From a virus: a stretch of DNA of 64,000 nt. The stretch lies in IMG/VR virus record IMGVR_UViG_3300009103_000701, positions 1-64,000 of that record; one strand, given 5' to 3'. This document shows, piece by piece, positions 1-64,000 of this stretch. The translations under genes were made by a program, and so were the position numbers. The notes under the pieces were generated by a model that ran no database searches, had not been told where the DNA came from, and worked only from the letters and a program-made list of their open reading frames with translations. The first letter of the stretch is position 1, and each line of letters starts with the position of its first letter.

Positions 1-2598
1 ACAAATATTAATGATACAGATGTTTGGTTATATTCTACAAATGCTAATGGTATTGAAACTAATCTTTGGACAAAACTTTCTGCAACAGAAGGAAATAATG
101 TAGTTTACAATAGTACAATTAAATCAATTAAAAACATTTATTCTGCAATAACTAAAACAGATGATAGAGTAACGTTACAATTTTCTGATGGAACATTTGG
201 AAATTTACCTCAAGGAACATTTAAAGTTTATTATAGAACAAGTGATAATAGATCATTTAGAATAGTTCCAGATGATATGCAAAATGTTGAAATAGATATA
301 GATTATGTTAGTGAAAATGGAAAAAGTGAAGTATTAACTTTAACACTAGCTCTAAAATATACTGTAGATAATGCAACTTCAAGTGAAGAAAATTCAAGTA
401 TTCGTGCTAATGCACCTTCTACATATTATACACAAAACAGAATGATTACAGGAGAAGATTATAATATTTCTCCATTAGCAGTTAATCAAGAAATTTTAAA
501 AGTTAAATCAGTAAACAGAGTATCTAGTGGTGTGTCTAGATATTTTGATTTAATTGATAGTACTGGAAAATATAGTAATACTAATTTATATGGTAATGAT
601 GGAATAATTTATAAAGAAGAATTAGATGATTTAGGTACATTTATTTTTACTACAAGAACAGATATTGAAGGAAATATTATTAATACAATAGAACCAGGAT
701 TGTCAACTAAAAGAGTTTATAATTTTTATACTGATAAATTTCCAAAAATTTTATTAACAGATATTAACCCAGTATGGACTCAAGTAACTAAAGCTACAAA
801 TCAAAGTACAGGTAATTTACAAGACGCAAATTCAACAAAATATCAAGTAGGAACATATACAGCAAGTCAATTAAAATATATTGAAGCTGGTGCTCTTTGT
901 AAATTTGAAGCTCCTACAGGATATCATTTTATGTCCGATGGAACATTAATGGCAGGTGCGTCTGACCATGCAGGAGCATCTACTTATAAATGGACAGGAG
1001 TAGTTAGTGTTTCTACAGATGGTACAACCGATCTTGCAGATGGTTCAGGTGCAATTAAATTTAATGATGTTATACCAAGTACTGCAATATTAACACAAAT
1101 TATTCCTAAATTTAACAAGTATCTAAGTTCTGATGTTAAAACTCAAATTATTGATCAAATATTTGCGTATAAAACTTTTGGATTAAGATATGACTTATCA
1201 ACTAGAAAATGGAAACTTGTAGATGAAAATAATTTAAATCTTTTTGGTGCGTTTAGTACAGGAAAAACAGGAGATACTAGTAATGCACAATTAGATGCAA
1301 GTTGGCTTCTTAAATTTACTAACAATGGAGAAACGTATACAATGACGTCAAGAGGTATGCGTTATGTATTTGAAAGTGATAAAGAAATTAGATTCTTTTA
1401 TGATAGTGCAGATAGAAATTTTGATTATAAATCAGGAAAAATATTACAAGACAGAATTTCTGTATTAAGCATAAACACTGCTCCAGATGTAATAACACCT
1501 ATGAATAATGAAGTTGCATTTGATATTACAAAAGAATATAGAAATACAGATGGCTATGTAGACAGTAAAAAAATAGAATTAACGCATTATGATTCAGATC
1601 AAGATGGTATTGTAGATAACCCTACTGCATTTGATGATATTGTTGCTTCTTCTGTAAATCCTTCTACAAAATATATTTTCCAAAAGAAATATACTTCTAA
1701 TAATATAGAAGAATGGAGATATATTAATGCTACTACAGAACTTATTTTTGTAAAACAAAATAATAGTTCTATTGGCGCCTATAGTACCTATACTGATGAT
1801 AGCATAATTTATTTGATAGATGATAATGCATTTAAAATAGTAAATGGTACTAATAATACACTTACAGATACAACAAATTATAAAGTTCATGTAGGTCGAG
1901 ACAAACTTAAATTTCAATATGTACATACTGTAGATGGTAATACACGATTAGATGCTAGTTCAACTAATATTATGGATTTGTATATGGTGACTAAAACATT
2001 TGATACAAACTTTAGACAATGGTTAAATGGAACAATTACTACAAAACCTTTACCACCTAGTAGTGATGCATTGTATACTAGCTATAGCACACAATTAAAT
2101 TCTATAAAATCAATTAGTGATGAAATTATATATCATACTGTAAAATATAAAATTTTATTTGGATCTCAAGCTGAAACAGATTTACAAGCTTCATTTAAAA
2201 TTGTTAAAAATGCAGAAGAAGTTACAAATGATAGTGATATCAAAAGTAGAGTATTAACAGCTATTGGAGAATTCTTTTCATTAGATAATTGGGATTTTGG
2301 AGAAACATTTTATTTCTCAGAATTGAGTACATATGTAATGAATGAATTAGCACCAGATATTTCAACTTTCATCATTGTGCCTAATGAATCTACACAAAGT
2401 TTTGGTAGTCTTTATGAAGTAAAATCAGAAAATGATGAAATCTTTGTTAGTGGAGCAACCTTAGACAATATAGAAATCATAGATGCCGTGACAGCGGCTA
2501 AAATTAAAGCATCTGGCAAAGTTGTGTCATCTACATCCTCAACCGGTACTGGAGTGACTAGTAATACAACTGGGACCAGCACTGGAAGTGGATACTAA
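1..2598 (+). CDS. 6: Baseplate wedge protein gp6 (5' end cut by window)
   Basis: The reading frame is open from base 1, so the start lies upstream and 865 residues are visible. Around 180-275 it encodes a gp6/baseplate-J-type stretch (motif FSDGTFGNLPQG followed by KVYYRTS). Downstream is RMITGEDYNISP, then a 'VNRVSSGVSRYFD' segment that I recall from gp6 of T4-like cyanophages. The C-terminus has an ETFYFSELSTYV segment and ends in a Ser/Thr/Gly-rich tail. In T4, gp6 forms the wedge dimers of the baseplate. The next gene starts in a TAATG overlap, matching the T4 order 6-7. The fold and family are well supported. The exact N-terminus cannot be given, and the predicted internal start at 277 is not a real start. 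Confidence 0.85.
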   Translation, partial: TNINDTDVWLYSTNANGIETNLWTKLSATEGNNVVYNSTIKSIKNIYSAITKTDDRVTLQFSDGTFGNLPQGTFKVYYRTSDNRSFRIVPDDMQNVEIDIDYVSENGKSEVLTLTLALKYTVDNATSSEENSSIRANAPSTYYTQNRMITGEDYNISPLAVNQEILKVKSVNRVSSGVSRYFDLIDSTGKYSNTNLYGNDGIIYKEELDDLGTFIFTTRTDIEGNIINTIEPGLSTKRVYNFYTDKFPKILLTDINPVWTQVTKATNQSTGNLQDANSTKYQVGTYTASQLKYIEAGALCKFEAPTGYHFMSDGTLMAGASDHAGASTYKWTGVVSVSTDGTTDLADGSGAIKFNDVIPSTAILTQIIPKFNKYLSSDVKTQIIDQIFAYKTFGLRYDLSTRKWKLVDENNLNLFGAFSTGKTGDTSNAQLDASWLLKFTNNGETYTMTSRGMRYVFESDKEIRFFYDSADRNFDYKSGKILQDRISVLSINTAPDVITPMNNEVAFDITKEYRNTDGYVDSKKIELTHYDSDQDGIVDNPTAFDDIVASSVNPSTKYIFQKKYTSNNIEEWRYINATTELIFVKQNNSSIGAYSTYTDDSIIYLIDDNAFKIVNGTNNTLTDTTNYKVHVGRDKLKFQYVHTVDGNTRLDASSTNIMDLYMVTKTFDTNFRQWLNGTITTKPLPPSSDALYTSYSTQLNSIKSISDEIIYHTVKYKILFGSQAETDLQASFKIVKNAEEVTNDSDIKSRVLTAIGEFFSLDNWDFGETFYFSELSTYVMNELAPDISTFIIVPNESTQSFGSLYEVKSENDEIFVSGATLDNIEIIDAVTAAKIKASGKVVSSTSSTGTGVTSNTTGTSTGSGY

Positions 2599-5500
2599 TG
2601 GCATACGATAAAGATCAAAAAGAATTTCCATTACCTACAGGAGATGAGTCAAACTCTCAACGTAAGACGTCTGAGTTTTTGCCTAAATATTTTAGAACAC
2701 CTGTAAATGAAAAATTCCTTCATAGTACTTTAGATCAATTATTATCTCCTGGTTCAGTCGAAAAGTTAACTGCTTATTATGGTAGAAAATCTAGTAAAGC
2801 ACATACTACTAGTGATGTTTATGTACCTGAAGTTTCAACTGATAGGGAAAATTATAAATTAGAACCTTCTACAATAGTTAAAGATGATTTAGAACAAACT
2901 GTATTTCATAAAGATTATATTGACTATATTAATCAAATTAAAGCATTAGGTGGTAATGCAGATGATCATAGTATTCTTAATAAACAAGAATTCTATGCTT
3001 GGGCTCCACATATTTGTTGGGATAAGTTTTATAATTTTAGAGAATATTATTGGATGCCTTATGGTCCTCTAACTATTTCAATTGCCGGACAACAACAAAA
3101 TATTACAAGTACCTATACTGTAGAAGTTAAAAATAATGTAGATAGCTATGCGTATTTGTTTACACCTGATGGGTTAACTCAAAATCCAAATTTAAAATTA
3201 TATAGAGGTCAAACTTATATTTTTGATGTATCTACAGCTGGTTTACCTTTTACAATTAAAACTGTTAGATCATTAAGTGATGACTATCTTTATACTAACG
3301 GTGTTTCAGCACAAAAAGTAGAATCAGGATTAGTTGCTTTTCAAGTTCCAGAATCAGCTCCAGATTTATTGTATTATGGTGCAAGTAATGACATTAATGT
3401 ATTTGGAGAATTAAGAATTCATAATATAAGTGAAAATACTTACATAAACGTAGATACAGATGTTATAGGTAAAAAAACTTATACTCTTACTGATGGAACA
3501 GAACTTTCAAATGGAATGAAGGTTCATTTTACTGGTAATGTAACTCCAACAAAATATGCATCGGATGATTGGTATGTTGAGGGTGTAGGTACTGCTATTC
3601 AATTAATAAATGAAAAAGATTTAGAAATTTCAAGCATTTATTCTCAAACTTTTGACGTTCCATTTGATACACAAAAATTTGACAGAGTAGGTTTTGGAAC
3701 AGCTACAACTTATGCAATTGCAAAAGACTATGTTGTAATTAATAAAGGATCTTTAGATAAAAATCCTTGGTCACGTTATAATAGATGGACTCATAAATCA
3801 GTAATAGAATCAAGTGCAAAAGTTAATCAAGAAATTCCTTCATTTGATGAAAGTTTAAGAGCTAAACGTCCTATTATAGAATTTGAAGCGGGATTAAAAT
3901 TACATGAATACGGAACTAAAGCTAAAGATAGTATTGACTTAATAGATACAGCAACAACAGATGTAATGTCAACTATTGAAGGTTCTATAGGATACTATGT
4001 AGATGGAATTTTGCTTGTAGATGGTATGCGAGTATTATTTACTGCTGATACAGATTTAACTGTTAATAATAAAATTTATACTGTAAAAATTATAACAATA
4101 ACTTCGAATGGTGTTGCTACAAAACAAATTGCTCTTCAAGAAGCAACAGATACTACACCAAATACTAATGATGTTGTTTTAATTAAAAATGGAACAAAAA
4201 ACATTGGTAAAATGTATTATTATGATGGTTCAAAATGGAAAATAACACAAACAAAAACTAAAGTAAATCAATCTCCATTATTTGATTTATTTGATAGCAA
4301 TGGTGTAAGTTATGCAAATACAACAACATATGCAAGTACAAATTTTCCTGGAAATAAAATTTTTAGTTATAAAGAAGGAACAGGAACTAATGATACAGAA
4401 TTAGGATTTCCTTTAACATATCAAAGTGTCACTAATATGGGGGACATTGTTTTTAATTTTAATTTAATAAATGAAACATTTTCTTATCAAACAGCAGATA
4501 CATTAACAACAATTGATACTAATTCGGGATTGTTAAGAAAATATTCTGATTTAGCTACTTTTAAAGTTATATCTGGCTGGGAAACTGCAGATGTTAAAAG
4601 CAGTCAAAGAGTTATTAGACAATATGATGTGTCTACGCAAGTAAATGATTTTGCAGTAGATGTATATGAAAGAAGTGGCGATATAAATGATTTAAATATT
4701 AAAGTTTTTGTTAATCATAAAATTAAAAGAGATCCAATTGATTATACTATTAATAGAATTAATGGTATTGCATATATTAGATTTATAAAAGATTTAGTAG
4801 CAGGTGATATAGTTATTTTAAAAACTAGAAGTGCTACAAAGAAAAATGCAAATGGACATTATGAATTTCCTAAAAATCTAGAATCTAATCCATTAAACAA
4901 CAAAGTATCTACGTTTACTTTAGGACAAGTAGGAGATCACGTTAATTCAATTGTGGAAGAAGTTCCAGGATTTATTGGAGTTTCACCGGGTAGTAATAAT
5001 TTAAGAGATTTAGGTATTATTTCTAAATATGGTAGAAAATTTTTACAGCATTCAGGATTAACAAATCTTGCTATATATCATCTTTGCAACAAAGAGAATA
5101 ATATAGTTAAAGCAATAAGATATTCTCAAAATGAATATAGTAAATTTAAAAGACAATTTATAGAACAAGCTAAAAATTTAGGAATGGATGGCACACCAGC
5201 TAATATGGTGGATGAAGTTCTTAGAAGAATTAATAAAGATAAAACTAAAAGTATGCCTTTTTACTTTACCGACATGGCGGGTTCAGGTGGTTCTAAAAAA
5301 ACATCAATTACAGTTGGAGATCCAGGTAATCCATATTACGCATTAACAAATGTATTTTCATTAAGTGAATTAAGTGATAAGTCTGTATTAGTTTATAAAA
5401 ATGATGTACAATTATTACATGATACTGATTATGTGTTTAATAGTGAAGGTTTTATTCAAATAAAAACAACTTTACAGAAAAATGATAAACTTGCTATTGT

Positions 5501-8500
5501 AGAATATGACACAACAAATGGTTCATATATTCCTGCAACTCCAACTAAATTAGGTTTATATCCTAAATCTATACCTTCATTATATAATGATACTACGGCA
5601 TTGACTCCAATTAATGTAATACAAGGACATGATGGTAGTATAGAAGTAGCTTACAATGATTATAGAGATGATATATTATTAGAATTAGAAAAAAGAATTT
5701 ATAATAATCTTAAAGTTGCTTATGATCAAGAAGTATTTGGTCTTCATGATTTTATTCCAGGACATTATAGAAAAACAGATTATTCTTTAGATGCTATTAA
5801 CAAGAGTTTATTAGTAGACTTTTCTAATTGGTTAAGTTTTGTAGGCAATATTGACTATACAGAAAATACATATCAAGAAATCCATGGTAGTAATTCACTT
5901 GTTTTTAATTATGGATCTATGTCTAGTTATGATAGTAAACCACTATTAGGTTGGTGGAGAGGAATTTATAAACAAGCATATGATACAGATAGACCACATA
6001 GCCATCCTTGGGAAATGTTGGGTTTTGCAGAAAAACCAACTTGGTTTGATACTGTTTATGGATCGGCTCCTTATACTAGTGACAACTTAATTTTATGGCA
6101 AGATTTACAAGATGGTGCTATTCGAGAACCTAATAAAAATGTTGTAATTAAAGACAATTATAAAAGACCTGACTTACTTAAACATATACCTGTTAATTCT
6201 TTAGGCCTTTTAATAAGTCCACACGATAGTAATTTTTCACAAGAATATGTTGCTCATTTAACTAGAGATCCATTTAAATTTGGTGATCACGCACCAGTAG
6301 AAAATGCATGGCGAAGAAGTTCTGATTATCCTTTTGCTGTTATGACATCTTGGATATTAAATCAACCTAGTCATGCTATTACAGTAGGTTGGGATAGATC
6401 AAGAGTTATAAGAAATACTGCAAAACAACTTGTATATAAAGATACAGGATCAAGAATTAAACTAGCTGATCTTAAATTTCCAAATTCTATTGCCGATGAA
6501 AATAAAGTTTTAACAGCAGGGTTTGTAAATTATATTTACGAATATGTTGAAACAGATTTATTAACAAATTATTCTAATTATAGAGATAATGTTAAAAAAA
6601 TTATTAATCAATTAGCATTTAAAGTTCGTGGTTATACTAAAAAAGACAAATTTAAATTACTATTAGATAGTAGAACTCCTTTAAACACTAGTAACGTATT
6701 TGTTCCTGAGGAAAATTATGATATAATTCTTAATACAAGTTCCCCTATAGATGTAGTAACTTATAGTGGAATAATTATAGAAAAATTAGCGGCAGGATTT
6801 ACAATTAAAGGTTATGATAAAAATTCTCCAACTTTAAAATATTTTGCTCCTATTAAAAAACAATCTGATGCTGTTATTAGAATAGGGGGTGTGAGTGCTT
6901 CTTATGTTAATTGGGGAGAAAATAAAAGATATGATGTAGGAATGATTGCCAAATATGGTGATGATTATTATTCTACAAAAGATCAACATATATCTAGTAC
7001 AACATTTGAAGGATCAAATTTTATTAAATTACAAGAATTACCTATTGAAGGAGGAGGTTCAGCATACTTACGTACTAATTTTGAAAGCACTGTTTCAGAA
7101 ATTGCATATGGTTCTTTATTCAGAGAAATTCAAGATGTATTTGATTTTATTCTTGGTTATGGAAAATATCTTGAGTCTTTAGGATTTGTATTTGATGATT
7201 TTAATAGAGATGTAGGAGCAGTTACTAATTGGCAATTAAGTGCTAAAGAATTTTTATATTGGACAACACAGGGTTGGGCGGAAGGCTCAGTAATATCTTT
7301 AAGTCCATTAGCTAATAAATTAAAATTAAAAACAAACTATTGTGTGGGAGATAATGTATTTGATAATTTTTATGATTATACATTATTTAAAGAAGATGGC
7401 ACTAAACTTGATAAAGAATTTGTAAGAGTAGTAAAACAGTATAATGATTATGAAATAATAACAAAAAATACTGTCAATGGAATTTATTATGCAAAAATTC
7501 CATTAGTACAAAAAGAACACGTAGTACTAATTGATAATAAAACAATATTCAATGATATAATTTATGATGTCGAGTCTGGATATAGACAAGATAGATTGAA
7601 AGTTCTTGGATATATTACAGCAAACTGGACTGGTGGATTAAATGTTCCAGGGTTCATATATGATCAAGCTAATGTAATCGAATGGTCGCCTTATACTGAT
7701 TATGTAATGAGTGATATTGTAAAACATAAAGAATTTTATTATACTGCTAAAAGTAAGATAAAAGGCAGTGCAAAGTTTATTGATAAAGATTGGGATAGAT
7801 TAGATAATAAACCTGTAGCAGACTTATTTCCTAATTTTGAATATAAAACTAATCAATTCGCAGACTTTTTTGATTTGGATACAGATAATTTTGATTCAAC
7901 CCAACAAAGAATGGCTCAACATTTAATAGGTTATCAAAAAAGACAATTTTTACAAAATATTATTAATGATGATGTTTCACAATATAAATTTTATCAAGGA
8001 TATATTCAAGAAAAAGGAACTAAAAATGTATTAACTAAACTATTTGATGCATTAACATCTGCAGATAAAGAAAGTATAGATTTTTATGAAGAGTGGGCAA
8101 TTAGAAAAGGACATTATGGTGTAAGTCAAGGATTTGATGAAGTAGAGTATACTTTAGATGATAGCAAATTTAGATCTAATCCACAACCTTTTGAATTAAC
8201 AAATACTATAGATCCTTTAGCTACTGATTTAGTTATTAGACAAAAAGATAGTGATGTATATCTTAAACCTGAAAATTATACGCATAAACCTTTCCCAACA
8301 AAATATGAAAGTATACCGTATTTGCCAACTGCTGGATATGTAGATCCTAGTGATGTTAAATTTATTGTAGCAAAATATGATGACATATTAAATTTAGATG
8401 TAGCTGTATTAAAACAAGGACATTATGTATGGGTAGGAAATTATAAAAATGATTGGGAAGTATTTAAATTTTCTAATACTCAAGCCAAATTAAGTAAAAT

Positions 8501-11500
8501 AGAAAAGTCAGGTGATTTAATTTTAGTTACTACACAAAATACTGCAAATGTAACTGTTGGAGAAATTTTTGCAATACGTGTAGGAACTGCAACACATATT
8601 TTAAAAGCAAATAAAGTAGAATTAAATGTTATTACCTGTGATAAAAAAGATGGTGTTTCTGCTGTAGATCCTGCAACAGGATACGTAAGTCAATTTAAAA
8701 CATCTAGAATTGCAAGTATTACTGATGTAAATTCAAAAATAATGGATACAGGTCTCCAGAATAATGAAAAATTCTGGGTTGATAAAAACGATAATAATAA
8801 ATGGTCCGTATTGAATAATAGTTTTGTATATAATTCACATCAAGAAATTTCTAATCCTAATAATATAGCAAATACAGAATTTGGTAAAGTATTAGCTAGT
8901 AATGATGCAAATAACATTTTAGTTGTTGGTGCACCAAATGATTCAGATGGTAGAGCTTTTGTTTATAAAAGAGGAGGAGATAATTCAACATTTAATTTAT
9001 TTCAAGTTCTAGAATCGCCTCCACAAGATCCTGCATTAAACAAATTAGATGTATATGATGCTGGTGCAAAATTTGGATCAAGCGTTGCAATAAGTCCAGA
9101 TGGAAAATATATTTTAGTAGGTGCTCCACAAGCCTCTAATGTTAGAACTTATTATAAAGGAAATTATGCTGTAGGAACTCCATATACAATAGAAGATATT
9201 GTAAAATACAAAGAACAATTGTGGAAAGTTGTAAATCCTATATTACCTGAAGATCCTTCAGTAGATTTTACAACATTTGATAGTCATGTATTTGCTAAAG
9301 AATCAACATATGATTCTGTAACAGGAAATTATACACCATTAACACAAATAATTTTAGGAAATTATATTTTTACAAATGCTACTACAGATCATTTATTAAT
9401 TAGAGCATCATTAGATCAATACCAAGGTACTAAAATAGGAGACAAATTACAATTAGCTTGGAATAAATGGAATACTTTTGTTCCTCCATCAGGAACAGCA
9501 TACGAACCATTTAATGGTTATAATGCTGATGTTACTAATGCACTTCAAGGTGAACAAACAATTACAGAAAAAGTAGATGAAATATTAAGCATAGATCAAA
9601 CTCTTAATGATTTAACAGTAGGTGATGCTATTGCCACTGACAGTGCAGATGGTACAGTAGCTTGGGTAAACAAAGTAGGTACTCAGTCTTTAATTTATTT
9701 GAAAGATGTTAAAGGTAATTTTTCAGCTACAGGTGATTTATTATTAGGATCTATAAATGTTGGAACATACCAGCGTGTATTCCAAGAAGATATAAACTAT
9801 TTAGGTGGCTGGTGGAAAATTAGCATAGGTGCAACAGTTAATAATTGGCCATATATTTCAGAAACAAATCCATATCTAGTAATACATGATATTATTAGAC
9901 AAGGAATTACTAGAACAGCATCATCATATTATAATGTTTTAGCCGCAACTCAAAATGCAGTTTTACCAGGTGTTCCAAGAACATCTGAAATAGGAATTTT
10001 ATCTTATTACAAAACTTATAGTATTGCAGGACAACCAGTGTTCCAAGGTTTAGTTACTGATCAAAGATTCTTTTTTAGATTAGGCACTGCATTTAATACT
10101 AAAGTTGCCGGAAATACTATTAATGGTTGGTTAAACACAATAAGAGATTCAAATAATACAGTGTTTGATCCAGGTGTAATGGGGTTAAACTTTAGCGATA
10201 TTAACAAAGAACTTACAATAAGCGGTATTTGGAATGGTTACATAACTGTAGATGCTGAAGCAGATAATTTAGGTAACTTTTATATACCAACAGTAGGCAG
10301 TACTGTTAGAGATCAAACAACAATGGAAACTGCTGAAGTTACTTTTGTTAAAACAATCGACTTTAACAAAATACAATTATTTTTAAAAGATGCCACAGGT
10401 GCTTTCAAAAAAGGACTTGATGCAGGTGAATCAAGTGACATTTATTTAATAGGTACTCCAGATAGAAAAATTGGAACTTTAAGAGACGCAAGATTAGATG
10501 TTAATGGTCAAAGTGGGCCATACTTTGTATTTGATTCTGGTAAAACATTAATTTCTACAACTAATACAGATATAGAAGTAAGACATTTTGATAAAGAATA
10601 TTGGTTTTATGATGAACAAACATTAGATGGTGTAGCTAGATCGGCTAACATTCCTGGAAGTACTAATAAAGATTATCTTCAAGTGTATAATATTTCTGCT
10701 GGAGAAGGAACACAAAGCGGTAATGTTAATGAAGGTGCATATTCAGTTTATGAAATAGGAACAAATAATTTATTTGCTCATGCAGGAACATTTATAGTAC
10801 CTGATACTAAAGATAATTTAAAAGTAGGTAGTAAAATAGAAATAAGAAAAGTAGGAGATGAAACTGTTGCGTATGTAGGAGCTTCGGGAGATTTATCATC
10901 AGCTACTCCTGGGAAAATTTATTTTGTTAAAAGAAGTACTACTAAAAATTGGGCACTTTCAACAAATCCGTTGTATATGGGCGTATTTGATCCAGCTCTT
11001 TCATATGCTACAGGTGAATATACAATTTATAATTCAGAATTATATAAAGCAAAAACAAATCTTGTTGCAGGTGCATGGAATTCAAGTTATTGGGAAAAAC
11101 AAAGTGCAGGTACAGATTATTTAGGATATATTCCTAATGATTCAGGAATAACATTAGAAGGAGATTCTACTCTTAACCAAAATAATTTAGTAATGTTTGG
11201 TGGACAATTTGATATTAATTCTACAGGAACAATTCTTGTAACTAATTTATTATACAGTACTGATGCACAAAAAGTTGCTGTATATAGATTACAAGAAGGA
11301 CATTATACATATTCACAAACAATTACATCACCTGAAGATTCATCTCCTAATATAAATTTTGCGAATAGCGTAGCTATTTCAGAAGATGGAAGTATGTTAG
11401 CTATTGGTAGTCCTTTAAAAGACTTTGCTAATGCTGTTGATGCCGGAGTAGTTTATACATATCTACAAGCAAGTGGTGTTTATTCATTGAATCAAAATTT

Positions 11501-14500
11501 AAGAAGTCCTGATAGTGAAAATTCAGAAAACTTTGGACACCAATTAGGATTTGATGGAAATACATTGGCAGTTACAAGTCTTAAAGGAGATATAACAGTT
11601 ACCACTGCATTTGATACAGAAACTACAATATTTGATACTGGAGCAACAACATTTTATAAAGTAATGTCAGATAGTGGTGCAGTACATTTATTTGAAAGAT
11701 CAGGTAATACTTTATTATATGCTGAAAAATTTGTATACACAAATGATGGTACTGTAGAATTTGGACGTAATACATTAATAAATGATAATCATGTTTATAT
11801 AGGTTTACCTACACTTACATTGGCTAATAGTAATAAAGGAACAGTTGTTAACTTTAGAAAAACTAAAGGAAAATCAAGTTGGATGCAAACAGTAGAAGGT
11901 GCTGACCATGTAGAAGTTGATAAAATTAAAAGTGTATTCATTTATAACAAGAAAAATAATTCTGTTGTTGCTAATTTAGATTATATTGATCCTGTATTAG
12001 GAAAAATTGCAGGTACAGCCGAACAAGAATTATATTATAAAACACATTATGATCCAGCAATTTATAATTTAGGAACTTCAGCAGTAACAGTAGATACAAA
12101 TAATCACTGGGCAGAAGAACAAGTAGGAAGACTTTGGTGGGATTTAAGCACGGTAAGATATTATTATCCTTATCAAGGCAATATTATATTCAATAATAAT
12201 CATTGGAATAAACAATTTATTGGTTCATCTGTAGATGTATATGAATGGGTAGAAACAATTTATAAGCCTAGTGTATGGACAGAACTTGCATCTAGTAACG
12301 AAGGATTATCTTTAGGAATAAGTGGTACACCTAAATATGATGATACTGTATATGTTACTAGAAATACTTACGACAAAATTGCTCAAACTACAAAACCTAA
12401 ATATTATTATTGGGTTAAAAATAAACAAACTACACCAGATGTAGAATTTAGAAGTTTAAGTTCGTTAGCAGTTTCTAAACTTATAGATGATCCTAAAGGA
12501 CAAGGTTACAAATATATTACGTTCTTTGATTCAAATAAATTTGCGTTAGTTAATTGTGAATCATTATTATCAAATTCAGATGCTATTCTTAATGTTCGTT
12601 ATTGGACAATAGAAAATAAAGAACTTAATATCCATAATGAATATCAAGTTATGACTGAAGGATTGTCTACTAGTAAACCTTCTTCGGAAATAGAAAAAGT
12701 TTGGCATAATAGTTTAATAGGTTATGACGAACAAGGAAATGCTGTACCTGATCCAAATTTAAGTAACAAATTAAAGTATGGAACTTTATATAAACCTAGA
12801 CAAAGTTGGTTTGATAATCATCAAGAAGCATTAAAACAATTAGTAGAAAGAGTTAATTCAGTATTGAAACTTAATTTAATTGTAGATAAAGTGGACTTAA
12901 CTAACTTATCTAAAGCAGAAACACAGCCTACAACAAATACTAAACTTTTTGATAAAACTGTAGACGTAGTAGGAGATTTAGCTTTTGTAGGAACAAATAC
13001 AATTAAGAAAGCAGAACTATTACCAACAATTGTAAATGGTAAAATTACTGATGTAACTATTTTAAGTAAAGGTAAAGGTTATACAACTGTACCTACATTT
13101 GAAATTTCAGGAGACAGCGGAAGTGGTGCTGTAATAGAATTAACAATTGATGCTTTAGGACAAGTTGATACTGCAATTGTAAAAGTTAATGGAGAAGGAT
13201 ATACATCAAATACAAAAGTTGTTGTTAGACCTTACAGTGTACTTGTAAAAAGTGATGCAGAGCTTGGTGGTAAATGGGCAATATATGGTTATGATACAAG
13301 TTTAAGTACTTGGAGTAGAACAGCTTCACAAAAATATAATACTGATCTTTATTGGTCATATATTGATTGGTATGACATAGGATATAATCAATTTACATCA
13401 ATAGATTATACTGTTAGTCAATCATATTTGTTAGATTCTTTAAGTGATGAAATAGGAGATATTGTAAAAATAGAAAATGTAGGCACAGGTGGTTGGCTAT
13501 TATTAGAAAAAATAGATAATCAACTTAATGTAGATTATACTGTAAATTATAAAACTATTGGTAGAGAAAATGGAACAATTGCATTTAAAAATACTTTATA
13601 TGATTTTGGTTCTAATACTGTAGGTTATGCATCAACTAGTTATGATACTGTATTATATGATAGACAGCCTGTTCAAGAAACAAGAATAATATTAGAAGCT
13701 TTAAGAGATAAAATTTTTATTAATGATTTAGAAATATATTATAACGAACTTTTCTTTGCTAGTTTAAGATATGCATTAAGCGAAAATAAATTAACAGATT
13801 GGGCATTTAAAACAAGTTTCATCAAAGTAAAACATAATGCAGGTGATCTTAAACAAAAAGCAACTTATAAAAATGATAATCTTTCTAACTTCGAAGATTA
13901 TATTAAAGAAGTTAAACCATACAAAACTAATATTAGAGAATATGTAAGTTCTTACGAAAAAGTAATACCATCAAGTTCAGTTATAACTGATTTTGACTTA
14001 CCAGCTAGATATGATGATGATAATCAAATAACACCTAGTTCAGCAAAACTTGTAGGGACTGCTTTAACTGGAATAGATACAATTACAAGTTATCCTGATA
14101 AACATTGGTTAGAAAATGTAGGATTTAAGATTGTATCATTTAATATAGGAGAAAAAGGTAGTGGTTATATTACTCCACCAATAGTTTCAATAACTGGCGG
14201 AGGAGGTTCTGGTGCTACAGCTCAAGCATATATTAGTGGAGGCAAAGTAACTTCAGTTATAATTCTTAAAGAAGGATCAGGATATTTAACAGCACCTACG
14301 GTAACTTTACAAGGAGGAATTAAAGATGTAACTACAGGAATAGTTGCTAAAGTTAGTGCTGTGTTAGGTAAGTCTTTAGTTAAAGCAACTCATCTTACTG
14401 TTAAGTTTGACAGAACATCAGGAACATATTTAATAACATCATTAGCAAGAACAGAAACGTTTGCAGGAAATAATTCTGTATTAGATTATTATTTAAAATG

Positions 14501-17270
14501 GCCGTTAGATTTAAGAAGAAATACAATCAAAGTAACTGTTAATAGTATTGAAAGTTTATCAAGCGAATACACTTATACTAATAAATTAGATACAACTAAA
14601 GATTATAATAGATATATAGGACATATTAAATTTATTTCACCACCTGCTAATCTTCATGCTATTAAAATAGAGTACATGATAGACGCATCTAAATTACAAG
14701 CACAAGATAGAATTAATCTTTTCTATACACCTACATCAGGAATGCCAGGTAAAGAATTAGCTCAGATTTTAGATGGAATAGATTATGGTGGAGTTGAAGT
14801 AAGAAGTTTAGGATTTGATACTGCATCTGGTTGGGATACAGATTCATATATGGCAGGTTCTTGGGATACCTATGATGCAACTTTTGAAGATGAAATTTTA
14901 AAAATGGATGGTAGTACTAATTCACTTACATTAAGTAAAGTACTAGAAGATGGAACAGTTTATAACATTTATAAAAATGCAATAAGAATAGATGATCCTA
15001 ACTATGGAACAGGAAATACTGTAACAAATAAAAATGCAATGATGCAAAGTGTTACAGGTGATGGTTCAACAATGACTATTACATTTGATACTGTACCAAC
15101 AGTAGCTGGTGATGTAATTGTAGTTAGAAAATCTACTAGTGATGGTAGTTTCTTACCAGATCCAGAAACTTATGATACTTTATTGGCAGGTGGTGATTTA
15201 GCTTATTCATCTGCAACAGGATTAAAAGCAGAAGACATTATAGTAGAAGGAGATGATTTTGTATCTCCTACAACTTCAAAAGGTCCAGAAGAATTTGTAC
15301 CAGGACAAGTACTTGATACTTTAGACATTCAAGTATTTGACAAAGGTGGAGAATCAGGAAGTAGAATTAGTAGTTACAATCATATAGGAGACGGTGTTAC
15401 TACAAATTATCCATTTAGTGAATATCCACAAAGTTCAGATGCCGTATTTGTTTCAGTAGGTAATGTTTTACAAGAATCTAATACTTACGTTGTAGACTAT
15501 CCAAATAAATTATTGAAATTTAATAGTGCTCCTATATTAAATTCTAAAATTAATTTTGTAACTATGAGTAATAATGGAGAAAAAGTTTTAGACTTTGATA
15601 CATTTACAGGAGATGGAAGTACTTTAGATTATGTAACAAGAGCAACATGGATTGATAATAGTATAAACACGTTTGTAAGAGTAAATGGTTTATCTGTTCC
15701 ATACACTATTTTAAAATCAGACAGTTCTTATGCTGTACAAGATAAAGTTGTTGTAAGATTTACAGATGCCCCTCCGGCAGATTCAGTTGTTAATATAGTT
15801 GTATACGCAAGTGCTAGTCAAACATTTAGTGAAGTTACTGAAGATAATTTTACAGGTGATGGAAGTACGGCTTCATTCCAATTAAGTCAAACACCATTTA
15901 ATCAAAAACCTTTATCATTTAATACAGTTGTTAGAGTTGGTAGTGAAATTTTAAATGCAGGATTTACTAAAACATTTACATTAGATAATAATAGAGAATA
16001 TGAATTTGAAACTTGGCAAGAAGTTCCAGGATCAATACTTCCTGCAGATGTAAGAGCATTTTTAAATGGAGTAGAATTAGTACAAGGACAACAATATACT
16101 TGGAATTCAGGAACTACTAGTATAACACTTATAACAGGAGTAGGTGTTCCAGGCGATACTTTAAGAGTGTTTGCAATGAACAATGGTGAATATACTTTAA
16201 ATGAAACAACAGGTATGATTACATTTAGTACTGCACCAGCTCAAGGATTAACTATTTCAGTTTACCAATTTAGTAATCATGACGTAGCAAAAATAGAAAG
16301 AATTAATTATGATGTCGTTGCAAGATTAACTGTAACTGTTGGTACAGATGATTATTATATGTACAAACAATTAACTAATGGACGTATTAAATTAAGACAA
16401 TTAGCCGAAGATGCTCAATATGTTTGGGTAACTCTTAATGGAGAATTGTTAGCTCCTAGTGTAGATTACAAAGTTACAAATGATCAGATGTTTGTAAAAA
16501 TAAACAGATCATTGGCTACAAATGATGTTATAGATATTATACACTTTACAGCACCTAAATTTGTATCTAAATTTGGTTATAGACAATTTAAAGATATGAT
16601 GAATAAAACTCATTACAAACGTTTAGGTAATACTAACAAATATCAATTAGCAACTTCGCTTAAATGGTCAGATCAAGATTTAGAATTAACAGATGCAACT
16701 GGTATAACAGAACCTAGTATAGCAAATAATCTTCCTGGAGTATTGTTTATTGATGGTGAAAGATTAGAATATTTTGTTAAAGTAGGCAATAAACTTTCAC
16801 AACTTAGACGAGGAACGTATGGAACAGGAGTAAAAAATATTCATGTTGTAGGTGAAGAAGTATTAGATCAAGGACAATTTCAAACTGTACCTTATAAAGA
16901 TGAATTTTTAACTGAACAATATACAGCAGATGGTAGTACTAATGCAATTACTATTGGATTTACTCCTAAATCTGCTAACGAATTTGAACTATTTGTAGGT
17001 GGTAAAAGGATGAGAAAGAATGATATTTCTATATATGACCCAACACAAGGTCAAGATAGTCCTGAAGCAGATGTTACTTCCCCTGCAGAATTTACTGTAG
17101 ATGGTATAAGCCCAGTTGTAACACTTGCAACAACACCTATAGCTGGCACAAAAATAATAACTATAAGAAAACAAGGTAAAAAATGGCAATCTGGCATTAA
17201 ACCATTAAGTCAATCAGACAATGATATTGCTAGATTCTTGCGACAAAAGGAACTGGCTTTGCCGCAATAA
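2598..17270 (+). CDS. Giant 4,890-residue baseplate/tail structural protein (gp7 position)
   Basis: This is one uninterrupted 14.7-kb frame, starting in a TAATG overlap with gene 6. The N-terminus (FLPKYFRT, STLDQLLSPGSVEKL) resembles the start of large structural proteins that I recall from cyanophages, lying where T4 has gene 7. FG-GAP/beta-propeller-like units occur near residues 2090-2180 (ILVVGAPNDSDG, VAISPDGKYILVGAPQ) and 2875-3035 (VAISEDGSMLAIGSP). Gly-rich units of the type GSGYxxxPxVxxxGGGGSGATA lie near 3490-3535 and 3850-3910. The last ~700 residues carry repeated GDGST modules. T4 gp7 is only about 1,030 residues, so this is a very large relative or fusion. I infer that it forms the baseplate periphery or an adhesive fibre. 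Structural role is likely; the gp7 assignment is tentative. Confidence 0.75.
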   Translation: MAYDKDQKEFPLPTGDESNSQRKTSEFLPKYFRTPVNEKFLHSTLDQLLSPGSVEKLTAYYGRKSSKAHTTSDVYVPEVSTDRENYKLEPSTIVKDDLEQTVFHKDYIDYINQIKALGGNADDHSILNKQEFYAWAPHICWDKFYNFREYYWMPYGPLTISIAGQQQNITSTYTVEVKNNVDSYAYLFTPDGLTQNPNLKLYRGQTYIFDVSTAGLPFTIKTVRSLSDDYLYTNGVSAQKVESGLVAFQVPESAPDLLYYGASNDINVFGELRIHNISENTYINVDTDVIGKKTYTLTDGTELSNGMKVHFTGNVTPTKYASDDWYVEGVGTAIQLINEKDLEISSIYSQTFDVPFDTQKFDRVGFGTATTYAIAKDYVVINKGSLDKNPWSRYNRWTHKSVIESSAKVNQEIPSFDESLRAKRPIIEFEAGLKLHEYGTKAKDSIDLIDTATTDVMSTIEGSIGYYVDGILLVDGMRVLFTADTDLTVNNKIYTVKIITITSNGVATKQIALQEATDTTPNTNDVVLIKNGTKNIGKMYYYDGSKWKITQTKTKVNQSPLFDLFDSNGVSYANTTTYASTNFPGNKIFSYKEGTGTNDTELGFPLTYQSVTNMGDIVFNFNLINETFSYQTADTLTTIDTNSGLLRKYSDLATFKVISGWETADVKSSQRVIRQYDVSTQVNDFAVDVYERSGDINDLNIKVFVNHKIKRDPIDYTINRINGIAYIRFIKDLVAGDIVILKTRSATKKNANGHYEFPKNLESNPLNNKVSTFTLGQVGDHVNSIVEEVPGFIGVSPGSNNLRDLGIISKYGRKFLQHSGLTNLAIYHLCNKENNIVKAIRYSQNEYSKFKRQFIEQAKNLGMDGTPANMVDEVLRRINKDKTKSMPFYFTDMAGSGGSKKTSITVGDPGNPYYALTNVFSLSELSDKSVLVYKNDVQLLHDTDYVFNSEGFIQIKTTLQKNDKLAIVEYDTTNGSYIPATPTKLGLYPKSIPSLYNDTTALTPINVIQGHDGSIEVAYNDYRDDILLELEKRIYNNLKVAYDQEVFGLHDFIPGHYRKTDYSLDAINKSLLVDFSNWLSFVGNIDYTENTYQEIHGSNSLVFNYGSMSSYDSKPLLGWWRGIYKQAYDTDRPHSHPWEMLGFAEKPTWFDTVYGSAPYTSDNLILWQDLQDGAIREPNKNVVIKDNYKRPDLLKHIPVNSLGLLISPHDSNFSQEYVAHLTRDPFKFGDHAPVENAWRRSSDYPFAVMTSWILNQPSHAITVGWDRSRVIRNTAKQLVYKDTGSRIKLADLKFPNSIADENKVLTAGFVNYIYEYVETDLLTNYSNYRDNVKKIINQLAFKVRGYTKKDKFKLLLDSRTPLNTSNVFVPEENYDIILNTSSPIDVVTYSGIIIEKLAAGFTIKGYDKNSPTLKYFAPIKKQSDAVIRIGGVSASYVNWGENKRYDVGMIAKYGDDYYSTKDQHISSTTFEGSNFIKLQELPIEGGGSAYLRTNFESTVSEIAYGSLFREIQDVFDFILGYGKYLESLGFVFDDFNRDVGAVTNWQLSAKEFLYWTTQGWAEGSVISLSPLANKLKLKTNYCVGDNVFDNFYDYTLFKEDGTKLDKEFVRVVKQYNDYEIITKNTVNGIYYAKIPLVQKEHVVLIDNKTIFNDIIYDVESGYRQDRLKVLGYITANWTGGLNVPGFIYDQANVIEWSPYTDYVMSDIVKHKEFYYTAKSKIKGSAKFIDKDWDRLDNKPVADLFPNFEYKTNQFADFFDLDTDNFDSTQQRMAQHLIGYQKRQFLQNIINDDVSQYKFYQGYIQEKGTKNVLTKLFDALTSADKESIDFYEEWAIRKGHYGVSQGFDEVEYTLDDSKFRSNPQPFELTNTIDPLATDLVIRQKDSDVYLKPENYTHKPFPTKYESIPYLPTAGYVDPSDVKFIVAKYDDILNLDVAVLKQGHYVWVGNYKNDWEVFKFSNTQAKLSKIEKSGDLILVTTQNTANVTVGEIFAIRVGTATHILKANKVELNVITCDKKDGVSAVDPATGYVSQFKTSRIASITDVNSKIMDTGLQNNEKFWVDKNDNNKWSVLNNSFVYNSHQEISNPNNIANTEFGKVLASNDANNILVVGAPNDSDGRAFVYKRGGDNSTFNLFQVLESPPQDPALNKLDVYDAGAKFGSSVAISPDGKYILVGAPQASNVRTYYKGNYAVGTPYTIEDIVKYKEQLWKVVNPILPEDPSVDFTTFDSHVFAKESTYDSVTGNYTPLTQIILGNYIFTNATTDHLLIRASLDQYQGTKIGDKLQLAWNKWNTFVPPSGTAYEPFNGYNADVTNALQGEQTITEKVDEILSIDQTLNDLTVGDAIATDSADGTVAWVNKVGTQSLIYLKDVKGNFSATGDLLLGSINVGTYQRVFQEDINYLGGWWKISIGATVNNWPYISETNPYLVIHDIIRQGITRTASSYYNVLAATQNAVLPGVPRTSEIGILSYYKTYSIAGQPVFQGLVTDQRFFFRLGTAFNTKVAGNTINGWLNTIRDSNNTVFDPGVMGLNFSDINKELTISGIWNGYITVDAEADNLGNFYIPTVGSTVRDQTTMETAEVTFVKTIDFNKIQLFLKDATGAFKKGLDAGESSDIYLIGTPDRKIGTLRDARLDVNGQSGPYFVFDSGKTLISTTNTDIEVRHFDKEYWFYDEQTLDGVARSANIPGSTNKDYLQVYNISAGEGTQSGNVNEGAYSVYEIGTNNLFAHAGTFIVPDTKDNLKVGSKIEIRKVGDETVAYVGASGDLSSATPGKIYFVKRSTTKNWALSTNPLYMGVFDPALSYATGEYTIYNSELYKAKTNLVAGAWNSSYWEKQSAGTDYLGYIPNDSGITLEGDSTLNQNNLVMFGGQFDINSTGTILVTNLLYSTDAQKVAVYRLQEGHYTYSQTITSPEDSSPNINFANSVAISEDGSMLAIGSPLKDFANAVDAGVVYTYLQASGVYSLNQNLRSPDSENSENFGHQLGFDGNTLAVTSLKGDITVTTAFDTETTIFDTGATTFYKVMSDSGAVHLFERSGNTLLYAEKFVYTNDGTVEFGRNTLINDNHVYIGLPTLTLANSNKGTVVNFRKTKGKSSWMQTVEGADHVEVDKIKSVFIYNKKNNSVVANLDYIDPVLGKIAGTAEQELYYKTHYDPAIYNLGTSAVTVDTNNHWAEEQVGRLWWDLSTVRYYYPYQGNIIFNNNHWNKQFIGSSVDVYEWVETIYKPSVWTELASSNEGLSLGISGTPKYDDTVYVTRNTYDKIAQTTKPKYYYWVKNKQTTPDVEFRSLSSLAVSKLIDDPKGQGYKYITFFDSNKFALVNCESLLSNSDAILNVRYWTIENKELNIHNEYQVMTEGLSTSKPSSEIEKVWHNSLIGYDEQGNAVPDPNLSNKLKYGTLYKPRQSWFDNHQEALKQLVERVNSVLKLNLIVDKVDLTNLSKAETQPTTNTKLFDKTVDVVGDLAFVGTNTIKKAELLPTIVNGKITDVTILSKGKGYTTVPTFEISGDSGSGAVIELTIDALGQVDTAIVKVNGEGYTSNTKVVVRPYSVLVKSDAELGGKWAIYGYDTSLSTWSRTASQKYNTDLYWSYIDWYDIGYNQFTSIDYTVSQSYLLDSLSDEIGDIVKIENVGTGGWLLLEKIDNQLNVDYTVNYKTIGRENGTIAFKNTLYDFGSNTVGYASTSYDTVLYDRQPVQETRIILEALRDKIFINDLEIYYNELFFASLRYALSENKLTDWAFKTSFIKVKHNAGDLKQKATYKNDNLSNFEDYIKEVKPYKTNIREYVSSYEKVIPSSSVITDFDLPARYDDDNQITPSSAKLVGTALTGIDTITSYPDKHWLENVGFKIVSFNIGEKGSGYITPPIVSITGGGGSGATAQAYISGGKVTSVIILKEGSGYLTAPTVTLQGGIKDVTTGIVAKVSAVLGKSLVKATHLTVKFDRTSGTYLITSLARTETFAGNNSVLDYYLKWPLDLRRNTIKVTVNSIESLSSEYTYTNKLDTTKDYNRYIGHIKFISPPANLHAIKIEYMIDASKLQAQDRINLFYTPTSGMPGKELAQILDGIDYGGVEVRSLGFDTASGWDTDSYMAGSWDTYDATFEDEILKMDGSTNSLTLSKVLEDGTVYNIYKNAIRIDDPNYGTGNTVTNKNAMMQSVTGDGSTMTITFDTVPTVAGDVIVVRKSTSDGSFLPDPETYDTLLAGGDLAYSSATGLKAEDIIVEGDDFVSPTTSKGPEEFVPGQVLDTLDIQVFDKGGESGSRISSYNHIGDGVTTNYPFSEYPQSSDAVFVSVGNVLQESNTYVVDYPNKLLKFNSAPILNSKINFVTMSNNGEKVLDFDTFTGDGSTLDYVTRATWIDNSINTFVRVNGLSVPYTILKSDSSYAVQDKVVVRFTDAPPADSVVNIVVYASASQTFSEVTEDNFTGDGSTASFQLSQTPFNQKPLSFNTVVRVGSEILNAGFTKTFTLDNNREYEFETWQEVPGSILPADVRAFLNGVELVQGQQYTWNSGTTSITLITGVGVPGDTLRVFAMNNGEYTLNETTGMITFSTAPAQGLTISVYQFSNHDVAKIERINYDVVARLTVTVGTDDYYMYKQLTNGRIKLRQLAEDAQYVWVTLNGELLAPSVDYKVTNDQMFVKINRSLATNDVIDIIHFTAPKFVSKFGYRQFKDMMNKTHYKRLGNTNKYQLATSLKWSDQDLELTDATGITEPSIANNLPGVLFIDGERLEYFVKVGNKLSQLRRGTYGTGVKNIHVVGEEVLDQGQFQTVPYKDEFLTEQYTADGSTNAITIGFTPKSANEFELFVGGKRMRKNDISIYDPTQGQDSPEADVTSPAEFTVDGISPVVTLATTPIAGTKIITIRKQGKKWQSGIKPLSQSDNDIARFLRQKELALPQ

Positions 17271-17273
17271 ATA
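17266..17273 (+). promoter_or_regulatory. Candidate T4-type late promoter (AATAAATA)
   Basis: AATAAATA overlaps the stop codon of the giant gene and lies about 20 bp before the next ATG. It resembles the T4 late -10 element TATAAATA, allowing the first base to vary as in marine T4-like phages. In DNA this AT-rich, chance matches are common. Confidence 0.3.
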
Positions 17274-17294
17274 CACATAAGAACTGGAGCGTAA

Positions 17295-17906
17295 ATGAAC
17301 AATATTAAAGAAAACAGCGGCGTACTACTTCAAGGACATATTAAGATCCATGATCCGGAATCGGGCCATGTATTTGTTAGTAAAAGAAACGCCATACACT
17401 ATGAAAATATGAGTCAAGCCTTAGCAGATAGTCTTGCTAATGCTGGACAAGGATTTATAAATTCTATGGTATTTGGTAATGGTGGAACGTCCATCGATCC
17501 AACTGGTATTATTACATATCTAACGCCTAATTCAACAGGAACTAATGCTAGTCTATATAATCAAACATTTACTAAAATAGTTGATGATAGATCAGTATCA
17601 AATCTTGATCCATTAAGAAATAAACTTGAAACAAGACACGTTAATGGAACAAATTATACAGATGTATTAGTTACTTGTTTGTTAGATTATGGTGAACCAA
17701 GTGGACAAGATGCAGTAGATAATTCTAGTAATGTAGACGGATTATACGTATTTGACGAATTAGGTTTAGTAAGTTACTCCCCTAGTGGTACTGGAAATCT
17801 ACTTACTCATGTAATATTCCATCCTGTCCAAAAAAGTTTAAACAGATTAATCCAAATAGATTATACTGTTAGAGTACAAAGTTTGACAGGATTTAACGAG
17901 GGGTAA
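17295..17906 (+). CDS. Conserved phage structural protein, 203 aa
   Basis: A GGAG ribosome-binding site (17286-17289) precedes the ATG. The N-terminal pattern GVLLQGHIKIHDPESG followed by KRNAIHYENMSQAL is one I recall as strongly conserved in cyanophage virion proteins. A central FGNGGTSIDPTG segment follows. No signal peptide or membrane segment is visible. It sits between the giant protein and the fibre triplet, four bases before the first fibre gene, so it probably belongs to the baseplate or fibre attachment. T4 gp8 would fall near here, but this protein is shorter and I see no clear gp8 signature. The specific role is unknown. Confidence 0.65.
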   Translation: MNNIKENSGVLLQGHIKIHDPESGHVFVSKRNAIHYENMSQALADSLANAGQGFINSMVFGNGGTSIDPTGIITYLTPNSTGTNASLYNQTFTKIVDDRSVSNLDPLRNKLETRHVNGTNYTDVLVTCLLDYGEPSGQDAVDNSSNVDGLYVFDELGLVSYSPSGTGNLLTHVIFHPVQKSLNRLIQIDYTVRVQSLTGFNEG

Positions 17907-17909
17907 TAG

Positions 17910-19916
17910 ATGTCATATACTGTTAATTTTTCTGATAGCGTAAGCAAAGGCAGTATTACTGTAGAAGATAATACGGTCAATCAAGAAACGAGTATATCGT
18001 TACCGGGAAAATCCACGACTTCATATGGAACTGTAATAGCTGAAAACTTTTTACATTTATTAGAAAATTTTGCAAAAAGTTCTGCTCCAGTAAGACCTAT
18101 CGAAGGTCAATTATGGTTTGATACTACAGTTGGAACTAATCAATTAAAAGTTTATGATGGAACTAATTGGGTAGCAAGTGGTGGTTTAAAAAAAGCATTA
18201 AATCAACCGGCGGCTAGTGAAAGTATTACAGGCGATCTTTGGGTTGATACAGACAATCAACAATTATATCTTTTTACAGGAACAGGTTGGATTTTAATAG
18301 GTCCAGATTATAGTTCAGGTTTATCAACAGGAGCAAAACCTTTAACTATTACAGGTACTGATGACCTTTCACATACAGTTGTACAATTAGAAGTTAATGC
18401 TAAACCAATTGCCATTATAGCAACAGACTCATTTACACCTAAATCAACTATTACTGGATTTTCAATGATATTTCCAGGATTCAATTTAAGTACAGCAGAT
18501 ATTACAGGTGCAGGTGTAGGAAAATTTTATGGAACTGCCGAGAAGGCAGAAAATCTTATAGTAGGTACAACATCAGTTGCCGCAAGTAATTTTTTAAGAG
18601 CGGATACAACTAATATTGCAAATTTCCAACTTAAAGTTAAAAATGATTCAGGAATTGAAGTAGGCTCTAGCGGAACGTTTTCTGTAGGAGTTGAAGGACA
18701 AGCAGGAATAGTAGAACATAAAACATCAGGTTCACATATAGATTTTAGAGTTAATAATCAAGGCACAACAACTGCTATAATGAGATTAGATTCTTCTTCT
18801 AATGTAGGAATTAATAATTTAGCTCCAACAGAAGCATTAGATGTAATAGGTAATATTAAATCAAGTGCTAATGTACTTGCAGATGGTACTACAGATGCAA
18901 CGTCAATAGGAACAGGTTCTTTAATTGTTAAAGGAGGAGCGGGTGTTGCCAAAAGTCTTTACGTAGGTACTGATCTTAATGTTGCAGGAGGAGTTACAGC
19001 AGGTTCTATTGTACCAACTGCTAATAATACAGATAGTTTAGGAGCAACTAACAATCAATATTTAAATGTTTATGCTAATAATTTTGTAGGAAATTTTACA
19101 GGTAACGTTAGTGGTACAGTTAGCGGAACTGCCGGTTCGGCTAATAAATTATCTACAGCAACTACTTTTGCAATGACTGGAGATGTTTCAGCAACATCAT
19201 TATCTTTTGATGGTCAAACAGGTGGAACTACAAAAACTTTTAATACTACAGTAAGCAATAGTTTTATTGCAGATAAAACATTAACAACTACACCACAATC
19301 AACAGATGAAATTATAATTAATCGAACTACAGGATCAACAGGTGTTTATAAAATTACAGCAGATCAATTTTTATCTTCTGTAGCAACACCACCAGTAGGA
19401 TCTATTATGTCTTATGGAGGAGCTAATGCTCCAACAGGTTGGGTATTATGTGATGGTAAAGAAATATCTAGATCAACATATGCATCTTTATATGCAGTAA
19501 TAGGAACTCAATTTGGAACACCTAGTAATGCTAGTTTGTTTAAAGTTCCAGATTTAAGAGGAAGATTCCCATTAGGTGCAGATAACATGGGTGGTACAAG
19601 TGCTGGACGTGTAACTGATATGACAGCAGATAATTTAGCAGGATACAGTGGTACTGAAACAAAAACACTTATTTCTGATAATTTACCAGATCACCAACAC
19701 GATATGAAATCAACTAATAATGATCAATTTTATGGAATTAGAAATATAACAGCAACACCTTCAGATCCAGCAGTAATTGTATATGACGGACCAACAGGTT
19801 CTAATACAGCTCAAGCAATGCCTAATTCAGGTGGAGTAGATGGAACAGTAGGACAATCGTTTAGTGTTATGAATCCATACTTAACAATTAACTATATAAT
19901 TTTTACAGGAGTCTAG
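17910..19916 (+). CDS. Tail fibre protein A with phage tail-collar domain
   Basis: The protein has 668 residues. Near residues 44-71 it has a block (AENFLHLLENFA, then GQLWFD) shared with the next two genes. After it come two short ...LWVDT/..YLFTGTGWILIGP units. The middle is Thr/Ser/Gly-rich and beta-rich. From about residue 493 a tail-collar domain is clear (PVGSIMSYGGANAPTGWVLCDG, then VPDLRGRFPLGAD). This domain is typical of short and long tail fibres of myoviruses, and the C-terminal end is the likely receptor-facing part. It is the only one of the three paralogues that carries the collar. Assignment as a fibre is firm; which fibre type is not known. Confidence 0.8.
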   Translation: MSYTVNFSDSVSKGSITVEDNTVNQETSISLPGKSTTSYGTVIAENFLHLLENFAKSSAPVRPIEGQLWFDTTVGTNQLKVYDGTNWVASGGLKKALNQPAASESITGDLWVDTDNQQLYLFTGTGWILIGPDYSSGLSTGAKPLTITGTDDLSHTVVQLEVNAKPIAIIATDSFTPKSTITGFSMIFPGFNLSTADITGAGVGKFYGTAEKAENLIVGTTSVAASNFLRADTTNIANFQLKVKNDSGIEVGSSGTFSVGVEGQAGIVEHKTSGSHIDFRVNNQGTTTAIMRLDSSSNVGINNLAPTEALDVIGNIKSSANVLADGTTDATSIGTGSLIVKGGAGVAKSLYVGTDLNVAGGVTAGSIVPTANNTDSLGATNNQYLNVYANNFVGNFTGNVSGTVSGTAGSANKLSTATTFAMTGDVSATSLSFDGQTGGTTKTFNTTVSNSFIADKTLTTTPQSTDEIIINRTTGSTGVYKITADQFLSSVATPPVGSIMSYGGANAPTGWVLCDGKEISRSTYASLYAVIGTQFGTPSNASLFKVPDLRGRFPLGADNMGGTSAGRVTDMTADNLAGYSGTETKTLISDNLPDHQHDMKSTNNDQFYGIRNITATPSDPAVIVYDGPTGSNTAQAMPNSGGVDGTVGQSFSVMNPYLTINYIIFTGV

Positions 19917-19917
19917 G

Positions 19918-22197
19918 ATGGGATATAAACTTAATAAAACAGATGGAAGTTTATTAGTAGATCTAATCGATGGTCAAATCGATACTACATCTAGTGACTT
20001 AACTTTAATTGGCAGAAATTATACTGGCTTTGGAGAAGTATTAAATGAAAACTTTATCAAAGTATTAGAAAATTTTGCTAATACAACTGCTCCTGCAAAT
20101 CCTATTAAAGGTCAACTTTGGTATGACTCTTCAGAAAATAAATTAAAAATTTATAATGGAACAGCTTTTGTATCCGGTGGAGGAACAACTGTTGCAACTA
20201 CACAACCTAATATGGTTGCAGGTGATCTATGGATTGATAGTTCTAAGCAACAAATGTATTTCTTTGATGGAACAGCTCTTAAATTAGTTGGTCCAGATTA
20301 TTCACTTGCACAAGGCACATCGGGTTGGGAAGTAATATCAATTTTAGATACACAAAATCAAACAAGAACTGTTATTAAGTTTTCTATTCAAGGTTCACTT
20401 GTAGGTGCCTGGGCTAATGTAGATTTTACTCCAGTACCAACTCAACAAATAACAGAACTAGTTAATGCAACGACTAATCCTAATGGTGCAATATACAAAG
20501 GCTTTAATGCTGTACAAGATTCTTTTATATATAGAGGTGTAGTTTCTAAAGCACAAAATTTAACTAATGCGGCTGGCATACCAAGAACTGGTGATCAATA
20601 TTTGTATGCAGATGCTAACGATACAACTACAGGTTCAATAACTGTTCAAAATAATGCAGGAGTTATTGTTGGTTTAAACAATAACACTCAATTAAAATTT
20701 GATTCAAACGCATTTACTATAGAAAACGTATTAACTAATCAAGATTTTAATTTAAAAGTACGTAATCCTACAGCAACATCGGCAATTAAAGTAGATGCCA
20801 CAAATAGCTATGTAGGAATATTTCAAGCAACGCCAACTAAAACACTTGACGTAGGTGGTGACGTAAACATTTCAGGAAACCTAACAGTAAGCGGAACACA
20901 AACTAATATTTCTGTTACTAATTTACAAGTTAAAGATAAAAATATTGAATTAGCAATAGATGATGCAGGAGTTTTTGGAGATGATACTGCGGCGGACCAA
21001 GGTGGAATAATTCTTAAATCCACTGGAGGTGACAAAAGTTTTGTTTGGGCTGACGGTACAGATAGTTGGACATCTTCAGAAAATATAGATTTAGCAGTAG
21101 GAAAAACATTTAAAGTTAATACAAATATTGTATTATCTGAAACTACATTAGGATCACAAGTAGTAAATTCATCTTTAACAAATGTAGGAACGTTAACTGC
21201 ACTTCAAATAGATGAAATAATGATAGATGGAATGACTATTGAAGCAGATAGTAGTAATGCATCAAATAAAATTCAACTTAAAAGTCCGCAACCTATTACA
21301 ATTATGGATAGCCAAAGAATTACAGGACTTGGCGCACCATCAGATCCATCCGATGCAGTAACTAAAGCATATGTAGACGGAAGTGTATCTGTTGGAATAG
21401 AATTAGATATTTCAGGACAAGGTTCAGGAACTACTTTATGGAATTGGATATGTAAAGTATTAGAAGATTTATATCCTGCAAAAGGATATTCAGCATTGAG
21501 TAACCCTAATGCTTGGGCCACTTATGCTCAACCAAACGGTGAACCACCTTTAAACACAAATGTTACAGCGGCTAATGCCGTTCCAATTGGATCTAAATCT
21601 CATGGAGTATTAGCAAGAGTTCGTACAGTTGATTATGGATCAGGCGGAGCAGTATCTGGTATTAATGTAGATGGTGTAAAATTAATAGACTATTCACCAG
21701 TTGATCAAACAGTTACAGCCGCACAAAGAACTATTAATGCAGTTGTAACAGGAGTAGATGATAATAGTTTAGGACAAACAACTAAACTTACTATGACAGT
21801 CTCTCACTATTATGAGGCAGGGCAGGCAGTTGTAGTTACAGGAACAACGTTTGGAGCGGGTCCTGTTGCAAATATTAATGGTAACTATACTGTACAGGCG
21901 GCAGAATTTATTGCAGAATCACCTAATTATGTTTCATTAACTATTAATTTAGATAGTAGTGCTACAGGATTAAACTTTGCAGGTGGTAATTATAATGCTA
22001 ATAGTGGAACAATTGAAAGAACACCTGTTGTAGGTAACGCAAATAAACAAGTTGTAGAAGATATTACATTTTCAACTGCTTCAGGAAACATAGGATTTAC
22101 ACCAACTAGGACTTTATTACAGTTTATAGTTAATGACCCTAGTGGTAATGGTACAGGAGCATGGGAATACGATAGAACACTTACACACTCTACGTAA
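19918..22197 (+). CDS. Tail fibre protein B (shared N-terminal domain)
   Basis: The protein has 759 residues and starts two bases after the previous stop (TAG GATG). The N-terminal block at about 43-70 (NENFIKVLENFA, GQLWYD) and the following WIDSSKQQMYFFDG unit match fibres A and C. Residues ~305-345 contain a TKTLDVGGDVNISGNLTVSG repeat typical of trimeric fibre shafts, and ~475-485 a 'DPSDAVTKAYVDG' motif common in phage fibre tips. The C-terminal ~270 residues are unlike A and C and lack a collar domain. I infer a second receptor-binding or accessory fibre attached through the same N-terminal adaptor. Confidence 0.75.
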   Translation: MGYKLNKTDGSLLVDLIDGQIDTTSSDLTLIGRNYTGFGEVLNENFIKVLENFANTTAPANPIKGQLWYDSSENKLKIYNGTAFVSGGGTTVATTQPNMVAGDLWIDSSKQQMYFFDGTALKLVGPDYSLAQGTSGWEVISILDTQNQTRTVIKFSIQGSLVGAWANVDFTPVPTQQITELVNATTNPNGAIYKGFNAVQDSFIYRGVVSKAQNLTNAAGIPRTGDQYLYADANDTTTGSITVQNNAGVIVGLNNNTQLKFDSNAFTIENVLTNQDFNLKVRNPTATSAIKVDATNSYVGIFQATPTKTLDVGGDVNISGNLTVSGTQTNISVTNLQVKDKNIELAIDDAGVFGDDTAADQGGIILKSTGGDKSFVWADGTDSWTSSENIDLAVGKTFKVNTNIVLSETTLGSQVVNSSLTNVGTLTALQIDEIMIDGMTIEADSSNASNKIQLKSPQPITIMDSQRITGLGAPSDPSDAVTKAYVDGSVSVGIELDISGQGSGTTLWNWICKVLEDLYPAKGYSALSNPNAWATYAQPNGEPPLNTNVTAANAVPIGSKSHGVLARVRTVDYGSGGAVSGINVDGVKLIDYSPVDQTVTAAQRTINAVVTGVDDNSLGQTTKLTMTVSHYYEAGQAVVVTGTTFGAGPVANINGNYTVQAAEFIAESPNYVSLTINLDSSATGLNFAGGNYNANSGTIERTPVVGNANKQVVEDITFSTASGNIGFTPTRTLLQFIVNDPSGNGTGAWEYDRTLTHST

Positions 22198-22216
22198 AAA
22201 AGGATAAATATTTAAA

Positions 22217-23680
22217 ATGGCATATTTAGTTAACAAATACGACGGGACTTTACTTACAACTGTAGCAGATGGTACTATAGATCAGACTACAGACATCAAA
22301 TTTATAGGTAAAAACTACGCTGGATACGGTGAAATTCAAAATGAGAACTTCTTACATATGTTGGAAAACTTCTCAGGAGCGACTTCACCATCAAAAGCTG
22401 TTAGTGGACAACTTTGGTTTGATAGTGCAAATAGTAAATTAAAGTTTTATGATGGTACAAAATTTAGAACAACTGGTGGTGCAGAAGTAAATGCGGCGGC
22501 TCCATCAGGTTTAACCACTGGAGATTTTTGGTGGGATACTGGAAATGATCAATTATATGCCTGGAATGGAACAGGATTTGTTTTAGTAGGTCCACAAGGT
22601 GTAGGATCAGTTGTTACTCAGTTCAAAAGTAGAACTGTTAAAGATACATTAAACGCAAATCATTTAATTATAGAAGGTGTTGTTAACGATAAAACAATAA
22701 TCACTATAAGTCAAACAGAATTCACAATAGGTACTTCAGATCCAACAAATTTAATTACAGGTTTTGATACAATTAAAAAAGGAATTACTATGGTAGATAC
22801 TAAAAATGCTACCAATGGTACTACTTCAACAGATCATTATTTCTGGGGTAGTGCATCTAATTCTTTAAGATTAGGTGGAAAACTTGCTAGTGAATATCTA
22901 TCTACCGGTAGTGGAACAACAACGTTCAGTGGAATTGCATCTTTTGTAGATGCTGGTTTTACAGTAGGTGATAGTAATGACCTTAGAGTATCAATTGTAA
23001 ACGGTAATGAAGCTAATATATCAAACGAAGTAGGATCAAAAATAGATTTAAAAGTAAATGTTACTGGACAAGTTACTACAATTGCAGAAGTAACAACTAC
23101 AGGTATTAATCCAGGAACTGGAAATAGAAATTTAGGTGATGCGGCAGATAAATGGTTTGAAGTTCATGCAACAAGTTTTAAAGGAAATGCAGATTCGGCA
23201 TCAGGAATTTATTTTAATAATTCAACATATGCAGGAGCAACTACGGCAAGTGCATCTACAACAGCATTAAGAGATGTCAGTGGTAATATTACTGCAAATC
23301 TTTTTGATGGTACAGCGACAAAGGCTCAATATGCTGATTTGGCAGAAATTTATGAAACTGACGAAGAATATTCAGTAGGTACAGTTATGAGAGTAGGAGG
23401 AGATAAAGAAGTAACAGCAGATGATGGTTCAAGTCCAATAGGTGTTATTTCCGAAAATCCAGCATACTTAATGAATAGTGAAGGCACAGGACAAGCTGTT
23501 GCTTTTGTTGGTAAGGTACCTGTTAGAGTTTTAGGCGCTGTCTCCAAAGGAGATAAAGTCTATTCTGGCGAAAATGGCGTAGGAATTGGTCATGGAACCC
23601 CTGGTAATGTAATAGGAATTGCTTTAGAAACCAATCATGAGGCATCAGAAAAACTAGTCCAGTGCGTTTTAAAAGTGTAA
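22217..23680 (+). CDS. Tail fibre protein C with chaperone-like C-terminal domain
   Basis: The protein has 487 residues and shares the adaptor block (NENFLHMLENFS, GQLWFD) with fibres A and B. The last ~110 residues (YADLAEIYETDEEYSVGT, then VTADDGSSPIGVISENPAY) form a compact domain that I recall at the C-terminus of many marine phage fibre-like proteins. It resembles intramolecular-chaperone or peptidase-type trimer tips, but I cannot see a defined cleavage dyad. An AAAAAAGGA ribosome-binding site lies directly upstream and overlaps a GATAAATA sequence that could also be read as a late promoter. Confidence 0.7.
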   Translation: MAYLVNKYDGTLLTTVADGTIDQTTDIKFIGKNYAGYGEIQNENFLHMLENFSGATSPSKAVSGQLWFDSANSKLKFYDGTKFRTTGGAEVNAAAPSGLTTGDFWWDTGNDQLYAWNGTGFVLVGPQGVGSVVTQFKSRTVKDTLNANHLIIEGVVNDKTIITISQTEFTIGTSDPTNLITGFDTIKKGITMVDTKNATNGTTSTDHYFWGSASNSLRLGGKLASEYLSTGSGTTTFSGIASFVDAGFTVGDSNDLRVSIVNGNEANISNEVGSKIDLKVNVTGQVTTIAEVTTTGINPGTGNRNLGDAADKWFEVHATSFKGNADSASGIYFNNSTYAGATTASASTTALRDVSGNITANLFDGTATKAQYADLAEIYETDEEYSVGTVMRVGGDKEVTADDGSSPIGVISENPAYLMNSEGTGQAVAFVGKVPVRVLGAVSKGDKVYSGENGVGIGHGTPGNVIGIALETNHEASEKLVQCVLKV

Positions 23681-23699
23681 ATAATTCAAAGGAATATAA

Positions 23700-24587
23700 A
23701 TGGCACTAGTTACAGCTGAAAGATACAATAATTTAAGACAAAGCGTGTTTTCTGTTTTATCAACAGGAGCAGGCGATTCTGGTTACGGACAAACTTTAAC
23801 AAGTTCTGCGGTATCAACAGGAAATCTAGTCCAAGCAAGTCATATCAATAACATTTACGAAGATATTAGAAAATGTTACAAACATCAAAGTGGTGGTAAT
23901 CCAACAGCAGGGCAACTTCAAGAAGTTCTTACTACAGATTTAGTTACAGACGACGATCAAACAAATTATAAAGGTTGGGATCAATACGAAGCACTTGCAA
24001 CAACGATATCAACAAACAGACTTACAGCTCACGTAAATCAAATATCAGTAAACGCCTCGGCGGCTAGTAAAGTTAGAAGCACGACTTGGAATGGAACAAT
24101 TATACACGTTTTTACTGTTACATTTACTGATGAAGATGCTAGAAGATACTTTTTTAATTCAGGAGGTACAATAAGAATATCAGGAAGTGTGAATACGGGT
24201 AGTGCAAAAGACAATGATTGGAATACTATGTTGTCAAGTTGCGGTACTATAGGTTTTGGTGCTAATGGCACAACTCAAACTTCAGGCAATCCGATAGGAA
24301 CAGTAGCGACTGCGTTAGGAAATTATCAATTAACAGCATCTTATCAAGATATATTTTCGGCAATAGATGCTGGAGGTGGATCATATACAGCAAACGATTT
24401 TAAAATTGAAGCCAAATTAGATGGAACTAATAAAATTTGGTTTACAATGACTTTTGATGACCAAGCCGCAGGTAATATCGACGAAAATGTTGTCGATGCT
24501 ACAGCTACAATTGATTATGGTTTGGCACAAACTGACGTAATTGGTACTGCTCCAGCTTTTGCAATTGACGGAACTAGCACTCTTTAA
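23700..24587 (+). CDS. Putative virion structural protein, 295 aa
   Basis: AAAGGA precedes the ATG by about eight bases. The N-terminus (ERYNNLRQSVFSVLSTGAG followed by GYGQ) is a pattern I recall from structural proteins of cyanophages. The rest is beta-rich and low in Cys, with a RRYFFNSGGTIRISGS segment near residue 145. It is the last gene of the structural + strand block, immediately before the sigma70-type promoter that opens the accessory island. No enzymatic motif is seen. A virion role is inferred from position and style. Confidence 0.6.
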   Translation: MALVTAERYNNLRQSVFSVLSTGAGDSGYGQTLTSSAVSTGNLVQASHINNIYEDIRKCYKHQSGGNPTAGQLQEVLTTDLVTDDDQTNYKGWDQYEALATTISTNRLTAHVNQISVNASAASKVRSTTWNGTIIHVFTVTFTDEDARRYFFNSGGTIRISGSVNTGSAKDNDWNTMLSSCGTIGFGANGTTQTSGNPIGTVATALGNYQLTASYQDIFSAIDAGGGSYTANDFKIEAKLDGTNKIWFTMTFDDQAAGNIDENVVDATATIDYGLAQTDVIGTAPAFAIDGTSTL

Positions 24588-24601
24588 TACCAAAATCCAA
24601 C

Positions 24602-24630
24602 TTGATTAAATTCACAAATCCTGTTATAAT
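24602..24630 (+). promoter_or_regulatory. Sigma70-type promoter opening the accessory island
   Basis: TTGATT (24602-24607) and TATAAT (24625-24630) are separated by 17 bp, an almost ideal host RNA-polymerase promoter. It lies in the only gap between the virion module and the island. Transcription should start near 24637, about eight bases before the ATG at 24645, so the first gene may be translated from a nearly leaderless mRNA. Confidence 0.7.
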
Positions 24631-24644
24631 CGCAAAGAAAACGT

Positions 24645-24992
24645 ATGGAAGAAATACAACAAAAAGCCTTGCGACTTGCGGATAGATTAAAAGTCCACAA
24701 TAACCAAACTAGAATACTGAAAGAAAAGTTTGTGGATTCTAATATTCATTTCCTTAAAGGTCACCAATTTACAGTTGATTTAACATTAATCAACTATTGT
24801 AAAGGATTAATAGATTTAAACAAAATTAAAGACGTTATTATATTAGATGATTACAAAATTCCTGTTAAAATAGATAACGTTCAGGACTTTTTTGACGACA
24901 TTTCTGACTTATATCAAAGGAATCTTAATTCTTATTGGGTAGAATACAATAAGTTAGAAAAGTCAAAAGGGGAAATATTAAAGGATGACTAA
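24645..24992 (+). CDS. Hypothetical protein, first gene of the island
   Basis: The protein has 115 residues and I recognise no family. It is mostly helical and charged, with a Lys/Asp-rich middle (INYCKGLIDLNKIKDVIILDD) and two cysteines or fewer. No transmembrane segment is seen. It begins about 15 bp after a consensus -10 box with no clear Shine-Dalgarno, and its stop overlaps the start of the downstream glycosyltransferase-like gene by eight bases, so the two are probably co-expressed. It could be a regulator or a small partner protein of the island enzymes; nothing in the sequence decides this. Confidence 0.55.
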   Translation: MEEIQQKALRLADRLKVHNNQTRILKEKFVDSNIHFLKGHQFTVDLTLINYCKGLIDLNKIKDVIILDDYKIPVKIDNVQDFFDDISDLYQRNLNSYWVEYNKLEKSKGEILKDD

Positions 24993-25842
24993 AGGTGTAT
25001 TACTATTTGCTCATAACAATAGCCTAATAGATTATGTATCGCAGGCAATCTTTTGTTGTGAACAAATTAAAAAACATTTAAACATACCAGTAAGTCTGGT
25101 AACATCAAATAAAGTACCTCCTGATAGTATTTCCTTGTTTGACAAAATCATTCCTATTAAAAACACTAATACAAACCAAACAAAATCATTTCTAGACGGT
25201 TCAACAAACAAATATAATGCTTTATGGCATAACTTTTCAAGACCTGATTGTTATGATTTAACACCATACGATGAAACTATTGTTATGGATACAGATTATA
25301 TTGTAGGTAATGATCATCTATTAAAATGTTTTCAATCAAATGCGGACTTTTTAATTAATAAAGATGCAGAATATATCAATTACCAACATAGAGAGGATTT
25401 ATTAGATATAGATGTAAGTGATCCTAGTATTCCTATGTATTGGGCTACTGTATTTTATTTTAAAAAGACTGATAAAATGAAAACGTTCTTTGAATTAATT
25501 AAACACATTAAAGATAATTGGTCATTTTATAGGTTCACATATCAAATAGTAGGACAGAATTACAGAAATGATCATTCCTTTAGTATTGCTATTCATATGT
25601 TTAATGATTTTCAGGAAACTAACTGGCCCATGAAGCTACCAAGTAAGTTGTATTACATAACTGATAGAGATGAAGTTATTCATTTTGATGGAGATTGGGA
25701 ATTAAAGTTGTCAGTTGATACAAAAGAATACTATCCGTGTAAAATTAATGGTATGAATTTGCATATTATGAATAAGTTGGCGTTAGGACGTGCAATAATG
25801 TATGATCGTTGGATAAAGGAGGATCAACATGATAAAAAATAA
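24985..25842 (+). CDS. Putative GT-A glycosyltransferase (DTD motif), paralogue 1
   Basis: The protein has 285 residues. The N-terminal strand GVLLFAHNN and the motif YDETIVMDTDYIVG, with DTD at 102-104, match the nucleotide-sugar and metal-binding core of GT-A fold enzymes that move a sugar from a nucleotide donor. The next gene shows the same order of motifs (YDETIVLDADML) and is a diverged paralogue. No membrane anchor is visible, so it should act in the host cytoplasm. Acceptor and sugar are unknown. It overlaps both neighbours by a few bases. Confidence 0.6.
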   Translation: MTKGVLLFAHNNSLIDYVSQAIFCCEQIKKHLNIPVSLVTSNKVPPDSISLFDKIIPIKNTNTNQTKSFLDGSTNKYNALWHNFSRPDCYDLTPYDETIVMDTDYIVGNDHLLKCFQSNADFLINKDAEYINYQHREDLLDIDVSDPSIPMYWATVFYFKKTDKMKTFFELIKHIKDNWSFYRFTYQIVGQNYRNDHSFSIAIHMFNDFQETNWPMKLPSKLYYITDRDEVIHFDGDWELKLSVDTKEYYPCKINGMNLHIMNKLALGRAIMYDRWIKEDQHDKK

Positions 25843-26677
25843 AGGGTATCTTATTTTTGTGCAGTCGAATAAAAGTACAGACTACTTTAAACAAGCAGTT
25901 GCATTGTCTATGAGTATAAAATTACATAATAAAAATGCAAATGTATGTTTGATGACTAATATTAGTGTACCTGATGATTTAAAAAAGTATTTTAATAGTA
26001 TTATAGGTATACCAGGAGATGATTATGCGGAAGAAAGCATTTGGAAAGTTGAAAATAGGTGTAAAATTTATAATGCATCACCATATGATGAAACAATAGT
26101 ACTAGATGCTGATATGTTGGTCTTAGAAAACCTGGATCACTGGTGGAAATTTTTAGATAACTTTGATTTATACTTTACATCGCAAGTAAAAACATATAAA
26201 AATAAAATTGCATCATCAGACTTTTATAGAAAAGCATTTACAAAGAATAATTTACCAAATTTATATTGTGGTATGCATTATTTTAAAAAAACAAAAAATA
26301 ACTTTAATTTTTTTGCTTTAGTAGAACATATAATAAAAAATTATGACATATATTACAAAAGATATACTCCTATGAACACACAAAGATGGTGTAGTATGGA
26401 TTTATCGGTAGCAATAGCAAGTCAATTAATCAATAATGCTAATAATATAACTTCTAAAGTAAATTTTTTAACATTTACACATATGAAACCAAATATACAA
26501 AATTGGAAATACAAACCTAATGCTTGGATGTCTTATGTAAACTCTTATTTTGATGATGACTGTAATTTAAAAATAGGAAATTATAAACAAAACGGAATAT
26601 TTCATTATGTAGATCCTGGATTTTTAACAAATGAACTATTTGATAAGTTGGAGAATAAATGCAAAGACCTGATTTAA
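25829..26677 (+). CDS. Putative GT-A glycosyltransferase (DAD motif), paralogue 2
   Basis: The protein has 282 residues. The start is fixed by a perfect AAAGGAGG (25815-25822) six bases upstream, the strongest ribosome-binding site of the island. DAD at residues 93-95 within YDETIVLDADMLVLE is the expected metal-binding motif. Similarity to the preceding gene in length and motif order indicates duplication. A later Trp/Asp-rich segment (QRWCSMDLSVAIA) resembles the C-terminal part of GT8-type enzymes. Donor and acceptor cannot be read from the sequence. Confidence 0.6.
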   Translation: MIKNKGYLIFVQSNKSTDYFKQAVALSMSIKLHNKNANVCLMTNISVPDDLKKYFNSIIGIPGDDYAEESIWKVENRCKIYNASPYDETIVLDADMLVLENLDHWWKFLDNFDLYFTSQVKTYKNKIASSDFYRKAFTKNNLPNLYCGMHYFKKTKNNFNFFALVEHIIKNYDIYYKRYTPMNTQRWCSMDLSVAIASQLINNANNITSKVNFLTFTHMKPNIQNWKYKPNAWMSYVNSYFDDDCNLKIGNYKQNGIFHYVDPGFLTNELFDKLENKCKDLI

Positions 26678-27258
26678 CATTTACGCCTGATATAAAAGAA
26701 CAAAAATGGTATTTTAATTTTAATAAAGATACTGGACAGGTTCTTAATTGTAGTGTCATTAAAAAAGGAAATTCTGTAGAAGTTCCAGAGTCTTTAGGAC
26801 ATGATATTGCTAATGGAGTAAAAAATTTATCGCAATATGTTATAATTTTACAAGATGGAAAGTATATCGTTAAATCTAAAATTGATATGGATGGGATAGC
26901 GTACGAAATTGCGTCTCCTAAAAAGATAGAGAATAGAAATGTATACAAAATAGAGTCTAGTAATATAAATGATAAAATTTCATTTAAACTAGATATGAAA
27001 AATAAACAATGGAGCATAGGTATAAATGATAATTTGGGGCAAGAGATAGAAAATACTTTAGATATGTCAAAAGATATAGTTTTAGATTTTTATGTTACTA
27101 AAAAAGATGATGCTAATATATTAGATTATATATTACCGGTCAATTTAAACAGTTTAATTAAACAAAAAACACTTACAATAGAACATAAAAGTAACAATGT
27201 TCCTTCTTTGTATTGTAGAAAACTTTATGATTATAGTTATGAGGTAGTAAATGGATAG
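26659..27258 (+). CDS. Hypothetical protein between two glycosyltransferase pairs
   Basis: The protein has 199 residues and I do not recognise the family. GGAG lies six bases before the ATG. Sequence is strand-rich with two internally similar halves: KEQKWYFNFNKDTGQVLN near 14 and KNKQWSIGINDNLGQEIE near 114. This suggests a duplicated small beta domain. No signal peptide is present. It overlaps the upstream gene by 19 bases and the downstream one by eight, so it is translationally coupled to glycosyltransferase-like genes on both sides. It might be a binding or scaffold protein, or a substrate; this is inference. Confidence 0.5.
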   Translation: MQRPDLTFTPDIKEQKWYFNFNKDTGQVLNCSVIKKGNSVEVPESLGHDIANGVKNLSQYVIILQDGKYIVKSKIDMDGIAYEIASPKKIENRNVYKIESSNINDKISFKLDMKNKQWSIGINDNLGQEIENTLDMSKDIVLDFYVTKKDDANILDYILPVNLNSLIKQKTLTIEHKSNNVPSLYCRKLYDYSYEVVNG

Positions 27259-28198
27259 AATTAAAATACAAGATTCTGATTTAGTATTTTTAAGTTATGA
27301 TGAGCCTAATGCTGAAAGAAATTATGCGGATTTAAAGAAAAAATTTCCTTGGGCTAAAAGAGTACATGGTGTAAAAGGATTAGATGCGGCTCATAAAGCC
27401 TGTGCAGATGTATCTGATGCAGAAAGATTTGTTACAATAGACGGAGATACTATTGTAGATAAAGATTTCCTTGATGTAGAAATAGATTTAAAAGCATTAG
27501 GCGTTGACAATACGTATATGTTTAGTTGGTGTGGTAACATTGACTTAAATGGATTAAAATATGGCAATGGTAGTTTAAAATTATGGACAAAAGACTTTGT
27601 TAAAAATATGAAAACTCATGAAAACCATGATGGTAAAGATAAAAATTCAGTAGAGTTTTGTCATTTTCCAAACTATTATCAGTTTAATGAAAATTATTCT
27701 ACAAGTTATATTAATGCTAGTCCTTTACAAGCCTGGAGATCGGGTTTTAGAGAAGGAGTAAAGATGAGTATTGACAGAAATGCTAGAGCTCCAAGATTAA
27801 AAGAGTTATGGTGGCAAAATTATCATAGATTGTTAGTGTGGATGTCTGTAGGTGCAGATGTAGAAAATGGATTATGGTCAATATACGGAGCAAGAATGGG
27901 CTGTCATAAAGTTGTTTGTACTGATTGGGATATAAATCAAGTAAGAGATTTTGAATATCTTTTATCTGAATGGCAACCAAATAAAATGGCAAGTACAGAT
28001 CGTTTAGTTGCAAAGAATCCTAAACATTCTAATTTAAATGAAGCAGAATTAATGGCAGAAATAATAAAATTAGGACACGAAATTAGAAATAGAGAAGAAA
28101 TAGATTTACCTGTATTACCTTTGTCAACAGAACAAAGTAAGTTTTTTAAATCTGTTTATATGAATAGTCCAAGAATTTTTAAAAAAAGGAAACTATAA
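27251..28198 (+). CDS. Putative glycosyltransferase-like protein (DGD motif), paralogue 3
   Basis: The protein has 315 residues. A VFLSYDEPNAERNYADL start, RVHGVKGLDAAHKACADV, and FVTIDGDTIVD (DGD at 64-66) form the same motif series as the next gene. This looks like a GT-A-type nucleotide-sugar domain in which the acidic triplet follows a predicted beta strand. The middle has a conserved-looking WRSGFREGVKMS segment, also present downstream. I recall relatives of this kind in other marine phages, where the function is also unknown. Its stop overlaps the next ATG (TAATG). Confidence 0.5.
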   Translation: MDRIKIQDSDLVFLSYDEPNAERNYADLKKKFPWAKRVHGVKGLDAAHKACADVSDAERFVTIDGDTIVDKDFLDVEIDLKALGVDNTYMFSWCGNIDLNGLKYGNGSLKLWTKDFVKNMKTHENHDGKDKNSVEFCHFPNYYQFNENYSTSYINASPLQAWRSGFREGVKMSIDRNARAPRLKELWWQNYHRLLVWMSVGADVENGLWSIYGARMGCHKVVCTDWDINQVRDFEYLLSEWQPNKMASTDRLVAKNPKHSNLNEAELMAEIIKLGHEIRNREEIDLPVLPLSTEQSKFFKSVYMNSPRIFKKRKL

Positions 28199-28878
28199 TG
28201 TATGATATTGTTTTTATAAGTTATAAAGAAGTTAATGCTGATAAGCACTTTAACAAATTATATGATAAGTTTCCTATAGTTCAAAGAGTAGATGGTGTTA
28301 AAGGTATACATCAAGCACATAAAGTAGCCGCAAGTAAATGTTTAACAAAAATGTTTTGGGTAGTTGATGGTGATGCTAAAGTATTAGATGATTTTGATTT
28401 TGGTTTTATGCCTGAAAAAAGAAATGAAAATGTTGTACACGTTTGGAGAAGTAAGAATCCAGTTAATAATTTAGAATATGGATATGGTGGAGTAAAACTT
28501 TTGCCTCGTAGACTAACTTTAGAATTAGATGAAAACACAACTGATATGACAACTAGTATTAGTAATAGATTTAGAGCAATGGAACAAGTATCTAATGTTA
28601 GTATTTTCAATACAAATGAATTTAATACTTGGAAATCAGCATTTAGAGAGTGTGTAAAATTAAGTAGCAAAGTTATTGATAGAGGGGATGATAAAGAAAC
28701 AGATAGTAGATTAAATGTATGGTGCACTGTAGGTAAAGATAAACTTTATGGCGAATATGCAATTAAAGGAGCAATAGCAGGAAAAGAATATGGTTCTGCT
28801 AATAAAGGTAATCAAGAAAAATTAAAATTAATTAATAATTTTGAATGGCTAAAGGAACATTATGACAATACCATTTAA
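28198..28878 (+). CDS. Putative glycosyltransferase-like protein (DGD motif), paralogue 4
   Basis: The protein has 226 residues and is a shorter paralogue of the preceding gene. Shared landmarks are VFISYKEVNADKHFNKL, RVDGVKGIHQAHKVAA, WVVDGDAKVLDDF (DGD at 57-59) and WKSAFRECVKLSS. AAAGGA precedes the TAATG-coupled start. Compared with paralogue 3 it lacks the C-terminal ~90 residues. Glycosyl transfer is inferred from the acidic motif only. Its end overlaps the first radical SAM gene by 17 bases, which ties the sugar-transfer and radical chemistry genes together. Confidence 0.5.
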   Translation: MYDIVFISYKEVNADKHFNKLYDKFPIVQRVDGVKGIHQAHKVAASKCLTKMFWVVDGDAKVLDDFDFGFMPEKRNENVVHVWRSKNPVNNLEYGYGGVKLLPRRLTLELDENTTDMTTSISNRFRAMEQVSNVSIFNTNEFNTWKSAFRECVKLSSKVIDRGDDKETDSRLNVWCTVGKDKLYGEYAIKGAIAGKEYGSANKGNQEKLKLINNFEWLKEHYDNTI

Positions 28879-29821
28879 TGATATAGTTAAATTTGGACAA
28901 AGAACTATGTTAGAACAAAACGTGTTTTCTGTTAGCTGGATTCTTGGAAGATTTTGCAATTATGATTGTAGCTATTGTTGGCCTTATGCTAAAAGTAAAG
29001 TTTTAGATCATAGACCATTAGAACAATATCAAAATACTATGAAAGAAATTAAAAAACAAGCAGGAGAAAATGGATTTAGTAAATTTCATTTTAGTTTTAG
29101 TGGTGGCGAACCAACAACATATAAAGGTTTAATTCAATTATTAGAGTATTATGCAGATCCTACTAGTGAATACCTTAGTTGTCATATGACTAGTAATTGT
29201 AGTCCTGGTCTTAAATGGTGGGGTCGTTGGTTAGATGCAACTTACCCTTTAGATCGTAGAGGTATTACAGCAAGTTATCATGCAGAATTTTCTAACGAAG
29301 AAGACTTTGGAAATAAATTAAAATTTTTACAAGAACGAGGTGTGCTAATAACAATTAATCAAGTTATGGTGCCCGATAGATGGGATGAATATTTTGATAG
29401 ATGTAAAAGATTTAGAGATAAAGGGTTACACGTTACTCTTAAACCTCAAAGTGATACTACAGCAAGTTTTATTGTAGACGGATATACAGAAGAACAAATT
29501 AATATATTGCAAAATGAAATGGATCATGAAGCAAAACAATTAATATTGTTTGATAATTTAGGAAAACAATATGAATTAGATCAAGCAGAAAGACTTAATG
29601 CATTTGGATTTAATAAATTTAAAGGATGGAGTTGTCGTTCTGGTTATCAAAGTTGTATAATTAGAGAACCGGGCGGAGAAGTTAAAAGAGGTTATAGTTG
29701 TCATGATGAACCATTAGGAACTATTGAAGGTGGATTTAAATTGTTTAATAAACCTAAAGTTTGTATAACACCAACGTGTGTAAGTTCAGCAGATTCAAAA
29801 ATACCAAAGGAAAAAATTTAA
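28862..29821 (+). CDS. Radical SAM protein 1 (CxxxCxxC, Cys-rich C-terminus)
   Basis: The protein has 319 residues. CNYDCSYC (C32, C36, C39) binds the [4Fe-4S] cluster that cleaves S-adenosylmethionine, and SFSGGEPTTYKG is the SAM-binding GGEP motif. The C-terminal third has further cysteines (WSCRSGYQSC, YSCHDE, VCITPTC), suggesting an auxiliary SPASM/twitch-like cluster. Such enzymes modify peptides, sugars or other substrates through the 5'-deoxyadenosyl radical. It is closely related in layout to the proteins at 34844 and 35736. The substrate is unknown. Confidence 0.8.
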   Translation: MTIPFNDIVKFGQRTMLEQNVFSVSWILGRFCNYDCSYCWPYAKSKVLDHRPLEQYQNTMKEIKKQAGENGFSKFHFSFSGGEPTTYKGLIQLLEYYADPTSEYLSCHMTSNCSPGLKWWGRWLDATYPLDRRGITASYHAEFSNEEDFGNKLKFLQERGVLITINQVMVPDRWDEYFDRCKRFRDKGLHVTLKPQSDTTASFIVDGYTEEQINILQNEMDHEAKQLILFDNLGKQYELDQAERLNAFGFNKFKGWSCRSGYQSCIIREPGGEVKRGYSCHDEPLGTIEGGFKLFNKPKVCITPTCVSSADSKIPKEKI

Positions 29822-30013
29822 ATGAAACTAGACAATTATAAATGTATAGTAACAAAAGGTAAAAAAGAAGTAGTGTGGCATTATAGCCTACCATATAAAA
29901 TGATATTAAAAGAAGTTGATCAACATTATAAAGAAGGTGCTGACGCAGTAGAATTAGAAATGATTACTCAACAAGAATTTGACGATTTACTACCAAAGGA
30001 AGAAAATGTATAA
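29822..30013 (+). CDS. Small protein (63 aa) between two radical SAM genes
   Basis: The gene begins one base after the upstream radical SAM stop, with an AAGGA ribosome-binding site inside that gene's end, and its stop lies within the start of the next radical SAM gene. The product is a compact alpha/beta-looking peptide (YKCIVTKGKKEVVWHY, then EVDQHYKEGADAVELEM) with a single Cys and an acidic C-terminus. It could be a small binding partner of the radical SAM proteins or a modified substrate. There is no leader-core layout or repeated core residues that would prove a precursor peptide. Confidence 0.55.
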   Translation: MKLDNYKCIVTKGKKEVVWHYSLPYKMILKEVDQHYKEGADAVELEMITQQEFDDLLPKEENV

Positions 30014-30995
30014 TTATTCAGAAATAAAAGATGTGCATTTAGAAATTACTAGCAAATGTCAAGCTAGATGTCCTATGTGTCCTAGAAGAATAGGTGGGGG
30101 TCCTTTAAATCCATTAATACATCTTGTAGAAATTAATTTAGATACATTTAAAAAATGGTTTCCTACAGAATTTTTAATTCAACTAGATAGTTTATTCATG
30201 TGTGGTAATTTAGGAGATCCTATAATTGCACAAGACACATTAGAAATTTATCAGTATATTAGAAGTGTTAATCCAAAAATTAGATTAGCTATGCATACAA
30301 ACGGTAGTGCTAGAGATACAAATTGGTGGCAAGGATTGGCTAAAGAAAAAGTAAAAACAACTTTTGGTATAGATGGATTGGCAGACACTCATCATCTGTA
30401 TCGTGTTTCTACTGATTGGGAAAAAATAATTACAAATGCAAAAACATTTATTAAAGCAGGCGGCTTTGCAAAATGGCATATGTTGGTTTTTAAACATAAC
30501 GAACATCAAGTAGAAGAATGCCAAGCAATGAGTAGGGAATTAGGTTTTAAATCTTTCAGTTATAAACACACATCGAGATTTAAAAGTGATAAATTTCATG
30601 CTATAGATGAAATGGGAAGGACAACGCACATATTAGAACCAAGTAAAAAAAGTTTTGAAATGATAGATAAAATGAAAGAAGCAAAAATAACTTCTTGTAT
30701 CATAGATTGTAAAGCTAAAAAATATAGTCAAATATATATTTCAGCAGATGGTACTGTTAGTCCTTGTTGCTGGTTAGATTTGCAATGGACATTACCTACA
30801 CAAGATTCAAGAGTAGATTACATGGATCAAATAGGAGAATTTACTAATTTGCATAATAAATCTTTAAAAGAAATTTTTGATTCGCAATTTTTTAGAAAAA
30901 TTGAAGATACTTGGGCAGATAAACCTTTAATGGAATGTTCAAAACAATGTGGAAAATTTGATAGATTAGGAGAACAATTTGAAACTCAATATTAA
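30006..30995 (+). CDS. Radical SAM/SPASM-type protein 2
   Basis: The ATG at 30006 is preferred over the upstream TTG because AAAGGA lies just ahead of it. The product has 329 residues. C18, C22 and C25 (ITSKCQARCPMCPRR) form the radical SAM motif. The C-terminal part has ISADGTVSPCCWLD and MECSKQCGKFD, the Cys-rich pattern of a SPASM domain holding auxiliary iron-sulfur clusters. SPASM enzymes often modify peptides or act as dehydrogenases on amino sugars. A SAM-dependent methyltransferase-like gene follows, overlapping by 17 bases. Confidence 0.8.
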   Translation: MYNYSEIKDVHLEITSKCQARCPMCPRRIGGGPLNPLIHLVEINLDTFKKWFPTEFLIQLDSLFMCGNLGDPIIAQDTLEIYQYIRSVNPKIRLAMHTNGSARDTNWWQGLAKEKVKTTFGIDGLADTHHLYRVSTDWEKIITNAKTFIKAGGFAKWHMLVFKHNEHQVEECQAMSRELGFKSFSYKHTSRFKSDKFHAIDEMGRTTHILEPSKKSFEMIDKMKEAKITSCIIDCKAKKYSQIYISADGTVSPCCWLDLQWTLPTQDSRVDYMDQIGEFTNLHNKSLKEIFDSQFFRKIEDTWADKPLMECSKQCGKFDRLGEQFETQY

Positions 30996-31590
30996 AGATG
31001 TGCTGTATTGGATGGATGCTATCCGAGGTTCTGATGACAAATATAAAACGTTAGAAAGTTTTTGGAAAGGACAAATATCTAGTAAAGTTTGGTTAATAGA
31101 ACAACTTAACGAAATAATTAGACCTGTTAATGCAAATGTTCTTGTATGTGGAGGTTGGTATGGAGTAATGGCTACATTATTATTTAATAGTAATATTAAA
31201 GTCAATAATGTTAGAAGTATAGACATTGATCCTGGATGTAAACCAATTGCACTCAATATGAACAAACATTATGAAATTAATGGAAAGTTTAAAGCAGAGA
31301 CTTGTAATATGTTAGATTTTAAAAACTATAATGACTATGATATGATTATTAATACAGTGTGTGAACATATGGCTTGGGATGATTATTATAAATGGTTGGA
31401 TAAAATTCCTAAAGATAGATTAATAATTTTACAAAGTAATAATTTTAAAGAACATAACGAACATATTAGTTGTGTATCTTCAGAAGAAGATTTTAAAAAG
31501 AAATGTGGATTAACTAATATTTTGTATTCAGGTACATTAGAGTTACCTAAATATGAAAGATATATGGTGATAGGAAATAAAAATGTCTGA
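30979..31590 (+). CDS. Class I SAM-dependent methyltransferase-like protein
   Basis: The protein has 203 residues. ANVLVCGGWYG (Gly-rich loop at 56-62) followed by RSIDIDPGC (acidic residue after strand 2, 80-86) is the SAM-binding pattern of Rossmann-fold methyltransferases. MIINTVCEHMAW would be the motif-IV region. The start is probably a TTG at 30979, since AGGAG lies five bases upstream and the next ATG would cut into the N-terminal helix. The acceptor is unknown; its place after radical SAM protein 2 suggests the same substrate. It overlaps the next gene by eight bases. Confidence 0.6.
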   Translation: MKLNIKDVLYWMDAIRGSDDKYKTLESFWKGQISSKVWLIEQLNEIIRPVNANVLVCGGWYGVMATLLFNSNIKVNNVRSIDIDPGCKPIALNMNKHYEINGKFKAETCNMLDFKNYNDYDMIINTVCEHMAWDDYYKWLDKIPKDRLIILQSNNFKEHNEHISCVSSEEDFKKKCGLTNILYSGTLELPKYERYMVIGNKNV

Positions 31591-32242
31591 ACAAGTAACA
31601 CAAGAAGTTATTAATAAATTTATTACTCGTAAATTAGGATGGTTACGATTAGATATAGATTTTCCTGAAATAGAAAAAGAATTAGTTAATGTAGAACCTT
31701 ATTATGTAGAACACAGAGAAGGAGAAAAACATAAAGGTTGGGAAAGTTGTTGTTTACATGGTTTAGATATAGATAAAACATTGGTAGCAAAAGAATATGG
31801 TTATAAAGATGAACTAAATGCTCCTTATAAATGGACAAAATTAAAAAAATTATGTCCTGTAACTACAAAATTTTGGGAGGAGTTTCCTGCGGAAAGATAT
31901 TCTAGAATAAGATTTATGAAATTGCGTCCTGGAGGTACAGTATCTATTCATAATGATCATCCAGGAACTGTAATACCTAAAGATTTAATGAATCATCTTA
32001 TACCAATTAATGTAGCTGTTCAACATCCAGAAGAATGCGTTATGCATATAGAAGATCATGGACACGTTCCGTTTAAAGATAAAAGACTTTATATGGTTAA
32101 TATTTTAAAAAATCATATGGTTACTAATAATTCTATGATAGATAGAATTCATATGATTGCTCAAGTACACGTAGGAAACAAAAGAAAAGAATTTACAGAT
32201 TTAATAACAAGGAGTTGGGACAAGTATGGCGTACAAATTTGA
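31583..32242 (+). CDS. Aspartyl/asparaginyl hydroxylase-like 2OG-Fe(II) oxygenase
   Basis: The protein has 219 residues. RLRPGG-type strand and SIHNDH give the iron ligands H123 and D125, NH at 178 the distal His, and R188 (IDRIHM) the 2-oxoglutarate-binding Arg. This is the jelly-roll pattern of the aspartyl/asparaginyl beta-hydroxylase family. It would hydroxylate an amino-acid side chain or small molecule with O2 and 2-oxoglutarate. TAGGAA precedes the ATG. It overlaps both neighbours, in a run between radical SAM genes. Confidence 0.65.
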   Translation: MSEQVTQEVINKFITRKLGWLRLDIDFPEIEKELVNVEPYYVEHREGEKHKGWESCCLHGLDIDKTLVAKEYGYKDELNAPYKWTKLKKLCPVTTKFWEEFPAERYSRIRFMKLRPGGTVSIHNDHPGTVIPKDLMNHLIPINVAVQHPEECVMHIEDHGHVPFKDKRLYMVNILKNHMVTNNSMIDRIHMIAQVHVGNKRKEFTDLITRSWDKYGVQI

Positions 32243-33596
32243 AGCATTAACAAAAGAGAAATCTAAAATTGTGTTTATTTGTATGGACACAATGTATAAG
32301 ATCCAAAGAACTTGGACTAAAGAATTAATTAAAAATATTGCAGATTATCAAGTGCAAAATATTACTAGTAGTGGTTATGATTTATTAACTGCAATAACAG
32401 AAGAAAATGGTCTAAAACAATGTGAAAAAGATTATACTCACGCAGTAGTTTATACAGTAGATACAGAATTTGAAGGGGATAAATTTTTTACATATTTAGA
32501 AGAATTAGTTAAAACAGATTTCTTTATAGCAGGACATATATTAGATAGAAAAGAAGGATATTATGAACTTCACGAACAATGTTATGTTATTAACTTAAAA
32601 AAATGGGTAGAATATGATTATCCAGATATAGGTGCAGAAGTAGAAAACGAAAAACACTTAAAAGCAGTACCTATTAGAAGTGAAGAAAATTATCATGATA
32701 ATCATACACCACTTTGGATTAAACCTGGTAATGAAATGATAGAGTATAAAGATAAATGGCATGGTTGGAATATACTTAATGTTGCTTTAGATAATGATGA
32801 GGATATAGTAATATTTGATCAAAAAGTAAGAGATAGTAAAAAATGTTATTATGCTGAATATGATTCAGACTTTCAAGAAAATAGTCAAAGAATATATCAA
32901 AAATATAATTTTGCCGCGAACAGACTTTATTATCCTACTAATACAGAAAAATTACAAGATGTTAATATAAAAGGACCTATTTCGCAATTAATTGTTCCTG
33001 CTAGTGGATTTAATTGGTTGTTATATTTAGACAAATATGGACATGATGAAAATACAGAAGTTATATTTTATGATTATAATCCTAATGCATTATGGTATAT
33101 GAAAGAAACAATTAATAAATTTAATGGACATGATTATCATAAATTCTTAAAAGGTCTTATAAAAGATAAAGCACCCGACTGGTTTCAAAGTAAACAAGAA
33201 ATTGTTACTAGGTTTAGTAAAGTTGCTAAACTGTGGCATTTAAAAGATGATATAAAAACGAAATTTATTCAATGTGATTTATTAAATGAATTCAATATAG
33301 ATATTAATAATGATGAAAATACAATTTTTAATATTAGTAATATTTTTGCATACGAACCTACAGTAGCTTTTATTACTGCTAAACAAAGATTAGAAAAGGA
33401 AAACAAATTATTGCGTATATTAAAAGAGAAAAGTCCTAAAATACAATTAGTAGTTTCTGTTCATGCTTGGGATGGTTTGTCAGAATACAAACGACATACA
33501 GGACCGGTAGAAAAATTTGATGAAATGGATCTTGAAGATTTAAAAGCACCGTTATGGAGATTTGGTGAAGATTGGAAAAATTTAGATGAAAAATAA
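32226..33596 (+). CDS. Unknown two-part protein, 456 aa, possible methyltransferase-like C-terminus
   Basis: I do not recognise the family with certainty. AAGGAG lies about 11 bases before the ATG. Residues 1-150 form an alpha/beta part (KIVFICMDTMYKIQRTW, VVYTVDTEFEGDKFF, FFIAGHILDR). After ~240 there is LIVPASGFNWLLYLDKYG followed by EVIFYDYNP, which resembles a degenerate SAM-binding loop and acidic strand 2. Near the end comes LVVSVHAWDGLSEY. No membrane segment is seen. It overlaps the next radical SAM gene by 11 bases. I would treat it as a conserved accessory protein of unknown activity. Confidence 0.5.
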   Translation: MAYKFEALTKEKSKIVFICMDTMYKIQRTWTKELIKNIADYQVQNITSSGYDLLTAITEENGLKQCEKDYTHAVVYTVDTEFEGDKFFTYLEELVKTDFFIAGHILDRKEGYYELHEQCYVINLKKWVEYDYPDIGAEVENEKHLKAVPIRSEENYHDNHTPLWIKPGNEMIEYKDKWHGWNILNVALDNDEDIVIFDQKVRDSKKCYYAEYDSDFQENSQRIYQKYNFAANRLYYPTNTEKLQDVNIKGPISQLIVPASGFNWLLYLDKYGHDENTEVIFYDYNPNALWYMKETINKFNGHDYHKFLKGLIKDKAPDWFQSKQEIVTRFSKVAKLWHLKDDIKTKFIQCDLLNEFNIDINNDENTIFNISNIFAYEPTVAFITAKQRLEKENKLLRILKEKSPKIQLVVSVHAWDGLSEYKRHTGPVEKFDEMDLEDLKAPLWRFGEDWKNLDEK

Positions 33597-34851
33597 AAGT
33601 TGTACGTTTTGTATGCACCCTTTTACAGGTCTTGCTACTAGAGAAGATGGCGCAATTAAAGTATGTTGCAGAAGTCTTCCTATTGGTAATATTAAAAATG
33701 AAACTTTAGAAGAAGCGTGGAATGGTGAAAAAATGCGTGAAGTTAGACGTCAAGTATTAAGCGATGAACGTCCTGACGTATGTAAACCGTGCTTTGATTT
33801 AGAAGATCAAGGAGTACAAAGTTTAAGACAAAGACATATTGCAAATAATATACCAGAATCAAGAGTTAATTTATATCCTGATGCACTTAAAAGCCTTACT
33901 ACAGATATGACAATGCCTTTTGAACTTCCTACAATGGAAATTAAAATTAATAATTTATGTAATTTAAAATGTCGTATGTGTAACCCTTTAGATAGTACAC
34001 AATGGAAAGATTGGAATAGTATTGTAGAACATTATAAAAAGGAAGACAATTACCTTGTTAAAGCAGTAGAAGATTTAGGACTTACAAAAGCACCATATGT
34101 TGGATTGTTTGACGATAAAAAAGAATGGTGGGATAGCTTAAGAAAACTATTACCTCATTTTAAAAGAGTAGAATTTGCAGGTGGAGAACCATTAATGGAT
34201 CCTATGCATTATAAAATTTTAGACCTTCTTAGCGAGAATGGTAAAAATATAGAAATAAAATATGCAACTAATGGTACAGTGTTAGGAATAAAGGGAAGAT
34301 GGATTAAAGACTATTGGCCTAAATTTAAAAGCGTAGCTGTCAATGTTAGTATTGATGGTATAGATGAAGTATATGAATACGTTAGATCCAATGGAAAGTT
34401 TCAAGATGTTGTAGATAATGTTAGAATAATGAAAAATATACCTACAGTAAGTAGAATTGTAGGAGCATTTACAGTACAATCTAATAATATAATGCAGATA
34501 GATAAAGTAATTGATTACTTTTTAAACAAATTAGAAATTGTATTTTATAGTCATAGGGTACAATATCCTAGAGCCTTAAGTGCCCAAGTATTACCTAAAG
34601 AATTAAAAGATAAAGTTATAGCAAAATTAGAATTAATGAAGGACAAAATTAAAGAATATAGGTTAGTTAAAGAACATCCAATATTGGAAAAAATTACATT
34701 ACAACAAATTCAGGATAATATTAATTTTCTTAAAGCAAGAGATTTAAATCAGTATTGGAAAGATTGTGTAGATTTTAATCATAGATTAGATAAAACAAGA
34801 AACCAAGGTCCTTTTGAAAAAATTATTCCGGAGTTTGCTCCATATGTATAG
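33586..34851 (+). CDS. Radical SAM protein 3 with N-terminal Cys (twitch/SPASM-like) domain
   Basis: The protein has 421 residues. An N-terminal Cys domain (SCTFCMHPFTGLA, KVCCRS, VCKPCF) precedes the radical SAM core, where C125, C129 and C132 (NNLCNLKCRMCNP) bind the catalytic cluster and FAGGEPLMD is the SAM motif. In SPASM proteins the Cys domain is usually C-terminal, so this is the permuted layout also seen at 37338-38756. NVSIDGIDEVYEYVR near residue 255 is typical of the barrel. The target is unknown. Confidence 0.8.
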   Translation: MKNKSCTFCMHPFTGLATREDGAIKVCCRSLPIGNIKNETLEEAWNGEKMREVRRQVLSDERPDVCKPCFDLEDQGVQSLRQRHIANNIPESRVNLYPDALKSLTTDMTMPFELPTMEIKINNLCNLKCRMCNPLDSTQWKDWNSIVEHYKKEDNYLVKAVEDLGLTKAPYVGLFDDKKEWWDSLRKLLPHFKRVEFAGGEPLMDPMHYKILDLLSENGKNIEIKYATNGTVLGIKGRWIKDYWPKFKSVAVNVSIDGIDEVYEYVRSNGKFQDVVDNVRIMKNIPTVSRIVGAFTVQSNNIMQIDKVIDYFLNKLEIVFYSHRVQYPRALSAQVLPKELKDKVIAKLELMKDKIKEYRLVKEHPILEKITLQQIQDNINFLKARDLNQYWKDCVDFNHRLDKTRNQGPFEKIIPEFAPYV

Positions 34852-35761
34852 AGTAGAACATTTATATGAAGATGTACGACAAAGTACTAAAATAGAATGG
34901 AACATAGGTAAAAGATGTAACTATGATTGCAGTTATTGTCCTGCAGAAATTCATGACAATTTTAGTGAACATACTGATATTGAAATACTTAAAAATACTG
35001 TAGATGTTATTTCTAAAATGAATAAACCTAGAATAAGTTTTACAGGAGGTGAACCTTGTGTGCATCCAAAATTTACAGAGCTATTAGAATATGCAAAACC
35101 AAAAGTTTCTTGGTTAAATGTAACTACCAACGGTACCAGAACAGCCGAGTATTATCAAAATCTTTTGGACAAATATCTTAACCATATTGTGTTTAGTTTA
35201 CACTTTGAATATGACTGGAATAAAGTTGTAGAAACAATAATAAGGGCAGTTAACAGCTCAGTTAATAAGAATGCTCTTGTACACGTAATGATGCTTCCAG
35301 GCTCGTTAAATGACGTGCAAGACGCTTGTAGACGCCTTTTAAATGGTAATATAAAGTTTAGTTTGCGTCCAATTCGGTGGACCAAAAAGCATGATGATTT
35401 TGAAGACATGAATCGGTATAGTGAAGAAGAAATAAAGTTTTTGAAAATCCAAAATCATAATCCACCACATAATACTTTGGTAGACAAATCCAAAACTTGT
35501 AATGTAAATGATATGTTAATTTTGAAAACTAATAAATTTAAAGGATGGCTTTGTAATGCAGGTTTAGAAAGTTTAATGATTAATTGGGATGGTGATGTAC
35601 ATAGAGCAACTTGTAGAGTAGGAGGAAGTATAGGTAACATTTATAATGGTACGTTTGAAATTCCAAAAGATCCTATTGTGTGTACAAGAGAATGGTGTAC
35701 GTGTGCCGCGGATATAAATTTAACAAAAATAAAAAATGACAATAAACAAAATAACATATAA
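34844..35761 (+). CDS. Radical SAM protein 4 (paralogue of 1 and 5)
   Basis: The ATG at 34844 is chosen because CGGAG (34829-34833) lies ten bases upstream; a longer frame from 34814 would overlap the previous gene further. The product has 305 residues. C25, C29 and C32 (KRCNYDCSYCPAE) and SFTGGEPCVH mark the radical SAM core. The C-terminus shows WLCNAGLE, INWDGDVHRATC and CTREWCTC, a Cys array also present in the next gene. The array probably binds a second cluster. It overlaps its paralogue by 26 bases, a tandem duplication. Confidence 0.8.
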   Translation: MYRVEHLYEDVRQSTKIEWNIGKRCNYDCSYCPAEIHDNFSEHTDIEILKNTVDVISKMNKPRISFTGGEPCVHPKFTELLEYAKPKVSWLNVTTNGTRTAEYYQNLLDKYLNHIVFSLHFEYDWNKVVETIIRAVNSSVNKNALVHVMMLPGSLNDVQDACRRLLNGNIKFSLRPIRWTKKHDDFEDMNRYSEEEIKFLKIQNHNPPHNTLVDKSKTCNVNDMLILKTNKFKGWLCNAGLESLMINWDGDVHRATCRVGGSIGNIYNGTFEIPKDPIVCTREWCTCAADINLTKIKNDNKQNNI

Positions 35762-36716
35762 ATTTCCTCAATTATTAAATGTTCTACAAATAGAATGGAC
35801 TTTAGGTAATACTTGCAATTATAATTGTTCATATTGTTTACCTATATTACATGATAATTCTTTTCCTTGGATTAATTTAGAAAAAAGTAAAAAATTTATA
35901 GACAAATTACATAATCATTATACTGATATGGGTATTACGCATTTTATTTGGAAGTTTGGGGGAGGTGAACCTACTCTTTATAAAGACTTTGCAAAACTAT
36001 GTGAATATATTAATCAACAAGAAAATAATTTAATAATACCTATAACAAATGGTAGTAGAAAAATGGATTGGTGGAAAGATAATTGTAAAAACTTTTTTGC
36101 AGTACATTTTAGTATTCATCCAGAATTTACAAAACCAGAACATATCAGAGACGTATGTGACTTTTTAATAGAAAATAAAGTAGATAGTATTTGTCATATA
36201 ATGATGAAACCCGATGAATGGTCTAAATGTATGGATATAATAGATGTGTTAAAAAATAGCAAAAGAACAGAATGGGGAATCCAAGCTAAACCATTACATC
36301 AAGTTTGGGAAACCGATACTGCAAGTGAAAGAGACTTATATCCTTATACAGAAGAACAAAAACAGATATTTAAAAGTACAATTAGAGCTCAAGAAAGAGT
36401 TAATGAAAAAGTAGATACTAGATTTAATAGAGATATGTATATGGTAGATGATGATCAAACATATGACTTTGACCCATATTGGGCAGTAGCAAATGATATT
36501 GTTGATTGGCGAGGTTATAATTGTAATGCTGGTATAAACAGAATTTATATTAACTTTGATAAACGAATGTATTTAGGAGCAGGTTGTAGAGTTTTATCTG
36601 AAGGTTTTACAGGTAAAAAATATGATGAAGATTTTAATTTTCCAACAACTAGTGTTATTTGTAATCAAGAAAGGTGTGTATGTATAGCGGACATTCAGGT
36701 GCCAAAAATAAGATAG
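35736..36716 (+). CDS. Radical SAM protein 5 (paralogue of 1 and 4)
   Basis: The protein has 326 residues. C27, C31 and C34 (NTCNYNCSYCLP) and KFGGGEPTLY are the radical SAM signatures. The C-terminal array (YNCNAGINR, INFDKRMYLGAGC, CNQERCVC) matches that of the upstream gene in order and spacing, with a longer insert in the middle third. Tandem paralogues of this kind often act on different positions of one substrate, but this is inference. A putative SGNH hydrolase begins inside its last 40 bases. Confidence 0.8.
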   Translation: MTINKITYKFPQLLNVLQIEWTLGNTCNYNCSYCLPILHDNSFPWINLEKSKKFIDKLHNHYTDMGITHFIWKFGGGEPTLYKDFAKLCEYINQQENNLIIPITNGSRKMDWWKDNCKNFFAVHFSIHPEFTKPEHIRDVCDFLIENKVDSICHIMMKPDEWSKCMDIIDVLKNSKRTEWGIQAKPLHQVWETDTASERDLYPYTEEQKQIFKSTIRAQERVNEKVDTRFNRDMYMVDDDQTYDFDPYWAVANDIVDWRGYNCNAGINRIYINFDKRMYLGAGCRVLSEGFTGKKYDEDFNFPTTSVICNQERCVCIADIQVPKIR

Positions 36717-37375
36717 GTTTTTTCGGAGATAGTTTTGTTGCTCATTCTCTTAAAGATAATTGGATGGGTCGAATTGCTGATTCTTTAGATGCAGAAATTG
36801 TGAATACAGGAATTAGTGGTTCAAGTTATTGGACTGCTGTTATGCATTTTACAAAAAACTTTCATAAATTTAAAGATTTAGATTATTGTGTATTTGCTTG
36901 GACTGATCCTTTTAGAATATATCATTCAAAAGGAGATTTTAGTCCACCTAGTGCTTATCAAGGTTCTAGTAAAAGACACAAAGCCGCTCAAATGCATTTT
37001 GAAGAATTAGTAGAGTGGAATAAAGAAAGATTAAATTTTCAAACTGTTGCTTATTGGTTAGACCATGAATACTTGTCTAAAATGAAAGGTAAAATTTTAC
37101 ACTTATGGAGTTTTGGAGATACTAGAGTGGAACCTTGGAGTGACGCAGAACTAGATCAAATTAAGTATTTGTATACTTGGAAATACGGAACAGAAATAAG
37201 AAAACCTTTGTATTATATTAGTTGTAGGACAGATCCAAAAAGAGCTTGGTGCGAAGAAAATTTAAGATTTTTACAAAGTATATTTGCTTTTAGAGTTAAC
37301 CATATGGGACCAGATGGTGACAATGAAGTTTTTAATCTTATAAAAGATGTGATAACTCAGGAAAAATGGATTTAG
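36680..37375 (+). CDS. SGNH/GDSL-like hydrolase 1
   Basis: The ATG at 36680 has AAAGG six bases upstream and is preferred over the earlier GTG. The product has about 231 residues. IGFFGDSFVAH carries the block-I GDS (Ser18), NTGISGSSYW resembles block II, and near the C-terminus RVNHMGPDGDN supplies an Asn-His pair in place of the usual Asp-x-x-His. SGNH enzymes remove or transfer acyl groups, often acetyl groups on glycans. Two further SGNH-like proteins are encoded at 57.5-58.9 kb, and that at 57472 shares the NHxxxxGN ending. The gene runs convergently into the - strand radical SAM gene and overlaps it by 38 bases. Confidence 0.55.
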   Translation: MYSGHSGAKNKIGFFGDSFVAHSLKDNWMGRIADSLDAEIVNTGISGSSYWTAVMHFTKNFHKFKDLDYCVFAWTDPFRIYHSKGDFSPPSAYQGSSKRHKAAQMHFEELVEWNKERLNFQTVAYWLDHEYLSKMKGKILHLWSFGDTRVEPWSDAELDQIKYLYTWKYGTEIRKPLYYISCRTDPKRAWCEENLRFLQSIFAFRVNHMGPDGDNEVFNLIKDVITQEKWI

Positions 37376-38756
37376 CATCTAATCCTCTAATAGCATCTAG
37401 TTTAGTAACATATTCTTTAAAGCCCGGAAGTAAATGACTGTTGTCTTTTTCGTCCATATGTTCCATTACAGCCTCCCAACGTTTCCAACCATAAGGATTA
37501 TGTTTCCAAAACTCATCATCTTGTCTGTAGTTTTTCCATAACCAATCTTTAAATTCTGCAAAACGTTCTCGAACTTCTTGTTTATCTTCTTTAGGTAATA
37601 TTTGAATACTTAAAAATGTTGGTATGTAAAGCAAGTGCATATTAACTAATCCACCACCCATTTGTGTACCACCAGGTACAGTTCCTAAATTAAGTTTTTT
37701 AAATTTAGATTCTACTTTCCATTTCATAAAGTCTGGTAAGTGTTTTACATTAAAAATTTGTATAGCAGTTGCTAAACTTGTTTGTATATTGTCAGGTGTG
37801 TTGTCTAACATACGAAGATTTGTTTCTACGGTATCCCATTTAGTTGGAAAACGTATGTATTCATCTCGCTGATGACTAGCGTCCATACTAATTGCAAATT
37901 TAACTTTTTTAAATTTACTCCATAATTCAATTAAATCTTTATCTACTAATATACCATTTGAATTATATCGTAATAAGATTTTATCTTGGTAACCTTGTCG
38001 TATAATTTCTTCAATAAATGTTTTGTGCTCTTTAATCATTAAAGGTTCTCCACCAGCAAAATAAACTTGTTTTAAATTAGGAATTTGTTTATTCATTTCT
38101 GCCCAAAATGTATCTTTTTCGTGCCACTTGTTATTAAATTCTTGTTTACCCCAAGACATTTGTTTTCTAACTGTTGGTATTGTTAGTTGTGGCATAAGTC
38201 GTTGCCAGTCTGCAACCCATTTAGAACTGTCATGTGGAGAACACATAACACACTTAATATTACAAGTATGTCCTAATCTTAAATCTAAATATCTTAATGT
38301 TTCAGGTACAGTTCCATCTTCTTGTGTTTGTTTTATTAATTCAGGAATATCTACACCATCTTTGTGCCATGTACCGGTTTCCCAAATACGTTTACTAACT
38401 ACTCCTACTTTTTCTTCGTTAAAACATTTAGTACAACTGGCAGGTATTTTTCCAGCTAACATAGTTTTACGAACTGACTTCATATATTCATTATTCCATG
38501 CTTCCATAGGAGCATCTTTTCCAAAGTTTGCAGGTGTGCCGTCTTCTTTTTTAACAAGACCTACTTTATGATCCTTACCTGCTCCACTGGCATTTGCACT
38601 ACAACATAAACGCATATCGCCATTAGGACGTGTAGCAAAGTGAATCCAAGGCAATACACAAAAAGTACAAGAACCACTAACTGATTCTATTTCTCTTTGC
38701 CATTTACCTAATTTAGAATCTTTAGGATTTAACCAATATTCATTACTTTCAGTCAC
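37338..38756 (-). CDS. Radical SAM protein 6 with N-terminal Cys domain
   Basis: The protein has 472 residues and probably starts with GTG at 38756, overlapping the upstream PP-loop gene by eight bases. The N-terminal domain has C30, C33, C51, C52, C108 and C111 (GSCTFCVLPWIHFA, RLCCSANA, CTKCF). The catalytic motif follows at C165, C169 and C172 (GHTCNIKCVMCSP), then FAGGEPLMIKEH. The order is the same as in radical SAM protein 3, so the two are related, though on opposite strands. It pairs with a QueC-like ATPase in a two-gene - strand cassette. Confidence 0.8.
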   Translation of the reverse strand: MTESNEYWLNPKDSKLGKWQREIESVSGSCTFCVLPWIHFATRPNGDMRLCCSANASGAGKDHKVGLVKKEDGTPANFGKDAPMEAWNNEYMKSVRKTMLAGKIPASCTKCFNEEKVGVVSKRIWETGTWHKDGVDIPELIKQTQEDGTVPETLRYLDLRLGHTCNIKCVMCSPHDSSKWVADWQRLMPQLTIPTVRKQMSWGKQEFNNKWHEKDTFWAEMNKQIPNLKQVYFAGGEPLMIKEHKTFIEEIIRQGYQDKILLRYNSNGILVDKDLIELWSKFKKVKFAISMDASHQRDEYIRFPTKWDTVETNLRMLDNTPDNIQTSLATAIQIFNVKHLPDFMKWKVESKFKKLNLGTVPGGTQMGGGLVNMHLLYIPTFLSIQILPKEDKQEVRERFAEFKDWLWKNYRQDDEFWKHNPYGWKRWEAVMEHMDEKDNSHLLPGFKEYVTKLDAIRGLDAKSIFPELSHLL

Positions 38757-39567
38757 TGTTATCTATTCCCCATTGTCTTTCTTTACACCAAAAACATTCA
38801 CCACATACTGGAATGTCTTTGCCTGGAACATATGTTTTATAATCTAGGTCTCCAAATATTTCAGGATAAGTTTCCTTATCACCTTCGCAACTTCTTGTAA
38901 GATTAAACAGATTCATGATGCCTAATCTCTTATATTGAGATACTATCCAATCTTTTTGTACGAAGGTGAAAGGATGACAAGCCACGCCATTCATGTGTGG
39001 CTTTATCAATCGATGTAGATTTTCAACAGTATCATTTGATAATGTACTATCTCTGTCCGTTAATCGGTCATCGAATTTTGTTTCAGGGTTTTTAGTAAGT
39101 CCACAAAACCATGCATCTAGATTATAATTATGACCTATATATTCTGCGTGTGATCTTAACTCAATTTGATTACCGCTTTTTAATTTGCCATATTCATCAA
39201 TAATGTTTGGACCTTTAGAACCCCATTCTAAATCAGGTGCAATAAAATTTGTATGTTCTATAAACTTTATATCTTTAAATGATTCTTTAAACCAAGCAAA
39301 TACTTGTTTAAAAATATGTTGTTGCCAAGGGCGTGTTTTCCATAATCTAACATTATAGATTATGTGTATTTTGGTATAATAATTTTTACGTTTAACTAAA
39401 TCGCATAAGATATATGCCATTAAGGCACTATCACAGCCACCACTAAGACTTATTCCTATATTTTTCCAATTTGGTGATAATGGAAAATATACATCAGATA
39501 TATCGTGGATTATATTTTGGTATTCACTATTCTCGTAGAGACTTTTTACTTTGTTATTCATAGGCAT
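38749..39567 (-). CDS. QueC/ExsB-like PP-loop ATP pyrophosphatase
   Basis: The first ATG is at 39567 (the frame also reads through a TTG at 39570). The product has 272 residues. ISLSGGCDSALMAY at 40-52 is the PP-loop that binds ATP and adenylates a carboxylate. C227, C255, C258 and C261 (CGECFWCKER) form a zinc site like that of QueC, which turns 7-carboxy-7-deazaguanine into preQ0, although the first spacing is 27 residues rather than about eight. It could complete a preQ0 pathway with FolE, QueD-like and QueE in region C. Equally, it could activate a carboxylate for the neighbouring radical SAM chemistry. The specific reaction is not settled. Confidence 0.6.
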   Translation of the reverse strand: MPMNNKVKSLYENSEYQNIIHDISDVYFPLSPNWKNIGISLSGGCDSALMAYILCDLVKRKNYYTKIHIIYNVRLWKTRPWQQHIFKQVFAWFKESFKDIKFIEHTNFIAPDLEWGSKGPNIIDEYGKLKSGNQIELRSHAEYIGHNYNLDAWFCGLTKNPETKFDDRLTDRDSTLSNDTVENLHRLIKPHMNGVACHPFTFVQKDWIVSQYKRLGIMNLFNLTRSCEGDKETYPEIFGDLDYKTYVPGKDIPVCGECFWCKERQWGIDNSD

Positions 39568-39623
39568 CAAATAATACTTATCGTAATTAATTCTCGGGTT
39601 AATTCTTCACGGTAAATATTGGT

Positions 39624-40298
39624 ATGCTTACAAAGACTGGTATAACCCATTCCTCTAAAGAAATATATAATTTGGTAAAACATTTTGGTCCTGGTAAAAA
39701 CGTTTTAAATGAACCTACAGGAGATTTCTTTTATGATGAATGGAAGTTACTTCCTGAATACAAAGGAACTAGTTTAGAAGAGTTATTAACCAAATTAGGA
39801 AAAGTAGGAGAAGCAAGAATAAATGTAATGAAACCAGGAGAGTGTTATACTGCTCATGCTGATATAGATGATCGTTTTCATTTAACATTAAATTCAGAAC
39901 ATAGTTTTTTAACAGATATAATTTGGTCAAAAACTTTTCCTTGTCATGCTGATGATACTGTATATGGAATGGACGCAGGTAGATTACATACTGCAAGTAA
40001 TTATGGATATAAAAATAGATATCAATTAGTTATTAGAAGACTTTTAAATAGAATAGATTTACAAGAACCTGCAGTAATAACTTGTATGGCTCTTCAACCT
40101 ACACCATATAATTTAAGATATCTTTTTGATCGTAGTTTTTCTTGTTTATTAAACAAATTTAATAAGTTAGGAGTTATGACTAATTTTAATAAAGTTAGTG
40201 AAACATCTATTAAGTTTGAAGTTGAATATGAATTTGTACAAGAAGTATTAAAATTAAAAGAAACTTGTGGATTTGGAGTGCTTATAGATTATGATTAA
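39624..40298 (+). CDS. 2OG-Fe(II) oxygenase-like protein (Asp/Asn hydroxylase type) 2
   Basis: The protein has 224 residues. NVMKPGECYTAHADIDDR gives H78 and D80 as iron ligands; RLHTASN gives H122, and R132 (NRYQLVIRR) is the likely 2-oxoglutarate Arg. The spacing of these residues fits the cupin/jelly-roll hydroxylases. The gene is divergent from the PP-loop gene across 56 bases of AT-rich DNA and starts a new + strand run. The last ~80 residues form an extra unknown part. It overlaps the kinase-fold-like gene by eight bases. Confidence 0.55.
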   Translation: MLTKTGITHSSKEIYNLVKHFGPGKNVLNEPTGDFFYDEWKLLPEYKGTSLEELLTKLGKVGEARINVMKPGECYTAHADIDDRFHLTLNSEHSFLTDIIWSKTFPCHADDTVYGMDAGRLHTASNYGYKNRYQLVIRRLLNRIDLQEPAVITCMALQPTPYNLRYLFDRSFSCLLNKFNKLGVMTNFNKVSETSIKFEVEYEFVQEVLKLKETCGFGVLIDYD

Positions 40299-40902
40299 AA
40301 TGAAAGATAAAGAGTGGGATCGTTTTTATAAACCAATAAATGCAGTTGCTAATGTTCTTTATGAACCTCTTATAAGCAAGGATAAGAAAGTATTTTGTAT
40401 GAATTGGAATCCTAGTACTTACTTTGAAAATAAATTTTTAAATAATGATTTAAGAGAATACTGGTTTTTACGTGAAATTAAATTTTTATTAAAATTAAGA
40501 GGTAAATCTTATATACCTGAAGTAATAGATATTGCATATGATGATAGACAAATATTTTTTAGATGGTATGATAATAAACTATTATCTACAGGAAATTGGC
40601 GAGAGCAAATTACAGAAATTAAAACTGATTTAGAAAATGAAGGTATTTTTAAAATAAATCTTTATCCTCATACTTGTTATGTTAATGATGATGGACAAAT
40701 TCATATAATGGATATGTATGGTTGTACAGATATAGATTCAAAATGGATTAATACAGAATATTTAAAACCTCTTATGCTGGATAAACCACATAAAAGATTT
40801 ACAGAATCAATAACAGGAACTGATTGTGATACACATAAGTTGTATGCAATTACTATTCAATCAAATTATGCTAAATGGCCGGGAGATTTTTTAAATGCTT
40901 AA
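40291..40902 (+). CDS. Small kinase-fold-like (pseudokinase?) protein A
   Basis: The protein has 203 residues. The layout resembles a cut-down aminoglycoside-phosphotransferase or protein-kinase fold: a helix with REYWFLREIKFLLKL followed by YIPEVIDIAYDDRQIFFRW as a C-helix/hinge-like part, then NLYPHTCYVNDDGQIHIMDMYG where the catalytic loop and metal-binding Asp (MDMYG) would lie. The usual HxD...N residues are not clearly kept, so it may bind rather than phosphorylate. The protein at 44095 has the same outline. The family assignment is tentative. Confidence 0.4.
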   Translation: MIKMKDKEWDRFYKPINAVANVLYEPLISKDKKVFCMNWNPSTYFENKFLNNDLREYWFLREIKFLLKLRGKSYIPEVIDIAYDDRQIFFRWYDNKLLSTGNWREQITEIKTDLENEGIFKINLYPHTCYVNDDGQIHIMDMYGCTDIDSKWINTEYLKPLMLDKPHKRFTESITGTDCDTHKLYAITIQSNYAKWPGDFLNA

Positions 40903-41443
40903 ATTTGTTGGAAATTGTAACGATATAATAGATTGGAACAAATTAATTGTAGAACTTAAAGACCAAAAGCCTGCTTATGTAGGTCCTAGACATGACGTAG
41001 GACACGAAGTTCCAGGTGTGAAAGAAGTTGCAGGGCAATTAAGAGATGCCGGATATAAAATGAAACATGAAGGAGGCAATGCTAGTTGGGATATGTATTT
41101 GCCCGAAGTGAATTTTGATAAAAGCATAGTTGAAAAATTTATTGACTTTGTTGGAATGAAAAAGTATACTAATGCATGGATAAGCATGGTTAAACCTGGA
41201 GATGTTGCTCCATGGCATTGGGATATAACTGATGATGAAAAAACTTTAAATGAAACAAAAGAATTTGATAGGTATCATTGTCATATTAGTCCACCTAGTG
41301 ACGGACATATTTTAATTGTGGATGAACATTGTTTATATAAACAAGAACAAGGTAGTGTTTATAAATGGCCTAGTCGAAAATCTTGGCACGCCGGCGCTAA
41401 TTGTGGTTTAGTTTCAAAATATATTTTTAATGTTTGGGGATAA
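40895..41443 (+). CDS. 2OG-Fe(II) oxygenase-like protein 3
   Basis: The protein has 182 residues. GGGAG lies about ten bases before the ATG. The motif SMVKPGDVAPWHWDITDD holds H108 and D110, and KSWHAGANC gives H165. The Arg expected to bind 2-oxoglutarate is not obvious after H165 (a Lys lies at about 175), so catalytic ability is less certain than for the 31583 protein. The protein would act on a soluble or virion-bound substrate in the cytoplasm. It is followed immediately by an SDR-like gene. Confidence 0.5.
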   Translation: MLKFVGNCNDIIDWNKLIVELKDQKPAYVGPRHDVGHEVPGVKEVAGQLRDAGYKMKHEGGNASWDMYLPEVNFDKSIVEKFIDFVGMKKYTNAWISMVKPGDVAPWHWDITDDEKTLNETKEFDRYHCHISPPSDGHILIVDEHCLYKQEQGSVYKWPSRKSWHAGANCGLVSKYIFNVWG

Positions 41444-41998
41444 ATGAAATTTATATTAACAGGACATACATCACCAATAGGATCTGTTTTATACAAACAC
41501 CTATTAAAGGACCATGATGTAATAGGAGTATCTAGACAAACTGGATTTGACCTTACAGATTTAAATACAGTTAAAAGAGTTGTAGAATTAAGTGTAGATG
41601 CAGATCATTTTATTAATCTTGCATCTGTTAATAGTGTACAATGCCAATTTCTTAATTTAGTTCATGCTAAATGGAAGGAAGTAAATAAAAGTGGAAATAT
41701 TATTTCATTTGGTACGTTGGGCACTAAATTAGATGAAAAAATTCTTAAAGAAGTTAATGGTGATATGGAATATTTTAAAAATAAACAGCATTTAGAAGCT
41801 ATTCATAATAGTTTAAGTATAAAAGATGTATTTGGAGAACAACCTAAGAGTATTTTAATTCGTATTCTTAATTACGGAGAAAAAACAGGTGCTAGGACAG
41901 GAGAGCCTAGTTGTAATGCAAATGATATTATAAGAATATTTGATTTTATAGTTAATGAAAAAATGTACGTAAGTTCAATAGATGCAAGAAGGATATAA
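41444..41998 (+). CDS. Short Rossmann/SDR-like protein 1 (TGH motif)
   Basis: The protein has 184 residues. FILTGHTSPIGSVLY at the N-terminus is a TGxxxxIG nucleotide-binding loop. FDLTDLNTVKRVVE and FINLASVNSV follow the order of an extended or short-chain dehydrogenase (the latter replacing NNAG). The classical YxxxK is not clear. The protein shares the unusual TGH...G..LY start with those at 45933 and 51717, and the three probably descend from one gene. The redox substrate is unknown, and loss of the active-site Tyr would mean a binding role. Confidence 0.5.
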   Translation: MKFILTGHTSPIGSVLYKHLLKDHDVIGVSRQTGFDLTDLNTVKRVVELSVDADHFINLASVNSVQCQFLNLVHAKWKEVNKSGNIISFGTLGTKLDEKILKEVNGDMEYFKNKQHLEAIHNSLSIKDVFGEQPKSILIRILNYGEKTGARTGEPSCNANDIIRIFDFIVNEKMYVSSIDARRI

Positions 41999-42681
41999 TG
42001 TTTATAGATTCAACAAAATATAGTTCCTGGAGGGAATTAAAAAACTTTCAAAAAAAAATATATTTCAGTTATCATAATGCTTTTACAACTGGTTCTAATT
42101 CTACAACTGGTTCTTGGGATAAGATAACTAGAGCTCCTGTAAAAGAAGGTGTAGGAAAAACAGAAGCAGAAAAAGAAGGATCTACAAGAAACCCTGCTCC
42201 TTTTGTACTACAAGAATATTTAGAAAAAGTAGGTGATGATGATACGTATAGTAAAGATTTATATTTTAATGGTGAATTGCAAAAAGGATATCATGAAAGT
42301 GATATGTTTAAAGAAAGTATAGATTATGCAGTAAAAAATCTTAAAGGATTATATAAAATTTCAATTGACGGGTTACCTCCTGATGGAATAGCTTTACCAC
42401 GTACTATACAGCATCATTCAAATCATTTTCAACAAGGTCCTTGTTATTCTATGTTATTGAGTATTGATATTCCATCTGAAGACATTACTAAATGTGGAAT
42501 TAAAGTAGGAATGTCTCGAAGAGAATTTAATCATGGACACGTTTTAACAATTGATCCAACAATGACTTATGAAACATGGTATCAAGGATTAGGTCATACT
42601 TATATAGAAGGTTCTGAACCTAGTTCTTATAGAATTTTAGTAATCGTAGAAGTTTTAAAGAAGGAATTTAATTTAAATTAA
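41998..42681 (+). CDS. Hypothetical protein, 227 aa
   Basis: I recognise no family. The start overlaps the previous stop (TAATG) behind AAGGA. Features: a Tyr/Ser/Thr-rich N-terminus, an acidic middle (GDDDTYSKDLYF), a HHSNHFQQGPCYSMLLSID segment near 140 and FNHGHVLTIDPTMTYETWYQG near 180. Several conserved-looking His residues could bind metal, and the strand pattern might hide another oxygenase-like jelly-roll, but no H-x-D triad can be identified. It ends convergently, overlapping the - strand gene by 14 bases. Confidence 0.5.
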   Translation: MFIDSTKYSSWRELKNFQKKIYFSYHNAFTTGSNSTTGSWDKITRAPVKEGVGKTEAEKEGSTRNPAPFVLQEYLEKVGDDDTYSKDLYFNGELQKGYHESDMFKESIDYAVKNLKGLYKISIDGLPPDGIALPRTIQHHSNHFQQGPCYSMLLSIDIPSEDITKCGIKVGMSRREFNHGHVLTIDPTMTYETWYQGLGHTYIEGSEPSSYRILVIVEVLKKEFNLN

Positions 42682-43504
42682 GTTTCTTTTTGAATTCATC
42701 AGTAAATTTACAATCAATTCGCAATCCATATTCTTGTTCTTTGCTAGTTTCACCACCGTGCCAATCTTGATCATTCCACCAAGATGAATTTGAATTGATA
42801 TATGTTTTACTTCTTTTTTCAGGATCCCATAGATAGAATCCTCTTTTAGTGTTGTTTCTTACATGAATAAATTCATTTGGATTATCTTTATAGTCCTGAG
42901 TTTCACCGGGTATTGCATACATATCTCTATGTTCAAATGCTTTTCCATCGTGTTCACAATGAAAAAATATAACTCTTCCTATATGACTAATAATATTTTG
43001 TTGGACTAAATTTTCAACCCATTTTACAACATTAGGAAAATATTTAGACTCTTCAGTCTTTTTACGTTGTGAATCACGTATGTCCCAATTTCCTTCTTCC
43101 CAAAGAAAATAGTATATGTAAGGATCGTTTGCTCCTAAGGCCGATTTTAAATATCTTGTAAATAAATTTCTTTGTTTATAATCTTTAAAATCTTTTGGAA
43201 ATAATTCTTTACCACTAATTTTAATAGGATCATTTTCTGGTAAATCTTTATACTCTTTGAATGCTTTGTATATAGGTTTCCAATCCAAAGTATAACTCAT
43301 ATCATCAAGGTTAAATCCAGGTTCCATCCATGTTCCTTCTTTGGCATACTCTCTAGCTAAAGCAAAACCTTTACAAATTTCTGGATGTAACTTTTTGAAA
43401 CCTTCGATATCTAAATATTCGTCAAGAGTGATATATGGTTGACCACCAATTCCTTTAATCATGCCAATATTTAGTGTTAAATATTGATGCCGGAAAAAAT
43501 TCAT
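42668..43504 (-). CDS. 2OG-Fe(II) oxygenase-like protein 4
   Basis: The longest frame gives 278 residues; an internal ATG at 43462 would give 264. FFHCEHDGKAFEHRDMY supplies H192 and D194, QDWHGG H249, and GLRID R262 for 2-oxoglutarate, a good jelly-roll oxygenase set. An FIHVRNNTKRGFYLWDP stretch separates the ligands. It is a single-gene - strand cassette inside + strand genes. Its longest-frame start codon overlaps the divergent start of the next + gene (CATG at 43502-43505), and a 22-bp palindrome lies just before the alternative ATG. Confidence 0.55.
   Translation of the reverse strand: MNFFRHQYLTLNIGMIKGIGGQPYITLDEYLDIEGFKKLHPEICKGFALAREYAKEGTWMEPGFNLDDMSYTLDWKPIYKAFKEYKDLPENDPIKISGKELFPKDFKDYKQRNLFTRYLKSALGANDPYIYYFLWEEGNWDIRDSQRKKTEESKYFPNVVKWVENLVQQNIISHIGRVIFFHCEHDGKAFEHRDMYAIPGETQDYKDNPNEFIHVRNNTKRGFYLWDPEKRSKTYINSNSSWWNDQDWHGGETSKEQEYGLRIDCKFTDEFKKKLNLN
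43465..43486. repeat. 22-bp inverted repeat near divergent starts
   Basis: CAATATTTA and TAAATATTG are perfect 9-bp arms around a GTGT spacer. The palindrome ends three bases before the internal ATG (43462) of the - strand oxygenase and lies ~16 bp from the + strand start at 43503, a place suited to an operator. If the longer frame is translated it is simply coding sequence. Confidence 0.4.
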
Positions 43505-44102
43505 GGATTATAAAATAATATCTTACGAAGAACATTTAGATTTAGCTAACTTTTACCAAAATGCTAAACAAAAAGGATTCGCAAATAATAGTTCAAAAAA
43601 AATATTAATAGATTCTATTAGTAAAGAACGTGAATGGCAAGTTTGGTTTTTACAATATAAAAATAAAATTGTTGGGTCTACTGCCGCACATTCTTTTGAT
43701 GAAATGGGAGAAAACAGTTATAGAATACTAGCAAGAACTTGCGTGTTCACAGATGAATTGCCTATTAATAATGTAAGAACTAAAAAGCAAATTGTAGAAC
43801 ATCAAAGTGTTACACCTCAATTTTTTATGCCTGCTTGTATTGAATGGGTAGGACTTCAAGGTAAACCTTATGGGGGATATTCATTAGATAATAAAAAACT
43901 TTATATAACAACGAATGAAAATGAAGAAGGTTCACAAAAATTAGTACATAAAATATGGGCACCTATGTTAGCAAAATCTGGTTGTTTAGAATATGTTAAA
44001 GATTTAAATTATAGAAATACTCCACAAAGTATTTGGCGTTTAAATCCAAGAGTATTTTTATCTCAATTATACAAACAAAGATTATGGAGATATAATGATT
44101 AA
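43503..44102 (+). CDS. Hypothetical protein, possible GNAT acetyltransferase
   Basis: The protein has 199 residues. The N-terminal helix pair followed by WQVWFLQYKNKIVGSTAAHSFD and SYRILARTCVF resembles the first half of a GNAT fold, where an enzyme strand leads to a substrate strand. The acetyl-CoA loop (Q/RxxGxG/A) cannot be seen clearly, and the C-terminal half (KIWAPMLAKSGCLEYVKDLNYRN) is unlike common GNATs. I therefore give the call low weight. The gene is divergent from the oxygenase cassette and overlaps the next gene by eight bases. Confidence 0.4.
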   Translation: MDYKIISYEEHLDLANFYQNAKQKGFANNSSKKILIDSISKEREWQVWFLQYKNKIVGSTAAHSFDEMGENSYRILARTCVFTDELPINNVRTKKQIVEHQSVTPQFFMPACIEWVGLQGKPYGGYSLDNKKLYITTNENEEGSQKLVHKIWAPMLAKSGCLEYVKDLNYRNTPQSIWRLNPRVFLSQLYKQRLWRYND

Positions 44103-44787
44103 TACTGATTACCAATATTATTATAACAACGTTCCTGGAAAAGGTCAATGTAGAAATAATTTAGTTTACACTAGTTTAATAAACAGAAATAAAACTGAAT
44201 TTGTACAATGGTTTTTTAATGATACATTTTATCATAATGGACATAATCAAGTAATGGATACAGAATTAATGAATGAAAAATGGTTGAGAGAAACAAATAT
44301 GTTATTAAAAATGCATAGTAAGTACCCCCAACATATACCAGCAATACTTGATATAGATTATGCAAATAAAAAAATACATTTAGGTATAGAAGGTGTAGAT
44401 TTTTGGGAACAAAGCCATAATAAAACATATGAAGATGTATTGCCTAATTGGAAAGAACAGATGTTAGAAATAATTCAAGCACATAAAGATATAGGTATGT
44501 ACAAATATAGTCTTCATCCTAGCAGTTATTTTGTAGTAGAAGGTAGACTTAAATCTATTAATTATTTTTTTAGTTATATGGCTCATGAACCTAAAATCAC
44601 TGTTAGAGATCATTTAAGTCATATATCAAATGACAGAAAAGTAATAGTGTATGAACAAATGAAAGCTATGAATATAGATGTTAATTCTCCTGTATCCTTT
44701 GATAAAGCTCAATTATTATGCTTTGAGAGTTTTCGTAATAACTATCCTGATGACTTTATTGACCAAGCAATAAGTATCTATAAATAA
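44095..44787 (+). CDS. Small kinase-fold-like protein B
   Basis: The protein has 230 residues and the same outline as the protein at 40291. EKWLRETNMLLKMHSKYPQHIPAILDIDYANKKIHLG corresponds to its helix and strand part. WKEQMLEIIQAHKDIGMYKYSLHPSSYFV corresponds to its catalytic-loop part, with the Asp/Asn residues of true kinases missing. This suggests a pair of pseudokinase-like proteins that accompany the island enzymes, perhaps as binding partners. Only pattern similarity supports this. TATAAATA overlaps its stop codon. Confidence 0.4.
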   Translation: MINTDYQYYYNNVPGKGQCRNNLVYTSLINRNKTEFVQWFFNDTFYHNGHNQVMDTELMNEKWLRETNMLLKMHSKYPQHIPAILDIDYANKKIHLGIEGVDFWEQSHNKTYEDVLPNWKEQMLEIIQAHKDIGMYKYSLHPSSYFVVEGRLKSINYFFSYMAHEPKITVRDHLSHISNDRKVIVYEQMKAMNIDVNSPVSFDKAQLLCFESFRNNYPDDFIDQAISIYK

Positions 44788-44791
44788 TTAT

Positions 44792-45943
44792 ATGAACGAT
44801 ACAAAGACATTAAGTTTATGTCATATTTGCTATAAACATATACCAGCTGAACGTATTACTAAAAATAATGCAGTTTATCTTATTAAAACGTGCCCTGAAC
44901 ACGGTCGTATGGAGTATATGGTAGAGCATGACGTTGAATTTTACAACAGTTTAGAATATGATAGAGAAGGGTATAGTATACCACAAGGTATCATGATAGA
45001 AGTAACCGATCGTTGTAATTTAAATTGTCCTCATTGTTATCACGAGCCGGATAATAAAGTAGTAGATAGGTCTATTGATTCAATTTTAAAACAAATAGAA
45101 GAAAATGTACATCCTGAAGCAGGTGCTATAATACTTGCAGGTGCAGAACCTACAGTACGTAAAGATTTACCAGAATTAGTTGAAGCTATTTGTAAACAAA
45201 TAAAAGACTTAGATAGAGGACATCAAGATGTTTGTATTTTAACTAATGGTGTTAAACTTTCTGATAGAGCTTGGGTTAAAAGAATTGCAAAAGCAGGTGC
45301 TCGAATGGTTATGATAGGATTAAATCATCCTAGTTATCAAGGCAAAACAGTACATAGAAAACAATTAGAAGGTATTGATAATTGTATTGCAGAAGGTATA
45401 TTTGTTTATTATACAGGTTATACATTAGGAAGTTTGGATCAAATGGAAGATGTATTAGAAGAAATTCAAAGTTTAGGATATAAAAGTTGGCAATATAGAA
45501 TTAGAGCTGGTTCGGATATAGGTAGAAGTCCTGATGAACCAAGATTCTTTTTAAGTGACCACGTAAAACTTATTAAAAGTATTTGTGATAAAAAAGGTTG
45601 GAGTTGGGAAAAGAAACCTGCTGATGATAATTTATATCATTACATGGTTAATATTAATGGTATTAGTCATAGAATTATTCAATGGAGTGATCCTAAAACT
45701 ATAGATATGGAACAATTAATGTGTGGTCCTTGGTGTAATTTTGTTCCATTAAAACCTGTAACTAACTTTTTACATCAAATAATGTTGCGTGATGCTAACG
45801 TTAATAATGGAAAACCGTTATTTGATACTGTACCTGAACGTTATATGTTTAAACCAGAAACTGTGGATTATAAAGTAGCTGAATGGACGTATAAAAGTTG
45901 GGATGATTATAAAATTAAACAATCTGACCTAGTTAATCTGTAA
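44792..45943 (+). CDS. Radical SAM protein 7, MJ0619/Tes-like layout
   Basis: The protein has 383 residues. An N-terminal metal-type motif (C10, C13 in LCHIC; C34 and H37 in KTCPEHG) precedes the radical SAM cluster C75, C79, C82 (DRCNLNCPHCYHE) and the LAGAEPTVRKDL motif. That N-terminal signature is the one I know from radical SAM enzymes of the MJ0619 (pterin methylation) and Tes (tetraether lipid synthase) group. Those enzymes join or methylate unactivated carbons. Finding this type in a phage is unusual. The substrate here is unknown, and it ends convergently with the SDR-like gene (11-base overlap). Confidence 0.75.
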   Translation: MNDTKTLSLCHICYKHIPAERITKNNAVYLIKTCPEHGRMEYMVEHDVEFYNSLEYDREGYSIPQGIMIEVTDRCNLNCPHCYHEPDNKVVDRSIDSILKQIEENVHPEAGAIILAGAEPTVRKDLPELVEAICKQIKDLDRGHQDVCILTNGVKLSDRAWVKRIAKAGARMVMIGLNHPSYQGKTVHRKQLEGIDNCIAEGIFVYYTGYTLGSLDQMEDVLEEIQSLGYKSWQYRIRAGSDIGRSPDEPRFFLSDHVKLIKSICDKKGWSWEKKPADDNLYHYMVNINGISHRIIQWSDPKTIDMEQLMCGPWCNFVPLKPVTNFLHQIMLRDANVNNGKPLFDTVPERYMFKPETVDYKVAEWTYKSWDDYKIKQSDLVNL

Positions 45944-46403
45944 CATTATAAGTTATAGATATTACCGTAGGACTTTTAATCCAAAAATCAATTGTTTTTA
46001 AAATTGTTTCACTATCTTTATAAGAACTACTACTAATTTTTAATAATAACAAATCTGCATTATCGGGCATTTTCTTTGATGCTAGTATTAAAAATTCTTT
46101 TTCTAATAATTTTTTTTGAAAAGCATATTCTGGATCTGGGGTATCATCGTCATTATCAGTAATAACTGATCCACATACTATCATTTTTTTAACTTTAGTG
46201 TGCAAATCTTTTAAAAGATTTAGTTGTAAATGAGGATTAGGATTAGCATTGTTTATAAACAAATCACAACCTTCGGATTCTTTTACAATTTTTTCGTAAT
46301 CATATCCTGAATCAAATCCCTTAACATTGTGATTTTTTGATTTATAATAGACGTATAATTTCTTACCAAGCCCTTTTGAGTGGCCCGTTATTCGGATTTT
46401 CAT
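45933..46403 (-). CDS. Short Rossmann/SDR-like protein 2 (TGH motif)
   Basis: The protein has 156 residues. IRITGHSKGLGKKLY is the nucleotide-binding loop and CDLFINNANPNP the NNAG-like motif of short-chain dehydrogenases. MIVCGSVITDNDDDTPD is a catalytic-Ser-like segment, followed by YAFQKK, a candidate Tyr-x-x-x-Lys. It is short for an SDR (usual length about 250) and lacks the C-terminal substrate part. It shares its unusual TGH start with the proteins at 41444 and 51717, and is the first gene after the strand switch to region C. Confidence 0.55.
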   Translation of the reverse strand: MKIRITGHSKGLGKKLYVYYKSKNHNVKGFDSGYDYEKIVKESEGCDLFINNANPNPHLQLNLLKDLHTKVKKMIVCGSVITDNDDDTPDPEYAFQKKLLEKEFLILASKKMPDNADLLLLKISSSSYKDSETILKTIDFWIKSPTVISITYNVTD

Positions 46404-46412
46404 TTTAGATTA

Positions 46413-47534
46413 TTAATTTAAATCGACCCAACTTGCGCCAGTGTACCCTTGGAATTTTGTACCTGTTGTATTAAACACTACCATACCAGCCGCCGGTGTT
46501 GCTATTGCGGCATCTCTTGCGGCGTTGTCGGCATATACTTTAAGTTGAACTGGACCATCTACATCTAATGTACCAGCAGGACCAGTTGGATTTTCTTTGT
46601 TAATTCCTAATCTACCTAAGTAATCAAATGCTAATATTTTTTCTGTAGAACCATTGTCTGGTGTAGTAACCATTACAATTTTACCTGGAACTTGTCCAGC
46701 ACCTACAGTAGCATTTGCATCAGATTCTACTGCAAATGATATATAAGCAGATCGTCTATAAGCAGTACCATCGTGACCATTTGCAAGATTAGTGAATAAT
46801 ATATCTCCTTTTTGTACTACTTGTGGAGATAATAAAGAATTTCTTGAAGAGTGATATTCAATTGAATTTGAAGTTGTACCATTAACTCCAGCTGTAAAAA
46901 TTTTATAAGCTGGTAAAGTTGTAACAGGACTGTACTGTTCTATTCCAATACCTGTTGCAGAATCAGTTCTGCTTACTTTTAATACTGTTTGATTGTTAAT
47001 TAATTCAAGTGCATTTTGGTTGAATACAATGTCACCGTTAGTAATAATATTGTTATTACCATCTATTCTTAAAGTACTATCATTAGCAAATACAGAACCA
47101 TGTATATCACCGGTTACTGCACCTGTAACGTTACCAATAACTGCACCAGTATGTGTACCAGCACTATTACCAGTCAAATCACCACTTACGTTTCCAGTTA
47201 AATTTCCAACTAATGCTGTAGATGATATAGAAGAAAAACCAGTACCAACTCCACCTGTTATAGAAGCTGTACCGTCATTAAATTTTACGCCGAAAATTTC
47301 TTTCCATAATTTAGCGGCTGTACCTATATCTCTAGTGTTAGTTGTATCTGGGATGAAGTCTGCCGCAACGTTATTGTACTGCGATGCAACAGTAGTATCT
47401 ACTGCATTACCACCTACTGTTGAAGCATCTCCTACATACAGTTTTTTAGTATCTGTAGTATAGATTAATTCACCTTCAGCGGGAGTAATACCTCCTCTTT
47501 GAGCGTCTGTTCCTCTTCGTACTTGAAAAGCCAT
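46413..47534 (-). CDS. Tail fibre-like protein (RRGTDAQRGGITPAEGEL start)
   Basis: The protein has 373 residues. An N-terminal FQVRRGTDAQRG...GELIYTTDTKKLYVGD unit is found at the start of many phage fibre and tropism proteins. Residues ~110-145 are a run of short (V/L)xGNxTGxVxG repeats typical of trimeric shafts, and the C-terminus ends with GMVVFNTTGTKFQGYTGASWV. TAAGGAG lies about ten bases before the ATG. Lying on the - strand far from the fibre triplet, it may be an extra fibre or a fibre-associated protein. Confidence 0.7.
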   Translation of the reverse strand: MAFQVRRGTDAQRGGITPAEGELIYTTDTKKLYVGDASTVGGNAVDTTVASQYNNVAADFIPDTTNTRDIGTAAKLWKEIFGVKFNDGTASITGGVGTGFSSISSTALVGNLTGNVSGDLTGNSAGTHTGAVIGNVTGAVTGDIHGSVFANDSTLRIDGNNNIITNGDIVFNQNALELINNQTVLKVSRTDSATGIGIEQYSPVTTLPAYKIFTAGVNGTTSNSIEYHSSRNSLLSPQVVQKGDILFTNLANGHDGTAYRRSAYISFAVESDANATVGAGQVPGKIVMVTTPDNGSTEKILAFDYLGRLGINKENPTGPAGTLDVDGPVQLKVYADNAARDAAIATPAAGMVVFNTTGTKFQGYTGASWVDLN

Positions 47535-47573
47535 TTTAAATGCTACTCCTTAATATACCTATGTTTGTAACAG

Positions 47574-47590
47574 TATTTATGATATTTATC
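47574..47590 (-). promoter_or_regulatory. Paired late-promoter-like motifs upstream of the - strand fibre gene
   Basis: On the - strand GATAAATA and CATAAATA lie back to back, about 40-55 bases before the fibre ATG. They resemble the T4 late -10 element and would drive a virion gene, which fits late control. The motif is short and AT-rich, so it is only a candidate. Confidence 0.4.
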
Positions 47591-47615
47591 ATAGGTACGG
47601 TATTACAGGACTTTG

Positions 47616-47945
47616 TTATTTGTTCTTCTTTATGAACTTATGGGTGCGTTTTTGGATGTCTTTTTTAATCTTTTGCGTATCTAGACTAAAATCCACATTT
47701 TTTATGGCCCCTGCATAGGTTCTAAATATGTCCTGTAAGGTGTTTTCTAAGTCAGCATGGGTGAAATTTTTTCTACTAGGTTTAAGCCTAATATCCCAAT
47801 TTTTACCGTCTTTAAACATTACCTTTATACCTATTAGATATTGTATAGGTATAGTTTGTACATCTAAATCAGAAAAAACTTCAGGCCAATGGGCCACAAC
47901 TTCCTTGGGTAGTTTCTTTTTGTTAAACTTGACCATAACAGACAT
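47616..47945 (-). CDS. Conserved small phage protein, 109 aa
   Basis: A basic protein with the N-terminal pattern VKFNKKKLPKEVVAHWPEVF, which I recall as conserved in cyanophages, and a Lys-rich C-terminus (KKDIQKRTHKFIKKNK). IPIQYLIGIKVMFKDG and RKNFTHADLENTL lie between. No enzymatic motif or membrane segment is seen. A start three codons further in (ATG at 47936) is also possible. It lies four bases after the next upstream gene, with three more small conserved genes, probably one transcript. Function unknown. Confidence 0.6.
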   Translation of the reverse strand: MSVMVKFNKKKLPKEVVAHWPEVFSDLDVQTIPIQYLIGIKVMFKDGKNWDIRLKPSRKNFTHADLENTLQDIFRTYAGAIKNVDFSLDTQKIKKDIQKRTHKFIKKNK

Positions 47946-47949
47946 AGTT

Positions 47950-48504
47950 CTATTCTGCTTTTTCGGTCTTGCTTTTCTTAGGCGATAAAGCTTCAGCTTC
48001 TTTTCTTAATCTAGCCGCTTCTTTATATAATCTGTCAGCATCACTTCTCATTTTTGAAGCAATTTGATCATCTGTCATTACTTTTCCTGTTGGTGTTGCT
48101 ACATTACTTGTAACACCTGGTTTAACAGATAATTCGTCTATAGATACACCTCTTTGATTAGCAATAATTTTGTTTAACTCATCCAATGCTACAGATGTTG
48201 TAGAATTTGGAGTCATTTCAACTTCGCTTGTAGGCACACTTTGCATATTTGCGAATTTATGAAATTTAGCCAACATAACATCTCCACTAGGAGCTCTTGT
48301 TCTGTTTAAAACTTCATAAAGTTCAAACGCAGTTTGACCTTCGTTAGATTCAACTGCTTTCATTAATGAATCGTGATCAGCCTCAGCTAATTTTGCCGTT
48401 TCAATTACCAATGCTGATTTTGAATCGCCTGGCAATGTTCTGTAAACTACTACAATTTTATTGCCTGACCCTTTAAGTCTGCCAACGTGTTTTGTATCAG
48501 CCAT
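47950..48504 (-). CDS. Conserved phage protein with C-terminal coiled coil, 184 aa
   Basis: A strong GGAGG ribosome-binding site precedes the ATG. The N-terminal ~75 residues (GSGNKIVVVYRTLPGDS, then SALVIETAKL and QTAFELYEVLNR) are compact. A Ser/Thr/Pro-rich linker follows, and the last ~45 residues are a charged helix (DADRLYKEAARLRKEAEAL) ending in Lys/Glu, a likely coiled coil. It resembles conserved hypothetical proteins that I recall from cyanophages. The ATG overlaps the stop of the upstream gene. A structural or assembly role is possible but not shown. Confidence 0.6.
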   Translation of the reverse strand: MADTKHVGRLKGSGNKIVVVYRTLPGDSKSALVIETAKLAEADHDSLMKAVESNEGQTAFELYEVLNRTRAPSGDVMLAKFHKFANMQSVPTSEVEMTPNSTTSVALDELNKIIANQRGVSIDELSVKPGVTSNVATPTGKVMTDDQIASKMRSDADRLYKEAARLRKEAEALSPKKSKTEKAE

Positions 48505-48827
48505 TATTTTTTTCCTCCTGTTGCAACAGCCGGTTTAGCTGGTGCGGTATCGGAACCTTTCTTTTCAAGATCCTTTTGTTGTGCTTGGACTACTTGTAAA
48601 AAAGACTCTAACTTATTAAATGTGGCGCCAACAGCCTGCATTTCATTTGCCTTGAATGCTCCTCTTTGGCAAGCCGCATCTATAATAGATTTGATAATCC
48701 CTAAATCTTGGACAGTCAAATCTGCAGAAGCACCAGGTTGTCCTGCTGGACCTTTTGGACCAACGGTACCTGCTCCTGCTGGTGCGGTTGTTTGTTTTGC
48801 CGCATCTGTTTTTGCTTGTTCAGTCAT
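48504..48827 (-). CDS. Small protein with short collagen-like segment, 107 aa
   Basis: The N-terminal part is Ala/Thr-rich and includes GPKGPAGQPGASA, three collagen-type Gly-x-y units near residue 25. A helical region follows (DLGIIKSIIDAACQRGAFKA, then FNKLESFLQVVQAQQKD) and an Ala/Lys tail. It overlaps the next gene in a TAATG. Collagen-like stretches occur in phage fibre and capsid proteins, but three units are too few to form a stable triple helix. Role unknown. Confidence 0.55.
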   Translation of the reverse strand: MTEQAKTDAAKQTTAPAGAGTVGPKGPAGQPGASADLTVQDLGIIKSIIDAACQRGAFKANEMQAVGATFNKLESFLQVVQAQQKDLEKKGSDTAPAKPAVATGGKK

Positions 48828-48871
48828 ATTAATATGTCTCTCCGTATTGTTTTATTTGTATACGAAGATAT

Positions 48872-49159
48872 TTAATGTTTAGGGAAGTGAGGGCAACTCA
48901 AATTGAATATGCTCATCTCTTTTGGATCTTCAAATCCTACCAAAATAGAATGAACAACTTGATCTGACTTATCAATCTTAATGTGATTACCAATATAATA
49001 TCTGCTTTTTAGATTATCCACAATCCAATTTTCAACAATTTTTAGATACTCGTGACCTTTCTCAGGTAACTCTTGAAATACCAGACCTTTTGGTTTTTTG
49101 GTAAATTTTCTAGCGTCTAAAAAGTTTAATGGATTTGGTATATTGGTTTTTGGAAACAT
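48872..49159 (-). CDS. Hypothetical protein, 95 aa
   Basis: A short protein that starts in the stop of the VWA gene (TAATG-type coupling). Visible features are NFLDARKFTKKPKGLVF, KIVENWIVDNLKSRYYIG and KIDKSDQVVHSILVGFEDPKE. A single-domain alpha/beta fold is likely, without Cys pairs except one near the C-terminus, and no membrane segment. I recognise no family. Co-transcription with the MoxR/VWA pair is likely from the tight spacing, so it could be a third component of that system. Confidence 0.5.
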   Translation of the reverse strand: MFPKTNIPNPLNFLDARKFTKKPKGLVFQELPEKGHEYLKIVENWIVDNLKSRYYIGNHIKIDKSDQVVHSILVGFEDPKEMSIFNLSCPHFPKH

Positions 49160-50454
49160 TATGCGTCGTAATGAGATGTAATACCAAAAGGTGCTTCTTT
49201 ATTTTTATCATGATGTTCATGAAGAATCCATATTGTATCGCAATAATCAGGATCTCCCCAATCATCCCAAGGATAACCATCTGTAAATACTATTAATTTT
49301 TTAGGAACAATGTCATTGTCTTTCATATGTCTCCAATTTGCCATAAAGTCTGTTCCACCGCCACCTTTAGCATCATAGTCTTCTAAACTATTATCATTAG
49401 CAGTAAAATCTTGTTCATTATAAACTTTAGTATCAAAAGACCAAATTTTAATATTATAATCTTGATATTGATCCATAATGTTTTGAATTTCTCCTAAGAA
49501 ATCTTTTAATTGTCTTTCTTCAATAGAACCTGATGTGTCTATTGCTACACAAATATCTATTGTTTTTTGATAGTCTGTTGCAGGTAAAATTATACCTGAA
49601 TGCCAAGCCTTTCTAGAAGGTCTAGCAAAAGTATAGTCGTTTCTTATAACACTTTGTATTTGTTGTTGTAATACTTGTTTCCAATCCATTTTAGGATTAG
49701 TAAACTGTTTAATCATTCTTTTAACTTCTTCAGGTAAATTATCTGGGCCAGCCGCCTGTGCAGATTGCATTATGCCTTCTTTAATTTCATTTTTAATTTT
49801 TTCTTGTTCTTCTTTGCTTAAAACAGGTTGTTGACTTTTACCATTTTTATCTTTATCTTTTTTACCTGCTCCACTTTCAGGACCTTTTTCCCAATCAATG
49901 TGGTCGTCTAATAATTTTCCTAATTTGCTTATATCAATTTTTTTAGCATTTTTAAATAATTCATCATATACTTCTTCTGAAGACCAACCGTCGTATTTGT
50001 GATCTTGGAATATTTGAATGTCTTTAGGTTTTTCTCCTATACCATCTCTAACTAAAGTATTATTAACTAGATAGTCTGCCGCAATATTATAGAGCATTCT
50101 ATTTCTGTTTTCGTTTCTTTGTAAATGATTAAAAACACAATGTAATATTTCGTGTCCTATTACAAATTCAATTTCTTTAGTGCTTAATTTGTGAAAAAAT
50201 TCTGTATTATAATATAAATGTCTGCCATCAGTAGCCGCCGTAGGACACCACTCATCACACTCTTGGATTTTTAATCTAGTAGCCATATTACCAAAGAAAG
50301 GATGTCTTAATAGTAAACCAACTCTTGCTACAATAATTTTATCTAGAACTTCAGCTTTCATTTGTCTATACTCGTCGTCTGTACGTTTTACAACTGGTGG
50401 TTCTTTAATTTTTTTAATTTTAGTTTTTGTTTTTATTTTAGTTTTTAACTGCAT
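49159..50454 (-). CDS. Metallopeptidase-like/VWA protein (MoxR partner)
   Basis: The protein has 431 residues. Residues 28-170 form a DUF2201-type domain with HEILHCVFNH at 101-110, a zinc-metallopeptidase HExxHxxxxH motif. A charged Lys/Gly linker lies at 190-215. A von Willebrand A domain at ~297-415 keeps the metal-ion-dependent adhesion site: DTSGS at 306-310, GGGTDF at 365-370 and FTDG at 390-393. MoxR-VWA pairs act as chaperone-like systems that load metals or remodel protein complexes. The preceding gene is the matching MoxR ATPase. An AAAAGGAA site and a strong RNA hairpin lie in the gap between them. Confidence 0.8.
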   Translation of the reverse strand: MQLKTKIKTKTKIKKIKEPPVVKRTDDEYRQMKAEVLDKIIVARVGLLLRHPFFGNMATRLKIQECDEWCPTAATDGRHLYYNTEFFHKLSTKEIEFVIGHEILHCVFNHLQRNENRNRMLYNIAADYLVNNTLVRDGIGEKPKDIQIFQDHKYDGWSSEEVYDELFKNAKKIDISKLGKLLDDHIDWEKGPESGAGKKDKDKNGKSQQPVLSKEEQEKIKNEIKEGIMQSAQAAGPDNLPEEVKRMIKQFTNPKMDWKQVLQQQIQSVIRNDYTFARPSRKAWHSGIILPATDYQKTIDICVAIDTSGSIEERQLKDFLGEIQNIMDQYQDYNIKIWSFDTKVYNEQDFTANDNSLEDYDAKGGGGTDFMANWRHMKDNDIVPKKLIVFTDGYPWDDWGDPDYCDTIWILHEHHDKNKEAPFGITSHYDA

Positions 50455-50466
50455 AATTCCTTTTAT

Positions 50467-50496
50467 GTTATAGGGTACCCGAAAGCACCCTATAAC
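50467..50496 (-). terminator. Strong hairpin between MoxR and VWA genes
   Basis: GTTATAGGGT and ACCCTATAAC form perfect 10-bp arms around ten bases. In the - strand RNA the loop is GCUUUCGGGU, so pairing can extend inward to a UUCG-type tetraloop. It lies eight bases after the MoxR stop and 12 bases before the VWA start. No U-run follows, so it may be an mRNA processing or stability element rather than a terminator. Confidence 0.6.
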
Positions 50497-50503
50497 GAAA
50501 ACA

Positions 50504-51622
50504 CTAGTCGGCGCTTTGAGCGGCGGTTATGTACTTGCCGTATTTTTCATGGAACTCATCGAAAACTTTGATAGCGTCTGGATCAAACGGTAACTGATAT
50601 TGTGTAAGAGCTAATTTAATACCCATTACAACTAATTCAGTATCAAAATTGTCCATCATAAATCTAAGAAATTTTCCAACTTTGTCGTTAAACTTCTTAT
50701 CTTTTTTATCGCAAGCCTCTTTAAGTTCATAACATAAAGAAACCGTTAGGGAGTACATTGCACTGATTTCTTTACTTTTTAACTTCTCTACTTTACCATC
50801 TAAAATATCAGAAGGGTTAGGAAGTTGTGATGCCACCTTACGGTGAGCCATGAACTTAACTGCAAGTCCTTCGCCTACTGCACCGCTGACTAAATCAGTC
50901 ACAGTGTTTTCATCTAAATCATCTGATAAGAGTTCACTTACAAATGACCAAGATCTCGGAGTAGCAAAAGACCTGCTTGAAGATTTAGGTTCAAAATCGT
51001 ACAAGTCCTTTTTGCTAAAAGTCAAATAACCAATTACATCCTTATGGATTTTGTTATCTACTGCCCATTCAAACCAATCATCAAAAGCAGGTTTCATTTC
51101 TAAGTGAATGAATCTATTCGCTAATGGTGCCGGCATTCTATAAGTGATACCTTTATCTGCTTCTCTATTACCCGCCGCCACTATAACAACGTTTTCTGGT
51201 AATTCGTAAGTACCTACTTTTCTATTCAATATTAATTGGTAAGCCGCCGCTTGAACACTTGGTGCCGCGGAATTCATTTCGTCTAAAAATAGAATAATGT
51301 TTTTATATTTTTTAGACATCTTTTCATCTGGTAATTCTGATGGAGATGCCCATTCCATTGATTTTGAATTACTATTAAAGTATGGAATACCTTTAATATC
51401 TGTTGGTTCCCATAAACTTAATCTTATATCAATAACATGAGCATTGATAGTTTTTGCAATCTGACGAACAACGTCTGATTTACCAATACCCGGACCACCC
51501 CATAAGAAGATTGGTCTTTTGATTTTTAAGGCGTGTAATATACTTGCCTTTGCTTTATTTGGACTTAATTGTCTAGTAGCTAAACTACTATCTGTTGATG
51601 TGTCTTTGCCTTTACGTGCCAT
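50504..51622 (-). CDS. MoxR-family AAA+ ATPase
   Basis: The protein has 372 residues. Walker A GGPGIGKS at 42-49, Walker B LFLDE at 110-114, sensor-1 AAGN with N151, and the arginine finger in PLANRF (R169) are all present. The protein should hydrolyse ATP as a ring and act with the VWA protein encoded directly downstream. The N-terminal ~25 residues are Ser/Thr/Lys-rich and disordered. AAAAGGAG lies eight bases before the ATG, and a near-consensus promoter lies further upstream. I recall related pairs in other T4-like marine phages, with the substrate unknown. Confidence 0.85.
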   Translation of the reverse strand: MARKGKDTSTDSSLATRQLSPNKAKASILHALKIKRPIFLWGGPGIGKSDVVRQIAKTINAHVIDIRLSLWEPTDIKGIPYFNSNSKSMEWASPSELPDEKMSKKYKNIILFLDEMNSAAPSVQAAAYQLILNRKVGTYELPENVVIVAAGNREADKGITYRMPAPLANRFIHLEMKPAFDDWFEWAVDNKIHKDVIGYLTFSKKDLYDFEPKSSSRSFATPRSWSFVSELLSDDLDENTVTDLVSGAVGEGLAVKFMAHRKVASQLPNPSDILDGKVEKLKSKEISAMYSLTVSLCYELKEACDKKDKKFNDKVGKFLRFMMDNFDTELVVMGIKLALTQYQLPFDPDAIKVFDEFHEKYGKYITAAQSAD

Positions 51623-51657
51623 TATGTACTCCTTTTAATACAATTGGTTTATTATTA

Positions 51658-51686
51658 ATAATAGCACCTTTTGGTAATTAAGTCAA
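51658..51686 (-). promoter_or_regulatory. Sigma70-type promoter for the MoxR-VWA operon
   Basis: On the - strand TTGACT (51686-51681) and TATTAT (51663-51658) are 17 bp apart. Transcription would start near 51651, giving a leader of about 29 nt with AAAAGGAG before the MoxR ATG. This points to expression by host-type RNA polymerase, hence early or middle in infection. Confidence 0.65.
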
Positions 51687-51716
51687 ATGAAAAGAAGCTT
51701 AAATGACCCGCATAAA

Positions 51717-52310
51717 TCAATTGTTAATTACGATGTGAGTAACTAAATTACCCTTTTCGTAGGAATCTATGATAAATTTCACTGCATCAAACACTGCGTT
51801 GGGAGATAATATAGTGTTTTGTTCTTTACAAATTTCCCACATCATTGCAGTTTTCTCTACAACAGTAGGTTGTTCGAAAAACATATCTATATTTGTGTCA
51901 ACAAAACCTGGAGAAATTAAACTAGCTTTACATTTTCCACCACTACCGTTTACTTCTTGTGTTATTTTCTTTAATCTCATTTTTTCAATGTAGTAATTTT
52001 CGTTTGCTAATTTATAATCAAACATTTCTAATTCGGTTACAATACTACCAATGGAAATTGCTAGTTTAGGATGGTCTTTACTATACTTGCAAAATTGATA
52101 TAAGAGTGCGTGTTGTTTATTAAAGAGATAAGCATTGTTAATTAAAACATCAAAACTAAGACATTTGTCTACAACTCTTTGAGTATCCTCAATACCGTTT
52201 CCTTCGTCTTTGTCTAGACCGATAACTTCATAATAAGGAGAAAATTTATCATATAAACATTTTCCTATTCCTGATAAATGTCCTGTAATTGCTATTCTGC
52301 GTATTCTCAT
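51717..52310 (-). CDS. Short-chain dehydrogenase/reductase 3 (TGH motif)
   Basis: The protein has 197 residues and is the most complete of the three SDR-like proteins. AITGHLSGIGKCLY is the dinucleotide-binding TGxxxGIG, DVLINNAYLF the NNAG-like motif, ISIGSIVTE supplies the catalytic Ser strand, and ENYYIEKMRLKK probably the Tyr-x-x-x-Lys. LISPGFVDTNIDMF matches the conserved PG segment after the active site. It should use NAD(P)H; the substrate is unknown. It ends just before the promoter of the MoxR operon. Confidence 0.7.
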   Translation of the reverse strand: MRIRRIAITGHLSGIGKCLYDKFSPYYEVIGLDKDEGNGIEDTQRVVDKCLSFDVLINNAYLFNKQHALLYQFCKYSKDHPKLAISIGSIVTELEMFDYKLANENYYIEKMRLKKITQEVNGSGGKCKASLISPGFVDTNIDMFFEQPTVVEKTAMMWEICKEQNTILSPNAVFDAVKFIIDSYEKGNLVTHIVINN

Positions 52311-52342
52311 CTGTATATGTTAATTTATTGAGAAGTTTTGGT

Positions 52343-52738
52343 TTATTCTTCGTTATTGAATTCTTGTCTAGTCATAGCTTTACTAATACCATATTTTCTT
52401 ATATCTCCAGAAAATAACATTAATTCCATAGCTTTCTTTTCATTAGTAACAATTATACCATCGTCAGCCAAAAAATATGGACAAGTAATAAATCTATCTA
52501 AAAAAATTATGGTTTGAGTAGTAACACTAAAGTCTACTGGGAAAGGAACTTCATACGTTTTTAAATCAAGTTTTTTTGTAATAAAATCTAAACCTTTATC
52601 AGTTAATCTTAATCCACCTACATCTTTTGATCTACTATTTTTCCACCACATAGGCAAATACTCTTTTAAAGTATTTGGATTAATACTAATATCTGCGTTT
52701 TTTAGGAAAATTTTTGTGTAGGTTTCTTTCCAGTTCAT
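52343..52738 (-). CDS. Conserved phage protein, 131 aa
   Basis: A Trp-rich N-terminus (NWKETYTKIFLKNADI, then YLPMWWKNSRSKDVGGLRLT) leads to a winged-helix-like GLRLTDKGLDFITKKL segment. A C-terminal FSGDIRKYGISKAMT follows. The LRLTDKG element resembles a small DNA-binding or phage-regulator fold, but no firm family is recognised. I recall similar proteins in cyanophages. Its start overlaps the upstream gene's stop by four bases (ATGA), so the two are translated together. Confidence 0.6.
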   Translation of the reverse strand: MNWKETYTKIFLKNADISINPNTLKEYLPMWWKNSRSKDVGGLRLTDKGLDFITKKLDLKTYEVPFPVDFSVTTQTIIFLDRFITCPYFLADDGIIVTNEKKAMELMLFSGDIRKYGISKAMTRQEFNNEE

Positions 52739-53025
52739 TGTTCGTTGACAGTTTCACCAGCAGTAAGTTTAACTACTGTGAATTCTTCAACGTTGAAAAG
52801 AGTATTCAATTTTTTCGCCAAGTTAAAGGCGTGACCAGGATTAGAAAAACTAACTTTTTTGTATTTTGGTCCTGGATAGTTGTTAAGCATATTTGCTGAT
52901 TTAAGGTTAAAAGGTTTGTTCTTATGAAACACTGCCCAGATGGCTTCCGCTTCAAGAATCTGCTCTGTTTTATAGCTTTTCTTGTCCACGTGTTCCAGTA
53001 TAATCGTAGGCTTCGGTCTACTCAT
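52735..53025 (-). CDS. Conserved small phage protein, 96 aa
   Basis: This small alpha/beta protein has a conserved-looking middle (YKTEQILEAEAIWAVFH) and a C-terminal SNPGHAFNLAKKLNTLFN followed by FTVVKLTAGE. No catalytic residues are apparent. I recall related proteins of unknown function next to RNase H or replication genes in T4-like marine phages. It is the first gene after a 120-bp gap carrying a late-promoter-like element and a palindrome, and its stop overlaps the next ATG. Confidence 0.6.
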   Translation of the reverse strand: MSRPKPTIILEHVDKKSYKTEQILEAEAIWAVFHKNKPFNLKSANMLNNYPGPKYKKVSFSNPGHAFNLAKKLNTLFNVEEFTVVKLTAGETVNEQ

Positions 53026-53066
53026 AATTTTTCAAGGTACCCTCTTTATAGTTACACCCCATACTA

Positions 53067-53088
53067 TATTTATCGTGAATTTCACGAT
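53067..53088 (-). promoter_or_regulatory. Late-promoter-like motif joined to a palindrome
   Basis: In the 120-bp gap 53026-53145 the - strand reads GATAAATA (53074-53067) directly after a palindrome (53072-53088, 8-bp arms ATCGTGAA/TTCACGAT around one base). This could be a late promoter with an operator or hairpin just upstream. The remainder of the gap shows no gene. Confidence 0.4.
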
Positions 53089-53145
53089 TTTGTGTTACAA
53101 AAGTATTATGTTAATGATTTCGAAACGCGGTTATAGATGCCTATA

Positions 53146-53382
53146 CTAAAGGCTACCACCGTCAGCTTTTACACTGATAGTTTCTTCGGCTTTCGATTGT
53201 TTAGTTATGAGAGATTCGTAGTCACCGGCAAGTCTAGCCAGTACAATTGCTAAAGAATATGTTAAACTTTTGGCAGTTGCAATGTCAATTTTTACTTCTT
53301 TTTGTTGACCAATGTCCGCGGCTTTTACTCTTTGTATAAATTGTTGTATTGGTGCTGTATTAATAGGTTCATCTGTTCGCAT
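53146..53382 (-). CDS. Small phage protein, 78 aa
   Basis: A short, mostly helical protein: INTAPIQQFIQRVKAADIGQQKEVKIDIATAKSLTYSLAIVLARLAGDYESL. The core AKSLTYSLAIVLARLAG is hydrophobic enough for helix packing but not a convincing membrane span. The end is polar (ISVKADGGSL). The frame overlaps the upstream gene by 14 bases. No family is recognised. Because it closes the RNase H cluster before a transcription gap, it may be a small accessory protein of replication, which is only a guess. Confidence 0.5.
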   Translation of the reverse strand: MRTDEPINTAPIQQFIQRVKAADIGQQKEVKIDIATAKSLTYSLAIVLARLAGDYESLITKQSKAEETISVKADGGSL

Positions 53383-53854
53383 TTGCTAACTCCTGTTTCA
53401 TTTCAAGTGTTGTTTTAAAAGGTCCTTTATTAGGATACCTTTCTAAAGTAATTAGTTTCGGGCAAAAACTTCGTACCCATCCTTTTTCAAATTTAATAAT
53501 ATAATATCCAGCACTATATAAGGACTTAGATTTTTTACTTTTTGTAAACAATGGTAATTTCTTTTTAACATCATACACCATATTACAAGGTTTAAACTTA
53601 CAAGGAAAACTGTACACTAGGTGCTCTGTGGGTTCAATGTGTGGGCTTGAAATAGTAGTATTGCCCCACATCCATTCACCATCAAAATTGTTTCTTAATT
53701 GTGTTTCATTATCGAATATTTTGGTTCCTTCATCACAAGTATATAGGTATTTCCTATCTTCTTGTCTACATAATGTACCTACCTTGTGTCCTTGTTTTTC
53801 AACTATCCAGAACCTGCTTTCTAGTATAGGTTTTGCAAAGAATTTTTCTGTCAT
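53369..53854 (-). CDS. Conserved phage protein, 161 aa
   Basis: The protein has a FFAKPILESRFWIVEKQGHKVGTL start and a TCDEGTKIF turn. Two Cys (FPCKFKPCNMVYDVKKKLPLF) lie in the middle, and GYYIIKFEKGWVRSFCPKLITL follows, probably an all-beta domain. I recall homologues next to RNase H in cyanophage-like genomes, with no assigned function. It overlaps the RNase H gene by four bases (ATGA), indicating coupled translation. No nuclease or binding motif can be claimed. Confidence 0.6.
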   Translation of the reverse strand: MTEKFFAKPILESRFWIVEKQGHKVGTLCRQEDRKYLYTCDEGTKIFDNETQLRNNFDGEWMWGNTTISSPHIEPTEHLVYSFPCKFKPCNMVYDVKKKLPLFTKSKKSKSLYSAGYYIIKFEKGWVRSFCPKLITLERYPNKGPFKTTLEMKQELANANR

Positions 53855-54843
53855 GCTACCTCTTTCTGTTTATATTTTGCGTTTAAGGGCTCTGCGTAGC
53901 TTTGTGGGTACTCTGCGATACGTTGCATATCCCATTTAGCACAGAATTTAATAAGTTTTAATCCTACTTGTTCTATTGCTTTTGTTTTAACTGATGCTAT
54001 AGTTTCTTTTATTACAGCCTTAATTTTGGGTGGTTGGGCATTTAAATCACATAGTATTACGTTTCTATTGTAATCATCTACAACTCTATGTTCTTCTCCG
54101 TCTTGATCTATCCATCTTTGTAGCATTAAATTATTCCAATTATATCCTTTAGTTTCTCGATCTTCAAATGCATCAAGTAAACCTACTTTCTTTTTAGTTC
54201 CTTTAGCTCTAACACCTGGGTATGCTGAGAATACATTATCAGTAGGATCTCCTCTTACACATTTTTCAAATAACATTAATTTAGGGTTAGGTGCTTTTTT
54301 AGGAAACCCTGTTTTCTTATCTATTACAGGTTTCTTTTTATTATCAAAATATCCTTCGTGTGTAATAGTAACTTCTTGTATTCCATTGTATTGTTTTACA
54401 TTAGGTTTTATCAATTGTGCAAAGTCACCGTCAGTAGATATTATAATATGATTATCATCTGGATGTGCATTTACCCAACCTGCAATTAAATCATCTGCTT
54501 CTAATTGGTCGTGTTGTACTATTGTGCAATTTGTTTTTGTGTCTATAAAGTTTTTAAAGTGTGTAAATGTTTCCCAAAAAACTTCTTCCTCTTCTTTTTC
54601 TGAAACAGTTAACGCCTCTCGAGCAGTTTTTCTATTCATTTTATATCTAGGATAAACATCTCTTCTCCAAGATTTTCCTTCTAAACAAAATACAACGTGG
54701 TCTCCTTTAAATTCTTGCCATACTCTTCTAATACTATTAAGAGTAATATGTAAAGCCATTCCTATTTTTTCATTTAGAGCTCCTTTAATAACGTGTCTAG
54801 CTCTAAAAAAAGTATTTGCAGTATCTACTAAAATGTAATTCAT
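53851..54843 (-). CDS. rnh: RNase H / 5'-3' exonuclease (T4 Rnh type)
   Basis: The protein has 330 residues and is a FEN-1-like nuclease. D7 (ILVDTANTFFRAR), the EGKSWRRDVYPRYK segment near 55-68, EADD at 115-118, TDGD at 137-140 and RGDPTDN at 197-203 are the acidic metal ligands and H3TH region of the family. In T4 this enzyme removes RNA primers and adjacent DNA on the lagging strand. The length fits T4 RNase H (305 residues). It overlaps both neighbours by four bases. Confidence 0.85.
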   Translation of the reverse strand: MNYILVDTANTFFRARHVIKGALNEKIGMALHITLNSIRRVWQEFKGDHVVFCLEGKSWRRDVYPRYKMNRKTAREALTVSEKEEEEVFWETFTHFKNFIDTKTNCTIVQHDQLEADDLIAGWVNAHPDDNHIIISTDGDFAQLIKPNVKQYNGIQEVTITHEGYFDNKKKPVIDKKTGFPKKAPNPKLMLFEKCVRGDPTDNVFSAYPGVRAKGTKKKVGLLDAFEDRETKGYNWNNLMLQRWIDQDGEEHRVVDDYNRNVILCDLNAQPPKIKAVIKETIASVKTKAIEQVGLKLIKFCAKWDMQRIAEYPQSYAEPLNAKYKQKEVA

Positions 54844-55499
54844 GCGTTAAATTCTATTCCGTTAGAACGGTCACCTTCATAAAAATTTGTGTCAAATAAA
54901 TCAAAAGCCATACTAACTCTTGTTTTATCTTCTTTATGTTCTTCTGCTTGGTGGTATATATAACTTGGAAATAATGTTAAGTCACCAGGAGTATTTTCAA
55001 TTTTATAAACATTATATGGATCAACAGGATTATGATACATTGTTTTTGTATCATATTTTTCAAAATGTAAATTGCCACTTAAATAAGAAAAATGTTTTGC
55101 TCCGTGATTGTGTATAGAAATACTTTGTCCTTTTCTTAATACATTTGCCCAACAAAACATTATACATTTTCTTGGCTGTGATTTATGTTCGTGCATAAAA
55201 TTTTTATAACTATCTTGTAACCAATGAAATAAATTTTGGAATGCTTGAACGTCTTGCGTAAGTTTAAATAAATTAAAATCTTTATATTGAGCAGTTAAAC
55301 TATCTTGTCCTAAACCTGTGCCACCGTCATCTTCGGATTTATATTTGTGTTCTTCTATAATTTTCTTTTCATTATCTAAAATCCATTTACGCATAATATC
55401 TAATTTTTCTATATCTGGATAAGTGTCAAACCATAAAGGTATTTTCCAAGTTGGTGCAAACTCGGTTAACGGGTGCATACTTTTGTGAATTTCTAACAT
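54840..55499 (-). CDS. Putative 2OG-Fe(II) oxygenase-like protein 5
   Basis: The protein has 219 residues. FCWANVLRKGQSISIHNHG, LSGNLHFEKYD, GDLTLFPSYIYHQAEEH and TRVSMAFDLFD are in the order of the TIGR02466-type putative 2OG-Fe(II) oxygenases. The first ligand pair reads H-x-H instead of H-x-D, so iron binding may differ from the canonical triad. This type is common in T4-like marine phages. The four-base overlaps on both sides put it in one transcript with RNase H and with the 130-residue protein upstream. Confidence 0.6.
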   Translation of the reverse strand: MLEIHKSMHPLTEFAPTWKIPLWFDTYPDIEKLDIMRKWILDNEKKIIEEHKYKSEDDGGTGLGQDSLTAQYKDFNLFKLTQDVQAFQNLFHWLQDSYKNFMHEHKSQPRKCIMFCWANVLRKGQSISIHNHGAKHFSYLSGNLHFEKYDTKTMYHNPVDPYNVYKIENTPGDLTLFPSYIYHQAEEHKEDKTRVSMAFDLFDTNFYEGDRSNGIEFNA

Positions 55500-55891
55500 T
55501 AACTAATCTCTGATTTATCATCATCCATTCTGTTGATATTAATATATCCCATTCCAGTATCTGGATTTTGTCCTTGATCTTTTAAAATGTTTCTTGCAAC
55601 ATCTTTAAACCAAGCATCAACAATTTGTTCAGGTTTTTCTCCTTTATAACCTGAATCTATTAATTGTTCAATAAATTCATTATTCCAATCTAATTCGAAA
55701 AAACCATTTTTAATATTATCTTTATTAACTTGAGTATCTAATACTGCTACCCATGGTTTTCCTTGTTTAGTTGCTTTTGCTTTTTCTTCCATTAATGCTT
55801 TTCTTCTTGGATCTTTTTCAGTATAATCTGACGCAACATCTTTTGCTTTATTTGTTTTAAATATATCTTTCATTTTTTTCATTATATCCAT
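55499..55891 (-). CDS. Conserved phage protein, 130 aa
   Basis: The N-terminus is basic and helical (MKKMKDIFKTNKAKDVASD, then RRKALMEEKAKATKQGKPWVAVLDTQV). A more ordered segment follows (NGFFELDWNNEFIEQLIDSGYKG) and WFKDVARNIL near residue 93. The pattern KPWVAVLDTQV...NPxNGxFELDWN is one I recall from cyanophage genomes, near the tail or the replication genes, without a known role. It overlaps the oxygenase-like gene by one base. No catalytic motif is visible. Confidence 0.6.
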   Translation of the reverse strand: MDIMKKMKDIFKTNKAKDVASDYTEKDPRRKALMEEKAKATKQGKPWVAVLDTQVNKDNIKNGFFELDWNNEFIEQLIDSGYKGEKPEQIVDAWFKDVARNILKDQGQNPDTGMGYININRMDDDKSEIS

Positions 55892-55913
55892 ATGTTATTT
55901 TCCTCCTTCCTTT

Positions 55914-56777
55914 TTAAGTTCCCCATTGGTTTCCGAAAATATCGACGTGCAATCTTGGACTATATCTCCATCCTTTTTGCATTGCGAGTTCGGTAACATT
56001 TTTTGCGTTTTGTTGATATTCTTCATAACAACCTCCCACGGCCATACAATAGACCGGAGCATCGATCCCTGCTTTTTTATAAATTCCCACAGCTTTTGAA
56101 ACTTCGTCAACATCGATGCTGTCACAAACGACAAATTTGAAATACAAATGACTATTGGGTACATCATAATATCCTTTAGCAACATCGGGTTTAATAGCAT
56201 CGTCCCAACTTTCACCCGAAACGGTAAGTTTGGGAGAGCACGAAAACGTAATATGAATTTTAGTTTGAGTGTTTGCCCACTCCAATAACCTTTCTCTGAT
56301 AGGTTGAGTAGTGTTTGTTTCAAATGTAACATTTTTTAAATCTTGCATTTTAGGGTGTTCAAATAAATCAACATAATGTCTTTGAAAACCTAAAAATGGT
56401 TCTCCTCCTGTTATAACAAGATGTACATCTTGTCCGTTATTGCAAGTCCACTTGCCTTCTGGCGTTAAAGATAACAACTTATCAACTAAATCATCAATAG
56501 TATAATCTGTTGTGAACTTACTAAATCTTGCGTCCCATGATGCATAACTATCACAACCTCTATGCACCAAAGGTAAATCTTTTAATTCTTTATACCTATC
56601 ATCCTCGGCGTCTACTTTTAAGTAGTCATCTGCAAGTTCGCCTCTCGGCATACCAAATCCACGACATTTAAAATTACATCCAAACAATCGTAAAAATATA
56701 CTAGGTACACCTACAAATCTTCCTTCGCCTTGTACACTATAAAAAGCCTCAGTAACCCTTAATTTGTCTGCATCCAT
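55914..56777 (-). CDS. queE: QueE-like 7-carboxy-7-deazaguanine synthase (radical SAM)
   Basis: The protein has 287 residues. FYSVQGEGRFVGVPSIFLRL is the standard QueE opening and HLVITGGEPFLGFQ the SAM-binding motif. QueE contracts the pterin ring of 6-carboxytetrahydropterin to 7-carboxy-7-deazaguanine. The cluster motif is not CxxxCxxC: C34 and C38 (GCNFKCRGFG) lack the third Cys, and the next is C75 (HRGCDSYASW). QueE proteins with altered spacing are known, and I recall this GFGMPRG form from phages. FolE lies seven bases upstream, which supports a shared pathway. Confidence 0.8.
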   Translation of the reverse strand: MDADKLRVTEAFYSVQGEGRFVGVPSIFLRLFGCNFKCRGFGMPRGELADDYLKVDAEDDRYKELKDLPLVHRGCDSYASWDARFSKFTTDYTIDDLVDKLLSLTPEGKWTCNNGQDVHLVITGGEPFLGFQRHYVDLFEHPKMQDLKNVTFETNTTQPIRERLLEWANTQTKIHITFSCSPKLTVSGESWDDAIKPDVAKGYYDVPNSHLYFKFVVCDSIDVDEVSKAVGIYKKAGIDAPVYCMAVGGCYEEYQQNAKNVTELAMQKGWRYSPRLHVDIFGNQWGT

Positions 56778-56784
56778 GATTCAC

Positions 56785-57462
56785 CTAAATGTTATGTCCT
56801 TTCATACTAAAGCAAATATCATAAAACTCTTTTTTAAGTGGTGCATGAGTATCAAAAGCGCCTAACATAATTGCAGTAGTCATATCATTGTCAGATTCTT
56901 TTACACCACGTTGTGTTAAACAATGGTGTTTTGCTTTAACTACTACTGCTACATTAGGTGTTTTAGCATATTTTCTTAATGCTTCAGAAATTTGTGTAGT
57001 CATTTCTTCTTGTATCTGTGGTCTTTCTGCAATATGGTGTACGATCCTATTAAATTTGCTTAAACCTATAACTTCGTCTTCAGGTAATACTCCTACCCAA
57101 CAATTTCCTACAATGTTTTGAAAATGATGAGCACAGGTTGATCTAACACTAATTGGACCACTAGTGTATAAACTTTTATATCCTGTATTTGGAAATGATG
57201 TTATTTTAGGTAATGGATTATATCTACCCGAATATATTTCATTAATATACATTTTTGCAACACGTTTTGCAGTTTCTTTTGTGTTGTGATCATTTTCAGT
57301 ATCAATTACTAATGCTTCTAAAACTTCTTCAAATGCTTCTTCTATTTCTGTTTCTAATTCTTGTAATTCACCTTTCTCCAAATACTTGGCGATATTGTCG
57401 TTTGCATAAAAACGTACCTTTTTGTCTATTAATCTTTGTTTGATCTTTTCAGATGTTCTCAT
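56785..57462 (-). CDS. folE: GTP cyclohydrolase I
   Basis: The protein has 225 residues. The zinc ligands C110, H113 and C181 fall in STCAHH and KHHCLTQRG, at the positions of the E. coli enzyme. GLSKFNRIVHHIAERPQIQEE is the catalytic core region with a pattern typical of the family, here stated by its ends only: GLSKF (133-137) to QEE (151-153). The enzyme turns GTP into dihydroneopterin triphosphate, the first step to preQ0 and to folate. Position beside queE points to the deazaguanine use. Confidence 0.9.
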   Translation of the reverse strand: MRTSEKIKQRLIDKKVRFYANDNIAKYLEKGELQELETEIEEAFEEVLEALVIDTENDHNTKETAKRVAKMYINEIYSGRYNPLPKITSFPNTGYKSLYTSGPISVRSTCAHHFQNIVGNCWVGVLPEDEVIGLSKFNRIVHHIAERPQIQEEMTTQISEALRKYAKTPNVAVVVKAKHHCLTQRGVKESDNDMTTAIMLGAFDTHAPLKKEFYDICFSMKGHNI

Positions 57463-57471
57463 ATTGTTACA

Positions 57472-58080
57472 TTAACAGATTTGTCCAATTTTGTCAATAA
57501 TTCTTTGATAGACAATCCGATTTCCTTCCTCCGTATAATGGTTAACTATTCCTCTATGTTTTATCCAAGTTTGGCAAAAATCTATTTTATTTTTTTCGGT
57601 AGCAAACTCGGTACTAATACTAAAATGATCCAAATGTAAAGACGTTATTGGTAATGATCTCGTTATTTCATTTCGTACTAATTCGTAAATATCTTTTTGG
57701 TAATCGTCGTCATAAAAATGCTTAAACCAATTTTGGGCAGTTTTAAGTCTAGAATTGAATATTGATGTTTTGTCCATAATGTCATTATAAATTAAATCAC
57801 AATTTTTATGTAATCCTTTTTTATGTACTGGGTGTTTAGATGTATGAATTCTACTAGGACTAGTATGTGAAACAATTACTAATCCATATGTTTGAATCCA
57901 AAAAGCATCTAAAGTAGCTTTTTGTCTTAATTGTCTTAATATTTTATATTCACCCACGCCTGCTTCTGCTAAATTATCAACTTGAAATTGTTTACCTAGT
58001 AATGTTGGCCACCCATCATATTTAGGTTTATGCCAAGGACAGGCAAAACTATTTCCTATTATTAAAATTTTTTTATCCAT
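57472..58080 (-). CDS. SGNH-like hydrolase 2
   Basis: The protein has 202 residues. IGNSFACPW carries a GNS variant of the GDS block (Ser11), LAEAGVGEYK resembles block II, and VNHYTEEGN near the C-terminus corresponds to the catalytic Asp/His block with Asn in place of Asp. The ending matches SGNH-like protein 1 at 36680. The protein begins inside the upstream gene's last 20 bases, and that upstream gene is also SGNH-like. Ester hydrolysis or acetyl transfer is inferred only. Confidence 0.5.
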   Translation of the reverse strand: MDKKILIIGNSFACPWHKPKYDGWPTLLGKQFQVDNLAEAGVGEYKILRQLRQKATLDAFWIQTYGLVIVSHTSPSRIHTSKHPVHKKGLHKNCDLIYNDIMDKTSIFNSRLKTAQNWFKHFYDDDYQKDIYELVRNEITRSLPITSLHLDHFSISTEFATEKNKIDFCQTWIKHRGIVNHYTEEGNRIVYQRIIDKIGQIC

Positions 58081-58877
58081 GGAATATAATTCTCCGCTAT
58101 TGCTTTATGGTATTCAGTGTCATAATGTTCTTCGTCATCTAAAAAATGTTTATTTGGATCTATATCATTGCTTTTCATATAATCTTCTATACTTTGTGAA
58201 GCAATTGTTGTAGCTTTTAAATCTCCATAATAATTAAAATCAACTGGATGTTTGGATCTTGATCTCATTACAGAGAGATATAATTTTGCATTATTATCTG
58301 CACAAATATTATCCATTGTATAAATGTCTTTATAAAAATTTCTATGTTCTATATGTGTGTTTAAATCATAAAATAATTTGCATTCCATAAACGTTTGCTT
58401 TCTTAAATCGGGTTTTACTAATCCTTGTTCAGGAGAAAATTCAAAACCTACAAATTTATCATAGTCATCTTTAATTGGTTTATTAAATAATTGTATAGAA
58501 TCTTCAACTATAATACCATCTGAATATATTTTCACTAATGGTTTTTCTTTTGCTAGTGTTGTAAAATGATCTACTTTTATAGTTTTTTCTAATAATGTTT
58601 TATTAAATGCAATTACAAATCTATTAAATGCCGCCAAAAGTATGTGTACTTCATCTATGTCATTATGTTTTTCAAACATACTTTTAAGCCAATCAGGATA
58701 TACCATATTGGCAGTACCCGCCACGCAATATACAATTACTTCTTTATCATTTAACGTAGCATACTGTTCAGCAAAACTATTATCATTATAAAGAGAATAA
58801 CTTCCTGGTCCTATTTTACCTGGGATTGTTTGATAACCAGCTAAATGGCTATCTCCCATAAACAATGTTTTAGACAT
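58062..58877 (-). CDS. SGNH-like hydrolase 3
   Basis: The protein has 271 residues. LFMGDSHLAGY at the N-terminus contains the GDSH block with Ser10. VYCVAGTANMVYPDWL resembles block II/III, and HYDTEYHKAIAENYI supplies an Asp-x-x-His pair at the C-terminus. A complete GDS...DxxH set makes this the best hydrolase candidate of the three. The remaining sequence is unfamiliar. It overlaps the HIT gene by eight bases and the second SGNH gene by 19, so all are translated from one message. Confidence 0.55.
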   Translation of the reverse strand: MSKTLFMGDSHLAGYQTIPGKIGPGSYSLYNDNSFAEQYATLNDKEVIVYCVAGTANMVYPDWLKSMFEKHNDIDEVHILLAAFNRFVIAFNKTLLEKTIKVDHFTTLAKEKPLVKIYSDGIIVEDSIQLFNKPIKDDYDKFVGFEFSPEQGLVKPDLRKQTFMECKLFYDLNTHIEHRNFYKDIYTMDNICADNNAKLYLSVMRSRSKHPVDFNYYGDLKATTIASQSIEDYMKSNDIDPNKHFLDDEEHYDTEYHKAIAENYIPWIKKF

Positions 58878-59256
58878 TTTTCTTTGTATAATCTCCTTTT
58901 CCGGGTATAACGTTTCTTATTCCTCCTATAGGATTTTTGGAGTCTCCTTTTTTACGAGGTATTAAATGTATGTGAGGATACATTATAGATTGTCCAGCAG
59001 GTTCTCCCACATTAATTCCAATATTATAACCATCAATAACTCCTTTAGCAACATTGTCATTAGCAATTTTTAATGCTAAATCGAAACATTTTATTATATT
59101 GTTTTGAGTTGCTTCTTTAGGCACAATTAAAGAATGACCTTCTGTTACTGGGTAACCGTCATTGTACCATACTATATCTTTAAATTCATGAACCACATCT
59201 TTCCAAGGTGCTCTATCTTCTGCTTGAGCTTTGTCTAATGTGTCTGGTTTAATCAT
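58870..59256 (-). CDS. HIT-family nucleotide hydrolase/transferase
   Basis: The ATG at 59256 is preferred because it overlaps the upstream stop as ATGA; the longer frame begins at 59286. The product has 128 residues. YPHIHLIPRKKGD at 93-105 is the histidine triad segment, with H95 as the likely catalytic residue and Tyr in place of the first His. WYNDGYPVTEGHSLIVPK is the nucleotide-binding part of the family. HIT proteins cleave or transfer nucleotide phosphates. In a phage it may recycle nucleotides or process an adenylylated intermediate. Confidence 0.75.
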   Translation of the reverse strand: MIKPDTLDKAQAEDRAPWKDVVHEFKDIVWYNDGYPVTEGHSLIVPKEATQNNIIKCFDLALKIANDNVAKGVIDGYNIGINVGEPAGQSIMYPHIHLIPRKKGDSKNPIGGIRNVIPGKGDYTKKNV

Positions 59257-59723
59257 TGCCACTCTTCCCAAGGAAATACAATCCATACTGGATTTTTTTC
59301 TTTATTAATTGTATATCCTTTAAAATGTAAACCTTGAAATTTGCTTGGTTCATTATGTATAACACTTGCAAATTTTAAATTATCAGGAGTACCAAAATTA
59401 TCTTTAATATAGTTTAATGTTTCTCCTGTATCATTAATATCGTCTATAATTAATATTTTTTTTTGAAAAGCATGAGCTTTTTCTAAAACTGCTAAACTAG
59501 GTTTACTTTTATGATCTCTAAGTCTAATATCTAATGCCTCGTGTGGTATTTCTAAAGCATGACTAAGATAAATGCCTGGTACACAACCACCTCTATTAAT
59601 TCCTAAAACAATATGAGGTTTCCAATTAATACCTGACATTTCAGACAAAATCATATTAAGACTATGTCTCATTTGTATCATAGTAAAATAACTTTTTTTA
59701 GTTTCTATAGTTTTAAACATCAT
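59253..59723 (-). CDS. Phosphoribosyltransferase (purine type)
   Basis: The probable start is ATG 59723, overlapping the upstream stop, rather than 59753. The product has 156 residues. LIIDDINDTGET at 91-102 is the PRPP-binding loop and VLGINRGGCVPG the early Gly-rich loop. LDIRLRDHKS is the flexible catalytic region. The layout fits the xanthine/guanine/hypoxanthine phosphoribosyltransferase group, which joins PRPP and a purine base. With HIT and FolE nearby, it suggests nucleotide salvage or supply of modified bases. The base preference cannot be read. Confidence 0.75.
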   Translation of the reverse strand: MMFKTIETKKSYFTMIQMRHSLNMILSEMSGINWKPHIVLGINRGGCVPGIYLSHALEIPHEALDIRLRDHKSKPSLAVLEKAHAFQKKILIIDDINDTGETLNYIKDNFGTPDNLKFASVIHNEPSKFQGLHFKGYTINKEKNPVWIVFPWEEWQ

Positions 59724-60228
59724 CTTCTTTTTGTCTCGCCGCCCAATCATCATATACTATTCTATAAACATTTTTGAATTTTTCATATGCAATTTTTAAT
59801 GAAGGATATATTACAGTCATTTCTTCTACTTGAGAAAGACTAGGCATAGATTTTTCAAAAGGTTTAGGTTCTGAAAAATCGTAATCAAAACTGTATTGTC
59901 CTGATACTGCATCTTTTTCAAATTCATCTTGTAAAGGGCCTCCTGGTCCATATAAACCTGGAGAATCTTGTTCTGAACCTGTAGATGCAGATCCTACTCC
60001 TCCAAAAGAATAATTTATAGCTGGGGAGTTAGACGAATCTATTCCTCCACCATTGTTATCAAAATTAACTGCTATAGTTCCTGTATCTCTAGGAACTCCG
60101 CTATCACTTGGCATCCAAGATGAACTAGGATAAACGGGCCATTCTCCATATGGTCCTTCTCCTTTAGACCATTGGGCTTTACCAGATAAGTCTGGTGTTT
60201 TAGTTTGTTTTTTTGTTTTCTTTGTCAT
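59713..60228 (-). CDS. Conserved phage protein, Ser/Gly/Pro-rich, 171 aa
   Basis: AAGGAG lies about eight bases before the ATG. The first ~110 residues are low-complexity and rich in Gly, Ser, Pro and Asp (WPVYPSSSWMPSDSG, GLYGPGGPLQDEFE), probably disordered. The C-terminal ~45 residues (PSLSQVEEMTVIYPSLKIAY followed by RIVYDDW) are a conserved helical segment, which I recall from cyanophage proteins. The mixture suggests a virion-associated or scaffold-linked protein. It lies between clpP and the phosphoribosyltransferase. Confidence 0.55.
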   Translation of the reverse strand: MTKKTKKQTKTPDLSGKAQWSKGEGPYGEWPVYPSSSWMPSDSGVPRDTGTIAVNFDNNGGGIDSSNSPAINYSFGGVGSASTGSEQDSPGLYGPGGPLQDEFEKDAVSGQYSFDYDFSEPKPFEKSMPSLSQVEEMTVIYPSLKIAYEKFKNVYRIVYDDWAARQKEDDV

Positions 60229-60240
60229 AAAGAATACTCC

Positions 60241-60801
60241 TTAATAAAGTTTTTCTATTTTGTCACAGATTGCTAGTTTTTTAGCCTCTTCGGCCGATAA
60301 CCAAACGTCCTGTGGCGGTAATAATACTTCTTTAATTTTTTTCTCAGACATTCCAATACATTTTTTGTAATGTTCTACCATTCTTTTAGTTGATAGCTCA
60401 AATTCTTTAACACGAGCATATAGTTCGTGTTCTTTGCCATCACTTCCCCAACTGTATTGATGAGATAAAATAGAAGTATTAGGTGTAAGTATCCTTTCTC
60501 CTTTCTTTCCTGCAATAAAAATTAAAAAACCGGAAGATGCAATTAATCCTAATCCTACAGTTTTAATTGGTATTGTACTAGCTTTAATTGTATCAATTAA
60601 TGCAAATGCGGCATGAACATCACCGCCAGGTGAATTAATTATTAAAGTTAATTTAGGTAGTCTATTTGTAGCAAGATTGCAATTCATTATCCATTGAATA
60701 CAAGCTCTACAAGAATCTGTATTAATTTCGTCCATTAACAAATAAAGACCATTTGCTAATAAATTATTCTTTTGATCTGGTGTTCCTTTATCTTTAGCCA
60801 T
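60241..60801 (-). CDS. clpP: ClpP-type serine protease subunit
   Basis: The protein has 186 residues. The full catalytic set is present: S89 in GLIASSGFL, H114 in ILSHQYSWG and D165 in PPQDVWLSAEEA. INSPGGDVHAAFALID is the typical oligomer and active-site strand region. It should form a tetradecameric peptidase, alone or with host subunits. No Clp ATPase is encoded here, so it would need the host ClpX/ClpA or act without unfolding. The length is near bacterial ClpP (~194 mature). It overlaps the glycosyltransferase gene by eight bases. Confidence 0.9.
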   Translation of the reverse strand: MAKDKGTPDQKNNLLANGLYLLMDEINTDSCRACIQWIMNCNLATNRLPKLTLIINSPGGDVHAAFALIDTIKASTIPIKTVGLGLIASSGFLIFIAGKKGERILTPNTSILSHQYSWGSDGKEHELYARVKEFELSTKRMVEHYKKCIGMSEKKIKEVLLPPQDVWLSAEEAKKLAICDKIEKLY

Positions 60802-61870
60802 ATTTTATTACCTCGTATAATTCTTTACCAGAGAAATATTGTTTTTTTAATGCTTCTCTTTGTTTCCATATTAATGGAATATATTTTGAATAATTTTCCA
60901 TATAGTCGTGTATTTTGTCTATTACTTCTTGTTTGTGTTTACGATAATGTTCCATATCAATTGTCCATTCGCTAGGGTAAGCAAATTCTTTAAGTGCCAT
61001 TTCTTTATAACTTAATCTATCTGGCACCATTGGTATAACATCTAATAGTGCACCTTCATACCAACTTATACCTAATGTTTCTTGTAAGTTAGCACTAAAG
61101 ATTAATTTAGATTCACCTAATAAATTATGATATTCTACTTTACTCAATGTTTTCTCCTGACACACTATAAATTCATATTCACTTCCAATTGAATCTTTAA
61201 GGTCTTGAAATATGTCTGGTTGTTTCTCAGGTGCAATTCTATGTGGAAATAAAATTTGTTTTTTCTTTGGCATATTTTTATATTGTTCAAGATTACGTTC
61301 CATGTATTCCATAGGCCATCCTACTCTTTTTATTTTCTTGTTTACTTGAGCATCCATTTTTTTACTAACTAATTTAATAAATGTATCACTAAACATATCT
61401 GTATGAAATTGTGTTGCAAAAAAATTATGATCAAAAGTTTCATACATACTTTCTTCTGCTTTTCTTACCCAAGGTTTATCTCCAATTAGTCTTCCTAAAA
61501 AGTCTTGTGGATCATAAGAACCGGCGTGCCACATACCTCCTATTTTAATTTTAATACCTAATAATTCTGCCATATATCTTAATTGTAAGACTGTAGGATT
61601 CCAAGCGTCAGTATATAAGAAATAATCTCCATCTTTAATTTTACCTTCGCAAAACATTTCTCCAATTTTAGCCAATTGATTACTCTTATAAACATTGGTT
61701 CCACCAAAGTTTAGAAAAGCACCAGGCGTAGTTTTTTGTGGAGTATCGCCACCACTTATAGTAACTACTTCATTATTAGTATGTCTTTTTAGTTGTTCTG
61801 GGAGATGTTTTTTCCACTCCTTTGTGTATCGAGTGTCAACAGCCTCCAAATCAACAATGTAAATTGTCAT
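60794..61870 (-). CDS. GT-B glycosyltransferase (EX7E motif)
   Basis: The protein has 358 residues. ILFPHRIAPEKQP (207-218) is the donor-phosphate Arg/Lys region, and E264 and E272 in QETLGISWYEGA form the EX7E motif of retaining GT4-like enzymes. The N-terminal half (YIVDLEAVDTRYTKEWK, then VVTISGG and FLNFGGTNVYKS) would bind the acceptor. In T4-like phages, GT-B enzymes glucosylate modified DNA bases, so this could decorate DNA. Equally it could decorate virion proteins. The QueD-like gene is next upstream, which mildly favours a DNA role. Confidence 0.7.
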   Translation of the reverse strand: MTIYIVDLEAVDTRYTKEWKKHLPEQLKRHTNNEVVTISGGDTPQKTTPGAFLNFGGTNVYKSNQLAKIGEMFCEGKIKDGDYFLYTDAWNPTVLQLRYMAELLGIKIKIGGMWHAGSYDPQDFLGRLIGDKPWVRKAEESMYETFDHNFFATQFHTDMFSDTFIKLVSKKMDAQVNKKIKRVGWPMEYMERNLEQYKNMPKKKQILFPHRIAPEKQPDIFQDLKDSIGSEYEFIVCQEKTLSKVEYHNLLGESKLIFSANLQETLGISWYEGALLDVIPMVPDRLSYKEMALKEFAYPSEWTIDMEHYRKHKQEVIDKIHDYMENYSKYIPLIWKQREALKKQYFSGKELYEVIKYG

Positions 61871-61872
61871 TC

Positions 61873-62247
61873 TTATTCCTTTTCATATACTGCGTGTGAT
61901 CCATTTTCACCATCTTCAGAAACATCTATTTCAATATTTCTACCAGGATATCTTTTTTTAATTTGTGCATATAAATCATCTGACATCATTTCACAACTTT
62001 TAAAGTCGTTTTGTAATGTACCTTGACTATATAAACTCAAAATCCATCTTTGGAATTGGATGAATTCGATATCTCTGTCATCGTGAAAAACTTCGATCGC
62101 CACTTTAAAATGAAATGTATGTCTATGTGGATGTCCCAAAAATGACACATCATATTCATCTCCAGTTGCTAATTTAGGGTCAGTTAGAGCCGCAGGATAC
62201 TTATGTATTCCTTCTTTTCTAAATGTTACCCAAATCATTTTTTTCAT
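61873..62247 (-). CDS. queD: 6-pyruvoyltetrahydropterin synthase/QueD-like protein
   Basis: The protein has 124 residues. H15 (EGIHKYP) together with H41 and H43 (HPHRHTFHFKV) gives the three-His zinc site of the PTPS/QueD fold, in which a GHPHRH loop leads into a beta strand. FHDDRDIEFIQFQRW follows, a phage-type feature that I recall from cyanophages. The catalytic Cys of authentic QueD is not clear here, so the reaction (dihydroneopterin triphosphate to 6-carboxytetrahydropterin) is inferred from FolE and QueE nearby. Length fits the family (~120). Confidence 0.6.
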   Translation of the reverse strand: MKKMIWVTFRKEGIHKYPAALTDPKLATGDEYDVSFLGHPHRHTFHFKVAIEVFHDDRDIEFIQFQRWILSLYSQGTLQNDFKSCEMMSDDLYAQIKKRYPGRNIEIDVSEDGENGSHAVYEKE

Positions 62248-62289
62248 TGCGTTCCTTTTCTTTTTTAAGAGTTGTCCATTATAACAGCT

Positions 62290-62814
62290 TTATTTTTCAT
62301 TGTCAATGTCCAAAACGGTATCGTCTTTATATTCTGACCATTCTGTATATTGCATATAACTTTTTAAAGTGTTGAGGTCTTTGGACCATACTCCTTTGTT
62401 TGTTAAACCCCACGTAGTATCATCTATTTTTAAAACTGCATTTTTATTCAGTTTTTCAATATTTGGAATTTTAGCACTTATCATTGGAATAAATTTTTCA
62501 AAGGCCATTAATCCCGATTCTATTACGTCATTGGAATAACTGATATCAAAATCTAATGTAACCCAATAATCTTTTTCTAATAATATTGTCATCATTACAT
62601 ACCAGTCTTTCCAATCTGTTTCATTGCTAGGATTAAAACTTTGACTTGTACCAAAGTAAATGTGTTTTATATCCTTTTTATTAGCTAATTCTTCTATTTC
62701 TTTTGCTGGTCTAACGCCAACTACAAATAAAGTACGTTGTCCAGTCATAGGTGTTGCTTCTATTTCTTCACCTGTAAAATATATTGATTCTTTTCTTTTA
62801 CTCGTGTCTAACAT
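62290..62814 (-). CDS. Conserved phage protein of unknown function, 174 aa
   Basis: The start at 62814 sits four bases after the dehydrogenase stop; the longer frame to 62934 would run into that gene. Recognisable segments are LFVVGVRPAKEIEELA, HIYFGTSQSFNP, DYWVTLDFDISY and SAKIPNIEKLNKNAVLKID. The alternation of strands suggests an alpha/beta barrel or Rossmann-like fold with no Cys cluster. I recall similar proteins between a dehydrogenase and a PTPS-like gene in cyanophages. The constant neighbourhood, if confirmed, would suggest a pathway partner of the QueD-like protein. Confidence 0.55.
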   Translation of the reverse strand: MLDTSKRKESIYFTGEEIEATPMTGQRTLFVVGVRPAKEIEELANKKDIKHIYFGTSQSFNPSNETDWKDWYVMMTILLEKDYWVTLDFDISYSNDVIESGLMAFEKFIPMISAKIPNIEKLNKNAVLKIDDTTWGLTNKGVWSKDLNTLKSYMQYTEWSEYKDDTVLDIDNEK

Positions 62815-62818
62815 TTTT

Positions 62819-63733
62819 TTACCACTTAATATATCCTCTAGTATATCCTTTTGGTCTATTAAGACCTTCGTTAAATGCATCTTTCCATTCAGTATTTCTA
62901 TCATAACCTTTTGTCCAAAAAGAAGATACATCAATTTTACCTGAATGTACTAATTCTACTGCTTTACGCATACACTCTATAAATCCACTATCTCTTGGAC
63001 TAGGAAATTTTAAAGTCATTGAATTCCATAACATTGTAGAAAATGTTGTTGTAACTTTATTTGGTTTTTCAGCACCCATTATTAGTAATGCTTCTGGATT
63101 AAATATTTCTTTTTCAAATGATTCATTTCTATTATTAAGATCAATTACTACATCATATTTTCCGTCAATTGTATCTGTAAGTTTGTTACCCCATAATTCT
63201 TTATTACTATGACCATATACAGTAATATTAAAATGAATATTTTTTTCTAGCATAAGAGTTAAAAGATAATGATATACAACCTGTGCTAAAAATCCACTTC
63301 CCATAATTAATAAGTTTGCTCCTTGTTTTCTGCCTCTTCTTTCAATTGGCATCTTACTAGAATTGATTATGTTTATACCACAAGCAACAGGTTCTATAAT
63401 ATATTTAGGATCACATTCAGGCACTTTAACATAAGTTCCTATGTCACAATTATAAAAGTCTGCGTATGCAGGTTCACCTCTAGTTGCTACAAAGTCTCCT
63501 ATATCTACATCATATACATTTTTTCCTTTTTCTGTTACTTGTCCTAATCCTTCATGACCTTGCATAGTTAAAGGTAATGGTCCAAAGTTTCCTTGCATCA
63601 TATCAATATCGCTTCTACATACTCCTGTATATTTTGCTTTAACTCTAATTTGTTCACTAGATATATCAGGAATATCTATAGTTCCTTCGTTAAATGAACC
63701 TTTACCTTCAGTGTATAATAGTTTCGTCATCAT
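62819..63733 (-). CDS. Zinc-type medium-chain alcohol/polyol dehydrogenase
   Basis: The protein has 304 residues. TGVCRSDID with C39, and MQGHEGLG with H60 and E61, are the catalytic zinc ligands of the MDR family; EPVACGINII (C117) is the conserved helix, and LLIMGSGFLAQV the NAD(P) loop near 141-152. The four-Cys structural zinc loop between residues 90 and 110 is absent, and it is shorter than usual (340-380). It would oxidise an alcohol or sugar-type substrate. Its N-terminus overlaps the upstream gene by 26 bases. Confidence 0.75.
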   Translation of the reverse strand: MMTKLLYTEGKGSFNEGTIDIPDISSEQIRVKAKYTGVCRSDIDMMQGNFGPLPLTMQGHEGLGQVTEKGKNVYDVDIGDFVATRGEPAYADFYNCDIGTYVKVPECDPKYIIEPVACGINIINSSKMPIERRGRKQGANLLIMGSGFLAQVVYHYLLTLMLEKNIHFNITVYGHSNKELWGNKLTDTIDGKYDVVIDLNNRNESFEKEIFNPEALLIMGAEKPNKVTTTFSTMLWNSMTLKFPSPRDSGFIECMRKAVELVHSGKIDVSSFWTKGYDRNTEWKDAFNEGLNRPKGYTRGYIKW

Positions 63734-64000
63734 TTGTTATTATTTCGTGTATCCATAAATCGTATTCTAATTGTTTTTGCCAAAATGCATTGTCATCTTT
63801 ATGAGTTATACAATCTGCAATCATTCGTTCATATGCACTTTCAGGACAAATACCTATTTGAAATGGATGTTGTTCGTCTTCTTGTTTAGTTTCTCCTGAT
63901 TTGTTAAAATGTACTGCAATATCATCTTCTTGTTCATCATCTTTTCTTCCTGATGCAGAAAAACCTTTACCTGCTTTCCAATCTGCTGTAAGTCTATATG
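63708..64000 (-). CDS. Partial unknown protein (start beyond window)
   Basis: An open frame runs from the right edge to a TGA at 63708-63710, giving 97 C-terminal residues. It includes WKAGKGFSASGRKDDEQEDD, an acidic stretch, then HPFQIGICPESAYERMIADC and a Trp-rich end (AFWQKQLEYDLWIHEI). No family is recognised. The frame is supported by its lack of stops over 290 AT-rich bases and by the usual short overlap with the downstream gene. The helical ending is reminiscent of small recombination or packaging proteins, but that is only an impression. Confidence 0.5.
   Translation of the reverse strand, partial: YRLTADWKAGKGFSASGRKDDEQEDDIAVHFNKSGETKQEDEQHPFQIGICPESAYERMIADCITHKDDNAFWQKQLEYDLWIHEIITNDDETIIH

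Follow-up and report, generated by a model that had tools for sequence, protein, structure and literature searches.

Overlapping radical SAM genes in a phage tail-fibre region encode members of a small enzyme family with an invariant cysteine array and a probable auxiliary iron-sulfur site

The window analysed here, a 64-kb stretch (64,000 nucleotides) of a 71,680-base record of an uncultured marine virus, contains seven radical SAM genes (R1 to R7), and the island that they mark is preceded by baseplate and tail-fibre genes (Table 1). Upstream, a 4890-aa open reading frame (2598-17270) that has an FG-GAP repeat and weakly matches DUF2460 is followed directly by the tail-fibre genes. Searches of Pfam and PDB placed gtC and gtD in no recognised family, MT was without a Pfam match, and the SGNH-type protein matched no family. 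OX1 and the genes at 39624-40298 and 41998-42681 all match the Asp/Arg beta-hydroxylase 2OG-oxygenase family, two of the three below the curated cut-off. The radical SAM protein R7 (44792-45943) carries an HMPTM N-terminal zinc ribbon (PF23545), and its best NCBIfam scores are with the TrsS and Tes models, both below cut-off.

Table 1. Positions of the island genes and cysteine motifs in the window, with supporting evidence.
Feature	Position	Strand	Evidence
gtA + gtB, glycogenin-like (GT8-type) glycosyltransferases	24985..26677	+	profile match to glycogenin structures, best E 6.8e-8
gtC, gtD homologue	27251..28198	+	homology to gtD
gtD, putative glycosyltransferase-like protein, overlaps R3	28198..28878	+	invariant D-x-D
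R3 (P0003), third family member, 4-cysteine array	28862..29821	+	C258, C280, C301, C306 (alignment numbering of the first row) invariant, 51 relatives; Bdellovibrionota chromosomal homologues
R5, radical SAM/SPASM protein, R3's neighbour	30006..30995	+	PF13186 and PF04055 above cut-off
MT, putative methyltransferase of the R3/R5 group	30979..31590	+	R3/R5 neighbour; function by sequence inspection only
OX1, Asp/Arg beta-hydroxylase-family 2OG oxygenase	31583..32242	+	PF05118 E 5e-9
R4, N-twitch radical SAM protein, R1's partner gene	33586..34851	+	NF033640 334 bits, cut-off 170
R1 (P0001), radical SAM enzyme, C-terminal 5-cysteine array, 305 aa	34844..35761	+	Pfam Radical_SAM E 1.3e-14; AlphaFold2 mean pLDDT 92.5
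R1 radical-SAM cluster motif CNYDCSYC	34916..34939	+	C25, C29, C32 invariant, 52 relatives
R1 C-terminal array domain	35525..35734	+	C237, C257, C280, C285, C287
R2 (P0002), radical SAM enzyme, C-terminal 5-cysteine array, 326 aa	35736..36716	+	Pfam Radical_SAM E 7.6e-9; AlphaFold2 mean pLDDT 92.2
R2 radical-SAM cluster motif CNYNCSYC	35814..35837	+	C27, C31, C34 invariant, 63 relatives
R2 C-terminal array domain	36495..36713	+	C263, C284, C309, C314, C316
SGNH-type protein, after R2 in this lineage	36674..37375	+	invariant GDS motif; downstream of R2 in 11/89
R6, N-twitch radical SAM protein, usual partner gene of R2-type genes	37338..38756	-	NF033640 396 bits
PP-loop (QueC-like) protein, often upstream of R4	38749..39570	-	invariant SGG.DS and C..C..C; directly upstream of R4 in 32/66

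R1 and R2 overlap by exactly 26 bases, as the original prediction had it, and its description of a common C-terminal layout (R1 CNAGLESLMINWDGDVHRATC...C....C.C; R2 CNAGINRIYINFDKRMYLGAGC...C....C.C) and of a related array in R3 is likewise correct, the R3 array reading C...C...C....C with the final cysteine of the C.C element missing (CVSSAD). All three proteins show the features of the radical SAM superfamily, a Radical_SAM core (PF04055) above cut-off together with the CX3CX2C motif, and the motif cysteines are intact in their relatives in the viral-contig alignments. That the three constitute one small family is agreed upon by alignment (collinear, with pairwise identities of 24-28%, and 26% for R1 and R2), by BLASTP (E of 6e-28, 7e-27 and 2e-22, with alignments spanning almost the whole proteins) and by comparison of whole profiles, which joins them over 275-291 columns with a probability of 99.9-100%. 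Matches of these profiles to R4, R5, R6 and R7 are shorter and weaker, and R4 pairs with R6. The likeness among R1, R2 and R3 exceeds chance. The R1 profile also has a fourth, weak match (E 4.3e-5) at 56238-56525 on the minus strand, within a 288-aa open frame.

The array cysteines are fully conserved (100%) among relatives taken from viral contigs, with 5/5 positions invariant in R1 (51 sequences), 5/5 in R2 (63 sequences, a label that spans sequences down to ~25% identity with R2 of the window) and 4/4 in R3 (51 sequences). They are spaced C-x19/20-C-x22/24-C-x4-C-x-C, and the array domains of the three proteins match one another with 97.6-99.7% probability in profile comparison. The C-terminal extension is confidently predicted in the AlphaFold2 models of R1 and R2, for which the nearest solved folds (CteB, BlsE, anSME, EpeE, SkfB and MoaA; Foldseek, TM ~0.5) are mostly auxiliary-cluster enzymes. 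Known radical SAM enzymes hold auxiliary clusters in C-terminal extensions (PMC9012708). An invariant array on a confidently predicted extension supports, at the level of prediction, the auxiliary iron-sulfur site that had been thought probable for this family, and R1 and R2 are very probably radical SAM enzymes with one C-terminal auxiliary iron-sulfur cluster each, held by the array. The invariance and position of the array, together with known biology (PMC9012708), make one auxiliary [4Fe-4S] cluster per protein the most likely reading, while the five cysteines of R1 and R2, one above the need of a single cluster, count against it. An array that is purely structural, binding zinc or forming disulfides, would fit the lack of the fifth cysteine in R3, and no cluster has been observed; however, four array cysteines are invariant across all three groups and sit on the radical SAM C-terminal extension, the site of auxiliary clusters in known enzymes (PMC9012708), so that a structural role is very improbable.

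The domain was also compared with auxiliary-cluster domains already described. BtrN, MoaA and SpeY (twitch) and BlsE resemble R1 and R2 in having a radical SAM core and a short C-terminal extension in which one auxiliary cluster is expected, and three of the four (BlsE, MoaA and SpeY) rank high among the structural matches of R2; the array spacing differs, though, the TM is just ~0.5, and the twitch/SPASM domains tested gave no significant profile match. Measured against the definition of a twitch domain, the cysteine layout and C-terminal extension fit, and the profile matches to neighbouring twitch/SPASM domains are not significant. The SPASM enzymes CteB, anSME, SkfB and SuiB are among the best Foldseek matches of R1, but a full SPASM domain has seven cysteines and the array four to five. 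Pfam SPASM (PF13186) was unmatched in R1, R2 and R3, as it was in all of the 63 R2 relatives with E values as high as 10 allowed. Within the island, the NF033640 proteins R4 and R6 also combine a radical SAM core with an auxiliary-cluster-type domain, whereas the array domain is usually C-terminal and its homology to theirs is undetectable: no significant profile alignment was obtained between the array domain and the SPASM/twitch parts of R4, R5 and R6. A PDB sequence search with the array alone returned nothing convincing, and the array domain appears unmatched in the libraries searched here (Pfam and solved-structure sequences).

Viperin, STM4011, MoaA, QueE and NF033640 were considered as the subfamily of R1, R2 and R3 and rejected, with scores far under the cut-offs. 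The three proteins score 58.8, 45.7 and 40.1 bits against viperin NF038283 (cut-off 180), at best 50.7 bits against STM4011 NF038073 (cut-off 200), and 24.8 (R2) and 33.1 bits (R3) against NF033640 (cut-off 170), which is not among the best 25 families listed for R1. The STM4011 and viperin families are among the best NCBIfam scores of R1, all below curated cut-offs, and the viperin match covers the core only.

Although mostly C-terminal, the array domain is N-terminal in some phage and bacterial relatives. One Bacteriovoracaceae protein with an N-terminal array (L246:7488-8723) adjoins a 643-aa R1-like protein whose N-terminal part is without a Pfam match. Two bacterial proteins of ~655 aa (L351:7203-9167 and L351:13755-15722) contain two array domains each, with a radical SAM motif in the first half and apparently none in the second.

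Gene order was counted over distinct proteins in viral loci picked by an R1, R2 or R3 match, which are therefore no random sample of phages. R4 and R1, which overlap by 8 bases in the window, form the most regular arrangement: R1 is immediately preceded by a same-strand R4 in 74/75 cases, 82% of them overlapping. R6 stands directly upstream of R2-type genes in 60/93 cases, all overlapping, and R1 occupies that position on the same strand in only 12/93. The pairing of R4 with R1 is thus far better conserved than that of R1 with R2. In related phages the usual order is R4>R1 convergent with R6>R2, the tandem R1>R2 being a minority arrangement, and the window is an exception in that R2 comes after R1 and not after R6. 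R1 and the R2-type genes typically come second in a two-gene unit that opens with the gene for an N-twitch radical SAM protein (R4 or R6, respectively). R3 has neighbours of its own, with gtD directly upstream in 52/84 cases and R5 or MT directly after it in 92/111; R5 is directly downstream in 48/111 and upstream in 17/84.

The partners R4 and R1, and R6 and the R2-type proteins, would probably form a complex or act successively on the same substrate. In thuricin CD biosynthesis two radical SAM enzymes, TrnC and TrnD, work on peptides as a tight complex (PMC12093266), which offers an analogy for the pairs described here and is not evidence for them. Co-location in a phage host-recognition region can also reflect accretion in place of a pathway.

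The original prediction further held that R1 and R2 arose by duplication inside one island and perform successive reactions on one substrate. The tree, the synteny and the identity all speak against such a duplication. In the careful tree R1 forms one clade (97/99) and R2 of the window groups with R6-adjacent R2 sequences (96/93); the R1 side of the tree includes a Bdellovibrionia sequence (93/78), the R2 side one from Bacteriovoracaceae (94/86). With the two genes in different, old clades and bacterial relatives on either side, local duplication is unsupported. Forcing R1 together with three window-type R2 sequences gave p = 0.037 in an AU test on a quick tree, which is mild support because the constrained group was named after the data had been seen. 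A tandem pair acting in sequence on one substrate would account for the 26-base overlap in the window and for the 12 same-strand R1>R2 cases in relatives, and comparable pairs exist elsewhere: Acidobacteriota have two array genes in tandem (L247, L250), L248 has a fused pair, a phage (L131) and a bacterial locus (L350) combine a C-type with an N-type array gene, and in Campylobacter phage CP21 two array proteins are neighbours. Against it stand the separate clades, the frequently convergent R1 and R2 of relatives (40/80) with their different upstream partners, and an R1-R2 identity of just 26%. Tandem duplication was rejected on the tree, synteny and identity, and the sequential tandem pair as a whole is quite unlikely.

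Five island families, gtD, R3, R5, R6 and MT, have homologues that recur on chromosomes of Bdellovibrionota, though the subset and the order vary. On a 936-kb contig of a Bdellovibrionia MAG, ~27 kb contain ~13 radical SAM genes, and all five families have homologues there; a phage-integrase-family gene past this island (L328:12755-13864) suggests a nearby mobile element. At E below 1e-30, R3 homologues were detected in 15/144 genomes of the class of this MAG, in 6/129 genomes of the class of a Bacteriovoracaceae MAG (Bdellovibrionota) and in 0/147 genomes of one Acidobacteriota class, these being minimum counts because genome completeness is not given. Eight further regions (Table 2) contain R3 and R5 in 8/8, R6 in 7/8, MT in 4/8 and gtD in 2/8; none has all five families, and order and strand differ. 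These recurrences would be consistent with a core of the families shared between bacteria and phage. In the R3 tree, phage and bacterial sequences are cleanly split (100/100), which gives no hint of recent exchange within this sample.

Table 2. Order of matched genes along eight bacterial regions (<, minus strand; several regions stop at contig edges).
Region	Gene order
L335	gtD, R6, R3, R5
L336	R3<, R5<, MT; R6 and gtD not found within the 20 kb read
L337	gtC, gtD, R6, R5<, R3< (transcription: R3, then R5)
L338	MT<, R6<, R5<, R3<, two further R4/R6-like, one R1-like
L339, L340	R3, R6, R5<
L341	R5, R1-like, R5, R5<, R3, MT, R6, R5<, two R6-like
L342	MT<, R6<, R5<, R3<

In bacteria, too, array-bearing genes come after an R6-like gene (L338, L349, L353 and L357). 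At L349:7256-12022 array-type and twitch-type radical SAM genes alternate, two of the junctions having 4-base overlaps. Loci from Acidobacteriota, Myxococcota and Oligoflexia (L247, L248, L250, L251) hold two array-type radical SAM genes each, fused in L248, near a small protein that looks secreted and whose C-terminal motif is similar. A literature search for this cluster in Bdellovibrio turned up nothing relevant, judged by titles and abstracts.

Among phages, the 15 large-relative records have 4-16 radical SAM matches each. The lineage is called T4-like because 9/15 of these relatives carry a T4-type Gp23 capsid; a jumbo-myophage lineage, considered for the ~32% identity of the baseplate protein to jumbo myophages, was set aside on that ground. 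Phages with many radical SAM genes have been reported earlier (PMC5332604, PMC2853527), among them Campylobacter phages CP220, CPt10 and CP21 with about a dozen (PMC2853527). In the isolated phage CP21, CP21_027 ends with a comparable array and has a tail-fibre gene nearby, as in the window, and CP21 proteins are among the best BFVD matches of R1 (TM 0.72), but the CP21 array proteins are only ~17-18% identical. The stretch adjacent to CP21_027 is also array-terminated, with an in-frame stop near the start in the frame read. Pelagimyophages have a host-recognition cluster, according to the accessible part of its description, in which a hypervariable tail-fibre region holds glycosyltransferases and radical SAM cassettes (PMC7029224); the island of the window likewise follows baseplate and tail-fibre genes, and that part of the account describes no array family, cysteine domain or pairing.

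The glycogenin-like gtA and gtB of the island and the surroundings of the bacterial relatives bear on the substrate. In L351 array-bearing genes have asparagine synthase, GT2 and carbamoyltransferase genes nearby, in L357 a carbamoyltransferase and in L354 and L355 GT2 genes, and L353 encodes a fusion of R5-like and gtD-like parts. Across ~240 viral loci no widely conserved small ORF stands beside the radical SAM genes; a 63-aa ORF between R3 and R5 (29822-30013) occurs in 33 loci as only four distinct, closely related sequences. A RiPP maturase system with a nearby precursor was rejected for want of a widely conserved small ORF, a distant or unusual precursor being still possible. The glycan genes near bacterial relatives and the lack of a widespread small ORF thus favour, and do not show, a glycan substrate over a RiPP, a preference read from gene content. 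A carbohydrate or glycoconjugate from the island glycosyltransferases, bound for the host surface or virion, is a substrate for which the case falls a little short of even. The CX3CX2C cluster could then, as a tentative scheme, generate a 5'-deoxyadenosyl radical to abstract hydrogen from the substrate, with the auxiliary cluster accepting or relaying an electron, in an oxidation or epimerisation. Taken whole, the explanation that we prefer, although with somewhat less than even confidence, is that partnered radical enzymes tailor a surface or virion glycoconjugate.

A protein or peptide target, either a tail-fibre residue or a RiPP-like precursor, would suit the nearest solved folds of R1, which are mostly peptide or protein modifiers (CteB, anSME, EpeE, SkfB, SuiB), the tail and tail-fibre genes that adjoin the island and the precedent of the peptide-acting TrnC/TrnD complex (PMC12093266). 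It is nevertheless unlikely, as the radical SAM genes have no widely conserved small ORF beside them, the 63-aa ORF at 29822 is confined to close relatives, and the bacterial contexts have glycan genes with no evident precursor. The weakly QueC-like PP-loop protein and the presence of MoaA, viperin and QueE-like proteins among distant matches could point to a modified nucleotide or hypermodified DNA base, but the QueE, MoaA and viperin models never score over cut-off and the island sits in the tail-fibre region, away from replication genes, which makes such a product hardly probable.

Returning to the glycoconjugate reading, a broader and doubtful extension of it would make the island a phage form of a multi-enzyme radical SAM pathway that Bdellovibrionota also have. 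A movable (C- or N-terminal), previously unmodelled auxiliary-cluster domain would then distinguish one of the two enzymes in every module, and the modules would jointly install an undescribed surface or virion glycan modification. Radical SAM gene clusters of phages have been noted for more than a decade without an established function, as far as the accessible parts of these reports go (PMC2853527, PMC5332604, PMC7029224). They are now given a defined enzyme family, a library-unmatched domain and a strong partner rule, and the bacterial counterparts mean that the pathway could be tested beyond an uncultured virus. If confirmed, the reading would tie oxygen-sensitive radical chemistry to the host-recognition regions of phages.
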